Shown one piece after another: positions 1 to 64,000 of a DNA stretch of 64,000 nt. The notes beneath the pieces were generated by a model that saw nothing but the letters and a program-made list of their open reading frames with translations, did no database searches and had not been told where the DNA came from. Origin of the DNA: Oceanimonas pelagia (lineage in GTDB: Bacteria; Pseudomonadota; Gammaproteobacteria; Enterobacterales; Aeromonadaceae). Positions within the stretch are counted from its first letter, which is position 1. Every line of letters begins with the position of its first letter. The stretch covers positions 1,038,001 to 1,102,000 of the forward strand of contig NZ_CP118224.1 of NCBI RefSeq assembly GCF_030849025.1, in the 5' to 3' direction. The position numbers and the translations under genes were made by a program.

Positions 1-774
1 CTCGCAGCGCATTTCCGGGGCGTCATGTCCCCAGCGAAGGGTGGCTTCTCCCTGATGCTCCCAAAAGCGTTCGTTGCGACCCTCATAGCGGCTGCCGCTG
101 GCGGCCGGTTGAGCAGACATCAGTGACACACGGTCGCCGTATTCGGCAATCAGGGTCGGGGGCTCGGTTTCAAAGTGGGTGATCACCACCTCGTTGGCCG
201 GGTTGCCGTTGCAGGCAAAGCGGAACGGGCCGCGTTCGGGCACCAGCCGGTAGCGGGCCTGCAATTCGGCGGTGCGCATGTCGTATTGCTGTTGCACGCA
301 GGTGCGCCGGTCCTCGCTCTTCCAGCATTCGTTGCGCCCCTTGAGCCAGCCCCGTTGCTCGGCCTTGAGCACGGGCGGCCGCTCATGGCGGGTCTTGGCC
401 AGCGCCCGCCGGTAGACTCCGGCCAGTTGCCGGTCCCGGGCCGCCAGCCCCGCATCCTGGCAGATCACCGCCTCAATACTGCCGGGCTGAATGCGCTGGC
501 AGGAAAACGACGGCCCCTGTTTGACCAGCCCGTCGATATATTCGCACCAGGCTTGAGTCTCGCGCTCGGGAACACCGGTAGCACCACGAATGCCTAAGCG
601 GAATTCCACCACCGACTTCCATTCCCCGGAGCCCGCGTCGGGACCGTGGCCCAGGCCATCGCCGGTTGGCACGCGTTGCTCCACCCATTGCGCCCACGCG
701 GGAGAGCACGGCGGCGCGCTTTGTGCCCAGGCCGGCAGGGTGGCAAATATCAGCAGTAATAACCCGTGTTTCAT
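1..774 (-). CDS. Exported LprI/MliC-type lysozyme-inhibitor-like protein (3' end cut by window)
   Basis: An open frame of 258 codons runs from an ATG at 774 to the left edge with no stop. The first ~18 residues (MKHGLLLLIFATLPAWA) look like a Sec signal peptide, so the product should be periplasmic or a lipid-free secreted protein. The middle has the DUF1311/LprI pattern: spaced cysteines, then AEQRGWLKGRNECW and CVQQQYDMRTAEL. The last visible ~75 residues match the MliC fold, with FRFACNGN and ASGSRYEG. MliC and LprI domains are known to inhibit C-type lysozymes. The domain assignment is by eye; inhibition is inferred. The true C-terminus lies outside the window. Confidence 0.75.
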   Translation of the reverse strand, partial: MKHGLLLLIFATLPAWAQSAPPCSPAWAQWVEQRVPTGDGLGHGPDAGSGEWKSVVEFRLGIRGATGVPERETQAWCEYIDGLVKQGPSFSCQRIQPGSIEAVICQDAGLAARDRQLAGVYRRALAKTRHERPPVLKAEQRGWLKGRNECWKSEDRRTCVQQQYDMRTAELQARYRLVPERGPFRFACNGNPANEVVITHFETEPPTLIAEYGDRVSLMSAQPAASGSRYEGRNERFWEHQGEATLRWGHDAPEMRCE

Positions 775-936
775 AATGAGTAGCCTCATTTGGGGGAGTG
801 CAGGCGGCGCTTTGCTGGTCATTCCCACGACGGTGTGAATCCAGAGCACGGCGCACGATCCTGCCCATAACGTTCACCTGCAGAACCGCACACAGCCAAA
901 CTTTACGGTTGCCTGCTTGGGCCCCGTGCGCAGGCC

Positions 937-2487
937 CTATTTCTTGTGCTTGCCGATGCCGTGGTCGCGCAGCTTGTTGGCCACGGCGGTGTGGGAGATG
1001 CCCAGGCGCCTGGCCAGCAGCCGGCTGGACGGGTATTCCGGATAGAGCCGTTCCAGCAGCAGGCGCTCAAAGCCCTTGACCGCGTCTTCCAGCGTGCCTT
1101 CGCACAGGGCGTCCAGCCCCGGCAAACCGCTCTGCTCCGGAAGTGACAGGTCGTCCACATCCAGCTCGTCTCCTTCCAGCAGGCTGATGGCCCGGTACAG
1201 GCAGTTGCCGAGCTGGCGCACGTTGCCGGGCCAGGGGTAGTGCTGCAGGTAGTCTGCCAGCCGGGCCGACAGCCGGGGCTGGGGCCGCTCCAGCTCGGCG
1301 GCATGGCGGGTGCACAGTTGCCGGGCCAGGGGCAGAATGTCCTTCTGCCGCTCCCGCAGGGGCGGCACCCGCAGGTTGAGCACATTGAGCCGGAAGAACA
1401 AGTCCTGGCGAAACTGGCCCTGTTGCACCAGGGCGGCCAGATCCTGCTGGCTGGTGCAGATAACCCGTATGTCCACCTTCACTTCCTGCTCGTCTCCCAG
1501 CCGGCGGAACACGCCGTCCTGCAGCACCCTGAGCAGCTTGCGCTGCAGCAGCGGCGACATCTCGCCGATCTCGTCCAGCAACAGGGTGCCGCCGTTGGCC
1601 TGCTCGAGCACGCCGCGCTTGCCCCTGGCATTGTTGCCAAAGGCGCCGGGGGCATAGCCGAACAGCTCGTTTTCGGCGGCGTCGTCGGGAATGGCGGCAC
1701 AGTTCAGCAAAATAAGGGGCCCTTCGCCGCGCAGGCTGGCACGGTGGCAGGCCCGGGCCAGCTGCTCCTTGCCGGTGCCGGTTTCCCCCTGAATAAGCAG
1801 GGGAGCGTCCAGCACCGCCAGCCGGCGGGCTTCACTCAGCAGTTCGGTCATGGCCGGGCTGTGAGCGATGAAGTTGTCGAAGTGCCGGGACTCCCGGTGG
1901 CGCATGGCCTTGAAGTGCTGGCCGATGCGCCAGGCCGACTTGAACACCACCACGGCGCCGGCCAGGCTTCGCTCGCCGGACTCCTCGGTGACCCAGATGG
2001 GCAGAAAGTCGGCCAGCCAGGGTTCGCCCTCGATGGTGACCCGCTCGCTCAGCGGCCGGGGTTCGTCCTGCTCCAGCCAGCGGCTGACAAACACCCCTTT
2101 CAGCCGGGGCCCGAGGGGCTGCTGCAGCAACTGGGCCTGGGGCTGGTCGAACAGGGCGCAGGCGGCGTCGTTGGCCAAGGTGATGCGGCCCTTGACGTCC
2201 ACCGCCACCACCGCGTCGGGCAGCACCCTGAGCAGGGCGACAATGGCGTTGTGCTCCTGCTCCGAGGGCATGCAGGCAATGGTCTGCACGTCGTGCACCC
2301 CGGGCAGGCGGCGAATGGCCGGCATCAGGTGCTGCAGCTCGGTAAAGTCGAGGGCGGGAAAGTTGAGGTAGATAATGCCGCTGGTGTCGATCTCGATGCC
2401 GCGCAGATCGATGCGGTGCTCCACCAGAATGTTGAGCAGCTCCCGGGTCAGGCCCAGACGGTCTTCACAGTTTACTTTCAGGCGCAT
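937..2487 (-). CDS. tyrR: TyrR, transcriptional regulator of aromatic amino acid genes
   Basis: The product is 516 aa, close to E. coli TyrR (513). An N-terminal ACT domain (MRLKVNCEDRLGLTRELL) is followed by a PAS-like region (about 80-190), an AAA+ domain with Walker A GETGTGKEQLA and Walker B GGTLLLDEIGEM, and a Fis-type C-terminal HTH (RRLGISHTAVANKLRDHGI). The GAFTGA loop needed for sigma54 contact is replaced by GAFGNN, as expected for TyrR, which works with sigma70. The reading frame continues upstream to 2634, but ATG 2487 gives the canonical N-terminus. A TyrR box lies 25 bp upstream, so autoregulation is likely. In the family it represses or activates aromatic biosynthesis and transport genes with Tyr, Phe or Trp as cofactors. 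Confidence 0.95.
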   Translation of the reverse strand: MRLKVNCEDRLGLTRELLNILVEHRIDLRGIEIDTSGIIYLNFPALDFTELQHLMPAIRRLPGVHDVQTIACMPSEQEHNAIVALLRVLPDAVVAVDVKGRITLANDAACALFDQPQAQLLQQPLGPRLKGVFVSRWLEQDEPRPLSERVTIEGEPWLADFLPIWVTEESGERSLAGAVVVFKSAWRIGQHFKAMRHRESRHFDNFIAHSPAMTELLSEARRLAVLDAPLLIQGETGTGKEQLARACHRASLRGEGPLILLNCAAIPDDAAENELFGYAPGAFGNNARGKRGVLEQANGGTLLLDEIGEMSPLLQRKLLRVLQDGVFRRLGDEQEVKVDIRVICTSQQDLAALVQQGQFRQDLFFRLNVLNLRVPPLRERQKDILPLARQLCTRHAAELERPQPRLSARLADYLQHYPWPGNVRQLGNCLYRAISLLEGDELDVDDLSLPEQSGLPGLDALCEGTLEDAVKGFERLLLERLYPEYPSSRLLARRLGISHTAVANKLRDHGIGKHKK

Positions 2488-2512
2488 GGTTTGGCTTGGT
2501 CGAACGTTTGAG

Positions 2513-2530
2513 TGTAAATAATACCTTACA
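2513..2530 (-). promoter_or_regulatory. TyrR box upstream of tyrR
   Basis: TGTAAA-N6-CTTACA differs at one position from the TyrR box consensus TGTAAA-N6-TTTACA. It sits inside a perfect 7-bp inverted repeat (AGTGTAA / TTACACT, 2511-2532) and 26 bp before the tyrR start, so it probably serves autorepression. Confidence 0.75.
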
Positions 2531-2702
2531 CTTACCGCAGCAGGCGACCGGAGCGGCGATAAAAACGTGATAAATTCCGGCTTTTGCACGTCTTGGCGGT
2601 TTACCTCAAGCCCCGGCTCGTCCATGCTTGCCACCCTGCGCGGCGGCCTCCCGCCGGCAGGTTTTTATTTAACCAGACAGCATGTATTTTTCAGGTGAAG
2701 TA

Positions 2703-3260
2703 ATGAGCGAAGCGGTTTTCAGTAAGGTCAAGTCGTCCCAGGTGATCCTCAAGGAGCTGATGGTGCCGTCCTACGCCAATTTCGGCGGCAAGGTGCATGG
2801 CGGTATTATTCTGTCGCTGATGGACAAGATTGCCTACACCTGTGCCGCCAGCCATGCCAAGGGCTATTGCGTGACCGCCTCGGTCGACTCGGTGGACTTT
2901 CTCAACCCGGTGGAAGTGGGCGAGCTGCTTACCCTGTACGCCTCGGTCAACTACGTGGGCAAGAGCTCGATGGAAGTGGGCATCAAGGTGGTGTCGGAAG
3001 ACTTCAAACAGGGCATCGTCAAGCACACCAACACCTCCTATTTCACCATGGTGGCGCTGGACGAAAAGACCCGCAAGCCCACCTCGGTGCCCGGCCTGGT
3101 GCTGGAAGACGAGCAGGAAATCCGCCGCTTTGTGATGGGCAAGCTGCGTAAAAAGCTGCGCCGCAGCCATCAGCAGGCGGTGGCCGACCTGCGCCAGTCC
3201 CTCAGCCTGGATCAGGAGCTGGCCGAGCTGGAAGGAGAAAACTGCCAGCTGGCGCTCTGA
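2703..3260 (+). CDS. Acyl-CoA thioesterase, hotdog fold (YciA/ACOT type)
   Basis: A 185-aa protein of the acyl-CoA thioesterase family, which hydrolyses acyl-CoA to free acid and CoA in the cytosol. The hotdog signature is clear: YANFGGKVHGGIILSLMDK near residue 25, with the conserved Asp of the MDK motif, and then ASVDSVDFLNPVEVGELL. The C-terminal ~60 residues are a charged helical extension (KLRKKLRRSH) beyond the minimal YciA length. ATG 2703 is preferred over ATG 2682 because AGGTGAAG lies just upstream. The MocR-type gene starts one base after the stop, so the two are probably co-transcribed. Confidence 0.88.
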   Translation: MSEAVFSKVKSSQVILKELMVPSYANFGGKVHGGIILSLMDKIAYTCAASHAKGYCVTASVDSVDFLNPVEVGELLTLYASVNYVGKSSMEVGIKVVSEDFKQGIVKHTNTSYFTMVALDEKTRKPTSVPGLVLEDEQEIRRFVMGKLRKKLRRSHQQAVADLRQSLSLDQELAELEGENCQLAL

Positions 3261-3261
3261 T

Positions 3262-4671
3262 GTGAGCAGCAAATACCGCCGCCTGGCGGCGCAACTGCAG
3301 GGACAGATTGAAGCCGGTGTCTGGCAACCCGGCGACCGGCTGCCGTCCTTGCGGGAAACCGCCAGGCACTCCGGGCTCAGCCTGATGACGGTGCTCAGCG
3401 CCTATCAGCTGCTGGAAAGCCAGGGCTGGATCCTGGCGCGGCCCCAGTCCGGCTACCGGGTGGCGCCGCGTCAGCACAGCCCCGCCAACGCCGCCCGGCC
3501 GGCCCTGCATGCCGCCGAGGCGGTGGACATCAACGCCTTTATCTTCAATGTACTGCAGGCGGGCCAGCGACCCGGCAAGGTGGCCTTCGGCTCGGCCTTT
3601 CCCCATCCGTCGCTGTTTCCCAGGGAGCAGCTGGCGCGCTCCCTGAGCCGGGTGGCCCGGCGTCTGGATCCGGCTCATCAGCTGGTGCTGCCGCCGGGCT
3701 GTGCCGAGCTGCGCCGGGCCCTGGCCCGCCGTTATGCGGCGCGGGGCATGGCGGTGTCGCCGGAAGAAATCGTGATCACCTCGGGAGCGCTGGAGGCACT
3801 GAACCTGAGCCTGCAGGCGCTGACCCGGCCCGGTGACTGGGTGGTGGTGGAGGCACCGGCCTTTTACGGTGCCCTGCAGGCAATAGAGCGGCTGCAACTG
3901 AAGGCGCTGGCGGTGCCGGTGGATCCGGTGCAGGGGCTGGATCTCGACGCTCTGGCCGACGCTCTGGGCCGGTATCCGGTCAAGGCCTGCTGGCTGATGA
4001 GCCACTGCCAGAATCCGCTCGGGGTCAGCCTGGACGCGCCGGCCCGTGCCCGTCTGCTGGCGCTGCTGAAGGAGCATGGCGTGCCGCTGGTGGAAGACGA
4101 CGTCTATGCCGAGCTCTACGACGGTGACCAGGTGCCGGTGCCGCTCAGGGCACTGGATGAAGGCGTACTGCACTGCTCGTCCTTTTCCAAGACCCTGGCC
4201 ACCGGCCTGCGCCTTGGCTGGGTGGCGGCGGGGGAGCTCGCCCCCGCCATTCAGCGGTTGCAACTGATGAGCACCCTGTCCACCAGCGCCCCCATGCAAC
4301 TGGCACTGGCCGATTACCTGGGGGGGCACCACTACGACCGCCACCTGCATACCCTGCGGCGGCGCCTGGCCCGGCGCAAGGGGCGGTTTTACCAGGCCCT
4401 GTGCCGGCAGTTGCCGCCCGAGGTGCGGGTGCATGCCAGCCGCGGCGGCTATTTTCTCTGGCTGAGTCTGCCCGCCGGGCTGGATGCCACCGTGCTGTAT
4501 CATCGCGCCCTGGCCGCGAACATCACTCTGGCGCCCGGTCGCATGTTTGCCGCCGGCGAGCAGTTCCGGCATTGTTTCCGGCTGAATGTGTCACTGCCCT
4601 GGAATGCCGCCAGCGAGGCGGCGGTGGCCCGGCTGGCGGTGCTGACCGCTGAGCTGCTGGCAGCACGCTGA
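3262..4671 (+). CDS. MocR-family PLP-dependent transcriptional regulator
   Basis: This 469-aa protein has the MocR architecture. A GntR-type winged HTH occupies residues 1-70 (QPGDRLPSLRETARHSGLS). A fold-type I aminotransferase domain (about 90-460) follows, with the PLP lysine in SSFSKTLATGLRLGWV and the cofactor aspartate in VEDDVYAELY. Such proteins sense an amine or PLP adduct and regulate nearby genes; the effector is unknown here. The start is GTG 3262, directly after the thioesterase stop. Two 16-bp near-identical direct repeats lie just downstream (4678-4728), before ccoG, and are candidate binding sites. Some MocR relatives are annotated as plain aminotransferases. Confidence 0.88.
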   Translation: MSSKYRRLAAQLQGQIEAGVWQPGDRLPSLRETARHSGLSLMTVLSAYQLLESQGWILARPQSGYRVAPRQHSPANAARPALHAAEAVDINAFIFNVLQAGQRPGKVAFGSAFPHPSLFPREQLARSLSRVARRLDPAHQLVLPPGCAELRRALARRYAARGMAVSPEEIVITSGALEALNLSLQALTRPGDWVVVEAPAFYGALQAIERLQLKALAVPVDPVQGLDLDALADALGRYPVKACWLMSHCQNPLGVSLDAPARARLLALLKEHGVPLVEDDVYAELYDGDQVPVPLRALDEGVLHCSSFSKTLATGLRLGWVAAGELAPAIQRLQLMSTLSTSAPMQLALADYLGGHHYDRHLHTLRRRLARRKGRFYQALCRQLPPEVRVHASRGGYFLWLSLPAGLDATVLYHRALAANITLAPGRMFAAGEQFRHCFRLNVSLPWNAASEAAVARLAVLTAELLAAR

Positions 4672-4677
4672 GCGGCC

Positions 4678-4728
4678 ACTGTTATAGTTTTTGTGTAACC
4701 CCGGAATTGAACTGTTATGGTTTTTGCG
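4678..4728. repeat. Pair of direct repeats between the MocR gene and ccoG
   Basis: ACTGTTATAGTTTTTG (4678-4693) and ACTGTTATGGTTTTTG (4711-4726) differ at one base and are offset by 33 bp, about three helical turns. That is the geometry often seen for MocR-type dimer sites. The function is inferred only. Confidence 0.5.
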
Positions 4729-4753
4729 GCCACGACTGTTTATGTCGTGGCCG
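4727..4753 (+). other. Strong hairpin between MocR gene and ccoG
   Basis: CGGCCACGAC and GTCGTGGCCG form a perfect 10-bp stem around a 7-nt loop. No T-tract follows, so it is not a typical intrinsic terminator. It could be an mRNA processing or stability element, or part of an operator. Confidence 0.45.
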
Positions 4754-4824
4754 GGAGCCACGTGCTCTACTGCGCACGGCGCCGGCCTGTTGCCGGAGCC
4801 TGAACCACAACGCAAGTGAGCCTT

Positions 4825-6204
4825 ATGAACGACACTTCCTCCCGAATCGACGTCAAGGTATGTACCACCCCTTCCCGGCCCCGTGATCAGGGGCATATCT
4901 ATGTGCGGGCCCAGCAGGGGCGCTGGCAGCGGTTGCGCCGCCGGCTGGGCTGGGGGCTGATGCTGCTGTTTCTGGCCGGGCCCTGGCTGAGCTGGAACGG
5001 GCGCCAGGCCATTCTGCTGGACTGGGCCCAGCAGCGTTTTCACCTGTTTGGTATAACCCTGTGGCCCCAGGATCTGACCCTGCTGGCCCTGCTGCTGACG
5101 GTGGCCGCCTTTGCCCTGTTTTTCATCACCACCTGGCTGGGCCGGGTATGGTGCGGGTTTTTGTGTCCGCAAACGGTGTGGACCTTCTGGTTTATCTGGG
5201 TAGAAGAAAAGCTGGAAGGCAGCGCCAACCGCCGTCGCCAGCGGGACAGGGGGCCGCGCAATGCCGCCTGGCTGCTGCGCAAGGGGGGCAAGCACCTGCT
5301 CTGGCTGCTGATCGGCCTGTTGAGCGGCTTTACCTTTGTGGCCTATTTCACCCCCGCCACCGAGCTGGCGCAGGGGCTGCTGACCCTGTCGGCGGCGCCC
5401 TGGCCGGTATTCTGGGTGGGGTTGTTTGCCCTGTGCACCTACCTCAATGCGGGCTGGATGCGCACCATTATGTGCACCCACATGTGCCCTTACTCCCGCT
5501 TTCAGTCGGCCATGTTCGATGCCAATACCCTGAGTGCCGCCTATGATGCGGCCCGGGGTGAGCGGCGTGGGCCCCGCTCCCGCCACAGTGATCACCGGGC
5601 TCAGGGACTGGGGGACTGCATCGACTGCAACCTCTGTGTACAGGTGTGTCCGGCGGGTATCGATATTCGTGACGGCCTGCAATACGAGTGCATCAACTGC
5701 GGCGCCTGTATCGATGCCTGCGATCAGACCATGCAGCGCATGGGCTATGAAACCGGCCTGGTGCGTTACGCCAGTGAAAATGCCCTGGCCGGCGGTGGCC
5801 CCGGTCGCGCCCACGTGCGGGTCTGGGGTTATGGTGTGGTGACGGTGGTGGCACTGATCCTGCTGGTGCTGGCGGTGGCCGGCCGCTCGACCCTGGCGCT
5901 GGAGGTGGTGCGTGATCGTCATCAGCTGTACCGGGAAACCCTGAATGGCGACGTGGAAAACACCTTTACCCTCAAGCTCGCCAACAGGCACCAGCAGCCG
6001 CAACGGGTGGTGCTGAGTGTAGAGGGGCTGGAGCAGCCCGACTGGCATGGCCCGCGGCAACTGATCCTGGTGCCGGGAGAGGTGACGGAAGTGCCGATCA
6101 GCCTGTCGCTGAGGGCGCAGGGGCAGGGGGCCCGGCCCATCGTGTTTGTGGCCCGCGGTGCGCAGGACAAGGCACGCACCGAAAGCCGTTTTCTGATGCC
6201 CTGA
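4825..6204 (+). CDS. ccoG: CcoG/FixG/RdxA family 4Fe-4S protein, cbb3 oxidase assembly
   Basis: A 459-aa inner-membrane protein with several hydrophobic segments (LGWGLMLLFLAGPWLSW, LLALLLTVAAFALFFITTW, LLWLLIGLLSGFTFVAYF and a last one near 335). Two ferredoxin-type 4Fe-4S motifs follow (CIDCNLCVQVCP and CINCGACIDACD), with further cysteines in CGFLCP and CTHMCP. The periplasmic C-terminus resembles the FixG Ig-like domain. In the family CcoG handles copper reduction or delivery during cbb3-type cytochrome c oxidase assembly. No cco genes flank it here. ATG 4825 is chosen; an in-frame GTG at 4816 is an alternative. Confidence 0.93.
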   Translation: MNDTSSRIDVKVCTTPSRPRDQGHIYVRAQQGRWQRLRRRLGWGLMLLFLAGPWLSWNGRQAILLDWAQQRFHLFGITLWPQDLTLLALLLTVAAFALFFITTWLGRVWCGFLCPQTVWTFWFIWVEEKLEGSANRRRQRDRGPRNAAWLLRKGGKHLLWLLIGLLSGFTFVAYFTPATELAQGLLTLSAAPWPVFWVGLFALCTYLNAGWMRTIMCTHMCPYSRFQSAMFDANTLSAAYDAARGERRGPRSRHSDHRAQGLGDCIDCNLCVQVCPAGIDIRDGLQYECINCGACIDACDQTMQRMGYETGLVRYASENALAGGGPGRAHVRVWGYGVVTVVALILLVLAVAGRSTLALEVVRDRHQLYRETLNGDVENTFTLKLANRHQQPQRVVLSVEGLEQPDWHGPRQLILVPGEVTEVPISLSLRAQGQGARPIVFVARGAQDKARTESRFLMP

Positions 6205-6210
6205 GCCGGG

Positions 6211-9200
6211 TCATACCGTCTTCAGTTTGGGTCGCAGATCGGCGATGTTGCTGGGAGGGGCCAGACGAAGCTCCAGCTCGTCGGTGAGCCGCCGGTGCAG
6301 CACCCGCAGCTCGTCAAGGCCCTGCCGCGCCAGCTGCTCTTCGCCTTGTTGCTGCCATTGCTGCAGCTGGCCGGCCTGCTGATGCAACTGCCGGTGCAGC
6401 GCAGCCAGGGAGCCCAGGCGCTCTCGAGTGTCGCCGGGGCAATGGCGGTACCAGGTGCCGAAGCGGCACTGCTCGGCGTCAAGGCTCGGCCAGGGGCTGC
6501 CCGGCTGGTGCAGGGCTTCGGCAATGGCCTCGACCCAGGCCAGGTGCTCGATCACCGCATAGAGCAGCGGCAGCATGTCGCGCTCGGCCCGGGGCAGGCT
6601 GGCCCAGTGGGGGGCGGGGCACCACCGGGCCACCCAGCCGGGCAGCTCGGCGGCGGGCATGGGGCGGGCAATGCCATAACCCTGGGCCAGCTCGCAGCCA
6701 ATGCGCAGCAGCATGTCGCCATGCTTGACGGTTTCCACCCCTTCGGCAATTACCTGGCGGCCAAAGGCCCGGGCCAGGCTGATGACACCGTCGAGAATGG
6801 TCAGATCTTCCGGGTCTTCCAGAATGTCGCGCACAAAACTCTGATCCACCTTGACGGTGCCGGCGGGCAGCTGTTTGAGGTAGGTGAGGGAGGAATAGCC
6901 GGTGCCGAAGTCGTCGAGGGACACGCCCAGTCCCAGTTCCCGGCACTGACGCAGCCGTTCGGAAATTTGCGCCAGATCCCCCAGGGTGCTGGTTTCCAGA
7001 ATTTCCAGCTCCAGCCAGGCCGGATCTATGTCGGGGTAGTGGCCCAGCAGTTGTCTGAGCTGCTCCACAAAATTCTCCTGGCGCAGCTGGCGGGCGCCTA
7101 AATTGACACTGACCACCAGCTTCAGGCCCCGGGCCTGCCATTCCCGAATTTGCTGCAGGGCGGCATCAATCACCCAGTTGCCCAGCTCAATACTGAGGGT
7201 GTGTTCTTCAATGGCGGGCAGAAAGTGATAGGGCGTTAACAGGCCCTTCTGCGGATGTTGCCAGCGGATCAGCGCCTCGGCGCCCACCACCCGGCCGGTG
7301 CGCATGTTGACCTTGGGCTGGTAGTAAAGCACGAATTCGCCGTTGTGCAGGGCGTGGCGAATATGCTCCAGGCTTTCGTGGTGAGTGCGCACCGAGCGGT
7401 CCCGCTCGGCATCAAACAGGTGATAACGGTTTTTGCCGGCCAGCTTGGCCTGATACATGGCCTGATCCGCCTGGCGCAGCAACTGGTCCGGATCCAGCTC
7501 TTCGGGTTGCGGATAAAAGGTGACGCCCAGGCTGGCGGTCACCTGCAGCCTGAGTCCGTCTACATTGACCGGCCGGGCGGCGGCCTGCAGCAGCCGTTCG
7601 AGCAGGGGCGTGCAGTGCTGGGTATCGGCCAGATCCAGCAAGATGGCCACGAATTCGTCACCGCCTACCCGGGCCAGGGTATCGCCCTCACGGATCACTT
7701 CCTTCATGCGCCCGGCCACCGCCATCAGCAGCTTGTCGCCGGCGGCATGACCATGGGTGTCGTTGATGGTCTTGAAGCCGTCGAGATCCAGGTAGACCAC
7801 CGCCACCGACTGCTCATGGCGGCGGGCCTGGGTCATGGCCTGGCGCAGCCGGTCGGAGAGCAGCACCCGGTTGTGCAGCCGGGTGAGGGGGTCGAAGTGG
7901 GCCTGTTGCCGCAGTTGCTGTTCGCTGTTTTTCAGCAGGGTAATGTCGGTGCGAATGCCCAGCAGGCCGACGATCTCCCGGTGTTCGGCATCATCAAAAA
8001 TGGGGGTTTTCACGTCCATGAACACGGTGCGGCGGCCGTCCTTGCCGATAATTTCCACCTCTTCCGAGCAGGGCTCGCCGGCGAGCACCCTGCTGTCGGA
8101 CTCGCGCAGAGCCCGGGCCGTTGCCGGCGCAAAAAACTGTTCGTCCATGCAGCCCTTGAGGGTGGTTCCGTTGCAACCGAACTGCTCCAGTGCCGCCCGG
8201 TTGGCGTAGATATAGCGAAAGCGGGTGTCCTTCATGTAAATAAAGGACGACACCTGATCGAGGGCCGCGCGAAAGTGGCGGGACTGGCTGTGGGCCGCTT
8301 TCAGCGCCTGCTCGGCCTGCTTGCGCCCGGTAATGTCGTAAATAATGCCAAACCAGCTGGTGGCACCATCCGCTTCCCGCCGGGGCAGGGCGTCTCCCAG
8401 CAGCCAGCGTGGCTGGCCGTCGGCGCCGTTCACGCGAAACGTGTGATGCCAGGGCGTGAGGGTGCGGGCCGAGCTGAGCATGGTCTCGGCCGTGGCTTCG
8501 ACGTCGTCGGGGTGAATGGCATCAAACATGGCGGCGGCATTGTCTCTGGCCTGCTCCGGGGCCAGGCCAAAGAGCTGGCGAATGCCGTCGCTGGCATAGG
8601 GAAAGGTGCTGCGGCCACTGGGCTCGAGGCGGTATTCGAACAGCATGCCGGAAACCCGGGCGGCGATATTGTCGAAGCGGGACTGCAGGCGGCTGTAGCG
8701 GCCTTCACGCGCGCTCATTTCATTGCTCAGTTGCTCCGCCAGGGCTTCGGCCCGCGCCCGCGAGGTCAGCGCCGAGCGCAGCAACAGAAACAGCAGAATG
8801 CTCATCCCGAGGCCACCCCCCAGCACCAGCAGGCTCTGCTGATGGCTGATGACGGCGGCCGGGTTGAGGTGATCAAACTCCAGCAGCCACTGATGACCAT
8901 TGAAATCGATAAAGCGCTGCTGCAGAAAGGCGGTGCCGGGGCGGTGTGCGGTGCCGTGCTGGTAAATCAGCTTGCCGGCAGCGGGAGTATTGCCGTCGTA
9001 GATGCGCAGGGTGGTCCAGGGCGCCTGCCGGTGCAGATCCGCTTCCAGCATGGGCTTGACCAGCCCGCCGGGGCTTGCCGCCGCAAATACCCAGCCCAGC
9101 AGCTCCCCCTGTACATAGGCGGGCTTAAACATCATGGTGAGGGGTTCGGGCCCGGTGTCTTCGTCCGGGCCGGCCCTGCCCGACAGACTGGTTTTGCCGG

Positions 9201-9726
9201 TGTGCTCGGCGCGTGCCATGGCGGCGCTGTAGGCGGGAATGGTCAGCAAATCCAGGCCGGGAGCCATGCGACCGGTGCCGTTCAGGGTGCTGCTGTAAAG
9301 CACATAGCCGTAAGCCTCGCGCTTGCCGGAGGGAATAATGGTGTGAGCCTGAATGTTGTTTCGCTTCAGCCAGGCGCCGTGGGCATGGCGCTCGGGCTCG
9401 CGCACAAAGCGGGCAAATCCCAGACTGTCCAGCCCGCTCAGGGCCGGGCCCCCTTGCAGCCGCTCCACAAACCGGTGCCAGTCCTGCTCGGTGACCAGAT
9501 CGGAGGCGTCAAACAGGGCGGCAGCGCTGCGCAGTACGAGCCCGTGGCCGGCCAGGCGGTCTTTCAGCCCCTGACTGATACGGTCTGCCCGGGCGGCAAA
9601 CTCGGCCACGGCGCGGGCTTCTTCGGCCCGGGTCATGGTCAGTGCGGCCAGTGGCGAGAGCACCAGACCGCCGGCAAGCACCAGCCAGGAAAAAAGGGTA
9701 AGCCTGGAAGAGCGAATGTATGACAT
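6211..9726 (-). CDS. CHASE-PAS-PAS-GGDEF-EAL signalling protein with C-terminal CZB-like domain
   Basis: A 1171-aa inner-membrane c-di-GMP protein. A TM helix at ~10-32 and another near 295-315 bracket a periplasmic CHASE-like sensor. Two PAS domains follow (about 335-465 and 470-610). The GGDEF domain has an intact GGDEF motif near residue 692, and the EAL domain keeps VVGAEALIRW and DDFGTGYSSL, so both cyclase and phosphodiesterase activities are possible. The last ~110 residues contain a His in EHLAWVEA, CRFGTWY and LHRQLH, the pattern of a chemoreceptor zinc-binding (CZB) domain. The start is ATG 9726, preceded by a GAG-rich Shine-Dalgarno region. It is transcribed away from the cupredoxin gene. 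Confidence 0.9.
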   Translation of the reverse strand: MSYIRSSRLTLFSWLVLAGGLVLSPLAALTMTRAEEARAVAEFAARADRISQGLKDRLAGHGLVLRSAAALFDASDLVTEQDWHRFVERLQGGPALSGLDSLGFARFVREPERHAHGAWLKRNNIQAHTIIPSGKREAYGYVLYSSTLNGTGRMAPGLDLLTIPAYSAAMARAEHTGKTSLSGRAGPDEDTGPEPLTMMFKPAYVQGELLGWVFAAASPGGLVKPMLEADLHRQAPWTTLRIYDGNTPAAGKLIYQHGTAHRPGTAFLQQRFIDFNGHQWLLEFDHLNPAAVISHQQSLLVLGGGLGMSILLFLLLRSALTSRARAEALAEQLSNEMSAREGRYSRLQSRFDNIAARVSGMLFEYRLEPSGRSTFPYASDGIRQLFGLAPEQARDNAAAMFDAIHPDDVEATAETMLSSARTLTPWHHTFRVNGADGQPRWLLGDALPRREADGATSWFGIIYDITGRKQAEQALKAAHSQSRHFRAALDQVSSFIYMKDTRFRYIYANRAALEQFGCNGTTLKGCMDEQFFAPATARALRESDSRVLAGEPCSEEVEIIGKDGRRTVFMDVKTPIFDDAEHREIVGLLGIRTDITLLKNSEQQLRQQAHFDPLTRLHNRVLLSDRLRQAMTQARRHEQSVAVVYLDLDGFKTINDTHGHAAGDKLLMAVAGRMKEVIREGDTLARVGGDEFVAILLDLADTQHCTPLLERLLQAAARPVNVDGLRLQVTASLGVTFYPQPEELDPDQLLRQADQAMYQAKLAGKNRYHLFDAERDRSVRTHHESLEHIRHALHNGEFVLYYQPKVNMRTGRVVGAEALIRWQHPQKGLLTPYHFLPAIEEHTLSIELGNWVIDAALQQIREWQARGLKLVVSVNLGARQLRQENFVEQLRQLLGHYPDIDPAWLELEILETSTLGDLAQISERLRQCRELGLGVSLDDFGTGYSSLTYLKQLPAGTVKVDQSFVRDILEDPEDLTILDGVISLARAFGRQVIAEGVETVKHGDMLLRIGCELAQGYGIARPMPAAELPGWVARWCPAPHWASLPRAERDMLPLLYAVIEHLAWVEAIAEALHQPGSPWPSLDAEQCRFGTWYRHCPGDTRERLGSLAALHRQLHQQAGQLQQWQQQGEEQLARQGLDELRVLHRRLTDELELRLAPPSNIADLRPKLKTV

Positions 9727-9913
9727 GGCCCCTGCTCGTTGTTTTACATTTGTTTTCAACAAGATTAGCAACTGAACGGCAAAGCGGGGCGGACTCAACA
9801 GAATATAATTTTCGAACGTTATCGCGTCGTCTGGTGTGGCCCGGGGCGGCACCGGTGTCCGGTCGGTCCGAGTGGTTGCTATGCTCAACTCAGCAAGGAG
9901 AGAGCGGGAGGGC

Positions 9914-10318
9914 ATGATGAAGGGACGATGGCTGAGGGGGCTGGTTTTGGGGCTGATGCCACTGGTGCCGGAAGCCATGTCAGCGCCCGTGCCGGCCCGG
10001 CTTGACCCCGACGGGGTGCAGCGGCTGGAAGTGGTCGGAGGCAGCTATTTTTTTCGCCCCGATCACATAGTGGTGAAAGCGGGCGTGCCGGTGGAGCTGA
10101 CGGTCAGCAGGGAGCCGGGACTGGTGCCCCACAGCCTGGTGATCTGGTCGCCGCGCATGGGTATCGACGTGGAGGTCACGCTCAACAGCCTGGGCCGGGT
10201 GATCCGCTTTACTCCCGAAAGCACCGGCCAGACCCCGTTTTACTGCCGGGAAAAGCTGCTGTTTTTTGCCGGCCACCGGGCGCGCGGCATGGCGGGAATA
10301 ATGGAGGTGGTGGAGTGA
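9914..10318 (+). CDS. Cupredoxin-like exported protein
   Basis: A 134-aa protein with an N-terminal signal-like segment (LRGLVLGLMPLVPEAMSA). The body resembles a plastocyanin/cupredoxin beta-sandwich: FFRPDHIVVKAGVPVELTV, then PHSLVIWSP and FTPESTGQTPFYCREK. The candidate copper ligands are the His of PHSL and the Cys of FYC; the usual second His and Met after the Cys are not in their standard positions, so copper binding is uncertain. It heads a compact three-gene set with the next two genes (gaps of 3 and 10 bp). Two adjacent ATGs (9914, 9917) are possible starts after GGGAGGGC. Confidence 0.7.
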   Translation: MMKGRWLRGLVLGLMPLVPEAMSAPVPARLDPDGVQRLEVVGGSYFFRPDHIVVKAGVPVELTVSREPGLVPHSLVIWSPRMGIDVEVTLNSLGRVIRFTPESTGQTPFYCREKLLFFAGHRARGMAGIMEVVE

Positions 10319-10321
10319 GCC

Positions 10322-10936
10322 ATGTTGAGCGGCATGCTGTTGCTGATGGCACTGGCGCTGGATAGCCCGGATCTGCTGGCCCAGGCCCGGGCGCGGTTCG
10401 ACCGGCTGCAGGGCTACCGGCTGGAGCTGCGCAGCGAAGGCCCCGGGGGCAGCCAGCGGCTGCGCTATGCCTACCGCAAACCCGGCCTGGTACGGCTCGA
10501 TGTGATCTCCCCTTACGCCGGCGCCGTGCTGATCTACAGCCCCTGGAGCCGGCGGGTCCGGCTCTGGCCCTTTGGCCTTGAAGGGCCTTCCCTGAGCATG
10601 AGTCCCGACAACCGGCTGGTGCAAAGCCCCCATGGTCACCGGCTGGACAGATCCGACGTGGGAGCCTTGCTGGAAAATGTGCAGCGTCTGCGCCGGCGGG
10701 GGGCGAGCCTGAGTGCGCGCAGCCTCAGCCTGGCGGAGCGGGAGGTATGGCAACTGCGGGTGCGGGGCCCGGCAGATCCCGGGCAGGTGGCCCGTTACGA
10801 GCTGTGGCTGGACAAGACCCTGTTGTTCCCCGTGCGGGTAATCAGCCATGATGCCAGGGGCAATTTAATGGAAACCGTCTGGCTGGAGCATATCGAGCTG
10901 GATCCGGACTTTGCCGGTGATGTGTTTTTTCCGTGA
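10322..10936 (+). CDS. LolA-like outer-membrane lipoprotein-sorting family protein
   Basis: A 204-aa protein with a short hydrophobic N-terminus. Its beta-rich body resembles the LolA/DUF1571 superfamily: YRLELRSEGPGGSQRLRYAY, then RKPGLVRLDVISP and WLDKTLLFPVRVI. Family members bind lipids or lipoproteins in the periplasm. It starts 3 bp after the cupredoxin-like gene and is followed by the SRPBCC gene, so the set may handle a hydrophobic or copper-linked envelope process. That is inference from context only. Confidence 0.65.
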   Translation: MLSGMLLLMALALDSPDLLAQARARFDRLQGYRLELRSEGPGGSQRLRYAYRKPGLVRLDVISPYAGAVLIYSPWSRRVRLWPFGLEGPSLSMSPDNRLVQSPHGHRLDRSDVGALLENVQRLRRRGASLSARSLSLAEREVWQLRVRGPADPGQVARYELWLDKTLLFPVRVISHDARGNLMETVWLEHIELDPDFAGDVFFP

Positions 10937-10946
10937 AGGGACCGGT

Positions 10947-11423
10947 ATGGCAACTTACCGGCTGGTGACCCGCTGGCAGATAGCCGCGCCCCAGGTCGCG
11001 GTTTACCGGGCCATCAGCCAGTCCCGGTACTGGCCCCTGTGGTGGCGGGGGCTGGTGGATGTGAGGGAGCTGGCTGCCGGTAACGCGCGGGGCATTGGCA
11101 GGGGCTATCGCTACCACTGGCAGAGCCGGCTGGGTTACCGGCTGGTGTTTGATGTGTATCTGGTTCGGCACTATGCGCCGAAGGTTATCGTGGGAAAGGT
11201 CTGCGGCGATCTGGAAGGATGGGGCTGCTGGCAGCTGAGGGAAAGGGGCGGCCTGACCGGGGTCCGCCACGAGTGGCGGGTGCGAACCACCCGCCGCTGG
11301 ATGAACCTGGCGGCCCCCCTGGCCAGGCCGTTGTTTATCTGGAGCCACCATGCGGTGATGCGGGACGGCGCCGCCGGTCTGGCCCGCTGGCTGAACGCCC
11401 CGCCTTGTGGCAGCGAGTGGTGA
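10947..11423 (+). CDS. SRPBCC (START/polyketide cyclase-like) family protein
   Basis: A 158-aa cytosolic-looking protein with the SRPBCC pattern: a first strand with ATYRLVTRWQIAAPQVAVYRA, the helix SRYWPLWWRGLVDVREL, and a long C-terminal helix (ARPLFIWSHHAVMRDGAAGLARWL). This fold encloses a hydrophobic ligand cavity; the ligand is unknown. The ATG at 10947 follows AAGGGACC. It is the last gene of the three-gene set and converges on the aldo/keto reductase gene with a 13-bp gap. Confidence 0.75.
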   Translation: MATYRLVTRWQIAAPQVAVYRAISQSRYWPLWWRGLVDVRELAAGNARGIGRGYRYHWQSRLGYRLVFDVYLVRHYAPKVIVGKVCGDLEGWGCWQLRERGGLTGVRHEWRVRTTRRWMNLAAPLARPLFIWSHHAVMRDGAAGLARWLNAPPCGSEW

Positions 11424-11436
11424 GCCGCGCCGGTGC

Positions 11437-12492
11437 TCAGGGTGCCGGGTTGGAGTAGCGGCGATGAATGTCGGCGATGCCCTGTCTCAGCTCCTCGGTG
11501 AGCACCACATGCACGCTGTCGATGTTTTCCTGCAGTTGTTCCAGGCTGGTGGCGCCAATCAGGTTGCTGGTGACAAAGGGCCGGGTGTTGACGAAGGCCA
11601 GGGCCAGCTGGGCGGGCGTCAGGCCGTGCTCATGAGCCAAGGCCACATAAGCGCTGGTGGCAGCCCGGGCATCGGCACTGTTGTAGCGCTGAAAACGGTT
11701 GTAGAGGGTGAGCCGGGCACCTTTGGGGCGGGCGCCGTTTTCGTATTTGCCGGTAAGCATGCCAAAGGCCAGGGGCGAGTAGGCCAGCAGCCCCACCTGC
11801 TCGCGCAGGGAAAACTCCGACAGGCCGATTTCATAGGTGCGGTTGAGCAGGTTGTAGGGGTTCTGAATGCCCTGAATGCGCGGATAGCCGTGGCGTTCGG
11901 CTTCCAGCAGGAATGTGTGCACGCCCCAGGGGGTTTCGTTGGACAGGCCAATGTGGCGAATTTTGCCGGCCTGCACCAGTTCATCGAGCACCGAGAGCGT
12001 TTCGGCGATGGGCACGGTATCGGCGTCGTTTTCATCCAGTTGCTCAAAACCGAGCTGGCCAAACATGTTGGTCTGGCGGTCGGGCCAGTGCAGCTGGTAG
12101 AAGTCGATGTAGTCGGTCTGCAGCCGGCGCAGGCTGTCGTCCAGGGCCTGAACGATATTGGCCCGGTCGAGCATGGGCTTGCCGTCGCGAAAGTAGGACG
12201 GGCGCTTGGGATCGTGGGCCCGGCCCACCACCTTGGTGGCCAGTATCACCCGGTCGCGGTGGCCACGGGCGGCCAGCCAGTTGCCAATCATGGTTTCGGT
12301 GGCCCCTTGAGTGTGCTCCCGGGGCGGAATGGGATAGAGCTCGGCGGTGTCGATAAGGTTGACGCCCTGATCCAGGGCCAGGTCGAGCTGAGCGTGGGCA
12401 TCGGCCTCGGTGTTCTGCTCGCCCCAGGTCATGGTGCCCAGACCAATCAGGCTGACATCGATATCGGTGTTACCCAGTTTTCGGTATTGCAT
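11437..12492 (-). CDS. tas: Tas-like NADP(H)-dependent aldo/keto reductase
   Basis: A 351-aa TIM-barrel oxidoreductase. The N-terminus MQYRKLGNTDIDVSLIGLGT is typical of Tas. The catalytic tetrad regions are visible: NLIDTAELYPIPP (Asp, Tyr), VILATKVVG (Lys) and YQLHWPD (His). NADP-binding features lie toward the C-terminus (NLIGATSLEQLQENI). Tas-type enzymes reduce carbonyls with NADPH; the physiological substrate is unclear. ATG 12492 is preferred over the upstream in-frame start at 12534. Confidence 0.9.
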   Translation of the reverse strand: MQYRKLGNTDIDVSLIGLGTMTWGEQNTEADAHAQLDLALDQGVNLIDTAELYPIPPREHTQGATETMIGNWLAARGHRDRVILATKVVGRAHDPKRPSYFRDGKPMLDRANIVQALDDSLRRLQTDYIDFYQLHWPDRQTNMFGQLGFEQLDENDADTVPIAETLSVLDELVQAGKIRHIGLSNETPWGVHTFLLEAERHGYPRIQGIQNPYNLLNRTYEIGLSEFSLREQVGLLAYSPLAFGMLTGKYENGARPKGARLTLYNRFQRYNSADARAATSAYVALAHEHGLTPAQLALAFVNTRPFVTSNLIGATSLEQLQENIDSVHVVLTEELRQGIADIHRRYSNPAP

Positions 12493-12569
12493 TGCGCTCC
12501 CCACAGGTTGGTGCCGTTTTTTGAAAAACAGCATACCAGCAAACTGTGCGGAAGATCACGGTTGTCCGG

Positions 12570-12652
12570 GCGGGGACCAGGGAGCAGGGATTAGGGAATG
12601 GTCGAAGCACCTGGCCTGCCATTCCCCAGTCCCAATTTCCCACTCCCTGCTT
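12570..12652. repeat. Inverted-repeat spacer between tas and phoX remnant
   Basis: GGGAATGG (12594-12601) pairs with CCATTCCC (12619-12626), and GGAGCAGGGA upstream pairs partly with TCCCTGC near 12644-12650. Together they make a long imperfect hairpin between two minus-strand genes. It may act as the phoX terminator, but no T-run is adjacent to the stem. Confidence 0.35.
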
Positions 12653-14161
12653 TTAAGCGCCGATAATGCCGCCGTCTTCCCGGGTGATCATCATCACGCT
12701 GGAGCGGGGCGTACTGTCGCCGCCAAAGGGGAAGTGGGAGCCGGCCAGCTCCTCGCCCGGGTGCTGAATGCCCACGAACAGGGTTTTCTGATCCGGAGTA
12801 AAGGCCAGTCCGGTGACCTCGCAGGCCACGGGGCCGGTGAGGAAACGCCGGATTTCACCGGTACCGGGATCGGCGCACAACATCTGGTTGTTGCCCTGGC
12901 CGGCAAAGTCGCCGCTGTTGGAGTAGTTGCCGTCGGTCTGAATCCACAGCCGGCCGCTCTGGTCAAAGCCGATGCCGTCGGGGCTGTTGAACATGTTGTC
13001 GGCGTTGATGTTGGCGGAGCCGGCGTAGAGGTTGTCCGCATGCACGCCGGGGTTGCCCGCCAGCACAAACAGATCCCAGTCGAACTCTGCGGCGGTGTGG
13101 CGACCACCGGCCGGGCGCCAGCGCAGGATCTGGCCGTAGTGGTTTTCGGCGCGGGGGTTGGGGCCGCCCACCGGCTGGTTGTCTTTCACGCCCCGGTTCT
13201 TGTTGTTGGTGAGGGTGCAGAATACCACCGGCTCGGTGGGGTGAGCGGCTACCCACTCGGGTCTGTCCATGGTGGTGGCGCCCACCTGAGTGGCGGCCAG
13301 GCGGGCGTGAATAAGAATGTCGGCCTGGCTGGCAAAGCCGTTTTCGGCGGTGAGGCCGTGTTTGCCGTGGGTCAGCTCCAGCCACTCGCCCTTGCCCCTG
13401 AGCTCGCCGTTCTCGCCTTCATGGAAGCGGGCCACGTACAGGGTGCCCTCGTCCAGCAGGTTCCGGTTGGCGGCCATGTCATCAGGGTTGTACTTGCCCT
13501 GGCTGACAAAACGGTACAGGTGCTCGCCACGTTCGTCGTCCCCCAGATACACCACTACATGGCCGCTGTCGTCCATCACCAGCTCGGCGTTTTCGTGCTT
13601 GAAGCGGCCCAGCGCCGTGCGTTTTACCGGCATGGCGTGCGGATCCCTGGGGTCGATTTCCACCACCCAGCCAAAGCGGTTGGGCTCGTTGGGGTGCTCG
13701 GCCAGATCAAAACGCGGGTCATGCCGGTGCCATTGCCAGCCGGCGTCTTCCCGGCCAATGCCGTAACGGGCCATGGCGGGAGTGATGTCGGCCTGCTGCC
13801 GGCTGCCGAAGTAGCCGTTGAAGTTTTCCTCGCAGGTGAGGTAGGTGCCCCAGGGGGTCATGCCGTTGGCACAGTTGTTGAAAGTGCCCAGCGCGCGCTC
13901 ACCCTTGGGGTCGGCGGCGGTTTTCAGCAGATCGTGGCCCTTGGCCGGTCCGCTGATGGCCATGGGGGTGTTGGCGTGAATGCGGCGGTTGTACTGGCCG
14001 TCCTTCACCATGCGCCAGCGGCCGTCGCGCTTTTCAAGGGTGAGAATGGACACGCCGTGGGCGGCCTGGGCGCACTTGACGTCGTCGGCGCTCATGGTCT
14101 TGCCCTGGTGGGGGAACATCAGCTCGTAGTTACAGTATTCGTTGTTGTTTATAATTTCCAT
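12653..14161 (-). pseudogene. phoX: phoX-like alkaline phosphatase, 5' part removed by prophage insertion
   Basis: The 502 codons encode the C-terminal bulk of a PhoX/DUF839 phosphatase. Conserved pieces include NNNEYCNYELMFPHQG at the very start, TCEENFNGYFG, and DGIGFDQSGRLWIQTDGNYS. PhoX proteins usually exceed 600 aa and begin with a Tat signal peptide. Both that signal and the first quarter are absent. The frame begins exactly where the phage integrase ends (the stop codon TAA overlaps the ATG), so the prophage sits inside phoX just before the conserved NNEY motif. The intact 5' part should lie beyond the far end of the prophage. Any product made from ATG 14161 would lack the export signal. 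Confidence 0.85.
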
Positions 14162-14170
14162 TATTTATCA
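14130..14170. other. Likely prophage attachment junction (attL/attR side)
   Basis: Host phoX coding sequence changes to phage integrase sequence here. The exact att core cannot be set without the other junction. The stretch encoding NNNEY, about 14140-14158, is the most conserved phoX part and a reasonable core candidate. Confidence 0.5.
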
Positions 14171-15465
14171 TCATCTTGCGGCGGATCACTGAAATCCTGG
14201 GGCACCACTGGGGCAAACAGGGTGTGATTTTTCATTTTCTCCCAGATCACCTCGGCTTCTGACTTGCTTGCCGAATGAATCCACTTGCCGTACACCTGCT
14301 GCAGCATTTTGTAACTGGTGTGACCCATCTGGTTGGCGATGTAAGCCAGGTTACCATGAGCGGTCAGGTTCCAGCTTGCGTAGGTGTGCCTCAGTTGATA
14401 GTAGTGGCGGTGGCGAACGCCGGATTTTTTGGTCAGCTTGCTCCACATGCTGGTGATCGCCGGCTGGGAGAAGAACAGGCCGGCCCGGCTGGTTTTATTG
14501 ATTGCTGACACCAGGGGTGAAAACACCGGGCGAACAGCAATGGCCACCGGAACGCCGTCCGTGTCTACGGTAATGGTGGTCGGTAGATGCTGGTAGGTGT
14601 ATTTCATCTGCGCCACCAGGGCATCAAAGGCCGGAGGCTGCAGATCTACGGTGCGGGCAAAGCCGGTTTTTGGCAGCTTAAAGCTGCGCTCCCCGCCGAT
14701 GAGATCGATGACGTTGCGACGAATATGCAGTTGCCTCCTGTCGAAGTCCACGTCCTCCCAGCACAGCGCCCGCAGCTCACCAACCCGAATGCCGGTGTAT
14801 ACCGACACCAGGATCATGTGCCGGTGCTGTGGGTGAATGCAGGCACTGATGATTGCGCTCAGCTCTTCATTGCTGAAGGGATCGGCATTCCCCTTGCCGA
14901 TCGGTATTTTCTTTATGTGCTCCGAGAAATTAATGGCGGGGTCGGTCATCTTGTTGGCCTCGCACCACTTAAGTAGGTCGCAGAAGCAGATGTAATAATA
15001 ATTGGCGGTGCTTGGCTTGTACTTCTCCATTAATTCCTTTCGCAGCCCTTCAATCTCCATTGGCTTTAATGTCAGCAGCAGGCGCCCGCCGCCAATGATA
15101 TTCACTGCCTGATTGATGGCGTTAATATAAGTTCGCTGGCTTGACAGTCCGATGCTTGATTGCTTTATGGGCCAATATATTTTAAGCGCCCGGCTCAGGG
15201 TGACATTCTTGTTCGACTCACCAAACGCCGTGGCTTTTTTCGAGTTGGGGAAGTGCTCGGAATATGAAAACTTGCCGGCGGCAATTTCATATTTAATGGC
15301 ATTCAGTTTTTTTTCGGCGAACTTTATGTTCTGCTTGGTGGTGGGGATATCGAGCACTTCGCGGCAGCGTTGCTTCTTGTAGGTAAAGCAGATGCGAATT
15401 TTCTTGCCGTGGATCTCTACCCCCTTAACGCCACTGGTCAGATCATCAGGCTTGACTCTACCCAC
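14161..15465 (-). CDS. int: Phage integrase, tyrosine recombinase
   Basis: A 434-aa tyrosine recombinase that would catalyse site-specific integration and excision. The catalytic residues are visible: Arg in TGIRVGELRALCW, the HxxR-type motif in HYYQLRHTYASW, a His/Trp-type position in MGHTSYKMLQ, and the nucleophile Tyr in QQVYGKWIH. The N-terminal ~60 residues (VEIHGKKIRICFTYKKQRCRE) look like an arm-type DNA-binding domain, followed by a SAM-like core-binding domain. It sits at the very left end of the prophage. Its start overlaps the excisionase gene by 28 bp, so the two are translationally linked. Confidence 0.95.
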   Translation of the reverse strand: MGRVKPDDLTSGVKGVEIHGKKIRICFTYKKQRCREVLDIPTTKQNIKFAEKKLNAIKYEIAAGKFSYSEHFPNSKKATAFGESNKNVTLSRALKIYWPIKQSSIGLSSQRTYINAINQAVNIIGGGRLLLTLKPMEIEGLRKELMEKYKPSTANYYYICFCDLLKWCEANKMTDPAINFSEHIKKIPIGKGNADPFSNEELSAIISACIHPQHRHMILVSVYTGIRVGELRALCWEDVDFDRRQLHIRRNVIDLIGGERSFKLPKTGFARTVDLQPPAFDALVAQMKYTYQHLPTTITVDTDGVPVAIAVRPVFSPLVSAINKTSRAGLFFSQPAITSMWSKLTKKSGVRHRHYYQLRHTYASWNLTAHGNLAYIANQMGHTSYKMLQQVYGKWIHSASKSEAEVIWEKMKNHTLFAPVVPQDFSDPPQDDDK

Positions 15466-15689
15466 GCATCATACTCCTGCACGTTGTATCTGATCTGTCC
15501 GTCCGGGGCGGTTACCCATATCACGCCTTCTGGCCAGTCACCCTTTAGGCGACGGCCTTCGGCGGCTTTTTCGGTCATGCCGGTCAGTTCGGCGAATTTC
15601 TTTGGTCTTACCCAGCGGGCGCACGGGTAAGCATAGGGAGTGGGGTTACTGGCCTTTGCGCTTCTTCGCGCTGGTGTTCTTGTGGTCAT
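15438..15689 (-). CDS. xis: Excisionase-like small DNA-binding protein
   Basis: An 83-aa basic protein with a winged-HTH-like excisionase pattern: WVRPKKFAELTGMTEKAAE, then KGDWPEGVIWVTAPDGQIRY and EYDAWVES. Excisionases bind near att sites and direct the integrase toward excision. The start ATG 15689 directly follows the conserved AGAGGACCAA element found before other early genes. It overlaps the integrase start, as expected for an int/xis pair. Confidence 0.8.
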   Translation of the reverse strand: MTTRTPARRSAKASNPTPYAYPCARWVRPKKFAELTGMTEKAAEGRRLKGDWPEGVIWVTAPDGQIRYNVQEYDAWVESSLMI

Positions 15690-16071
15690 TGGTCCTCTGA
15701 TTTACTGCATCGATAATGGCGCGCCTGCCCGCTTCGTAATAGCAGAAGGTTTCAACTTGCTTACTGCTGGAGCGAGACTTACTCAGGCGATACTCGCCAT
15801 AATCGGGGGTTTTTAACTGGTGCTGGTTGGCTATGCGCCCCACCAGGGCGGCGGTTACGCCAAGTTCGGTGGCGATCTCTGTGGCGGTCCAAGTGGCTTG
15901 CTCGCACTCTATGGGGGCTATGTCGAGCCCGAACGGTCTCAGCATGCGCGATACTTCCGCCACCTTGGCACTGTGGCTCAGGGTGGTTGAACGCACTATG
16001 TTGAGCAGTTCGCAAATAAGATCTTCATCTTCTCTGAAAGCGAGTATCAATTGCTGTTCGGACTTTGACAT
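15646..16071 (-). CDS. Phage protein with HTH-like segment, unknown function
   Basis: 141 aa, not recognised. It begins MSKSEQQLILAFREDEDLI and has a possible HTH in the middle (TATEIATELGVTAALVGRIA), followed by a basic C-terminus (NTSAKKRKGQ). ATG 16071 is preferred over a longer frame because a strong AGGAGG lies 7 bases upstream. It overlaps the excisionase gene by 44 bp. A role as a small regulator or Xis-associated factor is possible but unproven. Confidence 0.7.
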   Translation of the reverse strand: MSKSEQQLILAFREDEDLICELLNIVRSTTLSHSAKVAEVSRMLRPFGLDIAPIECEQATWTATEIATELGVTAALVGRIANQHQLKTPDYGEYRLSKSRSSSKQVETFCYYEAGRRAIIDAVNQRTNDHKNTSAKKRKGQ

Positions 16072-16210
16072 GGTGGCGCCTCCTGACCAGTTGGTTGAAT
16101 TATGGTCAGCGGGCGCCGGGTTTAACAGGGCCATGAAATGCTATGCAAGCGGCGGCAGGATCCTGCTGTGATACCAATACCACTGCCGCCTGGCATGGGC
16201 CAGCTTTCGT

Positions 16211-16384
16211 TTAAGTGATCGCATTGGCATCACGCTCTTTCTTGAGCTGGTGAAGCTCCCGCTCCATTCGGCTGAGGCGGCTCATTTCTTCCCGGTAAGA
16301 ACTGCCTTCTGCATAAGCTGCCGATTCGCGTTGGCGAGCAATGGAAGCCTCAAGATCGGTTATTTTTTTACTGATATCGGTCAT
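16211..16384 (-). CDS. Small coiled-coil phage protein
   Basis: A 57-aa frame starting MTDISKKITDLEASIARQRE, with heptad-like spacing through RLSRMERELHQLKKERD, so probably a single coiled coil. Its ATG overlaps the stop of the upstream gene (ATGA), the usual arrangement in this arm. Function unknown. Confidence 0.65.
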   Translation of the reverse strand: MTDISKKITDLEASIARQRESAAYAEGSSYREEMSRLSRMERELHQLKKERDANAIT

Positions 16385-16623
16385 TTTGACTTTCTCCTGG
16401 TGATGATTTTTTTACTGCTGGGCTCATTTAGCTTTCTGTTGATTGAAATAGCGGCTTTCACGGCTTCACCGCGAATAAAAGTGTGCCTGCCGCCGGGGAG
16501 TAGCCAGCCTTTGGCTTTCTCCTGTTTGATATATCCGAATGGCACGGTGGCACGACCAATGCGAATTGCCTTGGCGGCGTCTTCCGCCTGCTCTCGTTCT
16601 TTTTCAAAGGAACTCTTGTACAT
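16381..16623 (-). CDS. Small basic phage protein, unknown
   Basis: 80 aa from ATG 16623 (MYKSSFEKEREQAEDAAKAI). It has a compact, possibly RNA- or DNA-binding core (RATVPFGYIKQEKAKGWLLP) and a lysine-rich C-terminus (KKIITRRKSK). The frame extends 13 codons upstream, but those residues overlap the methyltransferase end. It overlaps the next gene by 4 bp. I do not recognise the family. Confidence 0.65.
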   Translation of the reverse strand: MYKSSFEKEREQAEDAAKAIRIGRATVPFGYIKQEKAKGWLLPGGRHTFIRGEAVKAAISINRKLNEPSSKKIITRRKSK

Positions 16624-16636
16624 AATTGGCTCTCGC

Positions 16637-17551
16637 TTATGCGGCCTGTTTAATGGCTTCAATCAGGTGCTTGGCAGCCAGCGGCGCCACGGCGTTGCCG
16701 GCCATGTGCACGGTGAGGCGGTGGTTGTTGGGGCGCTGGATCCATGCCGGGAAGCTCATGGCGGCCAGATTCTCGTCAGCGCTGAGCATGCGCATACGGT
16801 CACCGTCTACCACGGCCCAGCGGTCACGGGTGGTAATGGTGCCAATGGGCCGGCCAGCATCCCGCCCACTCTTAGTATTCCCGTAGTAGCTCATGACAAA
16901 GCGGTCGCCGTACTGAGCCCGGCCGTTGGCGACCCGTTCGAGCGTTGCAGCCGCCCGGCCTGGCTTGTCGATGGCTGACCAGCGCCCGCCCTCCCAGTCG
17001 ATGAACGAGCTGGCCGGCACATGGTCGAGTTTTGGCAGGTTAAGCCTGAGCGGCGCCTTTGAGCGGCTGGCCACGATAAACAGCCGCACCCGGTTTTGCG
17101 GCACACCCAGATCCGCGGCGTCCACCACGTGAGGTGCCAGGCTGTAACCCAGCGCATTCATGGCTGCTTCCCATGCCGGGAACAGGGTCCAGTCCACAAA
17201 TTCCGGTACGTTCTCGACCAGCGCGAACTCGGGCCGGTGATACTCGGCGGCGGACACCACGGCCCAGGCGGTGGAGCGGCTGGCGTCATGCTCCGGGTTG
17301 CCGTTGGCCTTGCCCCGGGCTTTGGAATGGCCCTGGCAGCAGGGCGACGCAAGCAACAGGTCGTGGGCCGGCACCTGTGACCAGTCGGCCTGATGCAAGT
17401 CCTGGCAGGCGTGAGCGGTGTCGGGGTGGTTGACGCTATGCCAGTGCACAGCGTCGGGCCAGTGGTTGGCCGCCCATAATACGTTGGCGCCGGCCATGCG
17501 GGCGCCCGTAGAAAAGCCGCCGAAGCCGGCGAACAAATCAATGCAGTTCAT
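16637..17551 (-). CDS. DNA (cytosine-5-)-methyltransferase
   Basis: A 304-aa C5 methyltransferase that would transfer a methyl group from SAM to cytosine in DNA. The motifs appear in order: I, CIDLFAGFGGFSTGARMAG; IV, ASPCCQGHSKARGK with the catalytic Cys of the PC pair; VI, ALVENVPEF; VIII, QNRVRLFIVASR; X, HMAGNAVAPLAAKHLIEAI. No restriction endonuclease gene is adjacent, so self-protection against host restriction is the likely role. The start ATG 17551 follows the AGAGGACCAA element. It is one of three DNA methyltransferases in this arm. Confidence 0.93.
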   Translation of the reverse strand: MNCIDLFAGFGGFSTGARMAGANVLWAANHWPDAVHWHSVNHPDTAHACQDLHQADWSQVPAHDLLLASPCCQGHSKARGKANGNPEHDASRSTAWAVVSAAEYHRPEFALVENVPEFVDWTLFPAWEAAMNALGYSLAPHVVDAADLGVPQNRVRLFIVASRSKAPLRLNLPKLDHVPASSFIDWEGGRWSAIDKPGRAAATLERVANGRAQYGDRFVMSYYGNTKSGRDAGRPIGTITTRDRWAVVDGDRMRMLSADENLAAMSFPAWIQRPNNHRLTVHMAGNAVAPLAAKHLIEAIKQAA

Positions 17552-17565
17552 GTTGGTCCTCTTTA

Positions 17566-17757
17566 TCAGCCGAATATGGCCAGGGATACAGCGATGGGAA
17601 TGATGATGAAGGCGAGGGCGACGCAGTAAACGGTGCGCGACCTTACCCTGGTTCTCTTTTTATTGGTGACGTGCCCGCACATGCAGCAGCGGACGATGCC
17701 GTCAGGTCCGCGGTGGTGCTCGTGCGGGCAAAGCGCCTGCTCCAGCCAGTGGGTCAT
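17566..17757 (-). CDS. Zinc-ribbon protein with one C-terminal membrane helix
   Basis: 63 aa: MTHWLEQALCPHEHHRG, then CCMCGHV forming a likely Cys/His zinc site, and a single hydrophobic helix at the end (VYCVALAFIIIPIAVSLAIF). Its ATG overlaps the stop of the upstream gene (TAATG). A small membrane-anchored zinc protein; function unknown. Confidence 0.65.
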   Translation of the reverse strand: MTHWLEQALCPHEHHRGPDGIVRCCMCGHVTNKKRTRVRSRTVYCVALAFIIIPIAVSLAIFG

Positions 17758-18833
17758 TATCTCGAGACTCCCATCTCGGTGGCGTCCTTCAGTGCCTGCT
17801 CGCACTCCCGGTAGGTGGCTTCACCCATCACCGGGCCGCAATCCGGGCAGCCTCGGCGGGGGCGGTTGCCTTCGGCCAGGCAGACTTTGCGGCCCCACAG
17901 GCAAACCGGGCCGTTTTCGGTGTCATGCAGGGTCAGCAGGAACCAGCCGCTGCCTTCGGGGGCGCTTGGAGTCCAGTGGTTTAACGAGCCGTCACGGTCA
18001 TAGGCCTCCCATACCGATTCGTCGGCGTCGTTTTCCATTCTGCTCCACAGGTACTGGATGCCCATACTGTTGAGCCAATGGTGCCAGCCATCAATGCTGG
18101 TTCCTTCGTCTAAAAAATCCTCCGGCAGGGCGGGGTGCAGGTAACTTCCGCCCGCGGCCCTGATCACCTCCACCGGCTCAAGCGCGCCCCGGCGGATCCG
18201 GTTGGTGACGTCTCCCTTGGTGAGGCGAACCGAGTGACGCATCATGTGAAGGATGTGCTTTTCATCCTTGCTTTCTATCGCCTCTCGAATGTATTCCATC
18301 AACTCGGGTGGTGCCTTGTCGGGGTATTCCGGCTCCACCTCAACCGCCCTGATGCAGCGCTCCATTTCCTCCTTGACCGCCTCGGCAACCCGGTGGCTTT
18401 CGCGGTATTCAACCCCCTCCGAGAAGGGCAGCAGCCACTCCTCGAACCGGCCGCCGGCCATCAGCTCACCCCAGGGAGCAATCTCCCCGTTGCCATGCAG
18501 GCCGGCCACGCCGGCGCTCTCGGCGGTCAGGCTTCCGATGGCGCCTTTCATGCGGCGGTTGTGCTCCACCAGGTTGGCGGCGGCCTCCATGATCAGGTAG
18601 TCGCGGCCCTGGTGCGGCTCGGCCGGCACCTGCAGGATCTGGCCGATATGATCAAGCATCTGCTGGTACTCACCGGCCACGTCGGTGGCGCATTCCAGCT
18701 TCTGGGCCAGCTCGTCGCGCTCGGCCAGGATGGCGGCGGCGTCTTCGGCCATCTGGTGATCAATGAACTCGGCAATAACGGTTTCACCGGAGTACAGCTT
18801 GCCCTCCAGCACATGGGTGACGGATAAAGTCAT
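17757..18833 (-). CDS. Large early phage protein, Ead/Ea22-like with DUF551-like C-terminus
   Basis: A 358-aa protein. The N-terminal ~70 residues contain a coiled coil (AAAILAERDELAQKLECA), the middle is rich in Glu and Met, and the C-terminal part (VWEAYDRDGSLNHWTP, then GWFLLTLHDTENGPVCLW) resembles the DUF551 domain of lambdoid Ead-type proteins. CLAEGNRPRRGCPDCGPVM adds a possible metal site. Its role in phage biology is unknown. The start ATG 18833 follows AGAGGACCAA. Confidence 0.75.
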   Translation of the reverse strand: MTLSVTHVLEGKLYSGETVIAEFIDHQMAEDAAAILAERDELAQKLECATDVAGEYQQMLDHIGQILQVPAEPHQGRDYLIMEAAANLVEHNRRMKGAIGSLTAESAGVAGLHGNGEIAPWGELMAGGRFEEWLLPFSEGVEYRESHRVAEAVKEEMERCIRAVEVEPEYPDKAPPELMEYIREAIESKDEKHILHMMRHSVRLTKGDVTNRIRRGALEPVEVIRAAGGSYLHPALPEDFLDEGTSIDGWHHWLNSMGIQYLWSRMENDADESVWEAYDRDGSLNHWTPSAPEGSGWFLLTLHDTENGPVCLWGRKVCLAEGNRPRRGCPDCGPVMGEATYRECEQALKDATEMGVSR

Positions 18834-18866
18834 GATTGGTCCTCTTGGGGTGTTGCGGTAGAAGGT

Positions 18867-19112
18867 TTAGATTGCGGTTTCGCTGGTGGCGGACTGCTGT
18901 GCGAGCTGCATGTCCAGCTCATCCCGCTCGGCGGTCATGTCATCCAGCTGCGCCTGCAGATTACGATTGGCTTTCTCCAGCGCCTGGCAGTGGCGCCAGA
19001 GCTTTACCTCCAGCCGTGTAGCGTTGCGGATAACAGCGCCGGTTTCGGCGTGCACAACATGATGCAGGCTGCCGGCGTGGGGGCCACCGTAGGGTCTCAA
19101 GGTGTAGATCAC
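18867..19112 (-). CDS. Small phage protein with coiled coil
   Basis: An 81-aa product from GTG 19112, which overlaps the stop of the methyltransferase gene (GTGA). The C-terminal half is a predicted coiled coil (NLQAQLDDMTAERDELDMQL). The longer frame upstream is ignored because it lies entirely inside the methyltransferase. Function unknown. Confidence 0.6.
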   Translation of the reverse strand: MIYTLRPYGGPHAGSLHHVVHAETGAVIRNATRLEVKLWRHCQALEKANRNLQAQLDDMTAERDELDMQLAQQSATSETAI

Positions 19113-19651
19113 TTGGCCTCCTGTGTGCGGCCTGGCTTCATGAAAACCAGCCAATGCGTGAGGCCTCCGCGCCCGGAAACCTGGCCGAACAGCGGCTGCT
19201 CTGGGGTGAGGGCAAGAACTTCCTTCAGCTTGACGTGGGTTTCGTTCCACTTGAACACCAGAACTCCGTGTGGCTCCAGTACGCGGAAGCACTCAGCAAA
19301 GCCCAGGCGCAAGTCTTCACGCCAGTTGTCCGACAGCTTTCCGTACTTTGCTGCCAGCCATGACTTGGGACCGGCCCGCTCCAGGTGTGGCGGGTCGAAT
19401 GCGACCAGCTTGAATGCCCCGTCGGGAAACGGCAGGTCGCGAAAGTCGAGCATTACGTCAGGTTCAATGCGCAAGGTTCTTGTGCCGTCCGCTTTGCCGT
19501 GGCTCCTGTCGGTGACTGTAATCACCTCGTGTCGCTGGTCACCGAAAATCACATTCGGGTTTTGACGGTCAAACCACATCATTCGTGAGCCGCAGCAGGG
19601 ATCCAGCACCGAGGGCTGCAGCAATTGTGGATTCTCTGAAGCCTCACTCAT
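19109..19651 (-). CDS. Class I SAM-dependent methyltransferase (phage type)
   Basis: A 180-aa protein resembling phage DNA methyltransferases. SVLDPCCGSRMMWFDRQ is a motif I-like SAM site. LVAFDPPHLERAG gives a DPPH catalytic-type motif in the position of DPPY/DPPW of N6-adenine or N4-cytosine enzymes. LEPHGVLVFKWNETH is a late core strand. The DPPH variant leaves the target base open, and a non-DNA substrate cannot be excluded. It overlaps both neighbours by 4 bp. Confidence 0.8.
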   Translation of the reverse strand: MSEASENPQLLQPSVLDPCCGSRMMWFDRQNPNVIFGDQRHEVITVTDRSHGKADGTRTLRIEPDVMLDFRDLPFPDGAFKLVAFDPPHLERAGPKSWLAAKYGKLSDNWREDLRLGFAECFRVLEPHGVLVFKWNETHVKLKEVLALTPEQPLFGQVSGRGGLTHWLVFMKPGRTQEAK

Positions 19652-20208
19652 TGGGCCTCCTTGCGCAGGTGGTCAGCGTGATCCATCAGCTCGTAATAAC
19701 AAATTCTCCCATTCGAGGAGACATTGATTCGGCTCATAGCGTCTTCAATGGCTCTGGCCTTAACCTCAGCCAGGCTGGCGACAGGGCGGCGACGAGTTAC
19801 CTGTAACGTCTCCCAGGGTGTCTGGTGGTCATAGCGCATAGAGCCGTCATCAGGGCCCTGGGTGTTGTGCCTGTCTATCAGATCGGCCAACTCGGTAGCA
19901 CATCTTCCGGCATGTAAGGCCAGTTCTGTTGCGTGCGCCGCCAGCTCGTCCCGTTCCTGTCTCAATTTCTCGCATTCTTGAGATAGCGAACTAATCCGCT
20001 TTGCCCCATCCATAAGCGCGTTGTACTCACCGCCATCTTCTTCTTTTGCTGTGGCAATAAAAGACAGCGCTCGGATTATCAATTCATTGCTGGATTCACC
20101 TTCTTTGCTCACTCCGGCCTCCATTTCAGCTTGTTGTTGTTCCAGCGCCTCCCGGCCTACCGGATCCAGGCGCTCGATGATGCGATCTATGTGCCCTGGT
20201 GTGCTCAC
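19648..20208 (-). CDS. Ead-like early phage protein
   Basis: 186 aa. It has a central coiled coil (SLSQECEKLRQERDELAAHA) and a C-terminal segment (ARAIEDAMSRINVSSNGRI) often found in lambdoid ead/Ea22-family proteins. Overlaps of 4 bp on both sides place it firmly in the operon. No enzymatic motif is visible. Confidence 0.65.
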   Translation of the reverse strand: MSTPGHIDRIIERLDPVGREALEQQQAEMEAGVSKEGESSNELIIRALSFIATAKEEDGGEYNALMDGAKRISSLSQECEKLRQERDELAAHATELALHAGRCATELADLIDRHNTQGPDDGSMRYDHQTPWETLQVTRRRPVASLAEVKARAIEDAMSRINVSSNGRICYYELMDHADHLRKEAQ

Positions 20209-20753
20209 GCTGCGGCCTCCTGCGGCTTGGTGACGATGCCCAGCCGGACGCCCTCGTCACGGATGGCTGTCATGTCCTCGGTGCTGTAGCCCCAGATATG
20301 GCCGCCGCTCAGGCGGGTATGGGTGAAGTACCCCGGGTTGAACTGATGACCGAGTCGGATGTAATCGCGCAGCACCTCTACCACGCCGCGCAGGGTGCCG
20401 CCGCTGGTAAAGCCGCGCCACTTTCGTTCGGTATGGGTATAGATGCGGCGCCGGCTGTAGTAGTCAACGAACCACACCCGGCCACGGGCGTCCTGCTCCA
20501 GGGTGGCGTAGTGGCCATCGTGGAAAAAGAAACGGCGACCGTGGTCGCCGATAAATCTGAGCCATTCATTGGCCTTGTCCGCCCGCTCGCTGGGGGCCGG
20601 GTCGGGCAGCTCATAGAAGCTGTCGCAGCCACACTTGGGGCAAACCAGGGTGGTGATTTCCAGCTTGTCCATTTTCTCGGTGGTGCGGTTCTTTTCGTCA
20701 TCGGTGCCGGTCCAGCGACAGTGCCGGCGGCTGCATTCGTATCGCTTGGTCAT
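20205..20753 (-). CDS. Zinc-ribbon phage protein, unknown
   Basis: 182 aa with a likely zinc ribbon near the N-terminus: YECSRRHCRW and TTLVCPKCGCDSFYEL. The remainder is aromatic and basic (RRFFFHDGHYATLEQD). It may bind nucleic acid, but I do not recognise the family. It overlaps both neighbours by 4 bp. Confidence 0.65.
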   Translation of the reverse strand: MTKRYECSRRHCRWTGTDDEKNRTTEKMDKLEITTLVCPKCGCDSFYELPDPAPSERADKANEWLRFIGDHGRRFFFHDGHYATLEQDARGRVWFVDYYSRRRIYTHTERKWRGFTSGGTLRGVVEVLRDYIRLGHQFNPGYFTHTRLSGGHIWGYSTEDMTAIRDEGVRLGIVTKPQEAAA

Positions 20754-21067
20754 GGATTATCGGCCTCCAGTTCGGGTATGAGTCCGGCAAACATCCTCAG
20801 ATTTCGCTTGAGTCGCTCTTCGCCGGTAAAGTTCAGTTCGTGCAGGTCTTCATCGGGAGCCAGCATGATGTGGGATACATCAATGTCCCGAATATCGCGA
20901 CCGATAGCCGCCTCGTCACCGTTAAATCCTCGGAACCAGGCGTTGCCGTTGGGGTACATGCAGCGCAGCTCTTCGCCGCTGTGCAGGCGAATGTGATAGA
21001 CGTCCTTATACCGGCCGCCGTCGTATTCAAACCAGATGCCGATTTGGCTGGGGTGGTGGTTCAGCAT
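20750..21067 (-). CDS. Hypothetical phage protein
   Basis: 105 aa, starting MLNHHPSQIGIWFEYDGGRY. It looks like a compact beta-rich domain (HIRLHSGEELRCMYPNGNAW) with an acidic linker. No motif recognised. It overlaps both neighbours by 4-7 bp in the operon. Confidence 0.6.
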   Translation of the reverse strand: MLNHHPSQIGIWFEYDGGRYKDVYHIRLHSGEELRCMYPNGNAWFRGFNGDEAAIGRDIRDIDVSHIMLAPDEDLHELNFTGEERLKRNLRMFAGLIPELEADNP

Positions 21068-21708
21068 GTTGCTTGCTCCTTCAGCTTGGCGTCCTCAAAC
21101 CGGACAATGCTCCGGCGGTGCCCGGTTTGCTCGTCCGGGCCGTCGTCATGCAGTTTGACCAGGTAGCAGCCGGGGGAGTGGTGACAGGCAACGTCGGTGA
21201 TCACGCCAATGTTCAGCTCGGTGCCCACCGGCAGCGGCGGCTGAATGTTGTGCTCTGCCAGCCACGCCCGCTCTGCTTCTTTGAGTGCGCCACTGACGAA
21301 GGCGCCCATGCACCCCAGGTCATCCACCAGCACGCTGTTGACGTGCCAGCCGTGGTTGTCGTCCAGCGACTTGGCCAGCTCGTAGCTGTCCATATGGTGA
21401 CGGTAGCAGCAGGTCAGGTGTTCAATGGCTTCGTCTTTGCTTACGCCGATCTCATCGAGCGGAAAGTAGGGCTGGCTTACCAGCTTCTCGGCGGCGGCCT
21501 TGATCATGTCAGGGGTGAGGGTGGGGCGGGGCGGGTTGAACATGGGTGCCTCCTGGCATTCATTGGATTTGTGTTTGGCCTTGCAGGACTTTGAGCAGAA
21601 GCGGCCCCAGCCGCGTTTTACATCTGCTGCGCGCACCTGCATGGGCTTGCTGCAGGTTGCGCAGGGGCGCTCTACCTTGGCGCCCCGGGTGGGTTTCTTA
21701 GGCTGCAT
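21061..21708 (-). CDS. Phage protein with N-terminal treble-clef-like zinc motif
   Basis: 215 aa. The N-terminus CATCSKPMQVRAADVKRGWG, followed by RFCSKSCKAKHKS, has the four-cysteine spacing of a small treble-clef zinc finger. The rest contains no recognised motif; an internal ATG before FNPPRPTLTPDMIKA could start a shorter product. It overlaps its neighbours by 7-11 bp. A nucleic-acid-binding role is a guess. Confidence 0.6.
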   Translation of the reverse strand: MQPKKPTRGAKVERPCATCSKPMQVRAADVKRGWGRFCSKSCKAKHKSNECQEAPMFNPPRPTLTPDMIKAAAEKLVSQPYFPLDEIGVSKDEAIEHLTCCYRHHMDSYELAKSLDDNHGWHVNSVLVDDLGCMGAFVSGALKEAERAWLAEHNIQPPLPVGTELNIGVITDVACHHSPGCYLVKLHDDGPDEQTGHRRSIVRFEDAKLKEQATC

Positions 21709-22252
21709 CTTCCTGGCCCTTCAGGTACTGGCGTAGTCCATCCTGAACCGTGCGGATCAGCAGACAAAGGCGCTCATAGTAGGGGTTGGGTTTCTGGGGA
21801 ATATCCCATTCGTAAAAGCTGCACTCGAAAAGCAGTTCGCAAAGGTCACGCTCGTAACTAATGAGGAAGTGCCTGTGCGCCAGATCTTCAAGGCCAATGC
21901 TGTCATCCCACAACAGGCGGGCGTCCTCCGCGCTCAGGTCTTCCGGGCGCTGCCGGCGAACACGAAGAATGGCCTGTTTGCAGGCGAGCTCTACGGCGTC
22001 TTCATCGTTTACTTCATCCCGGATGCTGCCCGCAAGGTTTCCCGCCAGATAGTGCTCGTCGCAGCTGACGAAGAACTGGGCGATGTTCCTACTACCCATA
22101 GCCGGCCAGAAGCTGGCCCAGCTTTGCCCGAAGCTCTCGATGATAATTTTGCCGCGGCCGGGCCCCATGTCTTCCAGGATGACGGTGACCGGATCCAGTT
22201 TCTCCAGCTCGGTCAGGCGGAGCTTGGTGACGCTGCTGACTTCCAGTTTCAT
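21698..22252 (-). CDS. Hypothetical phage protein
   Basis: 184 aa from ATG 22252 (MKLEVSSVTKLRLTELEKLD), which overlaps the stop of the upstream gene (ATGA) and is preferred over a longer frame reaching 22306. The N-terminal ~100 residues (GRGKIIIESFGQSWASFWPA) look like a domain seen in phage proteins of unknown role. The C-terminal half is helical. No function assigned. Confidence 0.65.
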   Translation of the reverse strand: MKLEVSSVTKLRLTELEKLDPVTVILEDMGPGRGKIIIESFGQSWASFWPAMGSRNIAQFFVSCDEHYLAGNLAGSIRDEVNDEDAVELACKQAILRVRRQRPEDLSAEDARLLWDDSIGLEDLAHRHFLISYERDLCELLFECSFYEWDIPQKPNPYYERLCLLIRTVQDGLRQYLKGQEDAA

Positions 22253-22629
22253 GATGCCTCCTTGGCGATCAGTGGCGCTTTGCCCGTAGCCCCGCAGCGC
22301 TGGCATGGCTCGTATCTGTTGCCGTCAATGTGGTCCCAGCCTGCCCAGGCCTTTCCGCTGCCTTGGCACACGGCGCAGTTGCCGGTGTCTCGCTCGTAGT
22401 CCAGCTTTGCCTGACGAGTTTCTGCCTCGGTCACGGCAGCGCGGTCCAGCTTTACGCCCTGCCATGAACGCCTGCCTTTGTTGGTGCCGGACTTGACGGT
22501 GTAGGGGATGCCGCCTTTAACAATCAGGTCGTTGGTGTCGCCTACTCGCTCCCACCCGGACATTGCCCAGCCAGCTGGGGCGGCCAGCTTCTTCCTGGCC
22601 GCCTCCTCAATGAAATTGAGCGGTTTCAT
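22249..22629 (-). CDS. DnaJ-type zinc-finger-like phage protein
   Basis: 126 aa. CAVCQGSGKAW and CQRCGATGKAP give the paired CxxCxGxG motif of DnaJ-type zinc fingers, near residues 84 and 110. There is no J domain, so it is not a chaperone. Phage proteins with this zinc fold often bind nucleic acid or protein partners. It overlaps its neighbours by 4 bp. Confidence 0.65.
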   Translation of the reverse strand: MKPLNFIEEAARKKLAAPAGWAMSGWERVGDTNDLIVKGGIPYTVKSGTNKGRRSWQGVKLDRAAVTEAETRQAKLDYERDTGNCAVCQGSGKAWAGWDHIDGNRYEPCQRCGATGKAPLIAKEAS

Positions 22630-22964
22630 GATGCCTCCTTGGCTTTGGCGATAGCGGCCCGCACGATCTTTGCGTTACGACTATCGGCTGATGCCGCGTA
22701 GTTAAGGCTCTCCAGTGCAGCTAGTAGCTCATCACGCTGCCGCTCCAATTCCAGCAGCTGATTGCCGAACGCCATGGCCAGCCCTTTTGTTTCCAGGTCT
22801 TCGGTGCTGAGCCCGTGGCAAGCGTTCCAGCAAGCGACCAGCCGGCGCTGGTTGTCAGGGTTGTGCGCCGTAGCTATATAGTCGGACTGATGATCAAGAA
22901 TGGCGCCGCAGGTGCAGTCACCATTCGCGCAGGTGTGCAGCAGGCCCTGGCTTAGTTTGGTCAT
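22626..22964 (-). CDS. Small early phage protein
   Basis: 112 aa with a Cys cluster near the start (CANGDCTCGAILD), a conserved-looking segment (NPDNQRRLVACWNACHGLS) often found in lambdoid Ead-type proteins, and a coiled-coil C-terminus (QLLELERQRDELLAALESL). Function unknown; embedded in the operon with 4-bp overlaps. Confidence 0.65.
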   Translation of the reverse strand: MTKLSQGLLHTCANGDCTCGAILDHQSDYIATAHNPDNQRRLVACWNACHGLSTEDLETKGLAMAFGNQLLELERQRDELLAALESLNYAASADSRNAKIVRAAIAKAKEAS

Positions 22965-23257
22965 GCCGCCTCCTTAACCTTCCAGCTCCTGGCCATGCGC
23001 TTGAAACGGTTGCCGCCCTGCTTGGGGCCGGTACCGCGACCAAGCAGGCGTCTCTCTACCTGCCGGCGGGAGTAGCCCGCGGTCATTACCGATGCGCGCT
23101 TGAAGCCGTGGCGCACCAGCACCATGGGTGGCTTGCGTTTGTGCGTCTGGCATATCATTTGATTGACGGCCATATCCATGGCAGTGAAGAAGCTGTCTGA
23201 TTTGTCGGTGGGTTTCATCCGACGAATGTACAGCTTGCCCTTGCGGTACTTGCTCAT
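22961..23257 (-). CDS. Small basic phage protein
   Basis: 98 aa, strongly basic (RKGKLYIRRMKPTDK and RLLGRGTGPKQGGNRFKRMA). A nucleic-acid-binding role is plausible from charge alone. It overlaps both neighbours by 4 bp. Family not recognised. Confidence 0.6.
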   Translation of the reverse strand: MSKYRKGKLYIRRMKPTDKSDSFFTAMDMAVNQMICQTHKRKPPMVLVRHGFKRASVMTAGYSRRQVERRLLGRGTGPKQGGNRFKRMARSWKVKEAA

Positions 23258-23772
23258 GCGGCTTTCTCCCTTTCTTCGCGCTCAGCCTGTTGGTACTCGC
23301 TGCCGGTTATCTCGGTGCAACCGGTAAGGGTGGCGGAGGTGGCCAAGTACAGGGTGCCGTTGTACTCGGTGATGGCTATGCCACACAGCAGGATGTTTCC
23401 CCAGTTGGTGCCCAGGGCTTGATAGAGCCCGTCCTTTGATACCGTGTCGGGCTCCGGCCAGTGTTGCTTAACTCTGGCTCTCAGCTCCTTGAGCTCGGCG
23501 CTGTGGCCGGTCAACCGGCTGCGAACCTTGCTGAGCCCCCCATAGTTCGGGTCCGGCCTGGTCCACAGGTGCCGGTCTTCCCGGACGTCGAAGCCGTTAA
23601 GGCGCATGCCATGGTAGCGGTACTCCCTGGCGCACTGGCCAATCACCGGCATGGCGTCAAACTCGTTGCAGCAGGCCTGGGCGCGGTCGCGCAGGTCGTG
23701 GGCGTCGGCCATCATTTTTTGGTAGGCGGCAATCACTGCCGGCTCGCTGGTTTTGTAGTATTTGGTGCTCAT
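23254..23772 (-). CDS. Hypothetical phage protein
   Basis: 172 aa. It begins with a Met/Lys-rich segment (STKYYKTSEPAVIAAYQKMM) and has two central cysteines. Parts such as LPNYGG-like DPNYGGLSKVRSR and GDLYxAL-like KDGLYQALGTNW recall phage proteins seen beside RdgC, but no function is known. It overlaps rdgC by 4 bp. Confidence 0.6.
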   Translation of the reverse strand: MSTKYYKTSEPAVIAAYQKMMADAHDLRDRAQACCNEFDAMPVIGQCAREYRYHGMRLNGFDVREDRHLWTRPDPNYGGLSKVRSRLTGHSAELKELRARVKQHWPEPDTVSKDGLYQALGTNWGNILLCGIAITEYNGTLYLATSATLTGCTEITGSEYQQAEREEREKAA

Positions 23773-24695
23773 GCTGCCTGCTCCTTGCCGTCACGTTCTT
23801 CCCCACCCATGGCCTCAATCAGATCGGCAATAAAACGGGTCAGCTCGCCGGTGATCAGGGTGAAGTCAGCGTCAAAGCGGGCGAGGACGTCTTCGGTGCC
23901 CACGTCGTCGTTCTGCTCGCGCAGCTCTTCCGAAAACTTCATGCGCTTGATGCTCATGTCGTCCTTCAGCACAAAGCTCAGGCTGTCGGCCCAGTTCAGG
24001 GCCAGGCTGGTGACCAGCTTGTCGGCATCGAGGTGGGCCTTCATTTCGTCATCCAGCAGGTTCTGCTGCTTGGCTCGGATAATGCCGCCATGCTCCAGCG
24101 CTGAGCGCAGTTCGGCCTCGTCCTCCAGGCTGAAGCCGGCCGGTGCCTGCTGCGCCTTCAGCCAGTCGGTCAGGGTCAGCTCGGGCGGGGTGGTCATGGC
24201 CAGCGGTACCACCGGTAGTGAGCCAATGCTCTTGCGCAGCAGGGCCAGCACATCTTCTGCGCGGCGGACGGAGCTGGCGTCCACGGCAATAAAGCCGGCA
24301 TCCGGGTTTATCCAGGCCATGGTCTGCTGAAAGCGACTGAAGGCGCGGGGCAACAGGCTGACGATCACCTCTTCCTTGATGGCGTCCTTCTCTTTTTTCT
24401 TCAGCGCCCGGCCTTCCTCGGCCTCCAGCGCTTCCACCTTCTCGGCTACTTCATCATTGACCACGGAGGTCGGCAGCATCTTTTCTTCCCGCTTGGCGCA
24501 GATCAGAATCTGCCGGCCGGCGATGTGGGTCAGGGTCTGGCCCTGTTTGCCCAGCGGGGATACCCAGCCGAACCGGGTTTGCTCCTGGCTGCCGCAGGGG
24601 GTGAAGGGCAGGGTGGCCAGTTGTTGCTCCAGCTCCTCGGCGGTCAGCTCAAAGGGGCAGGTGAAGCGGTAAATCATCAGGCTTTTGAAAATCAT
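23769..24695 (-). CDS. rdgC: Recombination-associated protein RdgC
   Basis: A 308-aa full-length RdgC. The family hallmarks are the N-terminus MIFKSLMIYRFTCPFELTAE, then FGWVSPLGKQG, VVNDEVAEKVEALEAEEGR and a late FSEELREQNDD. In bacteria RdgC forms a ring around duplex DNA and restrains RecA. Phage copies sit beside RecET-type genes, as here, and may steer repair toward the phage annealing route. The start ATG 24695 follows the AGAGGACCAA element. It could be a transferred host gene, but its position inside the operon makes it a phage gene now. Confidence 0.93.
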   Translation of the reverse strand: MIFKSLMIYRFTCPFELTAEELEQQLATLPFTPCGSQEQTRFGWVSPLGKQGQTLTHIAGRQILICAKREEKMLPTSVVNDEVAEKVEALEAEEGRALKKKEKDAIKEEVIVSLLPRAFSRFQQTMAWINPDAGFIAVDASSVRRAEDVLALLRKSIGSLPVVPLAMTTPPELTLTDWLKAQQAPAGFSLEDEAELRSALEHGGIIRAKQQNLLDDEMKAHLDADKLVTSLALNWADSLSFVLKDDMSIKRMKFSEELREQNDDVGTEDVLARFDADFTLITGELTRFIADLIEAMGGEERDGKEQAA

Positions 24696-24714
24696 GGGTT
24701 GGTCCTCTTGTTGG

Positions 24715-25926
24715 TTATGCGGCTTTCTCTTGCTTGGCCTGGCGGCGCAGTTCGTCTTTGCGCTCCTTCATCCAGATGCGGGCGGCGCTTCGGGCCTGCT
24801 CGCAGGCGTGGCGGGCGGTTTTGTCACCCAGTCCCGGGTGCTTGGCCAGCTGCGCGACGGTGGCCGACAGCAGATCCAGCACGGTGCAGTAGCCCAGGCT
24901 GATCAGCTTGTTGGTTAGCTGCGTGGTCATCCCCAGGGTTTCGATGCCGGTGTCGCGGGCCCACAGGTGTCGCTGGTAGTGGTCCGGGTGGCTGTCCTGG
25001 CAGCGGCGCAGGATCAGCTCCTGCAGGTCGGTCAGCAGCTCGCCGGGCACGGCACCGGTGTAATGGCTGGTGTCGGGGTGCTCGGGTCGCAGGTATTCAT
25101 CCACCAGCACCAGGGCGCAATGGCCGGTGGTGGTGCGGATTTCGGCATGCCACTCCAAATCGCCCACCAGATCCATGTCACCACAGCGGTGGTAGCGCAG
25201 GCCGAAGTTGAACTGGTAGACATACCAGGCAACGCCATCCTCGCCCTCGTAGGTTTTGTTGATCACGCTGCCGTCGTTGTCCATCAACCGCAGGCGGGCG
25301 TTTTCCAGCTCCTCTTTCATGCGCAGGTTGTCTTTCACCAGGTCAGCCAGGCGCTTTTCGGTTTCGGCGCGGTCGTTGCGGATCTGGATGTTGGTGGCGC
25401 GCAGCTGATCCGCGGCCTTCCTGAGCTCAACCAGCTCCTGCTGCTTGGCCTTGTTCTGCTTGCGCAGTCGCTCCATGCCTTCCAGCTCGCTCTGTGCGTT
25501 TTTCAGCTCCTTGGCCAGAGTGATGCGCTCCCGAGACAGTTGCTTGGTGGCGTCCTGCTCCAGGGCAAGCCGGGCCTCGCTGGATGCCAGGGCGGCAGCC
25601 ATTTCGGCCTTGTCCGCCACCGCGCCGTCGCGGTCGGCCCGGGCCTGACGCAGCTCGGCTTCCTTGCTCTCGGCTTTGAGCTGCAGGTTGCTGATTTGCT
25701 CGTCCCGACGCTCTACCTCGCCGATCAGCTCGTTGTAGTCGTCAGCCTCGGCGCTGGCGGCGTCGGTCAGGCTCTGGTGATGAATGTTGAGCAAGCCGGT
25801 CTCACTCAGCAGGGTATCCAGGATCCCGGCGGAGGCCCCGGCGGCCAGCTCGCGCGCGGTGTTAATCTGGGCGCGCAGGCCGGTAAAGGCGCTGTTGATA
25901 ACGGTGTTTAAATCGGGTCTTTGCAT
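24715..25926 (-). CDS. Coiled-coil protein with alpha-CTD-like helix-hairpin-helix end
   Basis: A 403-aa early protein. Residues ~55-215 are one long coiled coil rich in Glu, Lys and Ala. A globular part follows (WYVYQFNFGLRYHRCGDMD). The C-terminal ~55 residues (ETLGMTTQLTNKLISLGYC, then TVAQLAKHPGLGDKTAR) closely follow the pattern of the RNA polymerase alpha-subunit C-terminal domain, including the PxLG helix-hairpin-helix. A role in transcription or in coating DNA is possible. Its ATG 25926 overlaps the MT-A70 gene by 19 bp. Confidence 0.7.
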   Translation of the reverse strand: MQRPDLNTVINSAFTGLRAQINTARELAAGASAGILDTLLSETGLLNIHHQSLTDAASAEADDYNELIGEVERRDEQISNLQLKAESKEAELRQARADRDGAVADKAEMAAALASSEARLALEQDATKQLSRERITLAKELKNAQSELEGMERLRKQNKAKQQELVELRKAADQLRATNIQIRNDRAETEKRLADLVKDNLRMKEELENARLRLMDNDGSVINKTYEGEDGVAWYVYQFNFGLRYHRCGDMDLVGDLEWHAEIRTTTGHCALVLVDEYLRPEHPDTSHYTGAVPGELLTDLQELILRRCQDSHPDHYQRHLWARDTGIETLGMTTQLTNKLISLGYCTVLDLLSATVAQLAKHPGLGDKTARHACEQARSAARIWMKERKDELRRQAKQEKAA

Positions 25927-26579
25927 GCCGTGTTGCTCCCCTTAACAATGTTCACAAGGCGATCTATCTCCCGCCTGTCTGGCTTCAGGCTATCTGGCTT
26001 TGCTACCCACTTTCCCTTCAGGAATCCGCCGGGGATTAGCGACGTTTCGCTTTTCAGCTCGTTGCCCCAGTGGTCCCAGCCGGGCGCCGAATCTCTGGCG
26101 AACAGCTCAATGCGCGGCACGTCACCCAGCAGATCTACCAGGTGATCGCGAAACTCGGGTGGCTTGGCGCTGTGCTCCATGCGGGGGTAAATCTGCAGCT
26201 GGCAGATGCCGGCGTTCACGCGGGGCGGCAGCTTGCCCTTGACTGCAAACAGCATGTCCTCGCTATTGGCCCGGGTCATGTGGCCCATGCCGATGGCGTG
26301 TTTGTCGGTCTTGTTTTTGTAGGTTTTGCCCCAGGTAAAGCCTTTCATGGTCATCAGCCGAAAGCCCCAGGCATCGATCACCTTGAGCGCTTCGGCGGGC
26401 ATGGTTGGTACATGCCACATCGCCAGCAGGCAGCTTTCGGCGGCCAGGGTGTGCACCGGCAGCCGGCAAATGTCGGTCAGGTTCATTACCGGGTACTTGA
26501 AGTGGGCGCCGCGCTCGCCGCTGTTGCACTTATCGCGGTATTGCCAGGGCGGGTCCGCATAAATCAGGGTGTACTTCAA
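25908..26579 (-). CDS. MT-A70-family DNA adenine methyltransferase
   Basis: A 223-aa MT-A70 enzyme. The catalytic motif DPPW lies at residues 9-12 (IYADPPWQYRDK). LAMWHVPTMPAEALKVID and GMGHMTRANSEDMLFAVKG are conserved in phage members. Members methylate N6 of adenine in DNA, which would protect phage DNA from host restriction. The start is TTG 26579, which overlaps the stop of the upstream gene (TTGA), with AGGAG 8 bases before it. Confidence 0.88.
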   Translation of the reverse strand: MKYTLIYADPPWQYRDKCNSGERGAHFKYPVMNLTDICRLPVHTLAAESCLLAMWHVPTMPAEALKVIDAWGFRLMTMKGFTWGKTYKNKTDKHAIGMGHMTRANSEDMLFAVKGKLPPRVNAGICQLQIYPRMEHSAKPPEFRDHLVDLLGDVPRIELFARDSAPGWDHWGNELKSETSLIPGGFLKGKWVAKPDSLKPDRREIDRLVNIVKGSNTACKDPI

Positions 26580-26833
26580 AGCTGGTGCTCCTTTTCTATC
26601 CGCTTCAGCTCCAGGTCAAAGGCCAATCGGGCGGCCCGCTTGCGGGTCTGGTTGCTGGTGAATGAGGTGGGCGCCGCGGGCTTGCCGCCGCTTCGGTCGC
26701 GCAGGCATTGCACACAGCTTTTGCTGCTGGTGTAGCGGTAATCGACGTGGCCGCGCCGGCAGGCCTCGCCGGTCCAGTAAAACTTGAGGCCCCTTGCCTG
26801 GGCCTCTTCCAGTGACACGCAGGGCTCTTCCAT
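26576..26833 (-). CDS. Small zinc-binding phage protein
   Basis: 85 aa with the motif ACRRGHVDYRYTSSKSCVQC, a Cys/His zinc pattern that also occurs next to HNH-type or other nucleic-acid proteins of phages. The nuclease residues themselves are not evident. The C-terminus is charged (ELKRIEKEHQL). Located between RecT and MT-A70, it overlaps the latter by 4 bp. Confidence 0.65.
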   Translation of the reverse strand: MEEPCVSLEEAQARGLKFYWTGEACRRGHVDYRYTSSKSCVQCLRDRSGGKPAAPTSFTSNQTRKRAARLAFDLELKRIEKEHQL

Positions 26834-26878
26834 AACTGCCTCCGTGGGTGAGGGCCGGGTTGCCCCGGCCTGATTGGG

Positions 26879-27937
26879 TTACTGGCCTTTCAGTGCAATG
26901 GCGCGCTGGGTGTAGGCCTGCTGAATGGCGGCTTTGTCGGCATCCGACAACTGCTTGTTCATGCCAATTTCCTTGCCCAGGGCATTCAGCTCCTGCAGGG
27001 TCTGGCACTCGCCAATGTAAATCTTGAACTCGTCCGCCGGGCTGGGCGGTGCGTCGTCTTCCTGCTGGTACACCTCGCCGGTGTCGCGGTCGAACTCGGC
27101 TTGTTCGGGCTCGGCCGGCTCGTCGTCAACCACCACCTCCTCGGCGTCCTGCTGGTAGGCGCGCATGGCTTCGCGGCGTTTCTTCGCGCGCTCGGCCATT
27201 TCTTCCATGCGGCTTTTGGCGTCGTCGCCCGGTGGGTTTATCTCCACCTCTGGTTGCAGCTCGTCCACCGTGTACACGCCCATGATCACGTCCGGGGTAT
27301 ACAGTCGGGACCAGCGTTTCACTGCCAGGTAACACAGCTGCTGATAAGGATCGTCGGCCCACAGGGTGGAGTTGCGGGTGCGAGCCTGGGTGAGCAGCAG
27401 TTCAATGGTTTCGGTCTTGCCGTTGGTAAGCGTGGCGCTCACCTCAACGCCACAGCCCTCTTCGTCTTGCGGGGTCCAGGCGGGCACCCGGTAGGTGCTC
27501 TTTTTGCCATCCTTGTTGCTCTCGCGCACCGCGAACTTGCCCAGCACCCGCTCCCAGGGGCCGAACTTGCGGTAAGAGAACCGGCCCTTGATAACGCCCG
27601 AGTTCACAATCACGGCGTTGACCAGTTGCGCCTCGTAGCCCAGCACACCGTTAACCAGATGGGTTTTCTGCATCACCGGGAAGGGGTTCATGCCCCACTG
27701 CATGGCCTGCAGGCAGATGGCAAAGCAATCCGCCTTTTTGCCGCGCAGGTGCTGGGGTGTGGACACGGTGCCCTCGGCCATCAGGGTGGCCAGGCTGTCG
27801 ATGCTCTGCATCAGCGCCGGGTTCATCATCAGCGACAGCACGCTCTGCTGGCCGCGCTCATTGGCCACGCTGGCCGGGTGGCTGACCACCGGAGCGGCGG
27901 CCGGCTGCTGGTATTGCTCTTGTTGTTGTCCGAACAT
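26879..27937 (-). CDS. recT: RecT-family single-strand annealing protein
   Basis: A 352-aa RecT protein. The core is recognisable: HLRGKKADCFAICLQAMQWG, then NPFPVMQKTHLVNGVLGYEA and CYLAVKRWSRLYTPDVIMGV. It anneals complementary single strands and works with the partner RecE nuclease encoded 12 bp upstream in the transcript. The C-terminal ~110 residues are an acidic tail (DDEPAEPEQAEFDRDTGEVY), longer than in Rac RecT and of unclear role. It is the central recombinase of this phage. Confidence 0.93.
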   Translation of the reverse strand: MFGQQQEQYQQPAAAPVVSHPASVANERGQQSVLSLMMNPALMQSIDSLATLMAEGTVSTPQHLRGKKADCFAICLQAMQWGMNPFPVMQKTHLVNGVLGYEAQLVNAVIVNSGVIKGRFSYRKFGPWERVLGKFAVRESNKDGKKSTYRVPAWTPQDEEGCGVEVSATLTNGKTETIELLLTQARTRNSTLWADDPYQQLCYLAVKRWSRLYTPDVIMGVYTVDELQPEVEINPPGDDAKSRMEEMAERAKKRREAMRAYQQDAEEVVVDDEPAEPEQAEFDRDTGEVYQQEDDAPPSPADEFKIYIGECQTLQELNALGKEIGMNKQLSDADKAAIQQAYTQRAIALKGQ

Positions 27938-27949
27938 GATCGTCGCTCC

Positions 27950-29359
27950 TTATGAAAACAGCACTTCGTTGAACTCTTCTTCCTGCTCGTCGGTCTGCAG
28001 GTCGGCCAGTGACCAGTCGTAACCGTCGATCAGTGCTTTTTCGCGGTTGGCCTGGTATTGCGGCACTTCAATTTCATGAATGCCGTCGTATCCCGGCCAG
28101 TAACCGGCGGCTCGCCAGCGCAGAATGCTGGTCAGCCCCAGGTCGCGCAGAGCAAGACCCCGGGCGCGGTCTTCGTCCTTGTAGTGGTACACACCCACCA
28201 GCACCGGCTTGAACGCCTCCTGGCCCAGCGGCGCGTCCTTCTGGATAGCGATGAACACGAAGCCCGGCTTGATGCCGGTAACGGACTCGTAGCCCTCGCT
28301 GTAGTGGGCGTCCTGAATGTGGTAGTTGTGCTTGCTGCCGTCCCGGGCAAAGCCGGCGGGTGAAGCGTCCAGCACGAACTTGGCGTCTACCAGCACATGG
28401 TCGGGGGTGGCCCAGTCGGGCCGGCATTTCAGCAGCTCACCGGTTTTGTGGTGCCGCCAGTAAATGCTCTGCTCGGCCACACCCTCTTCCAGCAGCATGG
28501 CGGCCTCGGGCTCGGCCAGCACCGCCTCGCGGATCCGCTGAACGTGGATCCATTCGTCTTGGCTGAGGATTTCCTTGCCTTCGTGGTGGGCCTTGAACTC
28601 GGCCACGATTTCATCCACGAACTGGACGCTTTCGTCTACCGAGCGGATCCGCTCAATCAGGTCGGCCTTGCTGCCACCCATGCTCAGGGGCTCGGGGTAT
28701 TGCTTCCACTCTTCCACCTGGGCGGCGTGTTCGCTGCTGCAGGCGGCGTAGCTTTCCAGCAGGGTGGCGTAGCTGCCCTTGGCCTTGAGCGGCTTGGGCA
28801 GGGTGTCGTTGTGGGCCTTGATGCAGGCCTTGAGCCGGGTGAGGGTGCGCTTTTCATCTTCGCCGATCTTCTGGTGCTCGGCGGGCAGCTTGCTGTAGCT
28901 GGCCTCGGCTTCTTCCAGGTTGCCGGCGGGCAGGGGGGCGGCCAGGCCCTCGTTATAAGCCTCGATGGCGGTGATGAGGTCGGCGGCGTCCGGCTTTTGC
29001 GGCAGGCCGGCGTTGTATTGCTCAATCCAGCCTTTCAACTCGTCGGCACTGCTCAGGGCACCTTCGGGCATGGCTGGCATCACGGCGTATTCAGTGTGGA
29101 AGTCGTCGAACTCCAGCAGCGCCTTGTGCAGGATTTTGCCCTCACGGAAAGCGGCAGTTTCTTTCTGCTCGTTGCCGTCCACCTTGTAATACTGGTAAAC
29201 CCGGCCATTGGTGAGGGCGTGGTCGATATGGCCCTTGCTGATGCCGGGGCCGCGCTGGTAGTCGTCGTTGCTGATGCCCTGATAAATGCCGGGCTTGATC
29301 TGCTCGGCGTTGAATACAAAGCCCTGGGCGGGCTCAACGGTGCGGGTGATCTGGTCCAT
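27950..29359 (-). CDS. recE: RecE-like exonuclease (exodeoxyribonuclease VIII)
   Basis: A 469-aa PD-(D/E)XK nuclease. The C-terminal catalytic part shows WATPDHVLVDAKFVLDA, containing the D and DxK motif, and a following HYSEGYESVTGIKPGF strand. The N-terminal half has GISKGHIDHALTNGRVYQYY and REGKILHKALLEFDDFH, matching phage exonucleases. It should digest linear duplex DNA 5' to 3' and hand the strand to RecT. E. coli RecE is longer (866 aa), but phage versions of this size are common. The start ATG 29359 follows AGAGGACCAA. Confidence 0.9.
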   Translation of the reverse strand: MDQITRTVEPAQGFVFNAEQIKPGIYQGISNDDYQRGPGISKGHIDHALTNGRVYQYYKVDGNEQKETAAFREGKILHKALLEFDDFHTEYAVMPAMPEGALSSADELKGWIEQYNAGLPQKPDAADLITAIEAYNEGLAAPLPAGNLEEAEASYSKLPAEHQKIGEDEKRTLTRLKACIKAHNDTLPKPLKAKGSYATLLESYAACSSEHAAQVEEWKQYPEPLSMGGSKADLIERIRSVDESVQFVDEIVAEFKAHHEGKEILSQDEWIHVQRIREAVLAEPEAAMLLEEGVAEQSIYWRHHKTGELLKCRPDWATPDHVLVDAKFVLDASPAGFARDGSKHNYHIQDAHYSEGYESVTGIKPGFVFIAIQKDAPLGQEAFKPVLVGVYHYKDEDRARGLALRDLGLTSILRWRAAGYWPGYDGIHEIEVPQYQANREKALIDGYDWSLADLQTDEQEEEFNEVLFS

Positions 29360-29374
29360 GGTTGGTCCTCTTGT

Positions 29375-29578
29375 TCAGTTGAGAATGCCGATATCGGCCT
29401 GGGCGCCGCCGGCAGGCAGCGGCTGGACGCGCGCGGCATGGCGTTCGCCCTTGATATAAAAACTGGTGCGCTCGCGCCGAAGGCTGTAGCAGAGTTGCCA
29501 GCCGTCGGCGGCCAGTTCAGTCCTGAGTTGCCTCAGGCTGGGTCGCTTGATGGGTGGTTGGGTTTTGATGAACAGCAT
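29375..29578 (-). CDS. Small basic phage protein, unknown
   Basis: 67 aa from ATG 29578 (MLFIKTQPPIKRPSLRQLRT), chosen because AGGAGG stands six bases upstream. Rich in Arg and Gln (YSLRRERTSFYIKG). It lies directly upstream of recE in the transcript, so a recombination-linked role is possible. Not recognised. Confidence 0.65.
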   Translation of the reverse strand: MLFIKTQPPIKRPSLRQLRTELAADGWQLCYSLRRERTSFYIKGERHAARVQPLPAGGAQADIGILN

Positions 29579-29807
29579 GCAGCCTCCTATGGCAGGATGC
29601 GCCCGGGTTGAAGAAAAGGGACGGAACAGTTCTAACAAGGTGCTGGACGCACCCTGCAATAAGGGCTGGGTGAGGGCCTTTCCCCTCGGTCAGCCGGTCA
29701 CCGCGCTTTTTTTTGGTGGCAGGCAGCCACACTGGAGGTGCGCGGCCCGGTTGCCGGTGTTTCCCACCGCCGGCTGGGGCACAGATGTTTGGTTGTGGCC
29801 AGTGGCC

Positions 29808-29984
29808 TTATTTGGTCTTTCGGTTAGCCAACAGGATGACCGGGACTCCGATAACCGCGAGTGCCAGAGCGATACCCGCCTCGGTTACCTCATCCAGCTC
29901 AATGCCAAAGAATTTGACGATGAAGTTGGCGGCGGCCATCAAAACGACAATCACGCCAAGCAGCAAGGTGTCTTGTTTCTTCAT
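29808..29984 (-). CDS. Small two-helix membrane protein
   Basis: 58 aa from ATG 29984 (MKKQDTLLLGVIVVLMAAAN). Two hydrophobic segments are present (LLLGVIVVLMAAANFIV and GIALALAVIGVPVILLA) separated by an acidic loop. GGAG (in ATGGAG) stands 6 bases upstream, so this start is preferred over ATG 29996. It follows the terminator-bounded structured region. A role in superinfection exclusion or membrane modulation is possible, but no evidence decides it. Confidence 0.65.
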   Translation of the reverse strand: MKKQDTLLLGVIVVLMAAANFIVKFFGIELDEVTEAGIALALAVIGVPVILLANRKTK

Positions 29985-30002
29985 GAACTTCTCCATTGGA
30001 AT

Positions 30003-30025
30003 AAAAAGCCCCGGACTGGCCGGGG
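30003..30025 (-). terminator. Rho-independent terminator (minus strand)
   Basis: On the minus strand CCCCGG-CCAGT-CCGGGG is followed by CTTTTT. It ends the structured transcript 30437-30026 and stands just before the small membrane-protein gene. Confidence 0.75.
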
Positions 30026-30437
30026 TGAAACATCACCGCTAACAACGGTGCTAGTGAGTGGGTTGTGGTGGCCGGTGCATTTCCGGCTTACGTAGGTCGT
30101 GGCCGTAACCCTACGCGCTTGTTTAAGCTTCCTTGAGAGGCTTGCCACATCAACATCACTGCGCATTCACCACAACGGTCAAGCCCACTCCCCATCTTCG
30201 CCGCTGAACTGCCAAGTAAAGGTAAAAGGGGAGGGAATGGGCTTGCCGTTGCCCGCTCGAAAGCGGGCTTCGGTAAAGAACTCATTGCAGGTCGGTCCCT
30301 CGCGGGGTCTGGAAGAGTGCTTCGCCACTCTCCTTGCTATCCGGGGTTGCTCCGGCGCTGTAATTGTTCTGTGGCCCGAAATTCGGGCGCAGAAAGCCAA
30401 GAACCCTTATGCGTGGTTCTGAAAGGTGCTTGGCTTT
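30026..30437 (-). ncRNA. Hairpin-rich region without clear coding potential, possible ncRNA or structured 3' UTR
   Basis: Between the gene ending at 30463 and the terminator at 30003 I see five hairpins: a nested one (30393-30437, outer AAAGCCAAG/CTTGGCTTT, inner AGAACC/GGTTCT), GCCCGAA/TTCGGGC (30374-30388), AGAGTG/CACTCT (30314-30331), a two-tier stem TTGCCG-TT-GCCCGCT/AGCGGGC-TT-CGGTAA (30243-30276; a TTCG loop on the minus strand), and CACCG/CGGTG (30034-30050). Short frames exist but have no convincing starts. The segment could be a regulatory RNA or an untranslated leader or tail. Class unknown. Confidence 0.5.
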
Positions 30438-30462
30438 GGGCTCGCTGGCCGAGCCCGGGCCG

Positions 30463-30657
30463 TTAGGGGTGTTGGAGTTTGTGCCGGGCTGCTTCCCTGG
30501 CCTTGATGATGTGGTGGCTTTCGCAGCAGACAGTGGCGTAGAGTGCCTTGGCGCGCAGGCGCTGACGGCGGCCGGCGTTGCCGTTGAGCAGGTCGCGCAG
30601 GTTGATGGCGCGAGTGGTGATGATTTTCTTGGCCCTGGCAAAAAATGGAGTGGTCAT
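30463..30657 (-). CDS. Small basic phage protein, first gene of the left operon
   Basis: 64 aa from ATG 30657 (MTTPFFARAKKIITTRAINL), with AGGGGAAA upstream. It is Arg/Lys/Ala-rich (NGNAGRRQRLRAKALYAT) and has two adjacent cysteines. An in-frame upstream ATG (30702) would add 15 residues. As the first gene after the putative pL promoter, it occupies the position of an antiterminator or regulator in lambdoid phages, but similarity to N proteins is not evident. Confidence 0.6.
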   Translation of the reverse strand: MTTPFFARAKKIITTRAINLRDLLNGNAGRRQRLRAKALYATVCCESHHIIKAREAARHKLQHP

Positions 30658-30683
30658 GTTATATTTCCCCTGTGTCGCCTGAG

Positions 30684-30725
30684 TTGGTCCTCTTGGCGGC
30701 ATGGCCGCACAAGAGTTGGTCCTCT
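30684..30725 (-). promoter_or_regulatory. Two copies of AGAGGACCAA leader element
   Basis: AGAGGACCAAC occurs at 30716-30725 and 30684-30693 (minus strand), 32 bp apart, in the left-operon leader. The same element lies directly before five other minus-strand genes. See the finding on this repeat. Confidence 0.5.
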
Positions 30726-30762
30726 GAACGCGGTTATAGTCTTGGTGGTTTGCCACCGCTTG

Positions 30763-30788
30763 AAACCCCTTGTTGGTCCGAGGGGTTT
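30763..30788 (-). other. Leader hairpin of the left operon
   Basis: AAACCCCT and AGGGGTTT form a perfect 8-bp stem with a 10-base loop. On the minus strand it lies about 40 bp after the pL start. It could be an early terminator or an antitermination target; no clear T-run follows on either strand. Confidence 0.45.
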
Positions 30789-30802
30789 CTCCCTTCACTT
30801 AA

Positions 30803-30888
30803 ACTTAAGTTTTCTTAAGTCCTGCTTGGTAAGTAATTTAGATCTGCAGCCTTTCAAGGTCAATAGAGAATTTAAGTTTATTTAAATT
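30803..30888 (-). promoter_or_regulatory. Putative pL promoter with two operators
   Basis: A minus-strand promoter fits TTGACC (30863-30858), 17 bp, then TAAATT (30840-30835). The operator AATTTAA-N6-TTAAATT lies at 30869-30888, just upstream of -35, and ACTTAAG-TTTT-CTTAAGT at 30803-30820, just past the expected start. The first matches an operator in pR exactly in both arms. It would drive the left arm from 30657 to the integrase and be shut by CI or Cro. Confidence 0.65.
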
Positions 30889-30903
30889 TTTTTCTGCGCC
30901 CAT

Positions 30904-30926
30904 AAAAAAACCCGCATCGCAGCGGG
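30904..30926 (-). terminator. Rho-independent terminator of the cI gene
   Basis: On the minus strand GCCCGC-TGCGAT-GCGGG is followed by TTTTTTT. It stands 20 bp after the CI stop codon and separates cI from pL. Confidence 0.8.
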
Positions 30927-30946
30927 CTTTTGCTTTGTTTTGCCGG

Positions 30947-31618
30947 TCAGCGCCGAAAACTTCTCCTCTCAACCATGACGGCGGCATTGCCATCCAGCAT
31001 GTCCGCGCCGGCCCCGGGGTAGGCCGGATTGGCAGGCGCCAGTGCAAAATCGTCGGGGTTGCTCATGCTGCGCAGCTGATAAAGCCGAACCAGGAATTCT
31101 CCGCTCTTGCTCATCATTCCCACCACATCGCCAGGGCGAGGGGTTGCAGCCGGATCCAGCACAACAATGTCGGAGGGCTCAAGGCAGCCCTTCATGGCTT
31201 CATCATTCATCACATAAGCAAAGGCTCGGTCGCTGACTTCAAGGTGAGTTGCCGTCAGCCCCGATGCCTCAGCCTGGTCGGCCGAGACGCCGCTGGCAAG
31301 CCACTCCCGCACCTCCTGCCCGGTTTGCAGTATGGGCAGAAGCGCGATGCTGGCCTTGCCCTTCAGCACCCTGACAGCGGCCTGCACATCGGTAACGTCA
31401 CCAATCGTGTCCGGATCGCCAACCCCCTCTTCCAGCCAGGTAACGCTGGTTCTTAACGCCTCAGCCAGTCGGTGAATATTCTTGGGTCGGACGTCACCAG
31501 ACTCCCACAGTGAAATGGTTACCCCAGACACCCCTACGAGCTTGCCAAGGCGGATCTGAGTCAAACCCAGGTCAAGCCGTCGCTGTTTCAGTCGCGCACC
31601 TAAGGATTCCACCGTCAC
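30947..31618 (-). CDS. cI: CI-like phage repressor, XRE HTH plus S24-type domain lacking catalytic residues
   Basis: A 223-aa repressor. The N-terminal HTH (LGLTQIRLGKLVGVSGVTIS, then LWESGDVRPKNIHRLAEALR) binds operators in pL and pR. The C-terminal half follows the LexA/CI peptidase fold, with AFAYVMNDEAMKGCLEP, GDVVGMMSKSGEFLVRLYQL and APANPAYPG. The catalytic Ser of the usual SM motif is Ala (DEAM, about residue 138), and the catalytic Lys position reads Arg (LVRLYQL, about 178). Self-cleavage therefore looks impossible, and prophage induction would need another route, for example the antirepressor at 34237. It is transcribed from the cI/cro intergenic region. Confidence 0.9.
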   Translation of the reverse strand: MTVESLGARLKQRRLDLGLTQIRLGKLVGVSGVTISLWESGDVRPKNIHRLAEALRTSVTWLEEGVGDPDTIGDVTDVQAAVRVLKGKASIALLPILQTGQEVREWLASGVSADQAEASGLTATHLEVSDRAFAYVMNDEAMKGCLEPSDIVVLDPAATPRPGDVVGMMSKSGEFLVRLYQLRSMSNPDDFALAPANPAYPGAGADMLDGNAAVMVERRSFRR

Positions 31619-31629
31619 TCCGTTCAGAA

Positions 31630-31705
31630 ATTAAAGATGACTTAAATGGTAACGGGCGGTTGACTTCGCTTTCCTTGGGGTCGAGAATTTAATAAAATTT
31701 AAATT
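31630..31705 (+). promoter_or_regulatory. Putative pR promoter and operators between cI and cro
   Basis: TTGACT (31660-31665) and GAGAAT (31683-31688) with 17-bp spacing make a plausible pR. The operator AATTTAA-N6-TTAAATT (31686-31705) covers the -10 and start region and has the same arms as the pL operator. A second site ATTAAAG-N4-CTTAAAT (31630-31647) lies by the cI start and resembles the ACTTAAG-N4-CTTAAGT site in pL. Confidence 0.65.
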
Positions 31706-31735
31706 AGGACCAGCCAGCTCTTACAGAGGACCACC

Positions 31736-31978
31736 ATGACAGTTCATGCACGACCCCAAAAGTGCCTTGTACGCAAGGACGACGTGATTTCCTACTTTGG
31801 AAACCGCGTAAAAACCGCACAGGCGTTTGGCATCTCTCCATCTGCCATCACCAGCTGGCCTGACTACATCCCGGAAGTCCGGGCCCGTCAGTTGCTGGAA
31901 ATGACGTCCGGTGCGTTTACCCAGTTTCGCCTTGTCGATATGCCGGGGCGAACGGCGAACGGAGCTGCCACCCAATAA
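31736..31978 (+). CDS. cro: Cro-like repressor
   Basis: An 80-aa HTH protein. LVRKDDVISYFGNRVKTAQA followed by FGISPSAITSWPDYIPEVRA is the typical Cro-family helix-turn-helix. Its position is directly rightward of pR and divergent from cI. It should repress cI and the early promoters on entry into lytic growth. The start ATG 31736 follows AGAGGACCACC, a version of the AGAGGACCAA element otherwise seen on the minus strand. Confidence 0.88.
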   Translation: MTVHARPQKCLVRKDDVISYFGNRVKTAQAFGISPSAITSWPDYIPEVRARQLLEMTSGAFTQFRLVDMPGRTANGAATQ

Positions 31979-31992
31979 AAAAGGAGCCTGCC

Positions 31993-32337
31993 ATGGGCCG
32001 TAAAAACCTCCCCCAAGATGAACGAATGGATGATCGCAAGACCATCAAAATGCGGTTTAACGCCTCAAAGGGGCAGTTATGCCGCGAGGTAGCCGGCGAG
32101 CTTGGTCAGCTGCCTACCGAATTCGCCAGGGGCTCAATGGAGCTCACTCTGGTGCTGTTAGCAAAGCACGATCCGGAATTGATGGCGAGGGCCATCAAAC
32201 GAGCCAACCGGGTGCTGGCCGGCCAGGGGTATGAGCCTCTAACCCTGATCGGCTTGCTGGAAGATTTGCGCGAGGGGCCGGTGGTTGAACTACTGGCCAA
32301 CGAACGACAGAGATCCATCACCAACAAGCAGGGATAA
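31993..32337 (+). CDS. Phage regulatory-type protein, unknown (CII position)
   Basis: 114 aa (MGRKNLPQDERMDDRKTIKM), starting 12 bp after cro with AAGGAG. It has helical segments and Glu/Leu-rich stretches. In lambdoid phages the gene after cro is often cII. The C-terminal sequence (LTLIGLLEDLREGPVVELLA) does not let me assign it to the CII family. Function unknown. Confidence 0.65.
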   Translation: MGRKNLPQDERMDDRKTIKMRFNASKGQLCREVAGELGQLPTEFARGSMELTLVLLAKHDPELMARAIKRANRVLAGQGYEPLTLIGLLEDLREGPVVELLANERQRSITNKQG

Positions 32338-32340
32338 ACC

Positions 32341-32469
32341 ATGACAGCAGCAACCGACCCGAGAGTGAAAGAGCTGGTAAAGGCACTGGCCGAAGAGATC
32401 AACATGAAGCTGGTGCCCGCCTCTGAAGAGACCGCAGAGGAAGCCCCCGAGCCAGTTCTGATTCACTAA
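32341..32469 (+). CDS. Tiny acidic phage protein
   Basis: A 42-aa frame from ATG 32341 (MTAATDPRVKELVKALAEEI), ending ...EPVLIH. It starts 3 bp after the preceding stop. The composition is acidic, with one possible amphipathic helix. No function known; it is supported mainly by position and spacing. Confidence 0.5.
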   Translation: MTAATDPRVKELVKALAEEINMKLVPASEETAEEAPEPVLIH

Positions 32470-32506
32470 GCAGGTTGCGCCACCAAGACGATAAGGACCA
32501 AAGACC

Positions 32507-33595
32507 ATGAGCAGTAACAACGTCTTTCAATTGCGGCCGGATGATGCGTCACCGGCCTTGCCCGTTTCTGATGCTGCGCGAGGTAAGCGCGTGTCCGACA
32601 ATAAACGTTCCGGCTTTGTGCTGCTGTATCGCAGCCTGCAGGACGCCCCTTTCAAAAAACACCCCGATCGGTTTTGCCTCTGGGTCCACCTGTTGATGGA
32701 AGCCGGCTTTGAGGCCACCGAGGTATCGTTTAACCGCAACACCATCAAGCGCCGCCGCGGCCAGGTGGTTACCTCTGCCCGCCACCTGGCGCAGGCCTGT
32801 GGCATTACCGAAGACAGCGCCCGTCGCAGCCTGGAGTTCTTCAAGAGCGAGGGCATGGTCAGCCTGTTCACCAAGCGCGGCACCCGTGGTTATTCGGTGA
32901 TCACCCTGTCCAATTACGACGATTATCAGCGCGGAATTACAGAAACCTATTCCGCAGGTTTTGACGCCGATTTTAAAGCCGCGCCAGTGCTGGGCTCAGA
33001 GGGTGGGCACGCCGAATTAGCCGCAGGTTTTCACGCCGAATACCACGCCGAAGATCTAAACAATAAAACAAATAAACAAAGTAAAGATCAGAGTATTGAT
33101 TCTGTTGGGTCATGCACGGCTGACGCCGGGCACTCCCCCGGCCCGGAAGGGCAGGAGCCTGACGATCATGGCGTTCCTGATGGGGCCGCCATCCACGCCA
33201 AGCGCGGCAAGCGCACCCTCTGGGGCACCCATGACGATCTGCGCTGTGCCGAGTGGCTGGCCGGACTGCGAGACCAGGCCTTTGAGCGCCGCGAGCTGGC
33301 CCAGCCCAAGCGGCCAGACATGGCGCTGTGGGCCAACGACGTGCGCCTGATGCGCGACCGTGACGGCCGCAGTCACCGCGATATCTGCGAGCTGTTCAAG
33401 TTCGTGTGCTCCCATCACCGGGAGCTGGAGTTCACCCAATCCCCCGCCAAGCTGCGCGACAACTGGGACACGCTGCGCCTGAAGGCCGCCAACGCCACCC
33501 AGAGCGCCAGGCCGGCTGCCATGGGTAACGTGCTGGCTGCTCAGCAGCGGGCGTCCGCCTACGCCGACCTGCTTGACGATGATCAGGAGGTGTGA
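32507..33595 (+). CDS. O-like replication initiator with HTH
   Basis: A 362-aa protein. The N-terminal half has a winged-HTH feature (SARHLAQACGITEDSARRSL, then KRGTRGYSVITLSN) as in lambda O-type initiators. Inside the gene at 32952-33110 lie iteron-like repeats and an AT-rich stretch, as expected for an origin embedded in the initiator gene. It would recruit host DnaB through the P-like protein encoded next. The C-terminal part (ADLLDDDQEV) is acidic. Confidence 0.8.
   Translation: MSSNNVFQLRPDDASPALPVSDAARGKRVSDNKRSGFVLLYRSLQDAPFKKHPDRFCLWVHLLMEAGFEATEVSFNRNTIKRRRGQVVTSARHLAQACGITEDSARRSLEFFKSEGMVSLFTKRGTRGYSVITLSNYDDYQRGITETYSAGFDADFKAAPVLGSEGGHAELAAGFHAEYHAEDLNNKTNKQSKDQSIDSVGSCTADAGHSPGPEGQEPDDHGVPDGAAIHAKRGKRTLWGTHDDLRCAEWLAGLRDQAFERRELAQPKRPDMALWANDVRLMRDRDGRSHRDICELFKFVCSHHRELEFTQSPAKLRDNWDTLRLKAANATQSARPAAMGNVLAAQQRASAYADLLDDDQEV
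32952..33110 (+). other. Candidate replication origin inside the O-like gene
   Basis: CCGCAGGTTTTGACGCCGA (32952-32970) and CCGCAGGTTTTCACGCCGA (33021-33039) differ at one base. Two more CACGCCGAA copies lie at 33008-33016 and 33044-33052. An A-rich segment (about 33056-33110) follows immediately. This iterons-plus-AT arrangement resembles lambdoid origins. Confidence 0.55.
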
Positions 33596-33596
33596 C

Positions 33597-34103
33597 GTGG
33601 GCGAACTGAGCGTTATCAACCAGCGACACCCCGGCACCCAGCAGCGCGCCGTGGCCACTGCCAATGGCATGAGCCCGACAGACCAGATCACCGTGCTGCT
33701 GACCAACACCATACTGCCGGCCTGGTGCGTGCACTACCCGGGCAGCGCCGGCCGCATCGACAGCAATCTGCCGAACATGGCCAGGGTGTACACCGAGTTC
33801 CTGACCGGTCGCGGGCTGACCGTGGGTGACATTCGCGCCGGCCACCTGATGGCTCTGGAGCAGGATCGGGAGTTTGCGCCGCGGCCGGCCGAGTTTCTGG
33901 ACCTGTGTCGGGAAGCTGCCGCCAAGCGCAAGCGGGGGGAGCGGAAGCCGCAGATCTCGCTGTCTGCCGTGCGCATGATTGCCGAGTCCAGCCTGTATCT
34001 GGCTGGTGAGGCAGTGAGCGAGGAAGCCATCAGTGCCGCCACCGAATCGCTGCTGGGCGACTACCGGGCAAGGGGCGTGGACGTGGTGGGGAGTGCGCTG
34101 TGA
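33597..34103 (+). CDS. P-like replication protein (helicase loader type)
   Basis: 168 aa from GTG 33597, which stands one base after the O-like stop and seven bases after AGGAGG. The central part (SPTDQITVLLTNTILPAWCV, then RVYTEFLTGRGLTVGDIRAG) matches the pattern of lambda P-type replication proteins, and REFAPRPAEFLDLCREAAA is a conserved segment. It would link DnaB helicase to the O-like initiator. Lambda P is 233 aa, so this is a short version. Confidence 0.75.
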   Translation: MGELSVINQRHPGTQQRAVATANGMSPTDQITVLLTNTILPAWCVHYPGSAGRIDSNLPNMARVYTEFLTGRGLTVGDIRAGHLMALEQDREFAPRPAEFLDLCREAAAKRKRGERKPQISLSAVRMIAESSLYLAGEAVSEEAISAATESLLGDYRARGVDVVGSAL

Positions 34104-34240
34104 CCTATGAATTCTGGATGGGCGCAAGCCTGCTCACCCTGGTTTTCGCGCTGCTGATGATCTCCGTAGTGGCCGACGCCGAGCGCGCAGAGCTGAAAAG
34201 CAAACAGGACCAACTCAACCAAAAGGACCAACTGAAATGA
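34100..34240 (+). CDS. Tiny single-pass membrane protein
   Basis: A 46-aa frame from GTG 34100 (overlapping the P-like stop), with a hydrophobic helix (GASLLTLVFALLMISVVA) and a charged Lys/Gln tail. The stop overlaps the antirepressor start (ATGA). Function unknown. Confidence 0.5.
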   Translation: MTYEFWMGASLLTLVFALLMISVVADAERAELKSKQDQLNQKDQLK

Positions 34241-34956
34241 CCGAACTGACACTGATCGCCGCCAATGCCCAGCCGACCATGAGCAGCCGCGAAATTGCGG
34301 AACTGGTGGAATCCCGCCACGACAAGGTGAAGCAGTCCATCGAGCGGCTAGCCGATCGCGGCGTAATTGTTCGCCCCCCAATGGGGGATGAACAGAAGCC
34401 AGACGCAATGGGCCGGATGCGAACGGAAAGCGTGTACCTGATCAACAAGCGCGACAGTTACGTCGTGGTTGCCCAGTTATCCCCCGAGTTCACCGCCCGC
34501 CTGGTGGACCGCTGGCAGGAGCTGGAAGCCCAAAGCGCCTTTCGCATCCCTCAGACCTTGCCTGAAGCCCTGCGTCTGGCTGCCGAGCAGGCGGAGCAGT
34601 TGGAGCAGCAGCGCGCCCTGATTGAGCAGCAGAAACCCGCCGTTGACTTCGCCAAGCGCATTGCCAGCGCCGAGAAGGGTGTTCACCTGGGTAACTTCGC
34701 TAAATCGGTGGGCCTGGGTCCGCGCAAGGTGTTCGACATTCTGCGTGAGCAGCGCGTACTGATGACCGGCGGCGCCCGGCACAACCTGCCCTATCAGGAG
34801 TTCGTGGATCGGGGGTATTTCACCGTGCGCCAGTCAACCTACGAAGCCAACTCCGAGATCCGCATCAATCACACGCCGCTGATCACCGGCAAGGGCGAGC
34901 AGTGGCTCACCAACCGGCTGATCTCTGCCGGCGTGCTCAAGGCGGTGGCGAGCTGA
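34237..34956 (+). CDS. Phage antirepressor, Rha N-terminus and KilAC C-terminus
   Basis: A 239-aa protein. The N-terminal Rha domain (TMSSREIAELVESRHDKVKQ) is followed by a helical linker (EQAEQLEQQRALIEQQKPAV) and a KilAC domain (GVHLGNFAKSVGLGPRKVFD and ITGKGEQWLTNRLISAGVL). Proteins of this type act as antirepressors or regulators in lambdoid phages. It is the most natural candidate for inactivating the CI-like repressor, which seems unable to self-cleave. The start ATG 34237 overlaps the preceding stop. Confidence 0.88.
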   Translation: MTELTLIAANAQPTMSSREIAELVESRHDKVKQSIERLADRGVIVRPPMGDEQKPDAMGRMRTESVYLINKRDSYVVVAQLSPEFTARLVDRWQELEAQSAFRIPQTLPEALRLAAEQAEQLEQQRALIEQQKPAVDFAKRIASAEKGVHLGNFAKSVGLGPRKVFDILREQRVLMTGGARHNLPYQEFVDRGYFTVRQSTYEANSEIRINHTPLITGKGEQWLTNRLISAGVLKAVAS

Positions 34957-35040
34957 TGACCGTCGAGACCTTCAATCTGCTCACTTTCACCCTGCTGCTG
35001 GCAGGCAATGTTCTGGACGACATTCTTGTTCATGTGAGGT
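34956..35040 (+). other. Short stretch with hydrophobic coding potential
   Basis: An ATG at 34956 (TGATG overlap with the antirepressor stop) starts MTVETFNLLTFTLLLAGNVL. The frame continues to 35270, over the following gene in another frame. It may encode a small membrane peptide or be chance. Confidence 0.3.
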
Positions 35041-35292
35041 ATGGCAATGACCCGTTGTGGGGAGTGGATCAACGTCGCGTATCCCGGGCAGACCGAGGCC
35101 GAGCGTCAGGCCGTGGAAGCGCACAAGCAGGAGTGCCTGGCGCGGTACCAGCGCTGTCAGGAATCGCTGACCTGGAGCACGGAGCGGGCCAGACAGTGGT
35201 TTCTGAGCCTGCCGGACGACGAGCGCAAGGCCTGCAACCGGATTATCCGCTCGATAAAGGCGCTGCGTGATGGCCGAGTTCAGCTTGATTAA
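35041..35292 (+). CDS. Small phage protein (DUF7696-like)
   Basis: 83 aa. QTEAERQAVEAHKQECLARY and STERARQWFLSLPDDERKAC form a helical pattern seen in small phage proteins of the DUF7696 type. Start ATG 35041, with GTGAGGT just upstream. It overlaps the DUF1367 gene by 23 bp. Function unknown. Confidence 0.65.
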   Translation: MAMTRCGEWINVAYPGQTEAERQAVEAHKQECLARYQRCQESLTWSTERARQWFLSLPDDERKACNRIIRSIKALRDGRVQLD

Positions 35293-35860
35293 GCACCTGG
35301 GCGGGGTATGGCTCCCCGCCACTGAAGTGGATCATGAGGCCACCGCGCAGCTGCCCATTGGCACCCTGTTCACCGGCAAGGGCAGCGGCCGGCGCAATGT
35401 GCGCTTTCACCGCAAGTTCTTCAGCCTGCTGAACCTTGGCTTTGACTACTGGGAGCCGGCGGGCGGCTTGGTCACCCCGGCAGAGACCCGTGCCGTGCGC
35501 GCCTTTGTGAAGTACCTGAGCCAGTGGGCGGCGCTGGACACCATGACCCAGGCGGCGGACGCCTTTCTGGCGCAGCTGGAGCAGCACAGAGCTGACAGGT
35601 TTCCGGTTCCTGCCAAGTCGTTCGAGGCCTACCGCAAGTGGGTGGTGGAAGAAGCCGGATTTTATGACCTGATCACCCTGCCGGATGGCTCCGTGCGCAA
35701 ACAGGCCCGCTCGCTCAAGTTCAGCAAGATGACCGAGCACGAGTTCAACGAGCTGTACAAGGCCGCCTTTGGCGTGATCTGGCGGCATGTGCTGGTGAAT
35801 ACCTTTGCCAGCGAAGACGAGGCGGAAGCCGCAGTAAACCAGATGATGGGGTATGCGTAA
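35270..35860 (+). CDS. DUF1367 family phage protein
   Basis: 196 aa. The sequence follows DUF1367: SLIKHLGGVWLPATEVDHEA, FHRKFFSLLNLGFDYWEP, KSFEAYRKWVVEEAGFYDL and EFNELYKAAFGVIWRHVLV. The family is common in lambdoid phages near NinB/RusA-type genes and is probably linked to recombination or replication, but its biochemical role is not known. ATG 35270 is chosen; a GTG three bases upstream is an alternative. Confidence 0.85.
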   Translation: MAEFSLIKHLGGVWLPATEVDHEATAQLPIGTLFTGKGSGRRNVRFHRKFFSLLNLGFDYWEPAGGLVTPAETRAVRAFVKYLSQWAALDTMTQAADAFLAQLEQHRADRFPVPAKSFEAYRKWVVEEAGFYDLITLPDGSVRKQARSLKFSKMTEHEFNELYKAAFGVIWRHVLVNTFASEDEAEAAVNQMMGYA

Positions 35861-36174
35861 TGGCCAGGGGCTCAAAAACCAAAGCAGAGCGGCAGTGGCT
35901 GAGTGACGTGGCCGGCCTGGGTTGTGTGTGCTGTCGCAACCTGGGACTGGGGGCATCGCCCGCTGAAATTCACCACATTCGTGCCGGCCAGGGAATGGCG
36001 CAACGGGCCAAACATACCGAGGTGCTGCCGCTTTGCCCTCGCCATCACCGCGCCTGCTACCTGACCGGCTTTCACGCCGACCCCAGAGGCTGGCAGCTGG
36101 AGCACGGCACCGAGGAAGAGCTGCTGCAGCAGGTGCGGGCTGAAGTGGAGCAGGAGAGGGCGTGTCGTGTCTGA
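35860..36174 (+). CDS. Ref-like HNH recombination enhancement nuclease
   Basis: A 104-aa protein with the P1 Ref pattern: AGLGCVCCRNLGLGASPAEI, then HHIRAGQGMAQRAKHTEVLP and LCPRHHRACYLTGFHADP. The zinc-binding cysteines and the HNH-like histidines are present. Ref cuts DNA in RecA-coated D-loops and enhances recombination. The start ATG 35860 overlaps the previous stop, and the end overlaps rusA by 8 bp, so the pair may act together. Confidence 0.85.
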   Translation: MARGSKTKAERQWLSDVAGLGCVCCRNLGLGASPAEIHHIRAGQGMAQRAKHTEVLPLCPRHHRACYLTGFHADPRGWQLEHGTEEELLQQVRAEVEQERACRV

Positions 36175-36526
36175 GCAGATATTCCAGATCACTCCGGTAC
36201 CCAAGCCCCGCATGACCCAGCGTGACAAGTGGGCCAGGCGCCCCGCCGTGCTGCGCTACCGGGACTACTGCGACCAGGTGCGCGCTGCCGGCGTCACCCT
36301 GCCGGAGGCGGGGTATCACGTCACCTTCTATCTGCCCATGCCGGCCAGCTGGAGTAAGCGCAAGCGTCTGGAAATGGCCGGTCAACCGCATCAGCAAAAA
36401 CCAGACAAGGACAACCTCGAAAAGGCCCTGCTGGACGCTATTTTTGGTGAGGACTGCCGTATCTGGGATGGCAGGGTAAGCAAGCGATGGGGTGTGGAGG
36501 GCCGCATCGTTATCCGCACAGAGTAA
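36167..36526 (+). CDS. rusA: RusA-family Holliday junction resolvase
   Basis: A 119-aa RusA. ITPVPKPRMTQRDKWARRP, then GYHVTFYLPMPASWSKRKR, then the metal-binding KPDKDNLEKALLDAIFGEDC and WDGRVSKRWG regions match the family, including the conserved aspartates of DKDN. It cleaves Holliday junctions made during phage recombination. The start is GTG 36167, 8 bp inside the ref gene. Confidence 0.9.
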   Translation: MSEQIFQITPVPKPRMTQRDKWARRPAVLRYRDYCDQVRAAGVTLPEAGYHVTFYLPMPASWSKRKRLEMAGQPHQQKPDKDNLEKALLDAIFGEDCRIWDGRVSKRWGVEGRIVIRTE

Positions 36527-36584
36527 CCGCCACACAACAACAATGAGAGCAACACCCGGGAATACACACAAGGAGCCGCGCGCC

Positions 36585-37232
36585 ATGTCAGAACAGCACA
36601 AGAAAACCCGTATCAGCACCTCAGGCATCCCCAATCGGCAGGAGCAGGCCGAACTGGCCCGCGCCGTGGGCTTGCGCCTGAAAGAGGCCCGGGAAATGGT
36701 CGGACTGAGCCAGCTCAATGCCGCCAAGCAGCTGGGCTACAGCAACTCCACCAAGCTGAGCAAAATTGAGAGCGGTAAGCACAGCAGCCAGATCCCCATT
36801 TGGGTGCTCAAGCGCGCCGCTGAAATCTATGACGTGTCCCTCGATTACCTGATGGGTATCACCGAGACCATGGAGCAGGAAGACAGTCGCCATACCGCCC
36901 TGCGTGAAATGATGGTGCACATGCGCGAGCGTTGGGAGCGGATCCGCGAGCGGGACGTACTGGTGCAGGTAGGAATGCTGAACCGAATCAAGCACGTGGA
37001 GAACAGTATTCTGCTGATAGAGCAGGAGGCCGAAGACGCCGCTCATGCCCTGGCCCGGGTTGCTGAGCTGAACCCCGATGACTGGCAGGACATGAAGGGC
37101 GGCGCACGGCTGGCCTCCGCCATCGAGCGCACGGCTGCCGCCTCCCGTACCGCCCGCAAGAATATCAAGCGGTTCCGGGCTGAGAATGTGGCCGCCGGCG
37201 GTGCCCCTCAACTTGACCTGGTGTTTGTGTGA
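36585..37232 (+). CDS. HTH regulator with coiled-coil C-terminus (late-gene position)
   Basis: 215 aa. The N-terminal XRE-type HTH (GLSQLNAAKQLGYSNSTKLS, then KIESGKHSSQIPIWVLKRAA) is followed by a long helical region (AEDAAHALARVAELNPDDW). ATG 36585 has AAGGAG 9 bases upstream. It sits immediately before the terminase genes at the early/late boundary, where lambdoid phages encode Q-type regulators, so a role in late-gene control is plausible but unproven. Confidence 0.75.
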   Translation: MSEQHKKTRISTSGIPNRQEQAELARAVGLRLKEAREMVGLSQLNAAKQLGYSNSTKLSKIESGKHSSQIPIWVLKRAAEIYDVSLDYLMGITETMEQEDSRHTALREMMVHMRERWERIRERDVLVQVGMLNRIKHVENSILLIEQEAEDAAHALARVAELNPDDWQDMKGGARLASAIERTAAASRTARKNIKRFRAENVAAGGAPQLDLVFV

Positions 37233-37236
37233 CGAC

Positions 37237-38244
37237 ATGGCAGTACCGAAACTCACGGCCGAGCAATGGGCCGAGGTAAGGCGGGTATGGGAAACCGACT
37301 CCCGCGATGGATACACCTGGCTGGTGCGGGAACTGGAATTGCCGGTTTCCGCGCCGGCGGTGCGCAAGACCGCGCTTAAGCAGGAGTGGAGCAAGGTTTC
37401 CGCGAAAAAGCAGAAACCGAAAATGCCGGCCAAAACCAAGAAACCAGAAACCAAAAGCCGAAAACCGAAAACCGACGAGAAACCGGAAACCAGAAACCCA
37501 GCCAGCAGAAAAGACCCGCACGAACCCACCCAAGAGGAAATCGACGCGGCGCACGACTACCTGCATGGCGAGCGGGGGACCGATTGTTCACCTGAACGTA
37601 CGCGCGCGCGCACACGCGATCCCGGCATGGATGACTTTGCCTATGGCGGCCTGCGTGATCTGCTGGGCCCCGCCCCGGGCGGATTCGGTGTGTATCGTCG
37701 GGAGTATTCGGTGATTGCGTTTCGCTTTATGCTGCTGGGTGCCACCATGGAAGATCTGGCCAGCCTGATCGGTGTATCGAAAACCACCCTGTATACCTGG
37801 ATGGACACCCACCCCGAGTTTTCAACGGCCATCAACAACGGCCGCAACACCGCCGACGCCAACGTGGCCAGCCGGCTGTATCAGCGCGCCATGGGCTACA
37901 CCCACGAAGCCGAGGAAATCAAGGTGGTGGACGGTGGCATTGAACGGGTAATGACCACCAAGCACTATCCGCCGGATCCGCAAAGCGCCCGATTCTGGCT
38001 GATCAACCGCCAGCCCGAGCTGTGGAAAGAGAAAGTCGAGGTTATCGAGAAGCCGACCATTGCCCTGGTGGACAAGGAAGCCATGGACAAGGTGTATGAG
38101 CAGGTGCTGCAGGAGGCCGAGCAGAAGCGGGCCGCATTGCAAAGCCGGGCTGAACGGCTTGGTCTGCTGATGGACAGCGAAAAGGGCGGCGCGGTGCGCG
38201 ACGACGAGGTGATCATTGCTCACGACGACGAGGGCGATGCCTGA
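37237..38244 (+). CDS. terS: Terminase small subunit-like protein
   Basis: A 335-aa protein directly before the large terminase. An N-terminal helical domain (LTAEQWAEVRRVWETDSRDG) is followed by a long Lys/Pro/Thr-rich linker (about 55-110), then an HTH-like segment (ATMEDLASLIGVSKTTLYTW) and a conserved helical part (NVASRLYQRAMGYTHEAEEI). TerS recognises the packaging site and feeds DNA to TerL. The linker is unusual; see findings. The start ATG 37237 follows the HTH gene by 4 bp. Confidence 0.8.
   Translation: MAVPKLTAEQWAEVRRVWETDSRDGYTWLVRELELPVSAPAVRKTALKQEWSKVSAKKQKPKMPAKTKKPETKSRKPKTDEKPETRNPASRKDPHEPTQEEIDAAHDYLHGERGTDCSPERTRARTRDPGMDDFAYGGLRDLLGPAPGGFGVYRREYSVIAFRFMLLGATMEDLASLIGVSKTTLYTWMDTHPEFSTAINNGRNTADANVASRLYQRAMGYTHEAEEIKVVDGGIERVMTTKHYPPDPQSARFWLINRQPELWKEKVEVIEKPTIALVDKEAMDKVYEQVLQEAEQKRAALQSRAERLGLLMDSEKGGAVRDDEVIIAHDDEGDA
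37597..37618 (+). other. Alternating purine-pyrimidine tract inside terS
   Basis: GTACGCGCGCGCGCACACGCG is a near-perfect alternating tract, able to adopt Z-DNA. It lies inside the small terminase gene, where packaging (pac) sites of several phages are found. That it is a pac site is a guess. Confidence 0.35.
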
Positions 38245-39761
38245 TGGCCAAGCGCATTCCCCTGCATGAAGATCCCCGCTGGCTGCCGTTCTGCGAGCGC
38301 TACGCGCCGGATCCGGCCCGTTTTGCGGTGGAAGTGCAGGGGGTGACGCCCACACCCCAGCAGCTGGAGCTGTATGCCGAAGTGGCTCCGTCACGCTCCC
38401 GGGTGTCGGTGGCGTCCGGCCACGGCACCGGCAAGACGACCAGCGTAGCCAACATGGTGCTGTGGCACCTGCTTTGCTTCCCCCAGTCCATCACCCTGGT
38501 GACCGCCAATGACATGGACCAGCTCAAGGCAACTCTATGGAAAGAGATTGGCATTGCGGTAGAGAAGATTCGGCGCAGTGCGCACGGCTGGATTGCCGAC
38601 CATATCGAGATTCTGGCCAACGCCACCATGCGCATTCGTGGGTTTGAGGACACCTGGTTCGTGGAGTCCAAGACCGCCAACGACAAAACCGCCAACAAAA
38701 TGGCCGGCCGTCACGGTGAGTGGCTGATGATCATCGGGGACGAGGCCTCCACCCTGTCCGATACCGTACTGACCACTCTGCGCGGCGCGCTGACCGAGCA
38801 GCACAACCGCATGCTGCTCACCAGCCAGCCCACCCGCAACGCTGGCTTCTTCTGGCGTACCCATCACGAACTGGCCCGCACCAACGGCGGTGAGTGGGCC
38901 AACCTGACCTTCAGCTCGCTGGAATCGCCCCTGGTGTCCGACGATGCCCTGCGCGAACTGTGGGACAGCTACGACGACGACGAGCGCCGGGTGCGTCTTC
39001 TGGGCCTGTTCCCGCAAGACAGCAGCAAGCACATGATGAGCCTGCCGGACGCCATGGCCATGTACAAGCGGGGGCGCATCATCAAGCCCGGCGAGGCCTA
39101 CGGCTGGCTGGTGCTGGGTGACGTGGCCAGCGGCGAAGGCCTGCGCGATAAGTCGGCGGTGGTGCTGGCCCGAGTGATCGGCTACGGCGATCGGGGCCCG
39201 AACGCGCGGCGGGTGGAAGTGGTGGCGGTGCCCATTCACACCAACGGCATTCGTTCCAACCGTTTCGCCGGCGCCATGGTGGAGGCGGGGGACGACTGCG
39301 AGGGCGCCCGGTATGTGGTGGACTCCGGCGGTCTGGGCATTAACGTGTGCCAGGATCTGGAGGACATGAATAAGCCGGTGGAGCGGGTGAACTGGGGTAA
39401 CCCCTGCTTTCAGAACAAGAACAAGGACCGTTACCTCAACCTGCGCGCCCAGGCCATGCACCAGGCGGCCAGGGCAGCGAGAGAGGGGCGACTGTCCATC
39501 CTTACCAACGAACACCGCAACGTGCTGCTGGCCCAGTCCAGCCGCATTCCCAAGACGTTCACCGACAAGGGGCGAGTGCGGGTACCACCCAAGCACAGCA
39601 CCGAGTGGGAAGGGATGCCGTCGCCGGACTTGTGGGATGCGATATGTTTCGCTTTCCTTGAGGGCGTGGGCTACAACCCGGTGTCTGGCGCCGGTGATGC
39701 TGAGCGTGATCTCGGGGCCAGCGTGGAGAGCGAGGTGGACGAGCTGTTTGCTGACGTGTGA
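38244..39761 (+). CDS. terL: Terminase large subunit
   Basis: A 505-aa packaging ATPase/nuclease. The Walker A region SVASGHGTGKTTSVANMVLW and Walker B LMIIGDEASTLSD are clear, with a coupling motif (MLLTSQPTRN) after them. The C-terminal nuclease part has GWLVLGDVASGEG and YVVDSGGLGINVCQDLE. It drives DNA into the prohead and cuts it. The start ATG 38244 overlaps the terS stop. A rho-independent terminator follows at 39798. Confidence 0.93.
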   Translation: MAKRIPLHEDPRWLPFCERYAPDPARFAVEVQGVTPTPQQLELYAEVAPSRSRVSVASGHGTGKTTSVANMVLWHLLCFPQSITLVTANDMDQLKATLWKEIGIAVEKIRRSAHGWIADHIEILANATMRIRGFEDTWFVESKTANDKTANKMAGRHGEWLMIIGDEASTLSDTVLTTLRGALTEQHNRMLLTSQPTRNAGFFWRTHHELARTNGGEWANLTFSSLESPLVSDDALRELWDSYDDDERRVRLLGLFPQDSSKHMMSLPDAMAMYKRGRIIKPGEAYGWLVLGDVASGEGLRDKSAVVLARVIGYGDRGPNARRVEVVAVPIHTNGIRSNRFAGAMVEAGDDCEGARYVVDSGGLGINVCQDLEDMNKPVERVNWGNPCFQNKNKDRYLNLRAQAMHQAARAAREGRLSILTNEHRNVLLAQSSRIPKTFTDKGRVRVPPKHSTEWEGMPSPDLWDAICFAFLEGVGYNPVSGAGDAERDLGASVESEVDELFADV

Positions 39762-39797
39762 AATCTGAGGGGATTGATTGTTCGTGGGCGAGAAGAG

Positions 39798-39825
39798 GCC
39801 GGCATTGCTGCCGGCTTTTTATTTT
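39798..39825 (+). terminator. Rho-independent terminator after terL
   Basis: GCCGGCA-TTGC-TGCCGGC followed by TTTTTATTTT. It ends the terminase transcript and overlaps the stop of the convergent minus-strand gene. Confidence 0.85.
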
Positions 39826-40016
39826 GCGGACTTGTCAGCCAGATCTTTCAGCCAGCCGGAGATATTGGCATCGCCGGCACGGACATAGCCGTCCCGCACA
39901 GCAGCATTGCTCCAGCGTTCGTGCTGCTCATCAGTGATGCGCATATCAAGCCGGCGGGTTGCTGGATTGCTGGTCTTTGGGCGGCCTGGGCCGCGCTTAG
40001 TTTCTTCTTTGCTCAT
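39819..40016 (-). CDS. Small AT-hook/ribbon-helix-helix-like regulator
   Basis: From ATG 40016 (65 aa) the product starts MSKEETKRGPGRPKTSNPAT. KRGPGRPK is an AT-hook-like motif, and the following RRLDMRITDEQHERWSNAA fits a ribbon-helix-helix repressor. ATG 40025 is a second start option, adding three residues; no strong Shine-Dalgarno sequence is seen for either. It is the only minus-strand gene among the late genes. The perfect 20-bp palindrome (40067-40086) and repeated half sites upstream suggest it controls itself and the gene to its right. Confidence 0.65.
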   Translation of the reverse strand: MSKEETKRGPGRPKTSNPATRRLDMRITDEQHERWSNAAVRDGYVRAGDANISGWLKDLADKSAK

Positions 40017-40027
40017 GAGCGCCATAT

Positions 40028-40092
40028 TAGTACAGACAATAAAGACTGGAAACAGATATTTTTGTGTGTACAATAATTATTGTACAGACATT
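40028..40092. promoter_or_regulatory. Palindromic operator region between RHH-like gene and PAPS-like gene
   Basis: TGTACAATAATTATTGTACA (40067-40086) is a perfect 20-bp palindrome. GTACAGACA occurs at 40030-40038 and again at 40082-40090, as a direct repeat. The layout suits binding of a small dimeric repressor to two sites between divergent genes. Confidence 0.65.
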
Positions 40093-40158
40093 AATTAATG
40101 GACAGGCCTTCTGTGGGGAATGAGGTCATGCCGCAAGAGGGGTGAGGGAGGGGTAGTG

Positions 40159-41034
40159 GTGACGCACGTGGTGAGTTTTTCTGGAGGTCGAACCAGCGCC
40201 TATCTGGTCCACCTGATGGAGCAGAAGCGCAGGGATGAAGGGTGGGACGTGCATTATGTCTTCATGGACACGGGCGCCGAACACCCCCTGACCTACCGCT
40301 TTGTGCGCGAGGTGGTGAAGTTCTGGGATATTCCGCTGACCGTGCTGCGCGTGAAAATCAACCCGCAGCTGGGCCAGGGCAACGGCTACGAGGTGTTCAG
40401 TCCCGCCGACATACAGACCCACAGAATGCCGGCGCTGACGCCGTTTATGGATGTGGTGAGGAAGTACGGCACGCCGTATATCGGAGGTGAGTTTTGCACA
40501 GACCGAATGAAGCTGCAGCCCTTCAAGAAGTGGTGCGACGACACTTTCGGGAAGGGCAATTACACCACCTGGATCGGCATTCGGGCCGACGAACCGCGCC
40601 GACTAAAGGAGAGGGTGGGTATCCGTTACCTGGCTGAGCTGTCCGACTTCGACAAGCAGGATGTGCTCGACTGGTGGAAAGATCAGCCCTTTGACCTACT
40701 GATACCCGGGCACCTGGGCAACTGCATTTTCTGCATCAAGAAGAGCACCCAGAAAGTAGGTCTCGCCACCCTCGACGAACCGGGCGCAATGCGTGTTTTC
40801 AACCACGACGTCATCAACAGCAAGGAGACCCGAGACGGGCACCGGGCCACACCAAAGCAGGTGATGTACCGGGGCCACCTGTCGCTGGAGGGGATAGCGA
40901 AAATGCACAGTGACATGGAATACCAACGGCTTTATGCCGACATGTTGGCGGCCAAACGCTACGACACCGGCAGCTGTTCCGAGAGCTGCGAGATTTTCAA
41001 CGGTGAGCCGCAGTATGAGCTGGAATTTGCGTGA
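40159..41034 (+). CDS. PP-loop/PAPS-reductase-like protein
   Basis: About 291 aa. The N-terminal SFSGGRTSAYLVHLM is the PP-loop that binds ATP in PAPS reductase and related adenylating enzymes. Three cysteine clusters (GEFCTDRMK, GNCIFCIKKS, GSCSESCEI) suggest an Fe-S or zinc site. Phage PAPS-reductase-like proteins are common, but their substrates are not known; sulfur or adenylation chemistry on DNA or RNA is possible. GTG 40159 (or 40156) is chosen because GGGAGGGG stands a few bases upstream; the longer ATG 40120 frame lacks one. Confidence 0.75.
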   Translation: MTHVVSFSGGRTSAYLVHLMEQKRRDEGWDVHYVFMDTGAEHPLTYRFVREVVKFWDIPLTVLRVKINPQLGQGNGYEVFSPADIQTHRMPALTPFMDVVRKYGTPYIGGEFCTDRMKLQPFKKWCDDTFGKGNYTTWIGIRADEPRRLKERVGIRYLAELSDFDKQDVLDWWKDQPFDLLIPGHLGNCIFCIKKSTQKVGLATLDEPGAMRVFNHDVINSKETRDGHRATPKQVMYRGHLSLEGIAKMHSDMEYQRLYADMLAAKRYDTGSCSESCEIFNGEPQYELEFA

Positions 41035-41127
41035 ATCGGCCGCATGAGGCACTGACTGGCGGATCATCCCATAGGTCACTTGACCGATTTGGTCACCCAT
41101 TAAATGAAATTTGAGAGGAGGGGTGCC

Positions 41128-41292
41128 GTGAGGAACGAGGGGTATTACTGGATACGGTTTGATTCCACCTGGTGGGTAGCCTGGTGGGATTCAGGCTCAG
41201 AAGAATTTGAGCGGCATGGCTCGGTGTTTGGGCTAACCGAAGACGAGTGCGAAGAAATTGACGAGCGCGAAATTGCGCGGGAATCCAACTGA
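41128..41292 (+). CDS. Small acidic phage protein
   Basis: 54 aa from GTG 41128, seven bases after AGGAGGGG. Trp/Glu-rich (YYWIRFDSTWWVAWWDSGSE). First of a run of five small genes. Function unknown. Confidence 0.6.
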   Translation: MRNEGYYWIRFDSTWWVAWWDSGSEEFERHGSVFGLTEDECEEIDEREIARESN

Positions 41293-41306
41293 GGGAAAGA
41301 TGGGGT

Positions 41307-41699
41307 ATGAGCACATTTCATCGTGAATTCCGCTACTGGGTAGCGAAAGTGTCAGATGCCAATGCTGCACTGACTGAACAGGAGCGGGGGCAACTGGCGG
41401 CACTGATGCAGAAGGTGGCAGCCCACCGGGAGGTAGCGGGTAAAACGCCGCTAGAGTGTGTGGTGGTTGAGTCGGACTGGCCGATCCACGACAGCACCTG
41501 GGCCGCCGTCGAGCGCCTGTCTCACGGCTTGACAGTGGAGTGCCTGGACAAGCTGCGACTCGAACATTCGATGGCCGCGCTGAACACTCTGGCCGACAGC
41601 ATCGAAGGCCATGAGGAAAGCAGCGACCTGATCTCGTCACAGTCGATCAGGGATTGCGCAAACAACCTGCCCAAAGATCTTGAACTAGGTATTTTCTGA
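41307..41699 (+). CDS. Hypothetical phage protein
   Basis: 130 aa (MSTFHREFRYWVAKVSDANA). Helical, no recognised motif. CTGAGGGAAAGA lies 7-18 bases upstream and recurs before the neighbouring small genes as a shared Shine-Dalgarno cassette. Function unknown. Confidence 0.65.
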   Translation: MSTFHREFRYWVAKVSDANAALTEQERGQLAALMQKVAAHREVAGKTPLECVVVESDWPIHDSTWAAVERLSHGLTVECLDKLRLEHSMAALNTLADSIEGHEESSDLISSQSIRDCANNLPKDLELGIF

Positions 41700-41709
41700 G
41701 GGAAAGACA

Positions 41710-41874
41710 ATGGCCAGTATTGAGCAAGTGATCGCCGTGTTTGAGACCAGCGACTCATGCCATGAGTGCCGCTATTTCCAATGGGGGCCGGGTGGCCCTG
41801 CCCCATGCGGGTGCGTCGTGATAGATGGTGCAGAAGGCACTGATTTTGACGACTGCCCCGCCCTGGAAGAATGA
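41710..41874 (+). CDS. Small cysteine-rich (zinc-binding?) phage protein
   Basis: A 54-aa product from ATG 41710. CHECRYFQWGPGGPAPCGC, followed by a C-terminal DDCPALEE, offers Cys/His ligands for one metal ion. It starts three bases after CTGAGGGAAAGA. Function unknown. Confidence 0.6.
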   Translation: MASIEQVIAVFETSDSCHECRYFQWGPGGPAPCGCVVIDGAEGTDFDDCPALEE

Positions 41875-41885
41875 GAGGAAGGATC

Positions 41886-42074
41886 ATGAAGGGACTGGAT
41901 TACTACAAAGACTTGGTGCCTCAAGGCCCACTGCCGGTGAAAGCCGAACTGACCCAGCTTGAGGCCATGACCGTGCTCAAGGCATACGACTATGGCACTG
42001 AAACACTGAGCGAAGACGAACGGCACCAGTTGAACTGTGTGATCGGCAAACTCAAAGACCAAATTTGGCCGTAA
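41886..42074 (+). CDS. Small phage protein
   Basis: 62 aa (MKGLDYYKDLVPQGPLPVKA), probably two helices. AGAGGAAGG upstream is the ribosome site. Third of the small-gene run. Function unknown. Confidence 0.6.
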   Translation: MKGLDYYKDLVPQGPLPVKAELTQLEAMTVLKAYDYGTETLSEDERHQLNCVIGKLKDQIWP

Positions 42075-42114
42075 CCACCAGGGCCGGGCATAACCGGCCC
42101 CCGCTGAGGGAAAG

Positions 42115-42258
42115 ATGAGGTGGATGATGCTTGATTGCTGCATCCGCAAGGGCTCTGTCAGGCCGCTGGCCAAGCGCCACCCGAAAGGGAAAAGGGATGC
42201 GATAAGCCGCATCACGGCAGAGTCCTTGCCTGATGTGGTGGTCACTGAAGGAGGGTGA
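42115..42258 (+). CDS. Very small basic phage protein
   Basis: 47 aa from ATG 42115, whose A is the last base of a CTGAGGGAAAGA copy. Basic and short (RKGSVRPLAKRHPKGKRDAI). Support is mainly the conserved upstream cassette. Confidence 0.45.
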   Translation: MRWMMLDCCIRKGSVRPLAKRHPKGKRDAISRITAESLPDVVVTEGG

Positions 42259-42316
42259 CAGCCTCACCCCTTTCTGCTGCAATGCAGGCTCAAACAAAAA
42301 CAACAAGGAGCACGAC

Positions 42317-42676
42317 ATGAAAAAACTACTGATGGCCGCCCTGCTGGGCCTGGTGGCGCTACCGGCGCAGGCACTGAACGTGGTGCACGGCAAGGCCTTT
42401 GATGAATGGGTGTCTGGGGTATACAGCGACCGTTCAGCACTGGGCCCCGCATTCATTGAGCGCGACGGCGATACCGCCTATTTCGTCCAGGGCGGCAACC
42501 TGATCCCGTTTGAGATCAACGACGTTACCATTGTCAGCCCCATCCAGATAAAGGCGGTGATGACCAACCAGCTTGGCGGTGTGTACTCGCTGAACCGGGT
42601 GGGTGGCACGCTTGAGATCTTCACCCCCCAACGGTCAGACCATGCGCCTTCTGCATGTCAGGAGCCTGCTGGATAA
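42317..42676 (+). CDS. Exported protein, N-terminal part of a frameshifted LprI-type gene
   Basis: The frame encodes a clear signal peptide (MKKLLMAALLGLVALPAQAL) and a ~100-aa body. At the C6 run 42624-42629 the frame appears to change: moving +1 there turns LEIFTP into NGQTMRLLHVR and continues into the LprI domain of the next entry. Without the shift the product ends with an unrelated short tail (RSDHAPSACQEPAG). This is either a sequence indel, a phase-variable or slippery C-run, or a real disruption. Confidence 0.6.
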   Translation: MKKLLMAALLGLVALPAQALNVVHGKAFDEWVSGVYSDRSALGPAFIERDGDTAYFVQGGNLIPFEINDVTIVSPIQIKAVMTNQLGGVYSLNRVGGTLEIFTPQRSDHAPSACQEPAG

Positions 42677-43034
42677 TGAGCGCGAGGTGATTATCAGCCG
42701 CGGCGGTGGTGGCGCAGGGTCGAAAAGCGCTGCCGCATCTTCATCGCCGGCCATTCAGGCCAGCTTTGATTGTGCCAAGGCGAGCACTCGGGTGGAGAAG
42801 ATGATTTGCAGTGACGCCGCCCTGGCTGAGCTCGACACCACCCTGGCCGCCCGTTATGCCTCTGTGCTGCAAATGGGCGACGACAAGACATACTGGAAGC
42901 AGGACCAGCGCAAGTGGGTGAAGGAGCGCAACCAGTGCCAGCAACCCAGCTGCCTGGTGCACTCCTACAACGTGCGCATTCAGGATCTGGAGCAGGTGCT
43001 GCAGTATCTCAACAAGCCTGCCGAGTACAGGTAG
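42603..43034 (+). pseudogene. LprI/DUF1311 domain, second part of the frameshifted gene
   Basis: FDCAKASTRVEKMICSDAAL, then LDTTLAARYASVL and ERNQCQQPSCLVHSY are the DUF1311/LprI pattern with its conserved cysteines. These domains are normally exported, but this frame has no signal peptide; the one at 42317 in the other frame fits. The joined protein would be a secreted LprI-type protein of about 238 aa. As written, the frame can start only at GTG 42603 or ATG 42642, neither with a good ribosome site. Confidence 0.6.
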
Positions 43035-43103
43035 TTCTCATCGCGTTTCACTAGGTTTCAGGAAAAGACAGAGCGTTACATCAATCAGCCAGCCCTACCA
43101 TAA

Positions 43104-43133
43104 CCCTCAATGCAACCGCACTGAGGGTTTTTT
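43104..43133 (+). terminator. Terminator hairpin directly before the next gene
   Basis: CCCTCA-N13-TGAGGG followed by TTTTTT. Its right arm (GAGGG) is also the only Shine-Dalgarno-like sequence for ATG 43135, so the stem could limit translation of the virion gene. See findings. Confidence 0.65.
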
Positions 43134-43134
43134 C

Positions 43135-43983
43135 ATGCAACAACCAGGGGTGATCACCTACAACCTCAAGGAGCGCGGCCGCAAGTATCGCGGTCAGGAG
43201 CGCAGCTTTAACATTCCCGCCCTGGTGGCGTCCATCAACGGCCCGGCCACCCAGGAGCGGGTCGAAACCCGGGGCATGCTGGGGTATCTGGGTCACTGGC
43301 CGCGGATCCGCTTCGGCATGGAGCCGCCCGAGGGTGGGCTGTTCGGCGGCAAGGCCCATTCGGTGGAGCCCGCCGTGGTGACCGTCTACCTCAAGGCGCA
43401 CCCGAACGGGGACGTGGAGCACAGAACCGAATTCCTCGACACCGAGCCCGGCGCCATTGCTGCCCGCATGTACGCCAATCGGGTGGGCGGCTTCAGCTCT
43501 GCCATTGATCCGGTCGATAACGAGCTGTACGGCTTCGACTGGGTGAATGACCCCAACTACTCCACCAACCGGCCTTATCAGCTGGCACTGGACAGTGCGG
43601 CCGACGGCGGCATGAGCTTCCTTGACGTGCTGATGGCCGAGCAGCAGGAGCGACTGGCCAGCCAGACCGCCCTGATGGAGGTGATGGAGAGGCAAATGGC
43701 ATTGGCACTGGATTCCGCCGCCCGCCTCGAGCAGGACAACAATGAGCTGCTGGAGATCCTGGCCCGTGCCAATCATCAGGCTGGCGATTCACTGGCGGCC
43801 GCCGTGCTGGACTCCGCCGCCGGCAAGCGCGCGCAGAGCGAGGCGGAGCGCATCGAGCGTGAGCGCCTCATGTTCCTCGATTCCACCCTGCCGGCCTTTA
43901 TCAACCCCGAACGCAAGCCAGAAGACAAGCAGGCAGAGCGGGAGTACCTGGCCCTGACCAGTCAGGTGATCCGCCATGTTTGA
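43135..43983 (+). CDS. Virion-associated protein with repeated LDSAA motifs
   Basis: 282 aa. The N-terminal ~120 residues (MQQPGVITYNLKERGRKYRG) are beta-rich, the rest is helical and charged. ALDSAADGG (151), ALDSAARLE (181) and VLDSAAGKR (214) repeat one peptide, and FLDSTLP (247) is a fourth variant. The codons differ at each site, so the protein sequence is what is conserved. Such spacing suggests processing by a prohead protease. A scaffold or internal head protein is my preferred reading. No protease motif is visible. Confidence 0.65.
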   Translation: MQQPGVITYNLKERGRKYRGQERSFNIPALVASINGPATQERVETRGMLGYLGHWPRIRFGMEPPEGGLFGGKAHSVEPAVVTVYLKAHPNGDVEHRTEFLDTEPGAIAARMYANRVGGFSSAIDPVDNELYGFDWVNDPNYSTNRPYQLALDSAADGGMSFLDVLMAEQQERLASQTALMEVMERQMALALDSAARLEQDNNELLEILARANHQAGDSLAAAVLDSAAGKRAQSEAERIERERLMFLDSTLPAFINPERKPEDKQAEREYLALTSQVIRHV

Positions 43984-44701
43984 ACCCGTCAAGGCCGGTC
44001 TGGGCGGCTTTATGCAGGACTTTTATCTGGGGCTGGTGCCGACCACCAGGCCACTGACCGAGTTCACCGCCCGGGGCTTTGCTCAGTGCGTGGCCTGGGC
44101 CCCTGGGCGCATGGTGGACAAGGCGGAGGACATGCTGGGTGCCTGGATGAAGAACGACAGCGCGCAGGCGCCAACCCGGCCACCCAAACTGCCGGTTATT
44201 CTGGTGGGCGTGGCCAACGACTACACCCCCATTGCCGGCAACATGGGCACTCAGATAGCGGATGCCATCGACGTGCAGTTGCCGGGTGACGACAAGTGCC
44301 GGTTCTTCCAAATGCGCATGGTGGCCGGCGAGGTGCGGGCCCAGGTGGCAATCTTTGCCCACGACGAGCCCACGGCCAAGAGCCTGGCGGCCCAGTTCCT
44401 GCTGTTCCTGTCCTCCCCCAGCCGGCGCGGCTTTGATGCTGTGTTCCCTTACGCTGGGGTGGATAACGCCTTCCCGGTGCAGATAGAGGCGCCGGACAAC
44501 CCGGCCATGAGCATCGAAACCGGCACCAAAAACCTGAAGGTGCTGGCCATCGACCTGACCCTGATCTGCTCCATTCCGCTGTTCAGTGCGCCGGGTGAGG
44601 GTGAAGCGAACGATGGCAAGGGCATTCCGGGCACTGCGGATCCTGCCGGATTCCCGCTGGTGGCGGATGTAGATATCACTGCCAGGGAGGTGGAGTCATG
44701 A
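43976..44701 (+). CDS. Putative virion structural protein
   Basis: 241 aa. PVKAGLGGFMQDFYLGLVPT, then LPVILVGVANDYTPIAGNMG and QFLLFLSSPSRRGFDAVFPY suggest a compact structural domain. It overlaps the previous gene by 8 bp and the next by 4. A neck or connector-type protein fits the location between scaffold-like and capsid genes. Not recognised further. Confidence 0.6.
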   Translation: MFEPVKAGLGGFMQDFYLGLVPTTRPLTEFTARGFAQCVAWAPGRMVDKAEDMLGAWMKNDSAQAPTRPPKLPVILVGVANDYTPIAGNMGTQIADAIDVQLPGDDKCRFFQMRMVAGEVRAQVAIFAHDEPTAKSLAAQFLLFLSSPSRRGFDAVFPYAGVDNAFPVQIEAPDNPAMSIETGTKNLKVLAIDLTLICSIPLFSAPGEGEANDGKGIPGTADPAGFPLVADVDITAREVES

Positions 44702-45183
44702 TCAAGATGCAGGCCAATATCAGCGGCTTTCACGGTAAGCCGGTGACCCTGCTGGGCGCCCTGGATGAAAGCACCGGCATTCTGGTGGTGGCCAAGTCGG
44801 TGGCACAGATCCCCCGGGTGGATGGCTGTGTGCTGATTTCTTCCGATCGCCGCGGGGACCGGGACGCCACCTTTAGCGATGAGCATATCCACGAAGCAAT
44901 CACCGCCTATTTCAAGCTCAAGGGCGAGGTAGCCGAAGACGGCAAGACTTCCCTGCTGCGCTTCGGGGAGCTGGCGGCCATGGCCGATCCAAGCTCGGTG
45001 ATCGAGAAAGACGGTGTGGACGTGAACGGCCCCCGCTACCGGATTGCGCCGGACGCATCGAACGCGCACGTTGCGGCCCTGGCCATGTGCCGCTATGCGT
45101 CGTTTACCGGCGCCATTGGTGATGTGATGGACATGATGGACGAGCTTTCCGCGCTGCTGGGCGGTGAGGTGGTGACGCTGTGA
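44698..45183 (+). CDS. Hypothetical virion-region protein
   Basis: 161 aa (MIKMQANISGFHGKPVTLLG). Mixed alpha/beta with acidic patches. It overlaps both neighbours by 4 bp. It may be a head-completion protein by position; there is no sequence support. Confidence 0.6.
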   Translation: MIKMQANISGFHGKPVTLLGALDESTGILVVAKSVAQIPRVDGCVLISSDRRGDRDATFSDEHIHEAITAYFKLKGEVAEDGKTSLLRFGELAAMADPSSVIEKDGVDVNGPRYRIAPDASNAHVAALAMCRYASFTGAIGDVMDMMDELSALLGGEVVTL

Positions 45184-45518
45184 GCCTGGACAATAACACG
45201 CAGGCCGCCCGGGTGTTCTGGCGCCTGGTGCAGGACTTTGTGGCCAATGTGAAGCCGTGGGATCCGGCCATCTATTACGACGTCAAGCCGGACGAGCGCT
45301 GGGATGCCACTCTGATATCCCAGCGGGTGTATGGTCGCCGTGACGAGTTTATGGCGGTGCTGGCGGCGGCCGGGGTGGACTCGGTGGATCTGCCCATTGA
45401 ACAGCGGCGCATTGTGCTGCCAACGGACCCGCAGCTTCGCCAGCTCAAGTTTCAGGCCGGCTTTGAGTCCCGGCAGCAGTACCGCAACGGTAACGGGCCT
45501 AGCTGGAGGGTGAACTGA
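45180..45518 (+). CDS. Hypothetical virion-region protein
   Basis: 112 aa from GTG 45180 (GTGA overlap with the previous stop). It has Tyr/Trp-rich segments (AARVFWRLVQDFVANVKPWD). Together with its neighbours it forms a tightly packed operon of structural-type genes. Unknown. Confidence 0.6.
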   Translation: MSLDNNTQAARVFWRLVQDFVANVKPWDPAIYYDVKPDERWDATLISQRVYGRRDEFMAVLAAAGVDSVDLPIEQRRIVLPTDPQLRQLKFQAGFESRQQYRNGNGPSWRVN

Positions 45519-46561
45519 TGGCCGAGGATATCGGTAGCCTCAAGGGGATATCGGCGGAGGTTCGCCAGCTGGTTCGGGCGGATGCCCAGCGCCGCCGGGA
45601 GGCAAAGAACATCCTGAGCCCGAAAGGGCTGCAGGGCAATTACGATGCCGGCGAGCTGCTGCATACCACCCTGGGGGGCGAGATTCGACCGCTGACGTCG
45701 GATGACCTGGCCGCATTCCGGCAGAATGCCCGCTCCCTGGGTCGCCGGTTCAAGGGGGGTATTACGCCGCGCCAGGTGATCGACATGTCGCTGGCGGTGG
45801 ACCGCAAAAAGGCCCGGCAGGAAATCACCGTGGCGGTGCCGGCATCAGCCAGAACTGTGCGCGGCGCCGGCCGCTCTGCCGATTCGCTGGAGGTACGCTT
45901 TGTCACCAACGCCAGCAAGAAGCACGGCACCTATCGCCATTTCGTGACCGTGCAGTTCCTTGGCTACCCCACAGCCATCGCGTCCGGCGCGCTGACGCCG
46001 GCCAAGGCTGCCAGTCAGATGCGCAAGGAGGGGATCCGCTTCGACTGCGACTGTGGCCGCCACACTTACTGGTATCGTTACATCGCCACCGTGGGCAACT
46101 ACAACGCCGGCCGGGCGGAGAACGGTTACCCCAAGATCCGCAACCCCAACCTGGCCGGCGTGGCCTGCAAGCATGTGTTGCGGGTAATGGCTGAGGTGGA
46201 AGGCTCCAGTGTGGTACAGAACTTCCTGGAGCGGGCCATTGCCAAGGGCCGCGAGCGGATGGATGGCACCAGCACCATTCGCACCAGCGACAAAGCGGCA
46301 TCGAAAATCATTCAAAAGCAGGCTCTGCGACCCACCACCCACGGCGGCAGAACGGGCGATCGGGATTATGACCGGGCGCGACGGGCGTTAAGGCAGCAAA
46401 GCCGGGCCACCACCACCCGACCCACCAAGGTGGCATCGGGCAGCAAGCGGGTTTCTGCGCTGGCCGGCGATCCAAAGGCAGAGGCGGCCCTGATGGGGGT
46501 CGTTCAGCAGCTAGGCATCAGCCGTGAGCAGGCCATTGCCATTCTTCAGGGAGTCAAATAA
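45518..46561 (+). CDS. SWIM-type zinc-finger protein in the virion operon
   Basis: 347 aa. IRFDCDCGRHTYWYRYIATV and then NPNLAGVACKHVLRVMAEVE give CxC...CxH, the SWIM zinc-finger signature. The C-terminal third is basic (DYDRARRALRQQSRATTTRP) with a last helical motif (QQLGISREQAIAILQG). SWIM domains occur in recombination- and transposase-associated proteins and are not expected among head genes. A DNA-associated virion protein is possible. TGATG overlap at the start. Confidence 0.7.
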   Translation: MAEDIGSLKGISAEVRQLVRADAQRRREAKNILSPKGLQGNYDAGELLHTTLGGEIRPLTSDDLAAFRQNARSLGRRFKGGITPRQVIDMSLAVDRKKARQEITVAVPASARTVRGAGRSADSLEVRFVTNASKKHGTYRHFVTVQFLGYPTAIASGALTPAKAASQMRKEGIRFDCDCGRHTYWYRYIATVGNYNAGRAENGYPKIRNPNLAGVACKHVLRVMAEVEGSSVVQNFLERAIAKGRERMDGTSTIRTSDKAASKIIQKQALRPTTHGGRTGDRDYDRARRALRQQSRATTTRPTKVASGSKRVSALAGDPKAEAALMGVVQQLGISREQAIAILQGVK

Positions 46562-47076
46562 TGCTGACCAACGTACCCGCGGGCATCAACAGTGTGGCCC
46601 GCAATGTGATTATCAATCACCCCAACACCTTCAACTGCGAGGTGTACCGGCGCACCGTACAGCGCACCGGGCCGGAAGAGGGTGGCATGCCCACCCTGGG
46701 CGGCATGATGGTGCTGACCGTGGAGGACGAGGAGAATATCGGCTGGGAGCTGGTGGGGCTGGGCTTTGCCCTGTCCGCCGAGGCATTCCTGCCGTCTTCC
46801 ATGGTGGACCGGCGCGATGCGTCCTATGGCGGGCTTGATGAATTCCGCTTCCTGGTGGAGCCCGAGCACAAGCTGGGCGACCCCGGCGGCTTTGAGGTCA
46901 AGAAGAACGACGTGATTTACCTGATCGTTGGCCAGGGTGACACCGCCGCCAAGATTGCCCATGAAATTGTGGACGTGGAATCTACCGTTAACGTGCCGCC
47001 GTTCGTGCCCCGCTTTGTTACCAACCGCCGCGCCGATCTCGATTTGATGCCCGGCGACCCGGGTATCGAACCCTGA
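46561..47076 (+). CDS. Putative virion structural protein
   Basis: 171 aa (MLTNVPAGINSVARNVIINH). Beta-rich with acidic loops. Located immediately upstream of the terminator that precedes the capsid gene. Could be a decoration or head-closure protein, by position only. Confidence 0.6.
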   Translation: MLTNVPAGINSVARNVIINHPNTFNCEVYRRTVQRTGPEEGGMPTLGGMMVLTVEDEENIGWELVGLGFALSAEAFLPSSMVDRRDASYGGLDEFRFLVEPEHKLGDPGGFEVKKNDVIYLIVGQGDTAAKIAHEIVDVESTVNVPPFVPRFVTNRRADLDLMPGDPGIEP

Positions 47077-47097
47077 CCACCTGACAACCGCAATGCA

Positions 47098-47120
47098 GCC
47101 GGCCCAGTGCCGGCTTTTTT
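47098..47120 (+). terminator. Rho-independent terminator before the major capsid gene
   Basis: GCCGGC-CCAGT-GCCGGC followed by TTTTTT. It lies 22 bp after the previous stop and 110 bp before the capsid gene, so the capsid gene probably has its own promoter in the gap, although I cannot point to clear -35/-10 boxes. Confidence 0.8.
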
Positions 47121-47229
47121 GTGCCAGCCCAAACCGGAAAAGTCGGCGATGGGCGCTTCTCGCTGCCGGCAAACTGTGCCTACCCGTCCGATTGGTCGGC
47201 ATAACCCTATCCAACAATGGAGATTTACA

Positions 47230-48903
47230 ATGGCTAAAAAAACCAGCCACGTCCGCCGGGAAACTCAGGAAGCGGCCACTTTTGTGGATGCCCTGCGCGG
47301 TGAGGCCACCAAGGGCGGCGTTTTTGACAGCGCTGCTGCCAAGGATTTTATCGACAACTCCACCAGTCAGGCCACCTCTGCCCCGGTGCCCAAGGCGCTG
47401 CAACAGGTGTTCGACAGTGCCGACGACAAGGAAATCAGCAAGATTTCCCGCGCCATCATCGATGGTGCCAATGCCTATGAGCGCATGCACGGCAATCAGG
47501 CGCCCGGCGACCTGCTGGAGCAAGCCATGCACCTGGCTGCCTCCACCACGCCGGACGCGCACCGCAAGGTACTGGATAGCATTGCCACCTCCGACGCTCA
47601 CGCCGCGACTTCACTGCAGCCGAACCGGGCCGTGGTGGCCATTCTCACCACCCTGAGCGAAGCCATTCCGTTTGCCCACTACCTGCCGGCCGACATTCAG
47701 TCGAACGAGGCCAAGCTGGCCATCATGGTGCACAAGGCGGGCAGCGATTACGGCGCCTACGACAAGGGTGGCCTGATGGATGGCGTCAGCTCCGGCGGTC
47801 GCTATATCAGCACCAGCCGCGAGCATCAGTGCGTGATTGAAGAGACCACCGGCACCCCCACCGGCAACATCACCGGCAAGATCACCGCCGTACAGGACAC
47901 CGACAACACCTGTGACCCGGCTGCCGCCTCTGTGCCGCTGCTGAAAGGGCGCGCCATTGTCTATGTCAACGGCTTGGTGTCCGCCGCCGAGTCCCCCCAG
48001 AACCCCGGCAATATCGGCGGCAAGGTGGAGATCGCCGGCACTACCCACAACCTGAGCGGTACCATTGACAACGCCACCGGTGCCATTGCCCTGGTTGCCA
48101 ACCCGCCCATTCCCCTGGGTACCGAAGTGGTGGTGGAAGCCTTTATCGATTACGAGCAGGACGACAAGCTGACTCCGCGCGTGATCACCGAGGTGGAAAC
48201 TTTCACCCTGTTTGCCAACCCCTACCGCGTGATCACCGCACAGTCCATCGACAGCCGCACCCAGATGACCAACGAACTGGGGCTGGATCCGTACTCTGAA
48301 GGCGTTATCGCCATTCAGGGCCAGTTTGCCAACGAGCGTCATTACGAGGTGCTGCGCAAGGCCAAGCGTATGTCGGTGCGCAACCAGGCCACCTTTGATT
48401 TCAAATGGGCCAACCGCGGCGATATGCGCTCCCGCTCCGATGTGTGGCGCGATCTGTCTGCCGTGCTGGGCAAGTTGAGCCAGCAGATGGCCAACGACAC
48501 CATGAACCACGGCATCACCCACCTGTACGTGAAGGACTTTATTGCCGCCCAGATGGTGGGCCTGCCCGCCGATATCTGGCAGCCCTCCGGTGTGTGGGAG
48601 CGCCCCGGCATCTACCGCCTGGGCCGCCTGTTCGGCAAGTACGACGTCTACTACTCGCCCAAGGTGGTCGAGGAGCAGGCTGACGGCAGCTCCGGCGAAA
48701 TCCTGTGTGTCGGCCAGGCAACTGACGTGACCCGCAACCCCTTCGTGCTGGGTGACGCCGTGGCGCCCATGGTGGTGCCGCTGTCCGTGAACAGCGACCT
48801 GAAGCAGGGTGCGGCCTTCTATGCCCGCAACTTCACCAGCGTGAACCCGCACAAGCCGTCCGCTCTGGCCTGTGCGCGGATCAACGTCATCAACATGATC
48901 TAA
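47230..48903 (+). CDS. Major capsid protein (putative), with N-terminal pro-region
   Basis: 557 aa. The N-terminal ~120 residues are charged and contain VFDSA (31-35), VFDSA (59-63) and VLDSI (113-117), resembling repeated protease sites of a pro-region. The body shows capsid-like features: LMDGVSSGGRYISTSREHQC, VITEVETFTLFANPYRVITA, GLPADIWQPSGVWERPG and SDLKQGAAFYARNFTSVNP. Strong GC-rich coding bias, its own operon and its position before the sheath support the call. The ATG is preceded by TGGAGATTTACA. Confidence 0.75.
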   Translation: MAKKTSHVRRETQEAATFVDALRGEATKGGVFDSAAAKDFIDNSTSQATSAPVPKALQQVFDSADDKEISKISRAIIDGANAYERMHGNQAPGDLLEQAMHLAASTTPDAHRKVLDSIATSDAHAATSLQPNRAVVAILTTLSEAIPFAHYLPADIQSNEAKLAIMVHKAGSDYGAYDKGGLMDGVSSGGRYISTSREHQCVIEETTGTPTGNITGKITAVQDTDNTCDPAAASVPLLKGRAIVYVNGLVSAAESPQNPGNIGGKVEIAGTTHNLSGTIDNATGAIALVANPPIPLGTEVVVEAFIDYEQDDKLTPRVITEVETFTLFANPYRVITAQSIDSRTQMTNELGLDPYSEGVIAIQGQFANERHYEVLRKAKRMSVRNQATFDFKWANRGDMRSRSDVWRDLSAVLGKLSQQMANDTMNHGITHLYVKDFIAAQMVGLPADIWQPSGVWERPGIYRLGRLFGKYDVYYSPKVVEEQADGSSGEILCVGQATDVTRNPFVLGDAVAPMVVPLSVNSDLKQGAAFYARNFTSVNPHKPSALACARINVINMI

Positions 48904-48915
48904 CCGGAGGCGCCG

Positions 48916-49386
48916 ATGAGCAAAGTTCTGATTATCGGCGCCGCCCCCGCTGTGGGGGCGAGCGCCATGGCTGAGCTGGTAAAGCAGCTTGAAGGGGAGT
49001 TCCAGTCCGGTGTCTTGCTGGAAGTGACCAGCTTTGCGCCCTTCAACCTGAGCCTGCCGGAAATCGGCTTGATGTGCCGGCCTTATGCCGTTGAGCGCGT
49101 CATTCTGCGAGATCTTCAGGCGCTGCACAGCGCCATGCACAGCGCCATGCAGATAGCTCAGCTGAACAAGGTGGAGCGGCTGGTATCCGTGCGCGTGCTG
49201 TCTGGCGAAGCGGATCAGGCCGACGAGGGCCCGGCCGAACAGGGTGGCCAGGCGGATGACGATGCCGCCAAAGGTGACGACGCCCAGGGGGGTGAAGAGC
49301 CCGAGCAGGCGGAGGGGCAGGCTGAGCAGGGTGGCCAGGCCGCAAAACCCAAGTCCGCCACCGGCAGCCGCGGCAAAGCCAAGTAA
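48916..49386 (+). CDS. Virion-region protein with acidic Ala/Gln/Glu-rich tail
   Basis: 156 aa. A short N-terminal domain (MSKVLIIGAAPAVGASAMAE) is followed by a low-complexity tail (EGPAEQGGQADDDAAKGDDA). The 12-bp unit CAGCGCCATGCA is duplicated in tandem at 49127-49150 (HSAMHSAM). ATG 48916 follows GGAGGCGCC. A linker or decoration role is possible, but nothing proves it. Confidence 0.6.
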   Translation: MSKVLIIGAAPAVGASAMAELVKQLEGEFQSGVLLEVTSFAPFNLSLPEIGLMCRPYAVERVILRDLQALHSAMHSAMQIAQLNKVERLVSVRVLSGEADQADEGPAEQGGQADDDAAKGDDAQGGEEPEQAEGQAEQGGQAAKPKSATGSRGKAK

Positions 49387-49406
49387 CTTCATAAAAGGGG
49401 AATGCG

Positions 49407-51053
49407 ATGTTTTCACCATTCAAGCGGCAGTTAGGCTCAGAGTCAGGTGTGCAGCTTAACCCGTTGCGCGATAACTCCGAGCTGCCTGCCGGCAGTAACT
49501 CCGATCAGGTGTTTGCCATTGCCATGCGCGCCACCCGTGGCCGCATCGATAAGGCGTTTATGGTCACCCGGGGTAACGTCAAGGCGCGCCTGGGCAAGGG
49601 CGAGTCCACCCGGGTTAACGCATTGAACGAGGCCTGGGTGCAGACCGTGGAGGCGCTGCAAAAGGGCGCTTATGCGGCCGTGGTCAGCCGTCTGCACACC
49701 AGCGAAGCCGCGCTCAGCTGGATTGTGGTCAAGGAAACGCTGGACGTGGGCGAGGTGCCCACCGGCAATTACACCTTTGAAGTGTCGGCCACCGAGCCGG
49801 TTGCGCCCTACCTGTTTGCCATCAAGCACCTGGAGTGCTTTAACGACGGCATCAAGGTGAGCTTCCATGCCGATGAAAACCGGGTGGGCGGCGTCAATCA
49901 GGGCAACAGCATGGTAACCCTGCGTCTGCTCGACAAGGACGACGAAAAGCTGGCGGAATACACCGGTTCACTGCTACCCGGCGATATCGACGATAACGGC
50001 AACTCCAAGTACCTGCCGGACGTGATCGCCAACCGTACCGACACCCTGGAAGTGCTGGTGGGCGCCACTACCGAGATTGCCCCCACTTCTTCCGCCTACG
50101 GCTACGATGGCGTTACCCCCAAGTGGGCGAGCTCCGATGTGCTGATCTACTTCACTGAGGGGTCAACCACCTATGCAGTGGAGGATGCCCAGCGCGCTGC
50201 CAGTCAGCTGGAGAAAACCCAGTACGACTACGGCTACATTGCCTCTGGCGGCACCAAGTCTGCACCGCTGATGGATGCGCTGCTTGGCCTGATGCACCGG
50301 GTTAACCGCCAGTTCCGCTTTGATGTACCGGGCGATCTGGACCCCGAGGCGGCTGTGGCCTGGGTGGAGCAGATGAACGTGAGCGGACGCGATAGCGCCC
50401 ACCTGGCCCATGCCTTCTGGGCCCCGCTCAAGTGCAACGATCCCACCGGCATTAACCCGCGTTTCCACCTGGGCACCGCGACCCTGAACATTGCCAAGGC
50501 CTGCGCGCGTAATGCTCAGACCAACGCCAAGGGTTTCGCGCCGAAGAACTACCCGGTGGCCGGCCGGGACTGGCCGGTTGATCGCTCCGGCATCATCCAG
50601 ACCTACACCCCGGATGACCCGGAAATGAACCTGCTGGCCCGGGCCAAAATCAACCCGGTGATCTACTCGGTATACAGCGGTGGCGGTCGCTATGTGTGGT
50701 TCGACTCGCTCACCTGCGCCCCGGTAGACAACAGCCTGCGCAAGCTGATCTCGGTAGCGGATATGTCCAGCTCCATTGACGACGCGGTGACCCGCTTCGC
50801 CAAGGATGCTCTGCAAAAGCCGATGAAGGTGGCGGTCAAGATGACCACTGACTTTCTGCAGACCTTGTTTGAGGGTGCCGAGGCTTCCGACTGGATCGTA
50901 CCTTCCGCCGATCCCGAAATGGGCGGCGCAGCCTTCCGCTTTGTGGTGGCGCCCAACGAGGCCAGCCCTTACGACCGCATGGACGTGAGCTACTGGCTGC
51001 GCTACGACGGCACCAACCGTCAGACCTTTGTCACCCAGACCCTGAGCCGCTAA
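49407..51053 (+). CDS. Tail sheath protein
   Basis: 548 aa. The length and layout match contractile tail sheaths: an N-terminal linker (MFSPFKRQLGSESGVQLNPL), an inserted domain with VTLRLLDKDDEKLAEYTG, and a conserved C-terminal half (YDYGYIASGGTKSAPLMDAL, INPVIYSVYSGGGRYVWFDS, ISVADMSSSIDDAVTRFAKD). It polymerises round the tail tube and contracts during injection. This makes the phage a myovirus. ATG 49407 follows AAAAGGGG. Confidence 0.8.
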   Translation: MFSPFKRQLGSESGVQLNPLRDNSELPAGSNSDQVFAIAMRATRGRIDKAFMVTRGNVKARLGKGESTRVNALNEAWVQTVEALQKGAYAAVVSRLHTSEAALSWIVVKETLDVGEVPTGNYTFEVSATEPVAPYLFAIKHLECFNDGIKVSFHADENRVGGVNQGNSMVTLRLLDKDDEKLAEYTGSLLPGDIDDNGNSKYLPDVIANRTDTLEVLVGATTEIAPTSSAYGYDGVTPKWASSDVLIYFTEGSTTYAVEDAQRAASQLEKTQYDYGYIASGGTKSAPLMDALLGLMHRVNRQFRFDVPGDLDPEAAVAWVEQMNVSGRDSAHLAHAFWAPLKCNDPTGINPRFHLGTATLNIAKACARNAQTNAKGFAPKNYPVAGRDWPVDRSGIIQTYTPDDPEMNLLARAKINPVIYSVYSGGGRYVWFDSLTCAPVDNSLRKLISVADMSSSIDDAVTRFAKDALQKPMKVAVKMTTDFLQTLFEGAEASDWIVPSADPEMGGAAFRFVVAPNEASPYDRMDVSYWLRYDGTNRQTFVTQTLSR

Positions 51054-51063
51054 GGAGCGATAG

Positions 51064-51744
51064 ATGCTGAATGACCTGATGCGGGGCCACCTGTATGGCT
51101 CCATGGAGCAGGAAGAAATGGAGCGGCGCCGGCGCGCCGCCCTCGACAGCGCCCGGGAAGGCGCTTTCGACTCCGCTTCAAAATTCGAAATGATGGCGAC
51201 CCGCATGGATGCAGTGGCTGCCATTCAGGAGTGGGCTGACGAGCTCGACCTCGATGACGGCGAATCGGCCAGTGACCGCCTGTTGGCGTTGATGGTCGGC
51301 ATTGCCGACAGCAACCAGGACGGCGAGCTGGACGAAGACGAGCAAGAGGTGGTGTTTTCTGCCATGGAGGCGGCCTGGGATTACCTGTCCGGTCTGGGCG
51401 TGGATGATCAGGATCTCGACCTGCTGCTGAATGAGTGGGACGCCGATGCCGCCGAGCGGGTGCGCGAGCTGGTTTCCTCTGCGCTGAGCGAGTCCGATGA
51501 CGACATGGACGGCTTTGTGTTCGGGCCTGAGGCGCAAGAGGCCATTTTCGACGCCACCTACCGCAAGAAGATTGCGGTGCGCGGTGGCAAGAAGGTGCGC
51601 ATCAACAAGCGCGTTTCCGGCAATGTGCGCCTGTCCGGCAAGCAGAAGCTGGCGATTCGCAAGGCTCAGATGAAGGCCCGCTCCGCCGGCGCCAAGGTGC
51701 GGCGCATGAAGTCGATGCGGGTGCGTCAGAAGCTCGGGCTGTAA
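51064..51744 (+). CDS. Virion protein with EF-hand loop and basic tail
   Basis: 226 aa. RRRAALDSAREGAFDSASKF holds two of the candidate processing motifs (26-30 and 34-38). Residues 82-93 (DSNQDGELDEDE) fit the EF-hand calcium loop exactly: D1, N3, D5, G6, L8, D9, E12. The C-terminal ~70 residues are Arg/Lys-rich (GGKKVRINKRVSGNVRLSGK). A calcium-binding, DNA-contacting head or neck protein is plausible. A terminator follows. Confidence 0.7.
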   Translation: MLNDLMRGHLYGSMEQEEMERRRRAALDSAREGAFDSASKFEMMATRMDAVAAIQEWADELDLDDGESASDRLLALMVGIADSNQDGELDEDEQEVVFSAMEAAWDYLSGLGVDDQDLDLLLNEWDADAAERVRELVSSALSESDDDMDGFVFGPEAQEAIFDATYRKKIAVRGGKKVRINKRVSGNVRLSGKQKLAIRKAQMKARSAGAKVRRMKSMRVRQKLGL

Positions 51745-51752
51745 TCACCACT

Positions 51753-51776
51753 GGCGGCCCAAGGGTCGCCTTTTTT
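51753..51776 (+). terminator. Rho-independent terminator after the EF-hand gene
   Basis: GGCGGCCC-AA-GGGTCGCC (one mismatch) followed by TTTTTT. Confidence 0.8.
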
Positions 51777-51792
51777 ATGAGAGGGTCACGCC

Positions 51793-52599
51793 ATGGTTTT
51801 ACCGATAAACCCCATGCAGGGGCCGCCCGGCGGGCGACTCAGCGGCGTGCTGGGTAGCGAGTTGTCGTCACTGTGGGATGGACTGAGCCCGCACCTGATA
51901 GCCCGGCTGTATGAGGTGGATATCAAGGGCAAGCCCATTCCCGGTGCGCCTGTGGTGCGCGCCCCATTTGGTGATGATGTGCAACTGGACGTCGATCTTA
52001 ACTGGCAGTCACCCTTTGAGAATGCCGGGGCTGAAGGGGCGGTTCCTGCGTTGTCACAGATGCTGCAGTCCGGTGCGCTGCCGGCGCTCACCGATAAGCT
52101 GGGGCAAACAGTGGGGCTGGATACCAGCGGGCCGTCTGGAGTGACGGCAGAGGCTATCGGCCGCAGTGGCATGACCAAGCTCAACAGTACACAGATTTTC
52201 AACGGCATGCCGCCACTGCGCATTCAGGGTGAGCTGCTGCTGCGCGCCTGGATCAGCCCCGAAAACGAGGTGGAGCGACTGCTTGATCAGCTGATGCAGT
52301 GGGCGCTGCCCAAGCACCTGGCACCCGAGGGCACCATGGTGACAGCGGCTGCAGAGTACGCCGCCACCGACAAAACCCTGATCGAGAGCATGCTGCCGTC
52401 AGAGGTGCCGAGCCTGCTGGCGTTGACCTACAAGGGGCGCACCTATGCACCCATGGTAATCGAGCGGATTGGTGTCCCCCTGGGCAGCCCGGTGGACAAG
52501 ACGGGGCGGTTTACCCAGCTGCGCCTGCCGATCACTCTGGGCACCCTGACCGCCAAGGACCGCAACGACTGGATGAACATGAAAGGAGTACGGTTTTGA
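51793..52599 (+). CDS. Putative tail/baseplate protein
   Basis: 268 aa (MVLPINPMQGPPGGRLSGVL). LRIQGELLLRAWISPENEVE and RTYAPMVIERIGVPLGSPVD look like a structural domain of a tail component. It lies between the sheath group and the chaperone-like pair; a tail tube initiator or baseplate adaptor is plausible. Not recognised with certainty. Confidence 0.6.
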   Translation: MVLPINPMQGPPGGRLSGVLGSELSSLWDGLSPHLIARLYEVDIKGKPIPGAPVVRAPFGDDVQLDVDLNWQSPFENAGAEGAVPALSQMLQSGALPALTDKLGQTVGLDTSGPSGVTAEAIGRSGMTKLNSTQIFNGMPPLRIQGELLLRAWISPENEVERLLDQLMQWALPKHLAPEGTMVTAAAEYAATDKTLIESMLPSEVPSLLALTYKGRTYAPMVIERIGVPLGSPVDKTGRFTQLRLPITLGTLTAKDRNDWMNMKGVRF

Positions 52600-53366
52600 T
52601 TGAGATACCACCGCTGAGAACCAAGCGACTGACCGCGCATATGCGTGAGCTGTCCATTCGTGACGCCATCGCCCTGGCTGCCATTCCGGCGCACCTGCAG
52701 CAGGAGTCGGCCAGCCGCTTTCTGCGCGCGACGGTGGCCGAGGTGAAAGGAGTGGAAGACATTTCCGCCTGGACGGTGCAGGAGCGCACCCTGGCTATCT
52801 GCCACTACATGGCCAACACCCTGGACGATGGCCCCGACTTCGCTCTGTCTGGCGGCGTCAGCCATTACTCTGACTACCTGATGGGTGGCCATGACTACCC
52901 CTGCGACAGCCTGGGTCTGGGTGAGCTGGAAGGCGATCAGTGGGCCATTCGGCAGTTGACCGGCCGACTGGCTGAGTCCATCGAGCGCCTGGAAGGCGAG
53001 ATTGAGGATATCAGCCCGGACACCCACTGGCAGGTGGGCTTGATGGCCGCCCAGCTGATCCCGAACGGGGATGATGGCGGCGAGCTGAGTGAGGGCGATC
53101 TGGATGCCTTTATCCACCAGCGCATGTTGGTGCTGCTGGGGCTGCCGGAAAGTGCTTTCGCTCGCCTGACCGCCATGTTCCAGTCAGGCCAAAAGCAACT
53201 CGAGCACCTGCTCAAACTGTCCCATGACGAGGAAGGGCTGATTATCTTGCCGGCGGACAAAGAGGGAGGTGAGCTGGCGATTCCGCCAGCCCGATTTCTC
53301 GCTGGTGCCTGCATCACCCCGCTTGCGCGAAGAATGGCAGGAAAACCACAAGCTGTTGGCGCATAG
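52596..53366 (+). CDS. Putative tail assembly chaperone (first of an overlapping pair)
   Basis: 256 aa from TTG 52596, 8 bases after AAAGGAG and 4 bp inside the previous gene. LSIRDAIALAAIPAHLQQES, then ASRFLRATVAEV, and MLVLLGLPESAFARLTAMFQ fit the helical pattern seen in tail chaperones made before the tape measure. The C-terminal 125 bp overlap another long frame (53269-53580), as in the G/GT gene pairs of many phages. The call is by position and pattern. Confidence 0.6.
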   Translation: MIEIPPLRTKRLTAHMRELSIRDAIALAAIPAHLQQESASRFLRATVAEVKGVEDISAWTVQERTLAICHYMANTLDDGPDFALSGGVSHYSDYLMGGHDYPCDSLGLGELEGDQWAIRQLTGRLAESIERLEGEIEDISPDTHWQVGLMAAQLIPNGDDGGELSEGDLDAFIHQRMLVLLGLPESAFARLTAMFQSGQKQLEHLLKLSHDEEGLIILPADKEGGELAIPPARFLAGACITPLARRMAGKPQAVGA

Positions 53367-53580
53367 CATCGCTCTATATTCGTCCACATCGTTGACTGAG
53401 GCCTTCGCCATGACGAGATCCGACGCCAGCGACTTTGTAGAGGGTAAGGCCTACGCGGACTGGAAGAAAAGCCGAGAGGCAGAGCTCAAGCTGCAAGCCG
53501 GTATTGCCGAACGGCTGAACGGTGTTATTCGCGCCTGCGGATCCATCGTGAAGTCGGTACAGGCCATCACTGGGCGGTGA
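53269..53580 (+). CDS. Second frame of the tail-chaperone-like pair
   Basis: In the +1 frame relative to 52596, the stretch from 53242 to 53580 has no stop. RLREEWQENHKLLAHSIALY, then LTEAFAMTRSDASDFVEGKA and YADWKKSREAEL look like real protein. The start is uncertain: GTG 53269 lies too close to GAGGGAGG, and ATG 53410 gives a 56-aa short form. Expression by a frameshift from the previous gene, as for lambda GT, would explain the overlap. Confidence 0.5.
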   Translation: MSWRFRQPDFSLVPASPRLREEWQENHKLLAHSIALYSSTSLTEAFAMTRSDASDFVEGKAYADWKKSREAELKLQAGIAERLNGVIRACGSIVKSVQAITGR

Positions 53581-53650
53581 GGGGTGCCAGGCCGTGGCGG
53601 CACTGCCGACATTCACGGGCGCAATGCCCACCTGACGAAAGAGAGTGACC

Positions 53651-54007
53651 ATGGCAGAACCAACAAGCAGCGCTGCTGCTGCCGCCACCGCCACCGCCGG
53701 GGTAGGGCTTGCTGCCCTGTTGCCCTGGATTGACGCCAACGCCCTGATGGGCGCGGTGCTGGGGGCTGGTCTGGTGGCTTACAGCAAGTCCGACATTTCC
53801 CCGCTCAAGCGCATTGGCGCCCTGGCCTTCTCGGCGGCCCTGGGCTATCTGATGAGCGGGGAGGTGATCAACCTCACCCCGGTTCAGGAGAGCGGCACCG
53901 GCGGCTTTATCGGCGCCATTGTGATTGTGCCGCTGGCCCTCAAGCTGTTGGATCATATTGAGCAGGCCAATGCTTCCGAGCTGCTGAAAAAGTGGAGGGG
54001 GCAATAA
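53651..54007 (+). CDS. Holin-like membrane protein
   Basis: 118 aa (from ATG 53651; 53645 is an alternative). Hydrophobic segments LPWIDANALMGAVLGAGLVA, IGALAFSAALGYLMSGEV and GFIGAIVIVPLALKLLD, with a charged C-terminus (HIEQANASELLKKWRGQ), fit a three-helix holin. It opens the lysis cassette and overlaps the next gene by one base. Confidence 0.75.
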   Translation: MAEPTSSAAAAATATAGVGLAALLPWIDANALMGAVLGAGLVAYSKSDISPLKRIGALAFSAALGYLMSGEVINLTPVQESGTGGFIGAIVIVPLALKLLDHIEQANASELLKKWRGQ

Positions 54008-54288
54008 TGGTCTGGCTCAGTATTCACATTTTCCCCGTTATCACCATGGCCGCCTATCTGGCGGCCGCTATCCGGCTGGTGGCATTCCGCCGCCAGGGCT
54101 TTAACCGCAAACCCCTTTACGCCATCACGGCCAGCCTGCTGGTGGGTCTGCTGATGTGTGGCGCTATTGAGATCCTGCTGTTCAGCCCGCCGGTTAACCC
54201 GGCCCAGTGCGCCATTGCGCTGGTGTTTGCGGTGGCCGCCGTGCGCAGCAAGGGCAATGTGGCCGCCATGATGAGAGGGGGGCGCTGA
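54007..54288 (+). CDS. Second holin-type protein (3-TM putative holin family)
   Basis: 93 aa. SIHIFPVITMAAYLAAAIRL, AITASLLVGLLMCGAIEILL and PAQCAIALVFAVAAVRSKGN form three helices, ending with the RSKGNVAAMMRG segment typical of the putative 3-TM phage holin family. Possibly holin and antiholin act as a pair with the preceding gene. It starts at the stop of the previous gene (AATAATG). Confidence 0.8.
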   Translation: MVWLSIHIFPVITMAAYLAAAIRLVAFRRQGFNRKPLYAITASLLVGLLMCGAIEILLFSPPVNPAQCAIALVFAVAAVRSKGNVAAMMRGGR

Positions 54289-55070
54289 TGTCTCTGTTAC
54301 GTTTTGGCAGCAAGGGGGGCGCCGTATCAACCCTGCAACGCCAGCTAAAGGGCCTGGGATATGTGCTGGAGGTGGACGGCGATTTTGGTCCCGCCACCGA
54401 AAAGGCGGTGCGTGATTTTCAGTATGGCCGCCGCCTGATTGCCGACGGCATTGTCGGCCCAAAAACCCTGAAAGCACTGCGCGGCGGTGATTGCGCCATT
54501 CTGCTGTCTGCCGCCGATCTGGCCGTGGCTGCCGTTCGCCTGAGCGTGGAGCTGGCTGCCGTGTACGCGGTGAACGAGGTGGAGAGCCGGGGGGAGGGCT
54601 TCTTTGCCGCCGGCAAGCCCGCCATTTTGTTTGAGCGCCATGTCATGCGCCGCCGGCTCAGCGTTCACAAGCAACGGCTTTCGGGCTGGCCGCCGGATCT
54701 GGTGAGCAGCAAGGCCGGCGGTTACCTGGGCGGCCCTGCCGAATATCGCCGGCTGGATCAGGCCTGCCAAATCCATGAGGTATCGGCGCTGGAGTCCTGC
54801 TCCTGGGGTGCGTTTCAGATCATGGGCTATCACTGGGAATTTCTGGGCTACGAGTCGGTGCACGACTTTGTGGCGCGCATGAAAACCGATGAGGCCGAGC
54901 ACCTGGAGGCGTTTGTGCGCTTTATTGAGCGCAACCCGACCCTGCACCAGGCGTTGCAGCGAAAAGACTGGAGCACCTTTGCCGAAGGTTACAACGGCCC
55001 GGCCTACCGCCGCCATGGCTACCATCACCGGCTGGCGGACGCCTATGAGCGGCACAAGGAGGTGGCGTGA
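54288..55070 (+). CDS. Endolysin: peptidoglycan-binding domain plus N-acetylmuramidase
   Basis: 260 aa. The N-terminal PG-binding domain (SKGGAVSTLQRQLKGLGYVL, then GDFGPATEKAVRDFQYGRRL) is followed by an N-acetylmuramidase domain (VNEVESRGEGFFAAGKPAIL, with the conserved catalytic Glu, and SWGAFQIMGYHWEFLGYES). It cleaves glycan strands during lysis. Its ATG overlaps the holin stop, and the end overlaps Rz by 4 bp. Confidence 0.93.
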   Translation: MSLLRFGSKGGAVSTLQRQLKGLGYVLEVDGDFGPATEKAVRDFQYGRRLIADGIVGPKTLKALRGGDCAILLSAADLAVAAVRLSVELAAVYAVNEVESRGEGFFAAGKPAILFERHVMRRRLSVHKQRLSGWPPDLVSSKAGGYLGGPAEYRRLDQACQIHEVSALESCSWGAFQIMGYHWEFLGYESVHDFVARMKTDEAEHLEAFVRFIERNPTLHQALQRKDWSTFAEGYNGPAYRRHGYHHRLADAYERHKEVA

Positions 55071-55423
55071 GCGCGCAGTTGAAAGTGATTACTCTGATGA
55101 TGATGTTGGCTGTCAGTGCGATTTGTGGCTGGCATGGTCGAGGATGGCTGGAAGACAGCAACCGGCTGGCCGCAAAGGAGGCGGCAGACGCGGCGATCGC
55201 CGCCGCCATGGCGCGGGAGTCCGGCATTGCCGAGATGGTGGAGCAAAAGCTGGCCGGCCTGCAGGCCGCTGAAACCGTGATTGACCGGGGGATTATCCGT
55301 GAAATTGAAAAGCCGATTTATCGCAACGTGTGCCTTGAGCCTGCCGCTGTTCGCCTGCTCAACGCCGCCGCCAGTGGTGACACCGCCAGCGATACAGCAA
55401 AACCTGCTGGTGCCATGCCCTGA
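55067..55423 (+). CDS. Rz-like inner-membrane spanin
   Basis: 118 aa. An N-terminal signal-anchor helix (LKVITLMMMLAVSAICGWHG) is followed by an Ala/Glu-rich periplasmic coiled coil (MARESGIAEMVEQKLAGLQA). This is the i-spanin layout. GTG 55067 lies 4 bp inside the endolysin gene. The o-spanin gene is nested in another frame. Confidence 0.8.
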   Translation: MSAQLKVITLMMMLAVSAICGWHGRGWLEDSNRLAAKEAADAAIAAAMARESGIAEMVEQKLAGLQAAETVIDRGIIREIEKPIYRNVCLEPAAVRLLNAAASGDTASDTAKPAGAMP

Positions 55424-55550
55424 ACGGCTACCGCCCCTGGCTGATGGCACGGGCCGGGAGGTGGTGCTGACCATGCAGTCCTGGGCGGCTCAATATCATC
55501 GCTGCGCCATGCGCAACAACGGTCTGATCGAGGTGGTTAAGGGGCTGTAA
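55299..55550 (+). CDS. Rz1-like outer-membrane spanin lipoprotein
   Basis: From GTG 55299 (83 aa) the frame begins VKLKSRFIATCALSLPLFAC, a lipoprotein signal with LFAC as lipobox, followed by a proline-rich mature part (STPPPVVTPPAIQQ). It overlaps Rz in the +1 frame, as usual. GGGGG stands eight bases upstream of the GTG; TTG 55281 is a weaker alternative. With Rz it disrupts the outer membrane at lysis. Confidence 0.8.
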   Translation: MKLKSRFIATCALSLPLFACSTPPPVVTPPAIQQNLLVPCPERLPPLADGTGREVVLTMQSWAAQYHRCAMRNNGLIEVVKGL

Positions 55551-55589
55551 GGTGGCTGGGTAACAGGAAAACTGAAGGGAAGGTAATCA

Positions 55590-55622
55590 CCCGACTGAGG
55601 GAAGATCTCTGTCGGGGCTTTG
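55590..55622 (+). terminator. Weak terminator-like hairpin after lysis cassette
   Basis: CCCGAC-N15-GTCGGG followed by GCTTTG. The T-run is short, so this may be an attenuator or mRNA structure. Its right arm is close to the ribosome site of ATG 55625. Confidence 0.4.
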
Positions 55623-55666
55623 CCATGTCCGGCAGCCAGCCAACCGTCACCACCATGGAGTCTGCT

Positions 55667-56167
55667 ATGACTGTATCGAACAAAAGCTACCTGAAAGGGT
55701 ACTACGACCGCACCAAGGCCCTCGGCCGAAAGGTGGTCAACTCCGACTTTACTCTGGAAATTGAAGGCTTCGAGGGCATGTTCCTGCTTGCCCCTCAGTG
55801 CCCCTGGCCCGTCACTACCGTAGCTGGTGAGATCTCGGTGCCCACTCCGCTTGGGGTTGAGGCCTGGGAGCCGCAACAGGTCAAGGCGGCCAAGCAAGGC
55901 CAGGTGCGCTTTATGGAAACGGTGGATGCGCCCATTGACCAGATGCTGGTGGAGCTGATCACCCAGGGCGGCACCTTCAACGCCAAGATCTATGAAGGCA
56001 CCCCCGAAAAGCATCTGCGCTACAAGCGCATTATCGACGCCTTTATTCAGGTGGACGACGCCGATCGCGACTGGGAGAACCGCAGCCAGCTCCTGACCTT
56101 CAGCGGCACCATGTTCTACCACTACTACGGCGAAGTGGTGAACGGCAACAGCGCGGATTACCGGTAA
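55667..56167 (+). CDS. Putative tail tube or baseplate-tube protein
   Basis: 166 aa from ATG 55667 (GGAG six bases upstream); ATG 55655 and 55625 are alternatives. NSDFTLEIEGFEGMFLLAPQ, AGEISVPTPLGVEAWEPQQ and LLTFSGTMFYHYYGEVVN suggest a beta-barrel tube-type protein like those capping or forming contractile tail tubes. It heads the baseplate group. It is the best tube candidate seen here, although the sheath gene lies 4.6 kb upstream. Confidence 0.6.
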   Translation: MTVSNKSYLKGYYDRTKALGRKVVNSDFTLEIEGFEGMFLLAPQCPWPVTTVAGEISVPTPLGVEAWEPQQVKAAKQGQVRFMETVDAPIDQMLVELITQGGTFNAKIYEGTPEKHLRYKRIIDAFIQVDDADRDWENRSQLLTFSGTMFYHYYGEVVNGNSADYR

Positions 56168-56541
56168 TGGCGGCGCTGTCGGAGTTGGTACAACGGTTTA
56201 TGGAGCAGGAGCGGGGGGCGGCCAACATCCTGCCGCTTGAGTCCGTAACCGCCCAGGCTCTGGCGGCCGCCCGTTTCCATGCGGGCTTTGCTGATATTGC
56301 GGCGATTCCCGAGGGGGCGGACGTTGCCGCCGATACTGACATATCCGTGTCTGAATGGGCTCAGATCCGCCCCTTGTTCCTGTTGTACGTAGAGCGGGAG
56401 ACCGCCTTGCAACTGGAGGCCACCAGGAGCATGGGCGCCGACCCGTTCGGTCGATCCAGCTCCGAGGTGGGCAACGAGATTACCCAGATGGAGGCAGACT
56501 ACCCGCGCCGGGTGTTCTGCATCCCGGTTATCACGGTGTAA
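56167..56541 (+). CDS. Putative baseplate-region protein
   Basis: 124 aa (MAALSELVQRFMEQERGAAN). Helical N-terminus and an aromatic middle (QIRPLFLLYVERETALQ). Located between the tube-like and hub-like genes, three bases before the latter. Function unknown; baseplate by position. Confidence 0.55.
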   Translation: MAALSELVQRFMEQERGAANILPLESVTAQALAAARFHAGFADIAAIPEGADVAADTDISVSEWAQIRPLFLLYVERETALQLEATRSMGADPFGRSSSEVGNEITQMEADYPRRVFCIPVITV

Positions 56542-56544
56542 GTC

Positions 56545-57438
56545 ATGGAGCTGCTTTACGACAAGGACAAGGTGATACGCGGCGATCTGATAAAACGGGC
56601 CGTGCTGCGCTCTGATCTGGTGCCGGTGCCGCTGACCCTGGAGGCGGAGATCAGGGCTGACAGGGAAGTGGCTCAATTCCTTGAGGTGGGGCAGTCCATT
56701 ACTACTTACATCGGCGACCAGCTGGAGATTATCAAGTCTGAATATGTGCCCTCTGGCAAAGCCCAAGGGGGGGCTGAGGCCGCCTTTGTGCGGCTGATCG
56801 CCGTGCTGAAGCCGGTGCAGGCCGTGTCATTCATCAAGACCCACGGCATTGTGCGCTACAACGCCACCCTGGCCGAGATTTATCGCGCTGCCGGCGCCAC
56901 CCTGCGCAGCATTGAAGGGGATTTTGCCGTGTCGCGCTTTGCCTGCCTGGCGGGAGAGGTGCCGACCTATCATATTGCCCGGGCGCTGCAGGAGGCGGGG
57001 GGCGTGGTGCGCTGGAATCAGGGCAGGCTGGGGTTTGTGCCGCTGCCGGCACTATTTCAGCAGGCGACCTATGACTCCCTGCCGAGCCATGCAGCCGATA
57101 AAGTGAATAGCGGTTTTCTGGAACGGCATGAGATACCGGCATTTTACAGTCTGGATGCCAATGGCCAGTTCGTGTTCGGCAACCGCAACAAGCCCCGGGC
57201 GCTGCGCTACCAGCCCGGCGCCACCGAAACAACGCTGCGCAATATGACCTCTTGCCTGGTGCTGACCCGCACCGCCAGGTACAAGTACGCTCCGTCCGTC
57301 ACCGCCGGCATGCTGTTCGGAATAGAAGGAGGATCGCCCCTGGTGGTGATGACCGCTGCCAGCCTGTGGGAAGCGGGCACCGACGGCGAGCCGCCCAACC
57401 AGTACACCAAGCTGTGGCTGGGGAGGTTTGAGCGATGA
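56545..57438 (+). CDS. Putative baseplate hub-like protein
   Basis: 297 aa. VIRGDLIKRAVLRSDLVPVP near the start, and a C-terminus LVLTRTARYKYAPSVTAGML and WEAGTDGEPPNQYTKLWLG, resemble the hub domain (gpD/gp27-type) that carries the central spike. It is followed with a 4-bp overlap by the spike gene, which supports the reading. The assignment is tentative. Confidence 0.6.
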   Translation: MELLYDKDKVIRGDLIKRAVLRSDLVPVPLTLEAEIRADREVAQFLEVGQSITTYIGDQLEIIKSEYVPSGKAQGGAEAAFVRLIAVLKPVQAVSFIKTHGIVRYNATLAEIYRAAGATLRSIEGDFAVSRFACLAGEVPTYHIARALQEAGGVVRWNQGRLGFVPLPALFQQATYDSLPSHAADKVNSGFLERHEIPAFYSLDANGQFVFGNRNKPRALRYQPGATETTLRNMTSCLVLTRTARYKYAPSVTAGMLFGIEGGSPLVVMTAASLWEAGTDGEPPNQYTKLWLGRFER

Positions 57439-57902
57439 GCAACACCGGCAGCGGCCTGCTGACCGGCAAGTGGCCGGCGGTGGTGGAAAGCTATGACCAG
57501 GACAGCCGCACCTGCGAAGTGTCGATCCCGGGCCAGACCGATGGCGGCGGCCACCTGCGTGCCGAAATTGAATACCCGGTGGGCGACAAGTCCCGTCATG
57601 CCACCCAGACCGAGATTGAGATCCTGCCGGGAGATCTGGTGTGGGTGGAATTTATTCAGGGTGACCCCCGTTATCCACTGATCACCGGGTGGCGAAACCC
57701 TGCGGTGGGAAACAGCAAAGACTGGCGGCGCTGGCATCACCGCAACATGGAGCTGCTGACCGACCAGCAGATGCGCATGATCTCCAAGCAGACCATTCAT
57801 ATCGAAGCGGGGCAAAGTATTACCCTGCAGGTGGGCGGCACCACCATTACCCTGACCGGCGAGGACATAACCCAACTCGCCAGCATGATTTATCTGAACT
57901 GA
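57435..57902 (+). CDS. Baseplate central spike (gpV/gp5-like OB-fold)
   Basis: 155 aa. The N-terminal OB-fold (LLTGKWPAVVESYDQDSRTC) with DLVWVEFIQGDPRYPLITGW is followed by a beta-helical repeat region (KQTIHIEAGQSITLQVGGTT, ITLTGEDITQLASM). This is the layout of VgrG/gpV-type spikes that pierce the outer membrane. With the PAAR protein (58893) it forms the tip. Confidence 0.8.
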   Translation: MSNTGSGLLTGKWPAVVESYDQDSRTCEVSIPGQTDGGGHLRAEIEYPVGDKSRHATQTEIEILPGDLVWVEFIQGDPRYPLITGWRNPAVGNSKDWRRWHHRNMELLTDQQMRMISKQTIHIEAGQSITLQVGGTTITLTGEDITQLASMIYLN

Positions 57903-57911
57903 GGCTTCGCT

Positions 57912-58391
57912 ATGTCCAAAAATATCCTGTTCCCCTTCACTGCCATGAGCAGCAACGATCCTGCGATGAAGGAGGTGGCCCGCCACTTCAAGAAGGCCGG
58001 TGCCAATGTGGTGCAGGCAGAGGTGAATCCGGCCATTCGTCGCACCAGCGGCATTGCCTACCGTGAAATCCACCTGTCTTTCACCGACAGCCAGATCGTT
58101 ACTCTGCGCATCAAGGAAACCGGTGATATCTATCAGGTGCTGCTCAACAAGAAGGTGGTCCCCATTCGCGATCAGGATGACCACAGCGCCGCCATCAAGG
58201 AGGTTGCCAAGCTGATGGAGCGAGGGCGCGCCGCATTTCAGCGCAAGCTTGCTAAGGTCAGAGTGGCACTGCCGTCCAGCGTGAAGACGGCGGCACCCAA
58301 GATGGAGGCGCTACTGGTGCAGCGGCGCGATAGCCTGGCTGCCGAGATTGCGGCCATTGATAGCGAGCTGGAAGCGCTGGCGGCTGGCTGA
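57912..58391 (+). CDS. Phage protein near the polyvalent genes, unknown
   Basis: 159 aa (MSKNILFPFTAMSSNDPAMK). A compact alpha/beta domain (HLSFTDSQIVTLRIKETGDI) precedes a coiled-coil C-terminus. It lies between the spike gene and the PAAR gene and could be linked to the anti-restriction-type proteins further right. I cannot name it. Confidence 0.6.
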   Translation: MSKNILFPFTAMSSNDPAMKEVARHFKKAGANVVQAEVNPAIRRTSGIAYREIHLSFTDSQIVTLRIKETGDIYQVLLNKKVVPIRDQDDHSAAIKEVAKLMERGRAAFQRKLAKVRVALPSSVKTAAPKMEALLVQRRDSLAAEIAAIDSELEALAAG

Positions 58392-58918
58392 TGGCGCCGG
58401 GCTACACGGTGGAGTGGCTGCCGGCGCCCGGGCTGCTTTTCAAGGCGCCAGAAACGGCCGGCGGCATATCGCACCGGATCCGGTGCGTGATTATTCCCAC
58501 GCCCGCCGGTGAGGATGGCGAAGATCCGGAGCCGCCTCCCGAGGTGGTGGGGTACCGGGCGATCATTGAGCCAGCGCCGCCCGTGCCGGTGCTGGAGCTG
58601 GCTGTGTCGGGGCAGGGGGTAACCCTGAGCGCGCAGACCCTGGCCGGGCTGTTTGGTATCGACTTTATCGACTACCTGCAGGATGGCGTCATTGCGCGGG
58701 TGACGAGCTGGGGCGCGCTGCCAGCCCAAGCCGAACAGGTGATTGAGTTCAGGCCGAGCCGGCTGACCAGTCGCAGTTACCTGTTGCAGGTGACCGCCGA
58801 GCTGACAAACGGTGAGCGTGAGCAGGCAAGCTACACCCTCACCATTACCCAAGAATGGACTGCCGGACGAGACCGGCTGAAGGAGGAAGTAAATGCCCGC
58901 AGTAACAAGACAAGGTGA
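58391..58918 (+). CDS. Baseplate-region protein, unknown
   Basis: 175 aa. An acidic linker (PTPAGEDGEDPEPPPEVVGY) joins two beta-rich parts, the second of Ig-like character (RLTSRSYLLQVTAELTNGER). It starts at a TGATG overlap and its end overlaps the PAAR gene by 26 bp. Probably a tail fibre or baseplate accessory. Confidence 0.55.
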   Translation: MAPGYTVEWLPAPGLLFKAPETAGGISHRIRCVIIPTPAGEDGEDPEPPPEVVGYRAIIEPAPPVPVLELAVSGQGVTLSAQTLAGLFGIDFIDYLQDGVIARVTSWGALPAQAEQVIEFRPSRLTSRSYLLQVTAELTNGEREQASYTLTITQEWTAGRDRLKEEVNARSNKTR

Positions 58919-59183
58919 TGGCTGCACCGGCCATGGCAGCTACCCGCCCCGCAACAGTGTGAGCGGAAGCGGCAATGTGATGATCAACGGCATTCCCGCA
59001 CACCGGCAAGGGGATGGCTGGGAGACCCACTGCAACGACGTGCCCGCGTGCCATGGCGGCAGCCTGGCGGCAGGGTCCGGCACCGTGATAGTCAACGGCA
59101 AGCAGCTGGGTCGGGTGGGCGATCCGGTGGACTGCGGATCCGCTGTGGCGGCCGGCTCACCCAACGTATTTGCAGGGGGATAG
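58893..59183 (+). CDS. PAAR-domain spike tip protein
   Basis: 96 aa. MPAVTRQGDGCTGHGSYPPR, SGNVMINGIPAHRQGDGWE and GTVIVNGKQLGRVGDPVDCG carry the PAAR pattern, with His and Cys ligands for the zinc/iron ion that shapes the sharp tip. It caps the central spike. The start ATG 58893 follows AGGAGGAAG. Confidence 0.85.
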   Translation: MPAVTRQGDGCTGHGSYPPRNSVSGSGNVMINGIPAHRQGDGWETHCNDVPACHGGSLAAGSGTVIVNGKQLGRVGDPVDCGSAVAAGSPNVFAGG

Positions 59184-59199
59184 AAAGGAAAACCCAAGG

Positions 59200-59265
59200 G
59201 CGGCGCCGTCCGGCCCGCCCGTAATATGGCCTGACCACACTCCCGAATAACCCGAGGGCCATAAC
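59200..59265. other. Hairpin-rich leader of the large polyvalent gene
   Basis: GGGCGG (59199-59204) pairs with CCGCCC (59215-59220), and ATGGCC (59226-59231) pairs with GGCCAT, which ends just before the ATG at 59266. Only weak purine-rich sequence lies in the stem, so the start of the 1219-aa protein may be structurally masked. Confidence 0.4.
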
Positions 59266-62200
59266 ATGAACCTAGCCTGGAACGAGCAGGGCTCCCCCAT
59301 TGGTGTATCCATCGATCAGCTGCTGTACCGCATCCGATCGGATGACGGCCGCGAGGGGCTGATTTTCGACAGCGTAACCCTGAATGACATTCTGAGCGAA
59401 GACGGCGTGGAGCAGTTTGTCTTTGACGCCATGGTGACCCCCTTTTCTCGCCTGCGCCGCAAAATGGAGCAGATGCTCAAGGTGATGAACCGCGCCGTTG
59501 AGGGGCTGGACGTCACCGCTATGCAGGTGTCCGATCCGTTCCGCCGCAACGGTGTCGCCCAGGTGGCGGCCGTGTTTGAGCTGAGCGATGGTCAGACCGT
59601 GACCGTGTATTTCCACAACCCCGACAGCACCCCGAACAAGCTCACCCCCACCGATGAGATGGTGTCCTGGAAGTGGATGCTCAACAAGAAGGACATCACC
59701 ATAGTGGTGGCGCCCGAGAAGGGCAGGGATCTGGCTGTGCGGGAGGTGTCGCGCCGCATTATGCGCCTGGCCGAGCGCAACAGTCAGGCATTTGCCCGGC
59801 AGAACGCCCGGCGCGCCGAGCGCCTGGAGCGCATTCAGGGCCTGAAGGACGAGATTGGCGAGCTGGAGCAGACCCTGGAGCAAAAGCAGCGGGATCTGGA
59901 GCTGGCCCGGGTTGAGGCCGAGAGTCGCGCACTGGCCCAAAAGGAGCTGTCCGCAGAAGAGGGCATGACCGCGCTGAACGGCATCAAGCGGTTCCTGAGC
60001 CGGGCCCAGTATCGCACCATTGCCGCCGCCATGAAGGGCGAAGAGAAGCAGTTCTTTATCGATAAAGCCCGGCTGCTGGCTGACATTATCAACGGCATGG
60101 CCGAAACCTACGAGCAGGATGGCAAGGGCATGGATGCGACCGCCTACCTGCATTACTTCAAGGGTGGCGCTGACTGGTACATCACCGAAAAGGACAGCCA
60201 GGGCGGCACTCAGCAGGCCTTTGGTTGGGCCAATCTGGGTCATGGCGGCGAGCTGGGCTACATCAGCATTGACGAACTCACCCAGAACAACGCCGAGCTG
60301 GATCTGCACTTTGACCCGCAGCCGCTGAACGGCGTGGTGGAAGATCAGGAAAGCGAGCCGGCAGCCGATAGTGGCAATAGCGCCGACAACGCCCCCATGA
60401 ATGCCGCAATCGCCATGGTGGAAACCGTGATCGGGGAATTTGACGGCAGCCTGTCGGGCTGGGAGCGGGACGAGTCATTCTCCGGCGGCGCCTGGTCCTT
60501 CACCAACCTGACATTTGGTGGCGTAACGGTGCGCGCCGGTGTGTCCTATGGCGGCGTGGTGTCGCTGGATGGCAAGCCCCACGACCCGGAAGGCCGGGTG
60601 ATCGACAGCGCCGACAGCCTGCGCGCCGCCATTGTGGCCATGCTGCCCAAGGACGAAGAGCAACAGCAGACCTGGAACGCCAGCACCGAAAGCGTGCGCG
60701 AACTGGACGACGAGCAGTTTGCTGCCGCCCTGGCCGAACTGGAAGCCGATAACCTGCGTAGCGAAGCCGTGCTGTTGCTGGCCCGTCGCAAAGGCACCGA
60801 CGAGCAGATTGCCGAAGCCGAGCAGATTTTGCAGGAATACAACGACGCCGGCCATGCCTCTGCCGAGCTGATTGCCCGCCGTGATGCCCTGCGTAACGCC
60901 ATTGAGCAGGGTGTGAGCGAGCCTGAGTCAGCCTCTGAAGATCTGCAGCCAGAGGGCGCGGAAAGCGTAGTCAAAACCGCCAAAGGCTCCGAAGTGATCA
61001 CCGGCTTTTCTGTGGTGGAAGCCGCCGCCCTGATCGCCTCCCATGATGCCGATGGCAACCCCAACCCGGCGTACCCGCAAGAGCTGCAACCCCGCGACCG
61101 CAGCCGCACCTCTTCCGTTGCCTGGGTGAAGAAGACCGCCAACCAGCTTGACCCCGACAGCCTGGGTAAAACCCGCCGGGCCGACTCTGGTGCGCCGATT
61201 GTGGGCCCCGATCTGGTGGTGGAGTCCGGCAACGGTCGCACCATGGCCATTCAGGAGGCTTACCGCACCGGTAAGGCCGAGGAATATCGCCAGTGGCTAC
61301 AGGAAGAGGCGGAGTTTTACGGCCTGAATGCGGGCAAGGTGGCCGCCATGAAAGCGCCCGTGCTGGTTCGTATCCGCACCAGCGCCATTGATCGCCGCCA
61401 GTTTGCCATTGAGGCCAATCAGGACGACAAGCTGGCCATGACCGGCACCGAAAAAGCCAAGGCCGATGCCGACCGCCTGGACAGCAACCTGATGGCTCGC
61501 CTGAGTGATGACGGCAACCTGTTGTCGGCCGCTAACCGTGACTTTGTGGCCGGCTTTCTGGCCTCGCTGGGTGAGTCCGAGTCGGCGCAGTACGTTACCA
61601 CCAACGGCCAGCCTACCGGCGCGCTGATCGCCCGCATTCAGGCCGCCATTTTTGCCAAGGCATACAGTGATGATCGCCTACTGGAGTTGTCCGCCGACGC
61701 CAGCAAGCCGGAGGTAGCCAATATCATCGAGGCACTGAACGTGGCTGCCCCCGAGTTCATTCTGGCCCGCTCTGCCGATGAGGCTGGTGCCGAGGCGCTG
61801 AGCGGCCGGCTGGTGGACAGCGTGGAAGCATCCATGAATGAGCAGGCGGTAGAGGCCATCATTCAGGCTGCCAACCTGGTGCGCAAGGCCAAGAGTGAAG
61901 GGGCCAGCGTAGAGGAAACCGTTAATCAGTTGGGTCTGTTTGGCGATGTGCCGCCGGCCACTGCCGCCATGGCGTTGTTCATTAACCGCAATAACCGCAG
62001 CGCCAAGCGCCTGGGTGTGGCATTCAAGGCCATGGCCGAGTTTGTGCGCCAGGAAGCCGAGCGCGGCCAGACCGTGGATATGTTCGGTGACGCAACGGAG
62101 GTGACCTTGCAGGAAATTATTGACGCCGCCAACCGCAAACTGGAGCAGGAATACGGCGAGGGCGCGTTTGCCATTGAATCACTGGATCTGTTTGCGCAAT

Positions 62201-62925
62201 CCCAGCCAGAGAGCGACCCCGAGCAGGCCCTGCAGAAAGCCCGCGAGCAGACCGACACCGATCCCACCGATAGGCAAAAGGAGAATGGTGATTACCAGAA
62301 GGGCGAGCTGAGCGCCTTTAGCCTGGAACTGGTCATTGAAAACCCCAAGGGGCACGTTCGTTCCGGCAAGAGCGAAAACGGCGATGAGTGGTCCGTCAGC
62401 ATGGCCCACGATTACGGCTACATCAAAGGCACCAAAGGGCTGGACGGCGACGAGGTGGACGCCTTTATCGGCCCCAATCTCGAAAGCGAAAAGGCGTTTG
62501 TGATCGAGCAGGTTGACCCCTCCGGCAAGCTGGACGAGCACAAGGTCATGCTGGGCTTTGATGATGAAGAAAGCGCCAAGCAGGGCTACCTATCCAGCTA
62601 CAAGGCTGGCTGGGATGGCCTGGGCTCCATCCGTGAAATGAGCCTGGAAGAGCTGAAAGCCTGGCTGCCGAATGCTGACCAGTCAACCAACGATGAATCA
62701 TCAGTCAACCAAGAGGGTGAGCCCAGCCCGGCCGAGGCCGACACCGCTTTCCTGCAATCGGTTATCGACGGCGCCGTACCCGACATGCTGGCCCCCGAGC
62801 TGGGCGACGAGATCGCCGCCGTGCTGGAGCGCCATGCCGACAATCCCGACATGGAAGCCCTGCTGGAGCAGGCCGTAATGGCCTACCAGACCGCCATGCT
62901 GAACGCCACCGCCAATATTGAGTAA
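59266..62925 (+). CDS. Polyvalent protein: DarA-like N-terminus, DUF2958-like, DdrB-type ParB-like and InPase-like domains
   Basis: 1219 aa. Residues 1-165 (FVFDAMVTPFSRLRRKMEQM, then VYFHNPDSTPNKLTP) resemble the DarA N-terminal domain of P1; 170-230 is a coiled coil; 290-356 (YLHYFKGGADWYITEKDS, then FGWANLGHGGELGYISIDEL) matches DUF2958; 575-840 (ELQPRDRSRTSSVAWVKKTA, then VVESGNGRTMAIQEAYRTGK) fits the DdrB-type ParB-like domain; 1022-1135 (DEVDAFIGPNLES) fits the phage inorganic-pyrophosphatase-type domain. P1 Dar proteins are packaged in the head and protect injected DNA from type I restriction. One VIDSA (~446) recalls the head-protein motif. Confidence 0.8.
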   Translation: MNLAWNEQGSPIGVSIDQLLYRIRSDDGREGLIFDSVTLNDILSEDGVEQFVFDAMVTPFSRLRRKMEQMLKVMNRAVEGLDVTAMQVSDPFRRNGVAQVAAVFELSDGQTVTVYFHNPDSTPNKLTPTDEMVSWKWMLNKKDITIVVAPEKGRDLAVREVSRRIMRLAERNSQAFARQNARRAERLERIQGLKDEIGELEQTLEQKQRDLELARVEAESRALAQKELSAEEGMTALNGIKRFLSRAQYRTIAAAMKGEEKQFFIDKARLLADIINGMAETYEQDGKGMDATAYLHYFKGGADWYITEKDSQGGTQQAFGWANLGHGGELGYISIDELTQNNAELDLHFDPQPLNGVVEDQESEPAADSGNSADNAPMNAAIAMVETVIGEFDGSLSGWERDESFSGGAWSFTNLTFGGVTVRAGVSYGGVVSLDGKPHDPEGRVIDSADSLRAAIVAMLPKDEEQQQTWNASTESVRELDDEQFAAALAELEADNLRSEAVLLLARRKGTDEQIAEAEQILQEYNDAGHASAELIARRDALRNAIEQGVSEPESASEDLQPEGAESVVKTAKGSEVITGFSVVEAAALIASHDADGNPNPAYPQELQPRDRSRTSSVAWVKKTANQLDPDSLGKTRRADSGAPIVGPDLVVESGNGRTMAIQEAYRTGKAEEYRQWLQEEAEFYGLNAGKVAAMKAPVLVRIRTSAIDRRQFAIEANQDDKLAMTGTEKAKADADRLDSNLMARLSDDGNLLSAANRDFVAGFLASLGESESAQYVTTNGQPTGALIARIQAAIFAKAYSDDRLLELSADASKPEVANIIEALNVAAPEFILARSADEAGAEALSGRLVDSVEASMNEQAVEAIIQAANLVRKAKSEGASVEETVNQLGLFGDVPPATAAMALFINRNNRSAKRLGVAFKAMAEFVRQEAERGQTVDMFGDATEVTLQEIIDAANRKLEQEYGEGAFAIESLDLFAQSQPESDPEQALQKAREQTDTDPTDRQKENGDYQKGELSAFSLELVIENPKGHVRSGKSENGDEWSVSMAHDYGYIKGTKGLDGDEVDAFIGPNLESEKAFVIEQVDPSGKLDEHKVMLGFDDEESAKQGYLSSYKAGWDGLGSIREMSLEELKAWLPNADQSTNDESSVNQEGEPSPAEADTAFLQSVIDGAVPDMLAPELGDEIAAVLERHADNPDMEALLEQAVMAYQTAMLNATANIE

Positions 62926-62934
62926 GGAACTATC

Positions 62935-64000
62935 GTGAGCATTATTTTTGACAACAGCAATGGGGAGGGGGCCAAGCAGGTGCTGGCCCGCCTGAAACTG
63001 GTCACGCAACTGGCGAGCACCCGCAAGGATTTGCTGGCTCTGCCTGCTGGCGTTGGTTCGCTGGCACCCAGGCTGGCTCTGGTGCGCGAGGCCAACCGGC
63101 TGCGCGCCGAGCTGGGGGAGCTGGACGGTCCCGCTTTGAGCGATGATCCCAACAGCCCCCACTACCGGTTCCGCGATACCGGCGAGGTGTCCGGCAGTCG
63201 CAAGGAGCTGGCTGCCAGCGCCATTAGGCTGGCCAAATCCAACGGTGACGCCGTGAAAGTCACGGATATCGACTGGCAGGCCATTGAAGAGAACCCGCGT
63301 GAAGCGGAAGAGCTAATCAGCAAGGGCAACCTGTTTGGTGAAACCGACTGGGAGCAATTGCAGCAAGGGGGCATGGATCCTGCTGCCGGCTTTCTGGTGG
63401 ATAAGGTGTTTGCCGCTATCGGCCCCAAGCCGGCCGGCGATGCAGCGCCACAATTGCGTCAGGACTATGCCTGGGGGTTACAGGCCATTCGCGCCCGCAT
63501 GCAAGCCTGCACCAGTGTGAGTGACGTGCGCGAGGCGCTGGAGGTGATCCGCGATGAAATGATCGGCACCAATCTTAACGAGCAGGAAGCGGAACGCTAT
63601 ACCGCCCTTATGCAGCAACGGCAGCAGGCTGCCGACCGTAACGTGGCGATCCGCCAGGCCATTGATGCAGCCCAGACCGAGATGTATCAGGCCGGCGCCG
63701 AGCTGCGGCAGGCTCAGTACAAGATAGAAAGCCGCGGACGCCGGGGCTGGAAGCCGGATCCTACCCTGGCTGAAGCGCTTGCCGATGCGCAGGCCGCCTA
63801 CAGCGAGGCCGAGGCCCGCTGGAGCAGTGCCCTGAAGGACACCAAAGATGAACGTGAGACGTTGCGCGCCACCATGCTCGACACCCACAATCAGGCCGCC
63901 CTGATTGTGGCTGAAGCCCGGGAACGGAACAGCCGGGAGAGCCAGGAGTGCAGATCATGGCGAAGCTTTGGCGAGCGCTTTGCCAAGCTGGTCAATTACC
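62935..64000 (+). CDS. N-terminal part of a second polyvalent protein (cut by right edge)
   Basis: The frame is open from GTG 62935 (355 codons seen) to the window end. It starts MSIIFDNSNGEGAKQVLARL, reads HYRFRDTGEVSGSRKELAAS and DWQAIEENPREAEELISKGN (a domain often found at the start of DdrB/DarB-type polyvalent proteins) and continues as coiled coil. AAGGAAC precedes the GTG. In phages of this type the downstream part carries helicase and methylase domains; here it is not visible. Confidence 0.7.
   Translation, partial: MSIIFDNSNGEGAKQVLARLKLVTQLASTRKDLLALPAGVGSLAPRLALVREANRLRAELGELDGPALSDDPNSPHYRFRDTGEVSGSRKELAASAIRLAKSNGDAVKVTDIDWQAIEENPREAEELISKGNLFGETDWEQLQQGGMDPAAGFLVDKVFAAIGPKPAGDAAPQLRQDYAWGLQAIRARMQACTSVSDVREALEVIRDEMIGTNLNEQEAERYTALMQQRQQAADRNVAIRQAIDAAQTEMYQAGAELRQAQYKIESRGRRGWKPDPTLAEALADAQAAYSEAEARWSSALKDTKDERETLRATMLDTHNQAALIVAEARERNSRESQECRSWRSFGERFAKLVNY

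Follow-up and report, generated by a model that had tools for sequence, protein, structure and literature searches.

A short motif repeated in head-region proteins of the phage in the window (the whole 64,000-nucleotide stretch of DNA that was analysed) probably marks the places at which a head protease encoded by the phage cleaves the capsid protein, two further head proteins and itself. The phage is P1-like, and its predicted cut sites carry Asp where those of P1 carry Glu. Homology to P1 proteins, conservation and placement of the motif, the predicted fold of the protease and the Glu/Asp split all favor the proposal of the initial annotation, which had read the motif as a processing signal.

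P1 is a classic transducing phage whose head maturation is understood only in part. The position of the gp23 cut was determined in 2022; in the sections of the same report that we draw on, attempts to sequence the DarA N-terminus yielded no clear signal, and a scaffold had still to be identified (PMC9024508). In P1, a single motif would predict that the DarA bond E68↓A69 (arrows mark scissile bonds) is cut, that Pro cleaves itself and that gp21, so far noted as a tail or baseplate protein, is processed.

Motif counts in head-region genes

Four genes carry the motif, and the sheath gene served as a control:

43135..43983, + strand: P1 Pro homologue (prohead protease); catalytic domain at about residues 1-148, followed by a C-terminal helical tail that bears the motifs
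47230..48903, + strand: P1 gp23 homologue, major capsid protein precursor, 557 aa (tblastn, hhalign)
49407..51053, + strand: tail sheath (P1 gp22 position), control; phrog_1036
51064..51744, + strand: P1 gp21 homologue with N-terminal arm, acidic helical domain and basic C-terminal tail; phrog_1053
59266..62925, + strand: DarA N-terminal domain with ddrB-like ParB and inorganic pyrophosphatase domains (Pfam DarA_N, ddrB-ParB, InPase; phrog_1926)

The initial annotation had named the first, second and fourth of these. All of its motifs are present there, with residue numbers slightly off, and it had overlooked the DarA-type protein at 59266. Three LDSAA copies do lie in Pro, with their Leu at 152, 192 and 225 rather than at 151, 181 and 214, and FLDST in the same protein has its Leu at 248. 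The capsid protein, numbered from the ATG at 47230, has FDSA at F32 and F61 and LDSI at L115; the 51064 product has LDSA at 27 and FDSA at 35. Codons vary among the copies, as had been reported (CTG GAC AGT GCG, CTG GAT TCC GCC, TTT GAC AGC GCT and others).

A comparison with random expectation, proposed earlier as a check, was made across 30 phage genes that we chose between 37186 and 63999. The trio 43135, 47230 and 51064 (1066 aa) holds seven [LF]DSA against 0.08 expected, and the other 27 genes (7127 aa) hold none against 0.33 expected. None of 2000 within-protein shuffles reached seven in the trio (maximum 2), and the permuted motifs SDA, ADS and DAS occur there 0 times each. With the looser [LFM]DS the trio has 9 against 0.75 expected, and the other 27 genes have 4 against 3.88, including WFDSLTC in the sheath. 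The initial annotation saw no motif in the sheath, and the sheath family shows no enrichment: its 52 representatives carry 14 [LFM]DS, with 16.3 expected. In relatives the motif is concentrated in the capsid propeptide, the Pro tail and the gp21 junctions.

Some further excesses were not counted as sites. Those in the 46561 and 45180 families are moderate, and each reflects a single unrepeated column (mostly VLDSxDE, and GLDS, respectively); in TerL, 18 [LFM]DS against 9.5 expected fall at several conserved places.

The Pro homologue and its predicted substrates

The product of 43135 is 30% identical to P1 pro (tblastn, E 2e-12) and 43% identical to its counterpart in Xanthomonas phage Rb1. 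It aligns with P1/D6 Pro in hhalign (probability 99.5, E 2.6e-23) and matches phrog_1801 (E 1.6e-25), and the homology spans the catalytic domain, which places it in the P1 Pro family. Its fold was taken from a model because a sequence search of the PDB returned nothing beyond three matches to TRIM25 (best E 0.088) and NCBIfam nothing meaningful; Pfam gave nothing for nine of 10 head-region proteins, and Pro had no match there to a known prohead protease family. In a PDB search with the AlphaFold2 model, ranks 1-3 were T4 gp21 protease (Foldseek probability 0.99-1.00, E 0.003-0.009, with a TM-score of just 0.28 by query and 0.45 by target), and a BFVD search returned named viral prohead proteases with E under 0.001. 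Herpesvirus proteases were among the next PDB matches, weakly (E 0.16 and above). The model thus points to a T4 gp21-like prohead protease fold. Candidate catalytic residues are H54 (67/68 Pro representatives) and S121 (68/68), with H96 (68/68) as another; a catalytic role for H54 and S121 is suggested by their conservation.

The initial annotation had proposed a search for a protease gene to the right of the motifs; the protease lies instead within the finding itself, at 43135. As this gene is itself a motif carrier, its copies are probably there for self-cleavage:

43588..43599, + strand: predicted self-cleavage site ALD153↓SAAD at the boundary of catalytic domain and tail (segment 150-157 has pLDDT under 50)
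43708..43719, + strand: tail motif ALD193↓SAAR, inside a long predicted helix (162-227)
43807..43818, + strand: tail motif VLD226↓SAAG
43876..43887, + strand: tail motif FLD249↓STLP

The column of D153 (E170 in the Glu form) has Asp in 55/55 D-type and Glu in 13/13 E-type representatives, a comparison that is partly circular because tail motifs were used to assign the clade labels. At the P1' position of this first site 20 of the 55 D-type proteins have Asp and 5 have Gly. The location of D193 within a predicted helix speaks against its being a site, and two of the 55 D-type tails are without PhiDS. Since one or two PhiES also occur within the catalytic domain in 7/13 E-type proteins, and one PhiDS in 8/55 D-type proteins, the motif by itself is not sufficient for cleavage. 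Columns that discriminate the two types, for example F120/W128 and S122/W130 beside the candidate Ser, mark the clades in general and are not claimed as specificity setters.

The capsid protein matches P1 gp23 (tblastn, E 4e-14; P1/D6 gp23 in hhalign, 99.7%) and is 51% identical to that of Rb1 (tblastn); when 398 genomes of the phylum were searched for it, the sole copy recovered was that of the window. Edman sequencing of P1 gp23 places the cut at E120↓S121, with Ser at P1' (PMC9024508), and this bond aligns with the predicted maturation site among the following features:

47230..47577, + strand: predicted capsid propeptide, residues 1-116 (motif concentration)
47323-47334, + strand: propeptide motif FD33↓SA
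47410-47421, + strand: propeptide motif FD62↓SA
47572..47583, + strand: predicted maturation site VLD116↓S117, aligned with P1 E120↓S121 (PMC9024508)

A mature start near residue 118 had been proposed, which is within one residue of the predicted S117. In 57 D-type gp23 representatives the region from the propeptide to just past the site contains 116 [LFM]DS in 7286 aa, and the core, 3.4 times longer (24673 aa), contains 8. The site column has Asp in 55 of the 57, the other two having a shifted YDS; in one Acinetobacter group the column reads FDD, and YYDS or YYDG stands eight residues earlier. The protein thus resembles P1-type gp23 in homology and in an N-terminal segment of about 115-120 residues ending in PhiE/D↓S, which would be removed. 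HK97 gp4/gp5 likewise involves a capsid N-terminal propeptide, in HK97 a proposed scaffold.

The 51064 product shares phrog_1053 with P1 gp21 (hmmsearch E 1.3e-26; hhalign 99.5%), as well as an acidic middle, a basic tail and a position between the sheath and PmgG genes. Its features are:

51142..51177, + strand: N-terminal motifs ALD28↓SA and AFD36↓SA (sequence, conservation)
51547..51558, + strand: junction motif IFD163↓ATYRK ahead of the basic tail, in the model's lowest-confidence segment (159-165); overlooked in the initial annotation
51553..51744, + strand: basic C-terminal tail, residues 164-226, net charge +23

PhiD[SA] precedes the acidic domain in 52/60 gp21-type representatives and [LFM]D[AS] precedes the basic tail in 54/60, two of the remaining six being truncated fragments. 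The strict [LFM]DS is found in only 38/50 gp21-type and 8/17 DarA-type representatives; in many, DA takes its place. Within its acidic domain P1 gp21 carries a single FDS. No convincing PDB match came from a fold search with the gp21-type model (best E 0.34), and Pfam gave only sub-threshold DUF1611_N and EF-hand matches, so an EF-hand is not claimed. The P1 record labels gp21 "baseplate or tail tube" and PHROGs gives unknown function. P1 gp21 is missing from the P1 virion table (23 proteins), in which both gene neighbours appear, and the main text of the P1 literature searched does not mention it. The gp21-type protein is a candidate head-core component.

In the DarA-type protein, Pfam DarA_N (residues 51-173, E 1.6e-44) spans the main predicted site:

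59365..59376, + strand: upstream motif IFD35↓SV (F34)
59422..59433, + strand: predicted processing site VFD54↓A55 (F53), in the column of P1 DarA LLE68↓A69 and D6 MFE↓S
57912..58391, + strand: Hdf homologue, a separate gene (phrog_1620, E 2e-37; Pfam DarA_N)

DarA (defence against restriction) is characterised by packaging into the head and by protection of DNA from type I restriction. The main DarA column has Asp in 29/29 D-type and Glu in 10/10 E-type representatives. Residues 1-69 of P1 DarA are without cryo-EM density (PMC12810830), and it is the motif at this point that predicts the P1 cut. In P1, [LFM]ES forms no cluster in DdrB, DarB, Ulx, portal or Hdf (1, 2, 1, 1 and 0 copies), so we do not propose these as substrates; processing of DdrB is mentioned in PMC5512222 and is not accounted for by the motif.

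Alternative readings of the motif

The motif is very probably the recognition site of the prohead protease encoded at 43135, an Asp-specific branch of the P1 type. For this clade the consensus would be L/F/M, Asp↓Ser or Ala, then mostly a small residue, with the predicted scissile bond directly C-terminal to Asp. During head assembly Pro would detach itself from its helical tail (at D153↓S154 and the three tail sites), take 116 residues off the capsid protein at D116↓S117, trim the DarA-type protein at D54↓A55, and split the gp21-type protein into arm, acidic domain and basic 63-residue tail. P1 has these sites as well, each with Glu instead of Asp; the capsid cut has been shown there, and the other sites are predicted cuts.

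If the motif were a tag for docking or packaging that recruits proteins into the head, comparable to a capsid targeting sequence, this would also account for enrichment in head-associated proteins and for several copies close to N-termini; in P1, a protein can be targeted to the capsid by no more than the first 30 residues of DarB (PMC9024508). We consider it improbable that the motif is such a tag and not a cleavage site: the aligned motif in P1 gp23 is the sequenced cut, that in P1 DarA lies at the start of visible density, and the copies fall at low-confidence junctions of the models and are repeated in the protease's own tail. A combined role in tagging and cutting is possible. It is also quite improbable that a real cut falls after a different residue, or is the work of a host protease, with Pro in another role, even though the P1 record lists pro as a putative kinase/phosphatase that probably activates a host protease and both PHROGs and RefSeq label it a tail fiber protein. 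The fold search, the nearly invariant His54 and Ser121, and the Ser at P1' in P1 stand against these possibilities.

The copies might instead be functionless repeat relics of shared descent or internal duplication, as the spacing of the three LDSAA in Pro (40 and 33 residues) could suggest. This is very unlikely, given that codons and flanks differ among copies, that the motif or its Glu form is kept in Pro proteins down to 22% identity to the window's Pro, and that motifs are few in the cores of the same capsid proteins. Chance, or a composition bias of acidic, Ser- and Ala-rich proteins, might be invoked for a motif so short and made of such common residues; its probability is negligible, as the composition-keeping shuffles already refute it, and permuted motifs are missing from the trio.

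The Asp/Glu split and related systems

The key residue of the motif is Asp in the window's clade and Glu in the P1 clade, in one deep split that runs through all four proteins; the gp21 sites follow it. Among 48 Pro and gp23 pairs taken from the same record, 36 were Asp/Asp, 10 were Glu/Glu (D6, L375-L381, L382 and P1), and in 2 the Pro tail had no PhiDS and the capsid site had Asp. Discordant pairs numbered 0/48; because the split corresponds to a single branch in the tree of Pro, this concordance represents one evolutionary event, not 48.

T4 gp21, the closest match to the Pro model, has several head substrates, as do the giant-phage proteases (phiKZ, 201phi2-1, SPN3US gp245). These enzymes are stated to cut C-terminal to glutamic acid, and C-terminal self-cleavage is reported for those of SPN3US and phiKZ (PMC5694885). 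In the window's phage, by contrast, the capsid, first Pro and main DarA sites all have Asp, judging by sequence, and cleavage after Asp is predicted. The portions of the literature on phage prohead proteases that we consulted describe no Asp-cutting specificity. If true, a branch that cuts after Asp, within a protease type that otherwise cuts after Glu, would offer a natural pair for studying how these enzymes select their residue. We regard it as an even call whether P1-like gp21 is the missing P1 head-core (scaffold) protein, a precursor cut by Pro at both ends to give the acidic domain and the very basic tail of 63 residues, with Pro falling into two specificity classes, Glu-cutting in the P1 clade and Asp-cutting in the window's clade.

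The window's phage and P1 share a homologous protease, capsid and DarA-type protein, a hydrophobic P2 and Ser or Ala at P1', and differ in the residue before the bond. At P3, Glu-type sites have mostly Met or Leu, whereas Asp-type sites have mostly small residues (T/V/A/S); the Asp-type Pro tail is the exception, with Leu as the most frequent residue (26/93). The pro and capsid genes are about 3 kb apart in the window and about 37 kb apart in P1.

Distribution of the motif and the genes that carry it

The phage in the window is P1-like. The initial annotation had noticed a [LF]DSA motif recurring in three head-region proteins and suggested a count against random expectation, and that count confirms that the recurrence is real. 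The three proteins carry seven copies (three in the 43135 product, two in the capsid protein and two in the 51064 product), against 0.08 expected from shuffling within proteins, while the other 27 phage genes examined in the window carry none (0.33 expected). The codons vary among the copies, as claimed; the copies in the 43135 product are present, but at residues 152, 192 and 225 rather than 151, 181 and 214.

Genes discussed here, in window coordinates
43135-43983, homologue of P1 Pro, the head-processing protease (30% identity, E 2e-12; profile comparison 99.5%)
47230-48903, homologue of P1 gp23, the major capsid protein
51064-51744, homologue of P1 gp21 (hmmsearch E 1.3e-26; profile comparison 99.5%; phrog_1053 common to both)
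57912-58391, Hdf-like
59266-62925, protein with DarA_N, ddrB-ParB and pyrophosphatase domains

The initial annotation had suggested searching for a protease gene to the right of these genes, but the leading motif-bearing protein, the Pro homologue at 43135, is itself the protease, and its gene is present once in the genome. It is 43% identical to a protein of Xanthomonas phage Rb1 annotated as prohead core protein protease. RefSeq names P1 pro (NC_005856.1 19014-20033) "tail fiber protein", as do phrog_1801 and several related RefSeq records, in conflict with a protease role. Searched against the phage collection at the protein level, the 51064 product matched Rb1 alone, so the link to P1 required profiles; the gene lies where gene 21 lies, between sheath and PmgG. 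The portal gene, which starts 1.4 kb past the window's right end, contains no [LFM]D[SA].

Other features of the region include a phosphoadenosine phosphosulfate reductase-like gene (40120-41034) between terminase and pro, and, on the minus strand opposite the structural genes (26879-29359), two genes recognized by eye only, one for a RecT-like recombination protein and one nuclease-like. The 59266 gene fuses the DarA N-terminal, ddrB-like ParB and inorganic pyrophosphatase domains; in P1, darA and ddrB are two genes.

Relatives were drawn from named phages, from GTDB genomes (5 loci) and from IMG/VR, which supplied 80 of 111, 80 of 129, 80 of 135 and 44 of 44 matches; in another search there, the best 80 of 82 gave 77 distinct loci. 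In a subset of these loci, copies of [LFM]DS were counted in 90% identity representatives of the motif-bearing families and of 14 other families.

Copies of [LFM]DS by protein family (observed; expected; remarks)
Pro; 117; 9.7; at least one in 50/52 representatives
Capsid; 108; 16.2; at least one in 49/52
gp21-type; 55; 12.9; at least one in 38/50
DarA N-terminus; 9; 2.2; at least one in 8/17
TerL; 18; 9.5
46561; 15; 4.0; 51 representatives, single column
Sheath; 14; 16.3
45180; 10; 3.5; single column
43976; 8; 7.0
56545; 8; 6.8
44698; 6; 7.0
Hdf; 6; 3.0
45518; 5; 5.6
PmgG-like; 3; 9.3
52593; 2; 7.1
TerS; 2; 4.1
57435; 1; 3.3
Tube; 0; 3.0

The column in the family of 46561-47076 is mostly VLDSxDE, about 60 residues in, and the window's own copy does not carry it.

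The protease and its predicted cleavage sites

Several lines of evidence support the processing-site interpretation, now with the protease itself inside the finding, a likely bond after Asp, and DarA added to the predicted substrates. An AlphaFold2 model of Pro built from 44 sequences (mean pLDDT 82.8, pTM 0.52) has a confident domain to about residue 140, a stretch at 150-157 where pLDDT falls below 50 and where ALD153SAAD lies, and long helices thereafter. Foldseek placed T4 gp21, the T4 prohead protease, at ranks 1-3 in the PDB (probability 0.99-1.00, E 0.003-0.009, query TM 0.28, target TM 0.45). An unrelated trafficking protein came fourth (E 0.081), followed by the herpesvirus proteases of KSHV, HCMV and HSV-2 (E from 0.16, probabilities up to 0.63). 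In BFVD, 28 matches had E up to 0.001, and six were named prohead proteases. His54 (67/68 representatives) and Ser121 (68/68) are the candidate catalytic residues.

The experimental anchor is P1 gp23, which Edman degradation showed to be cut between E120 and S121 (PMC9024508). That bond, AMLE/SVAAEM (slash, cut or predicted bond), aligns with VLD116/SIAT of the window in MAFFT alignments of 51 representatives, including P1 and D6, and of 61 representatives. Asp-type capsids (57 representatives) have 116 motifs in the 7286 aa of propeptide plus site and 8 in the 24673 aa of core; a hydrophobic residue (Phi) and Asp occupy the site column in 55 of the 57, and the other two have a shifted YDS. 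In Acinetobacter phage vB_AbaM_ABMM1 (L009 6701-8479) the column reads FDD, not LDS, with YYDSINES just upstream, and the cut in this group may be shifted by a few residues.

The cryo-EM map shows no density for residues 1-69 of P1 DarA, an N-terminal part whose removal by cleavage is a speculation of the authors (PMC12810830). The motif predicts the bond E68/A69 (LLE/AISS), which would make the first modelled residue the second of the mature chain. In the accessible literature, which excludes many subscription papers such as the 2004 P1 genome paper, we found neither this bond nor a common motif described; what appears new relative to it is the sharing of one motif, the existence of an Asp-type branch, the position of the DarA bond and the inclusion of gp21 among the predicted substrates.

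Asp-type and Glu-type sites

The residue before the bond divides the relatives into an Asp-type clade, which includes the window, and a Glu-type clade, which includes P1. The Pro representatives number 68: 55 are Asp-type, of which 53 carry PhiDS in the tail and 2 lack it, and the other 13 carry PhiES there. Glu occupies the first tail site in 13/13 Glu-type proteins and Asp in 55/55 Asp-type ones, a partly circular result because the types were drawn from the tail. The 48 pairs of Pro and capsid from one record comprise 36 Asp/Asp, 10 Glu/Glu (D6, L375-L381, L382 and P1) and 2 in which a Pro tail without PhiDS accompanies an Asp capsid site; none is discordant. The main DarA site matches type in 29/29 Asp-type and 10/10 Glu-type representatives, and its upstream site has two Asp-type exceptions, identified by eye (L009 and L141). 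Sites in the five Glu-type gp21 representatives are PhiE or TE; L316 lacks a clear C-terminal site, and P1 gp21 has one FDS within its acidic domain.

A tree of the Pro catalytic domain (67 rows) has a single branch, with 100/100 support, that separates the Asp-type from the Glu-type proteins, so the split is one ancient switch shared by four proteins and does not represent many independent events. Met or Leu is the prevalent P3 residue at Glu-type sites, and most Asp-type sites have a small residue, with Leu commonest in the Asp-type Pro tail. The catalytic domain itself has one or two PhiES in 7 of the 13 Glu-type proteins and one PhiDS in 8 of the 55 Asp-type proteins, indicating that the motif alone is insufficient for a cut.

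The gp21-type protein and proposed head processing

The 51064 product ends in a basic tail of 63 residues (net charge +23), preceded by a 114-residue stretch of net charge -32; the junction, 159-165, is the segment of lowest confidence in its model. PhiD[SA] occurs in the family's arm in 52/60 representatives, and [LFM]D[AS] precedes the basic tail in 54/60; two of the remaining six are truncated fragments. The site at the junction looks duplicated in a Pseudomonas relative (L004 19395-20126), where one additional copy, FDSATMDATYRK, is present.

A role in the head core is the weaker part of our reading. The motif sites and the acidic and basic design suggest it, as does the table of 23 P1 virion proteins, in which P1 gp21 is missing while its neighbours gp22 and PmgG are listed; P1 is also said to lack an identified scaffold (both from PMC9024508). 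Two points count against it: gp21 is labelled "baseplate or tail tube" in the P1 record, and small basic peptides may have escaped detection.

We propose that Pro would be built into the prohead, cleave itself from its own tail, remove the capsid propeptide and trim two further proteins, DarA-type and gp21-type, with the cut falling after Asp; multiple sites per propeptide would yield fragments small enough to exit the head. In PMC5694885, small fragments are likewise proposed to leave the head of SPN3US, and its protease loses its C-terminus by autocleavage, resembling the predicted tail cut of Pro. The proteases of SPN3US, phiKZ, 201phi2-1 and T4 all cut after Glu (same source), whereas the window's Pro is predicted to cut after Asp.
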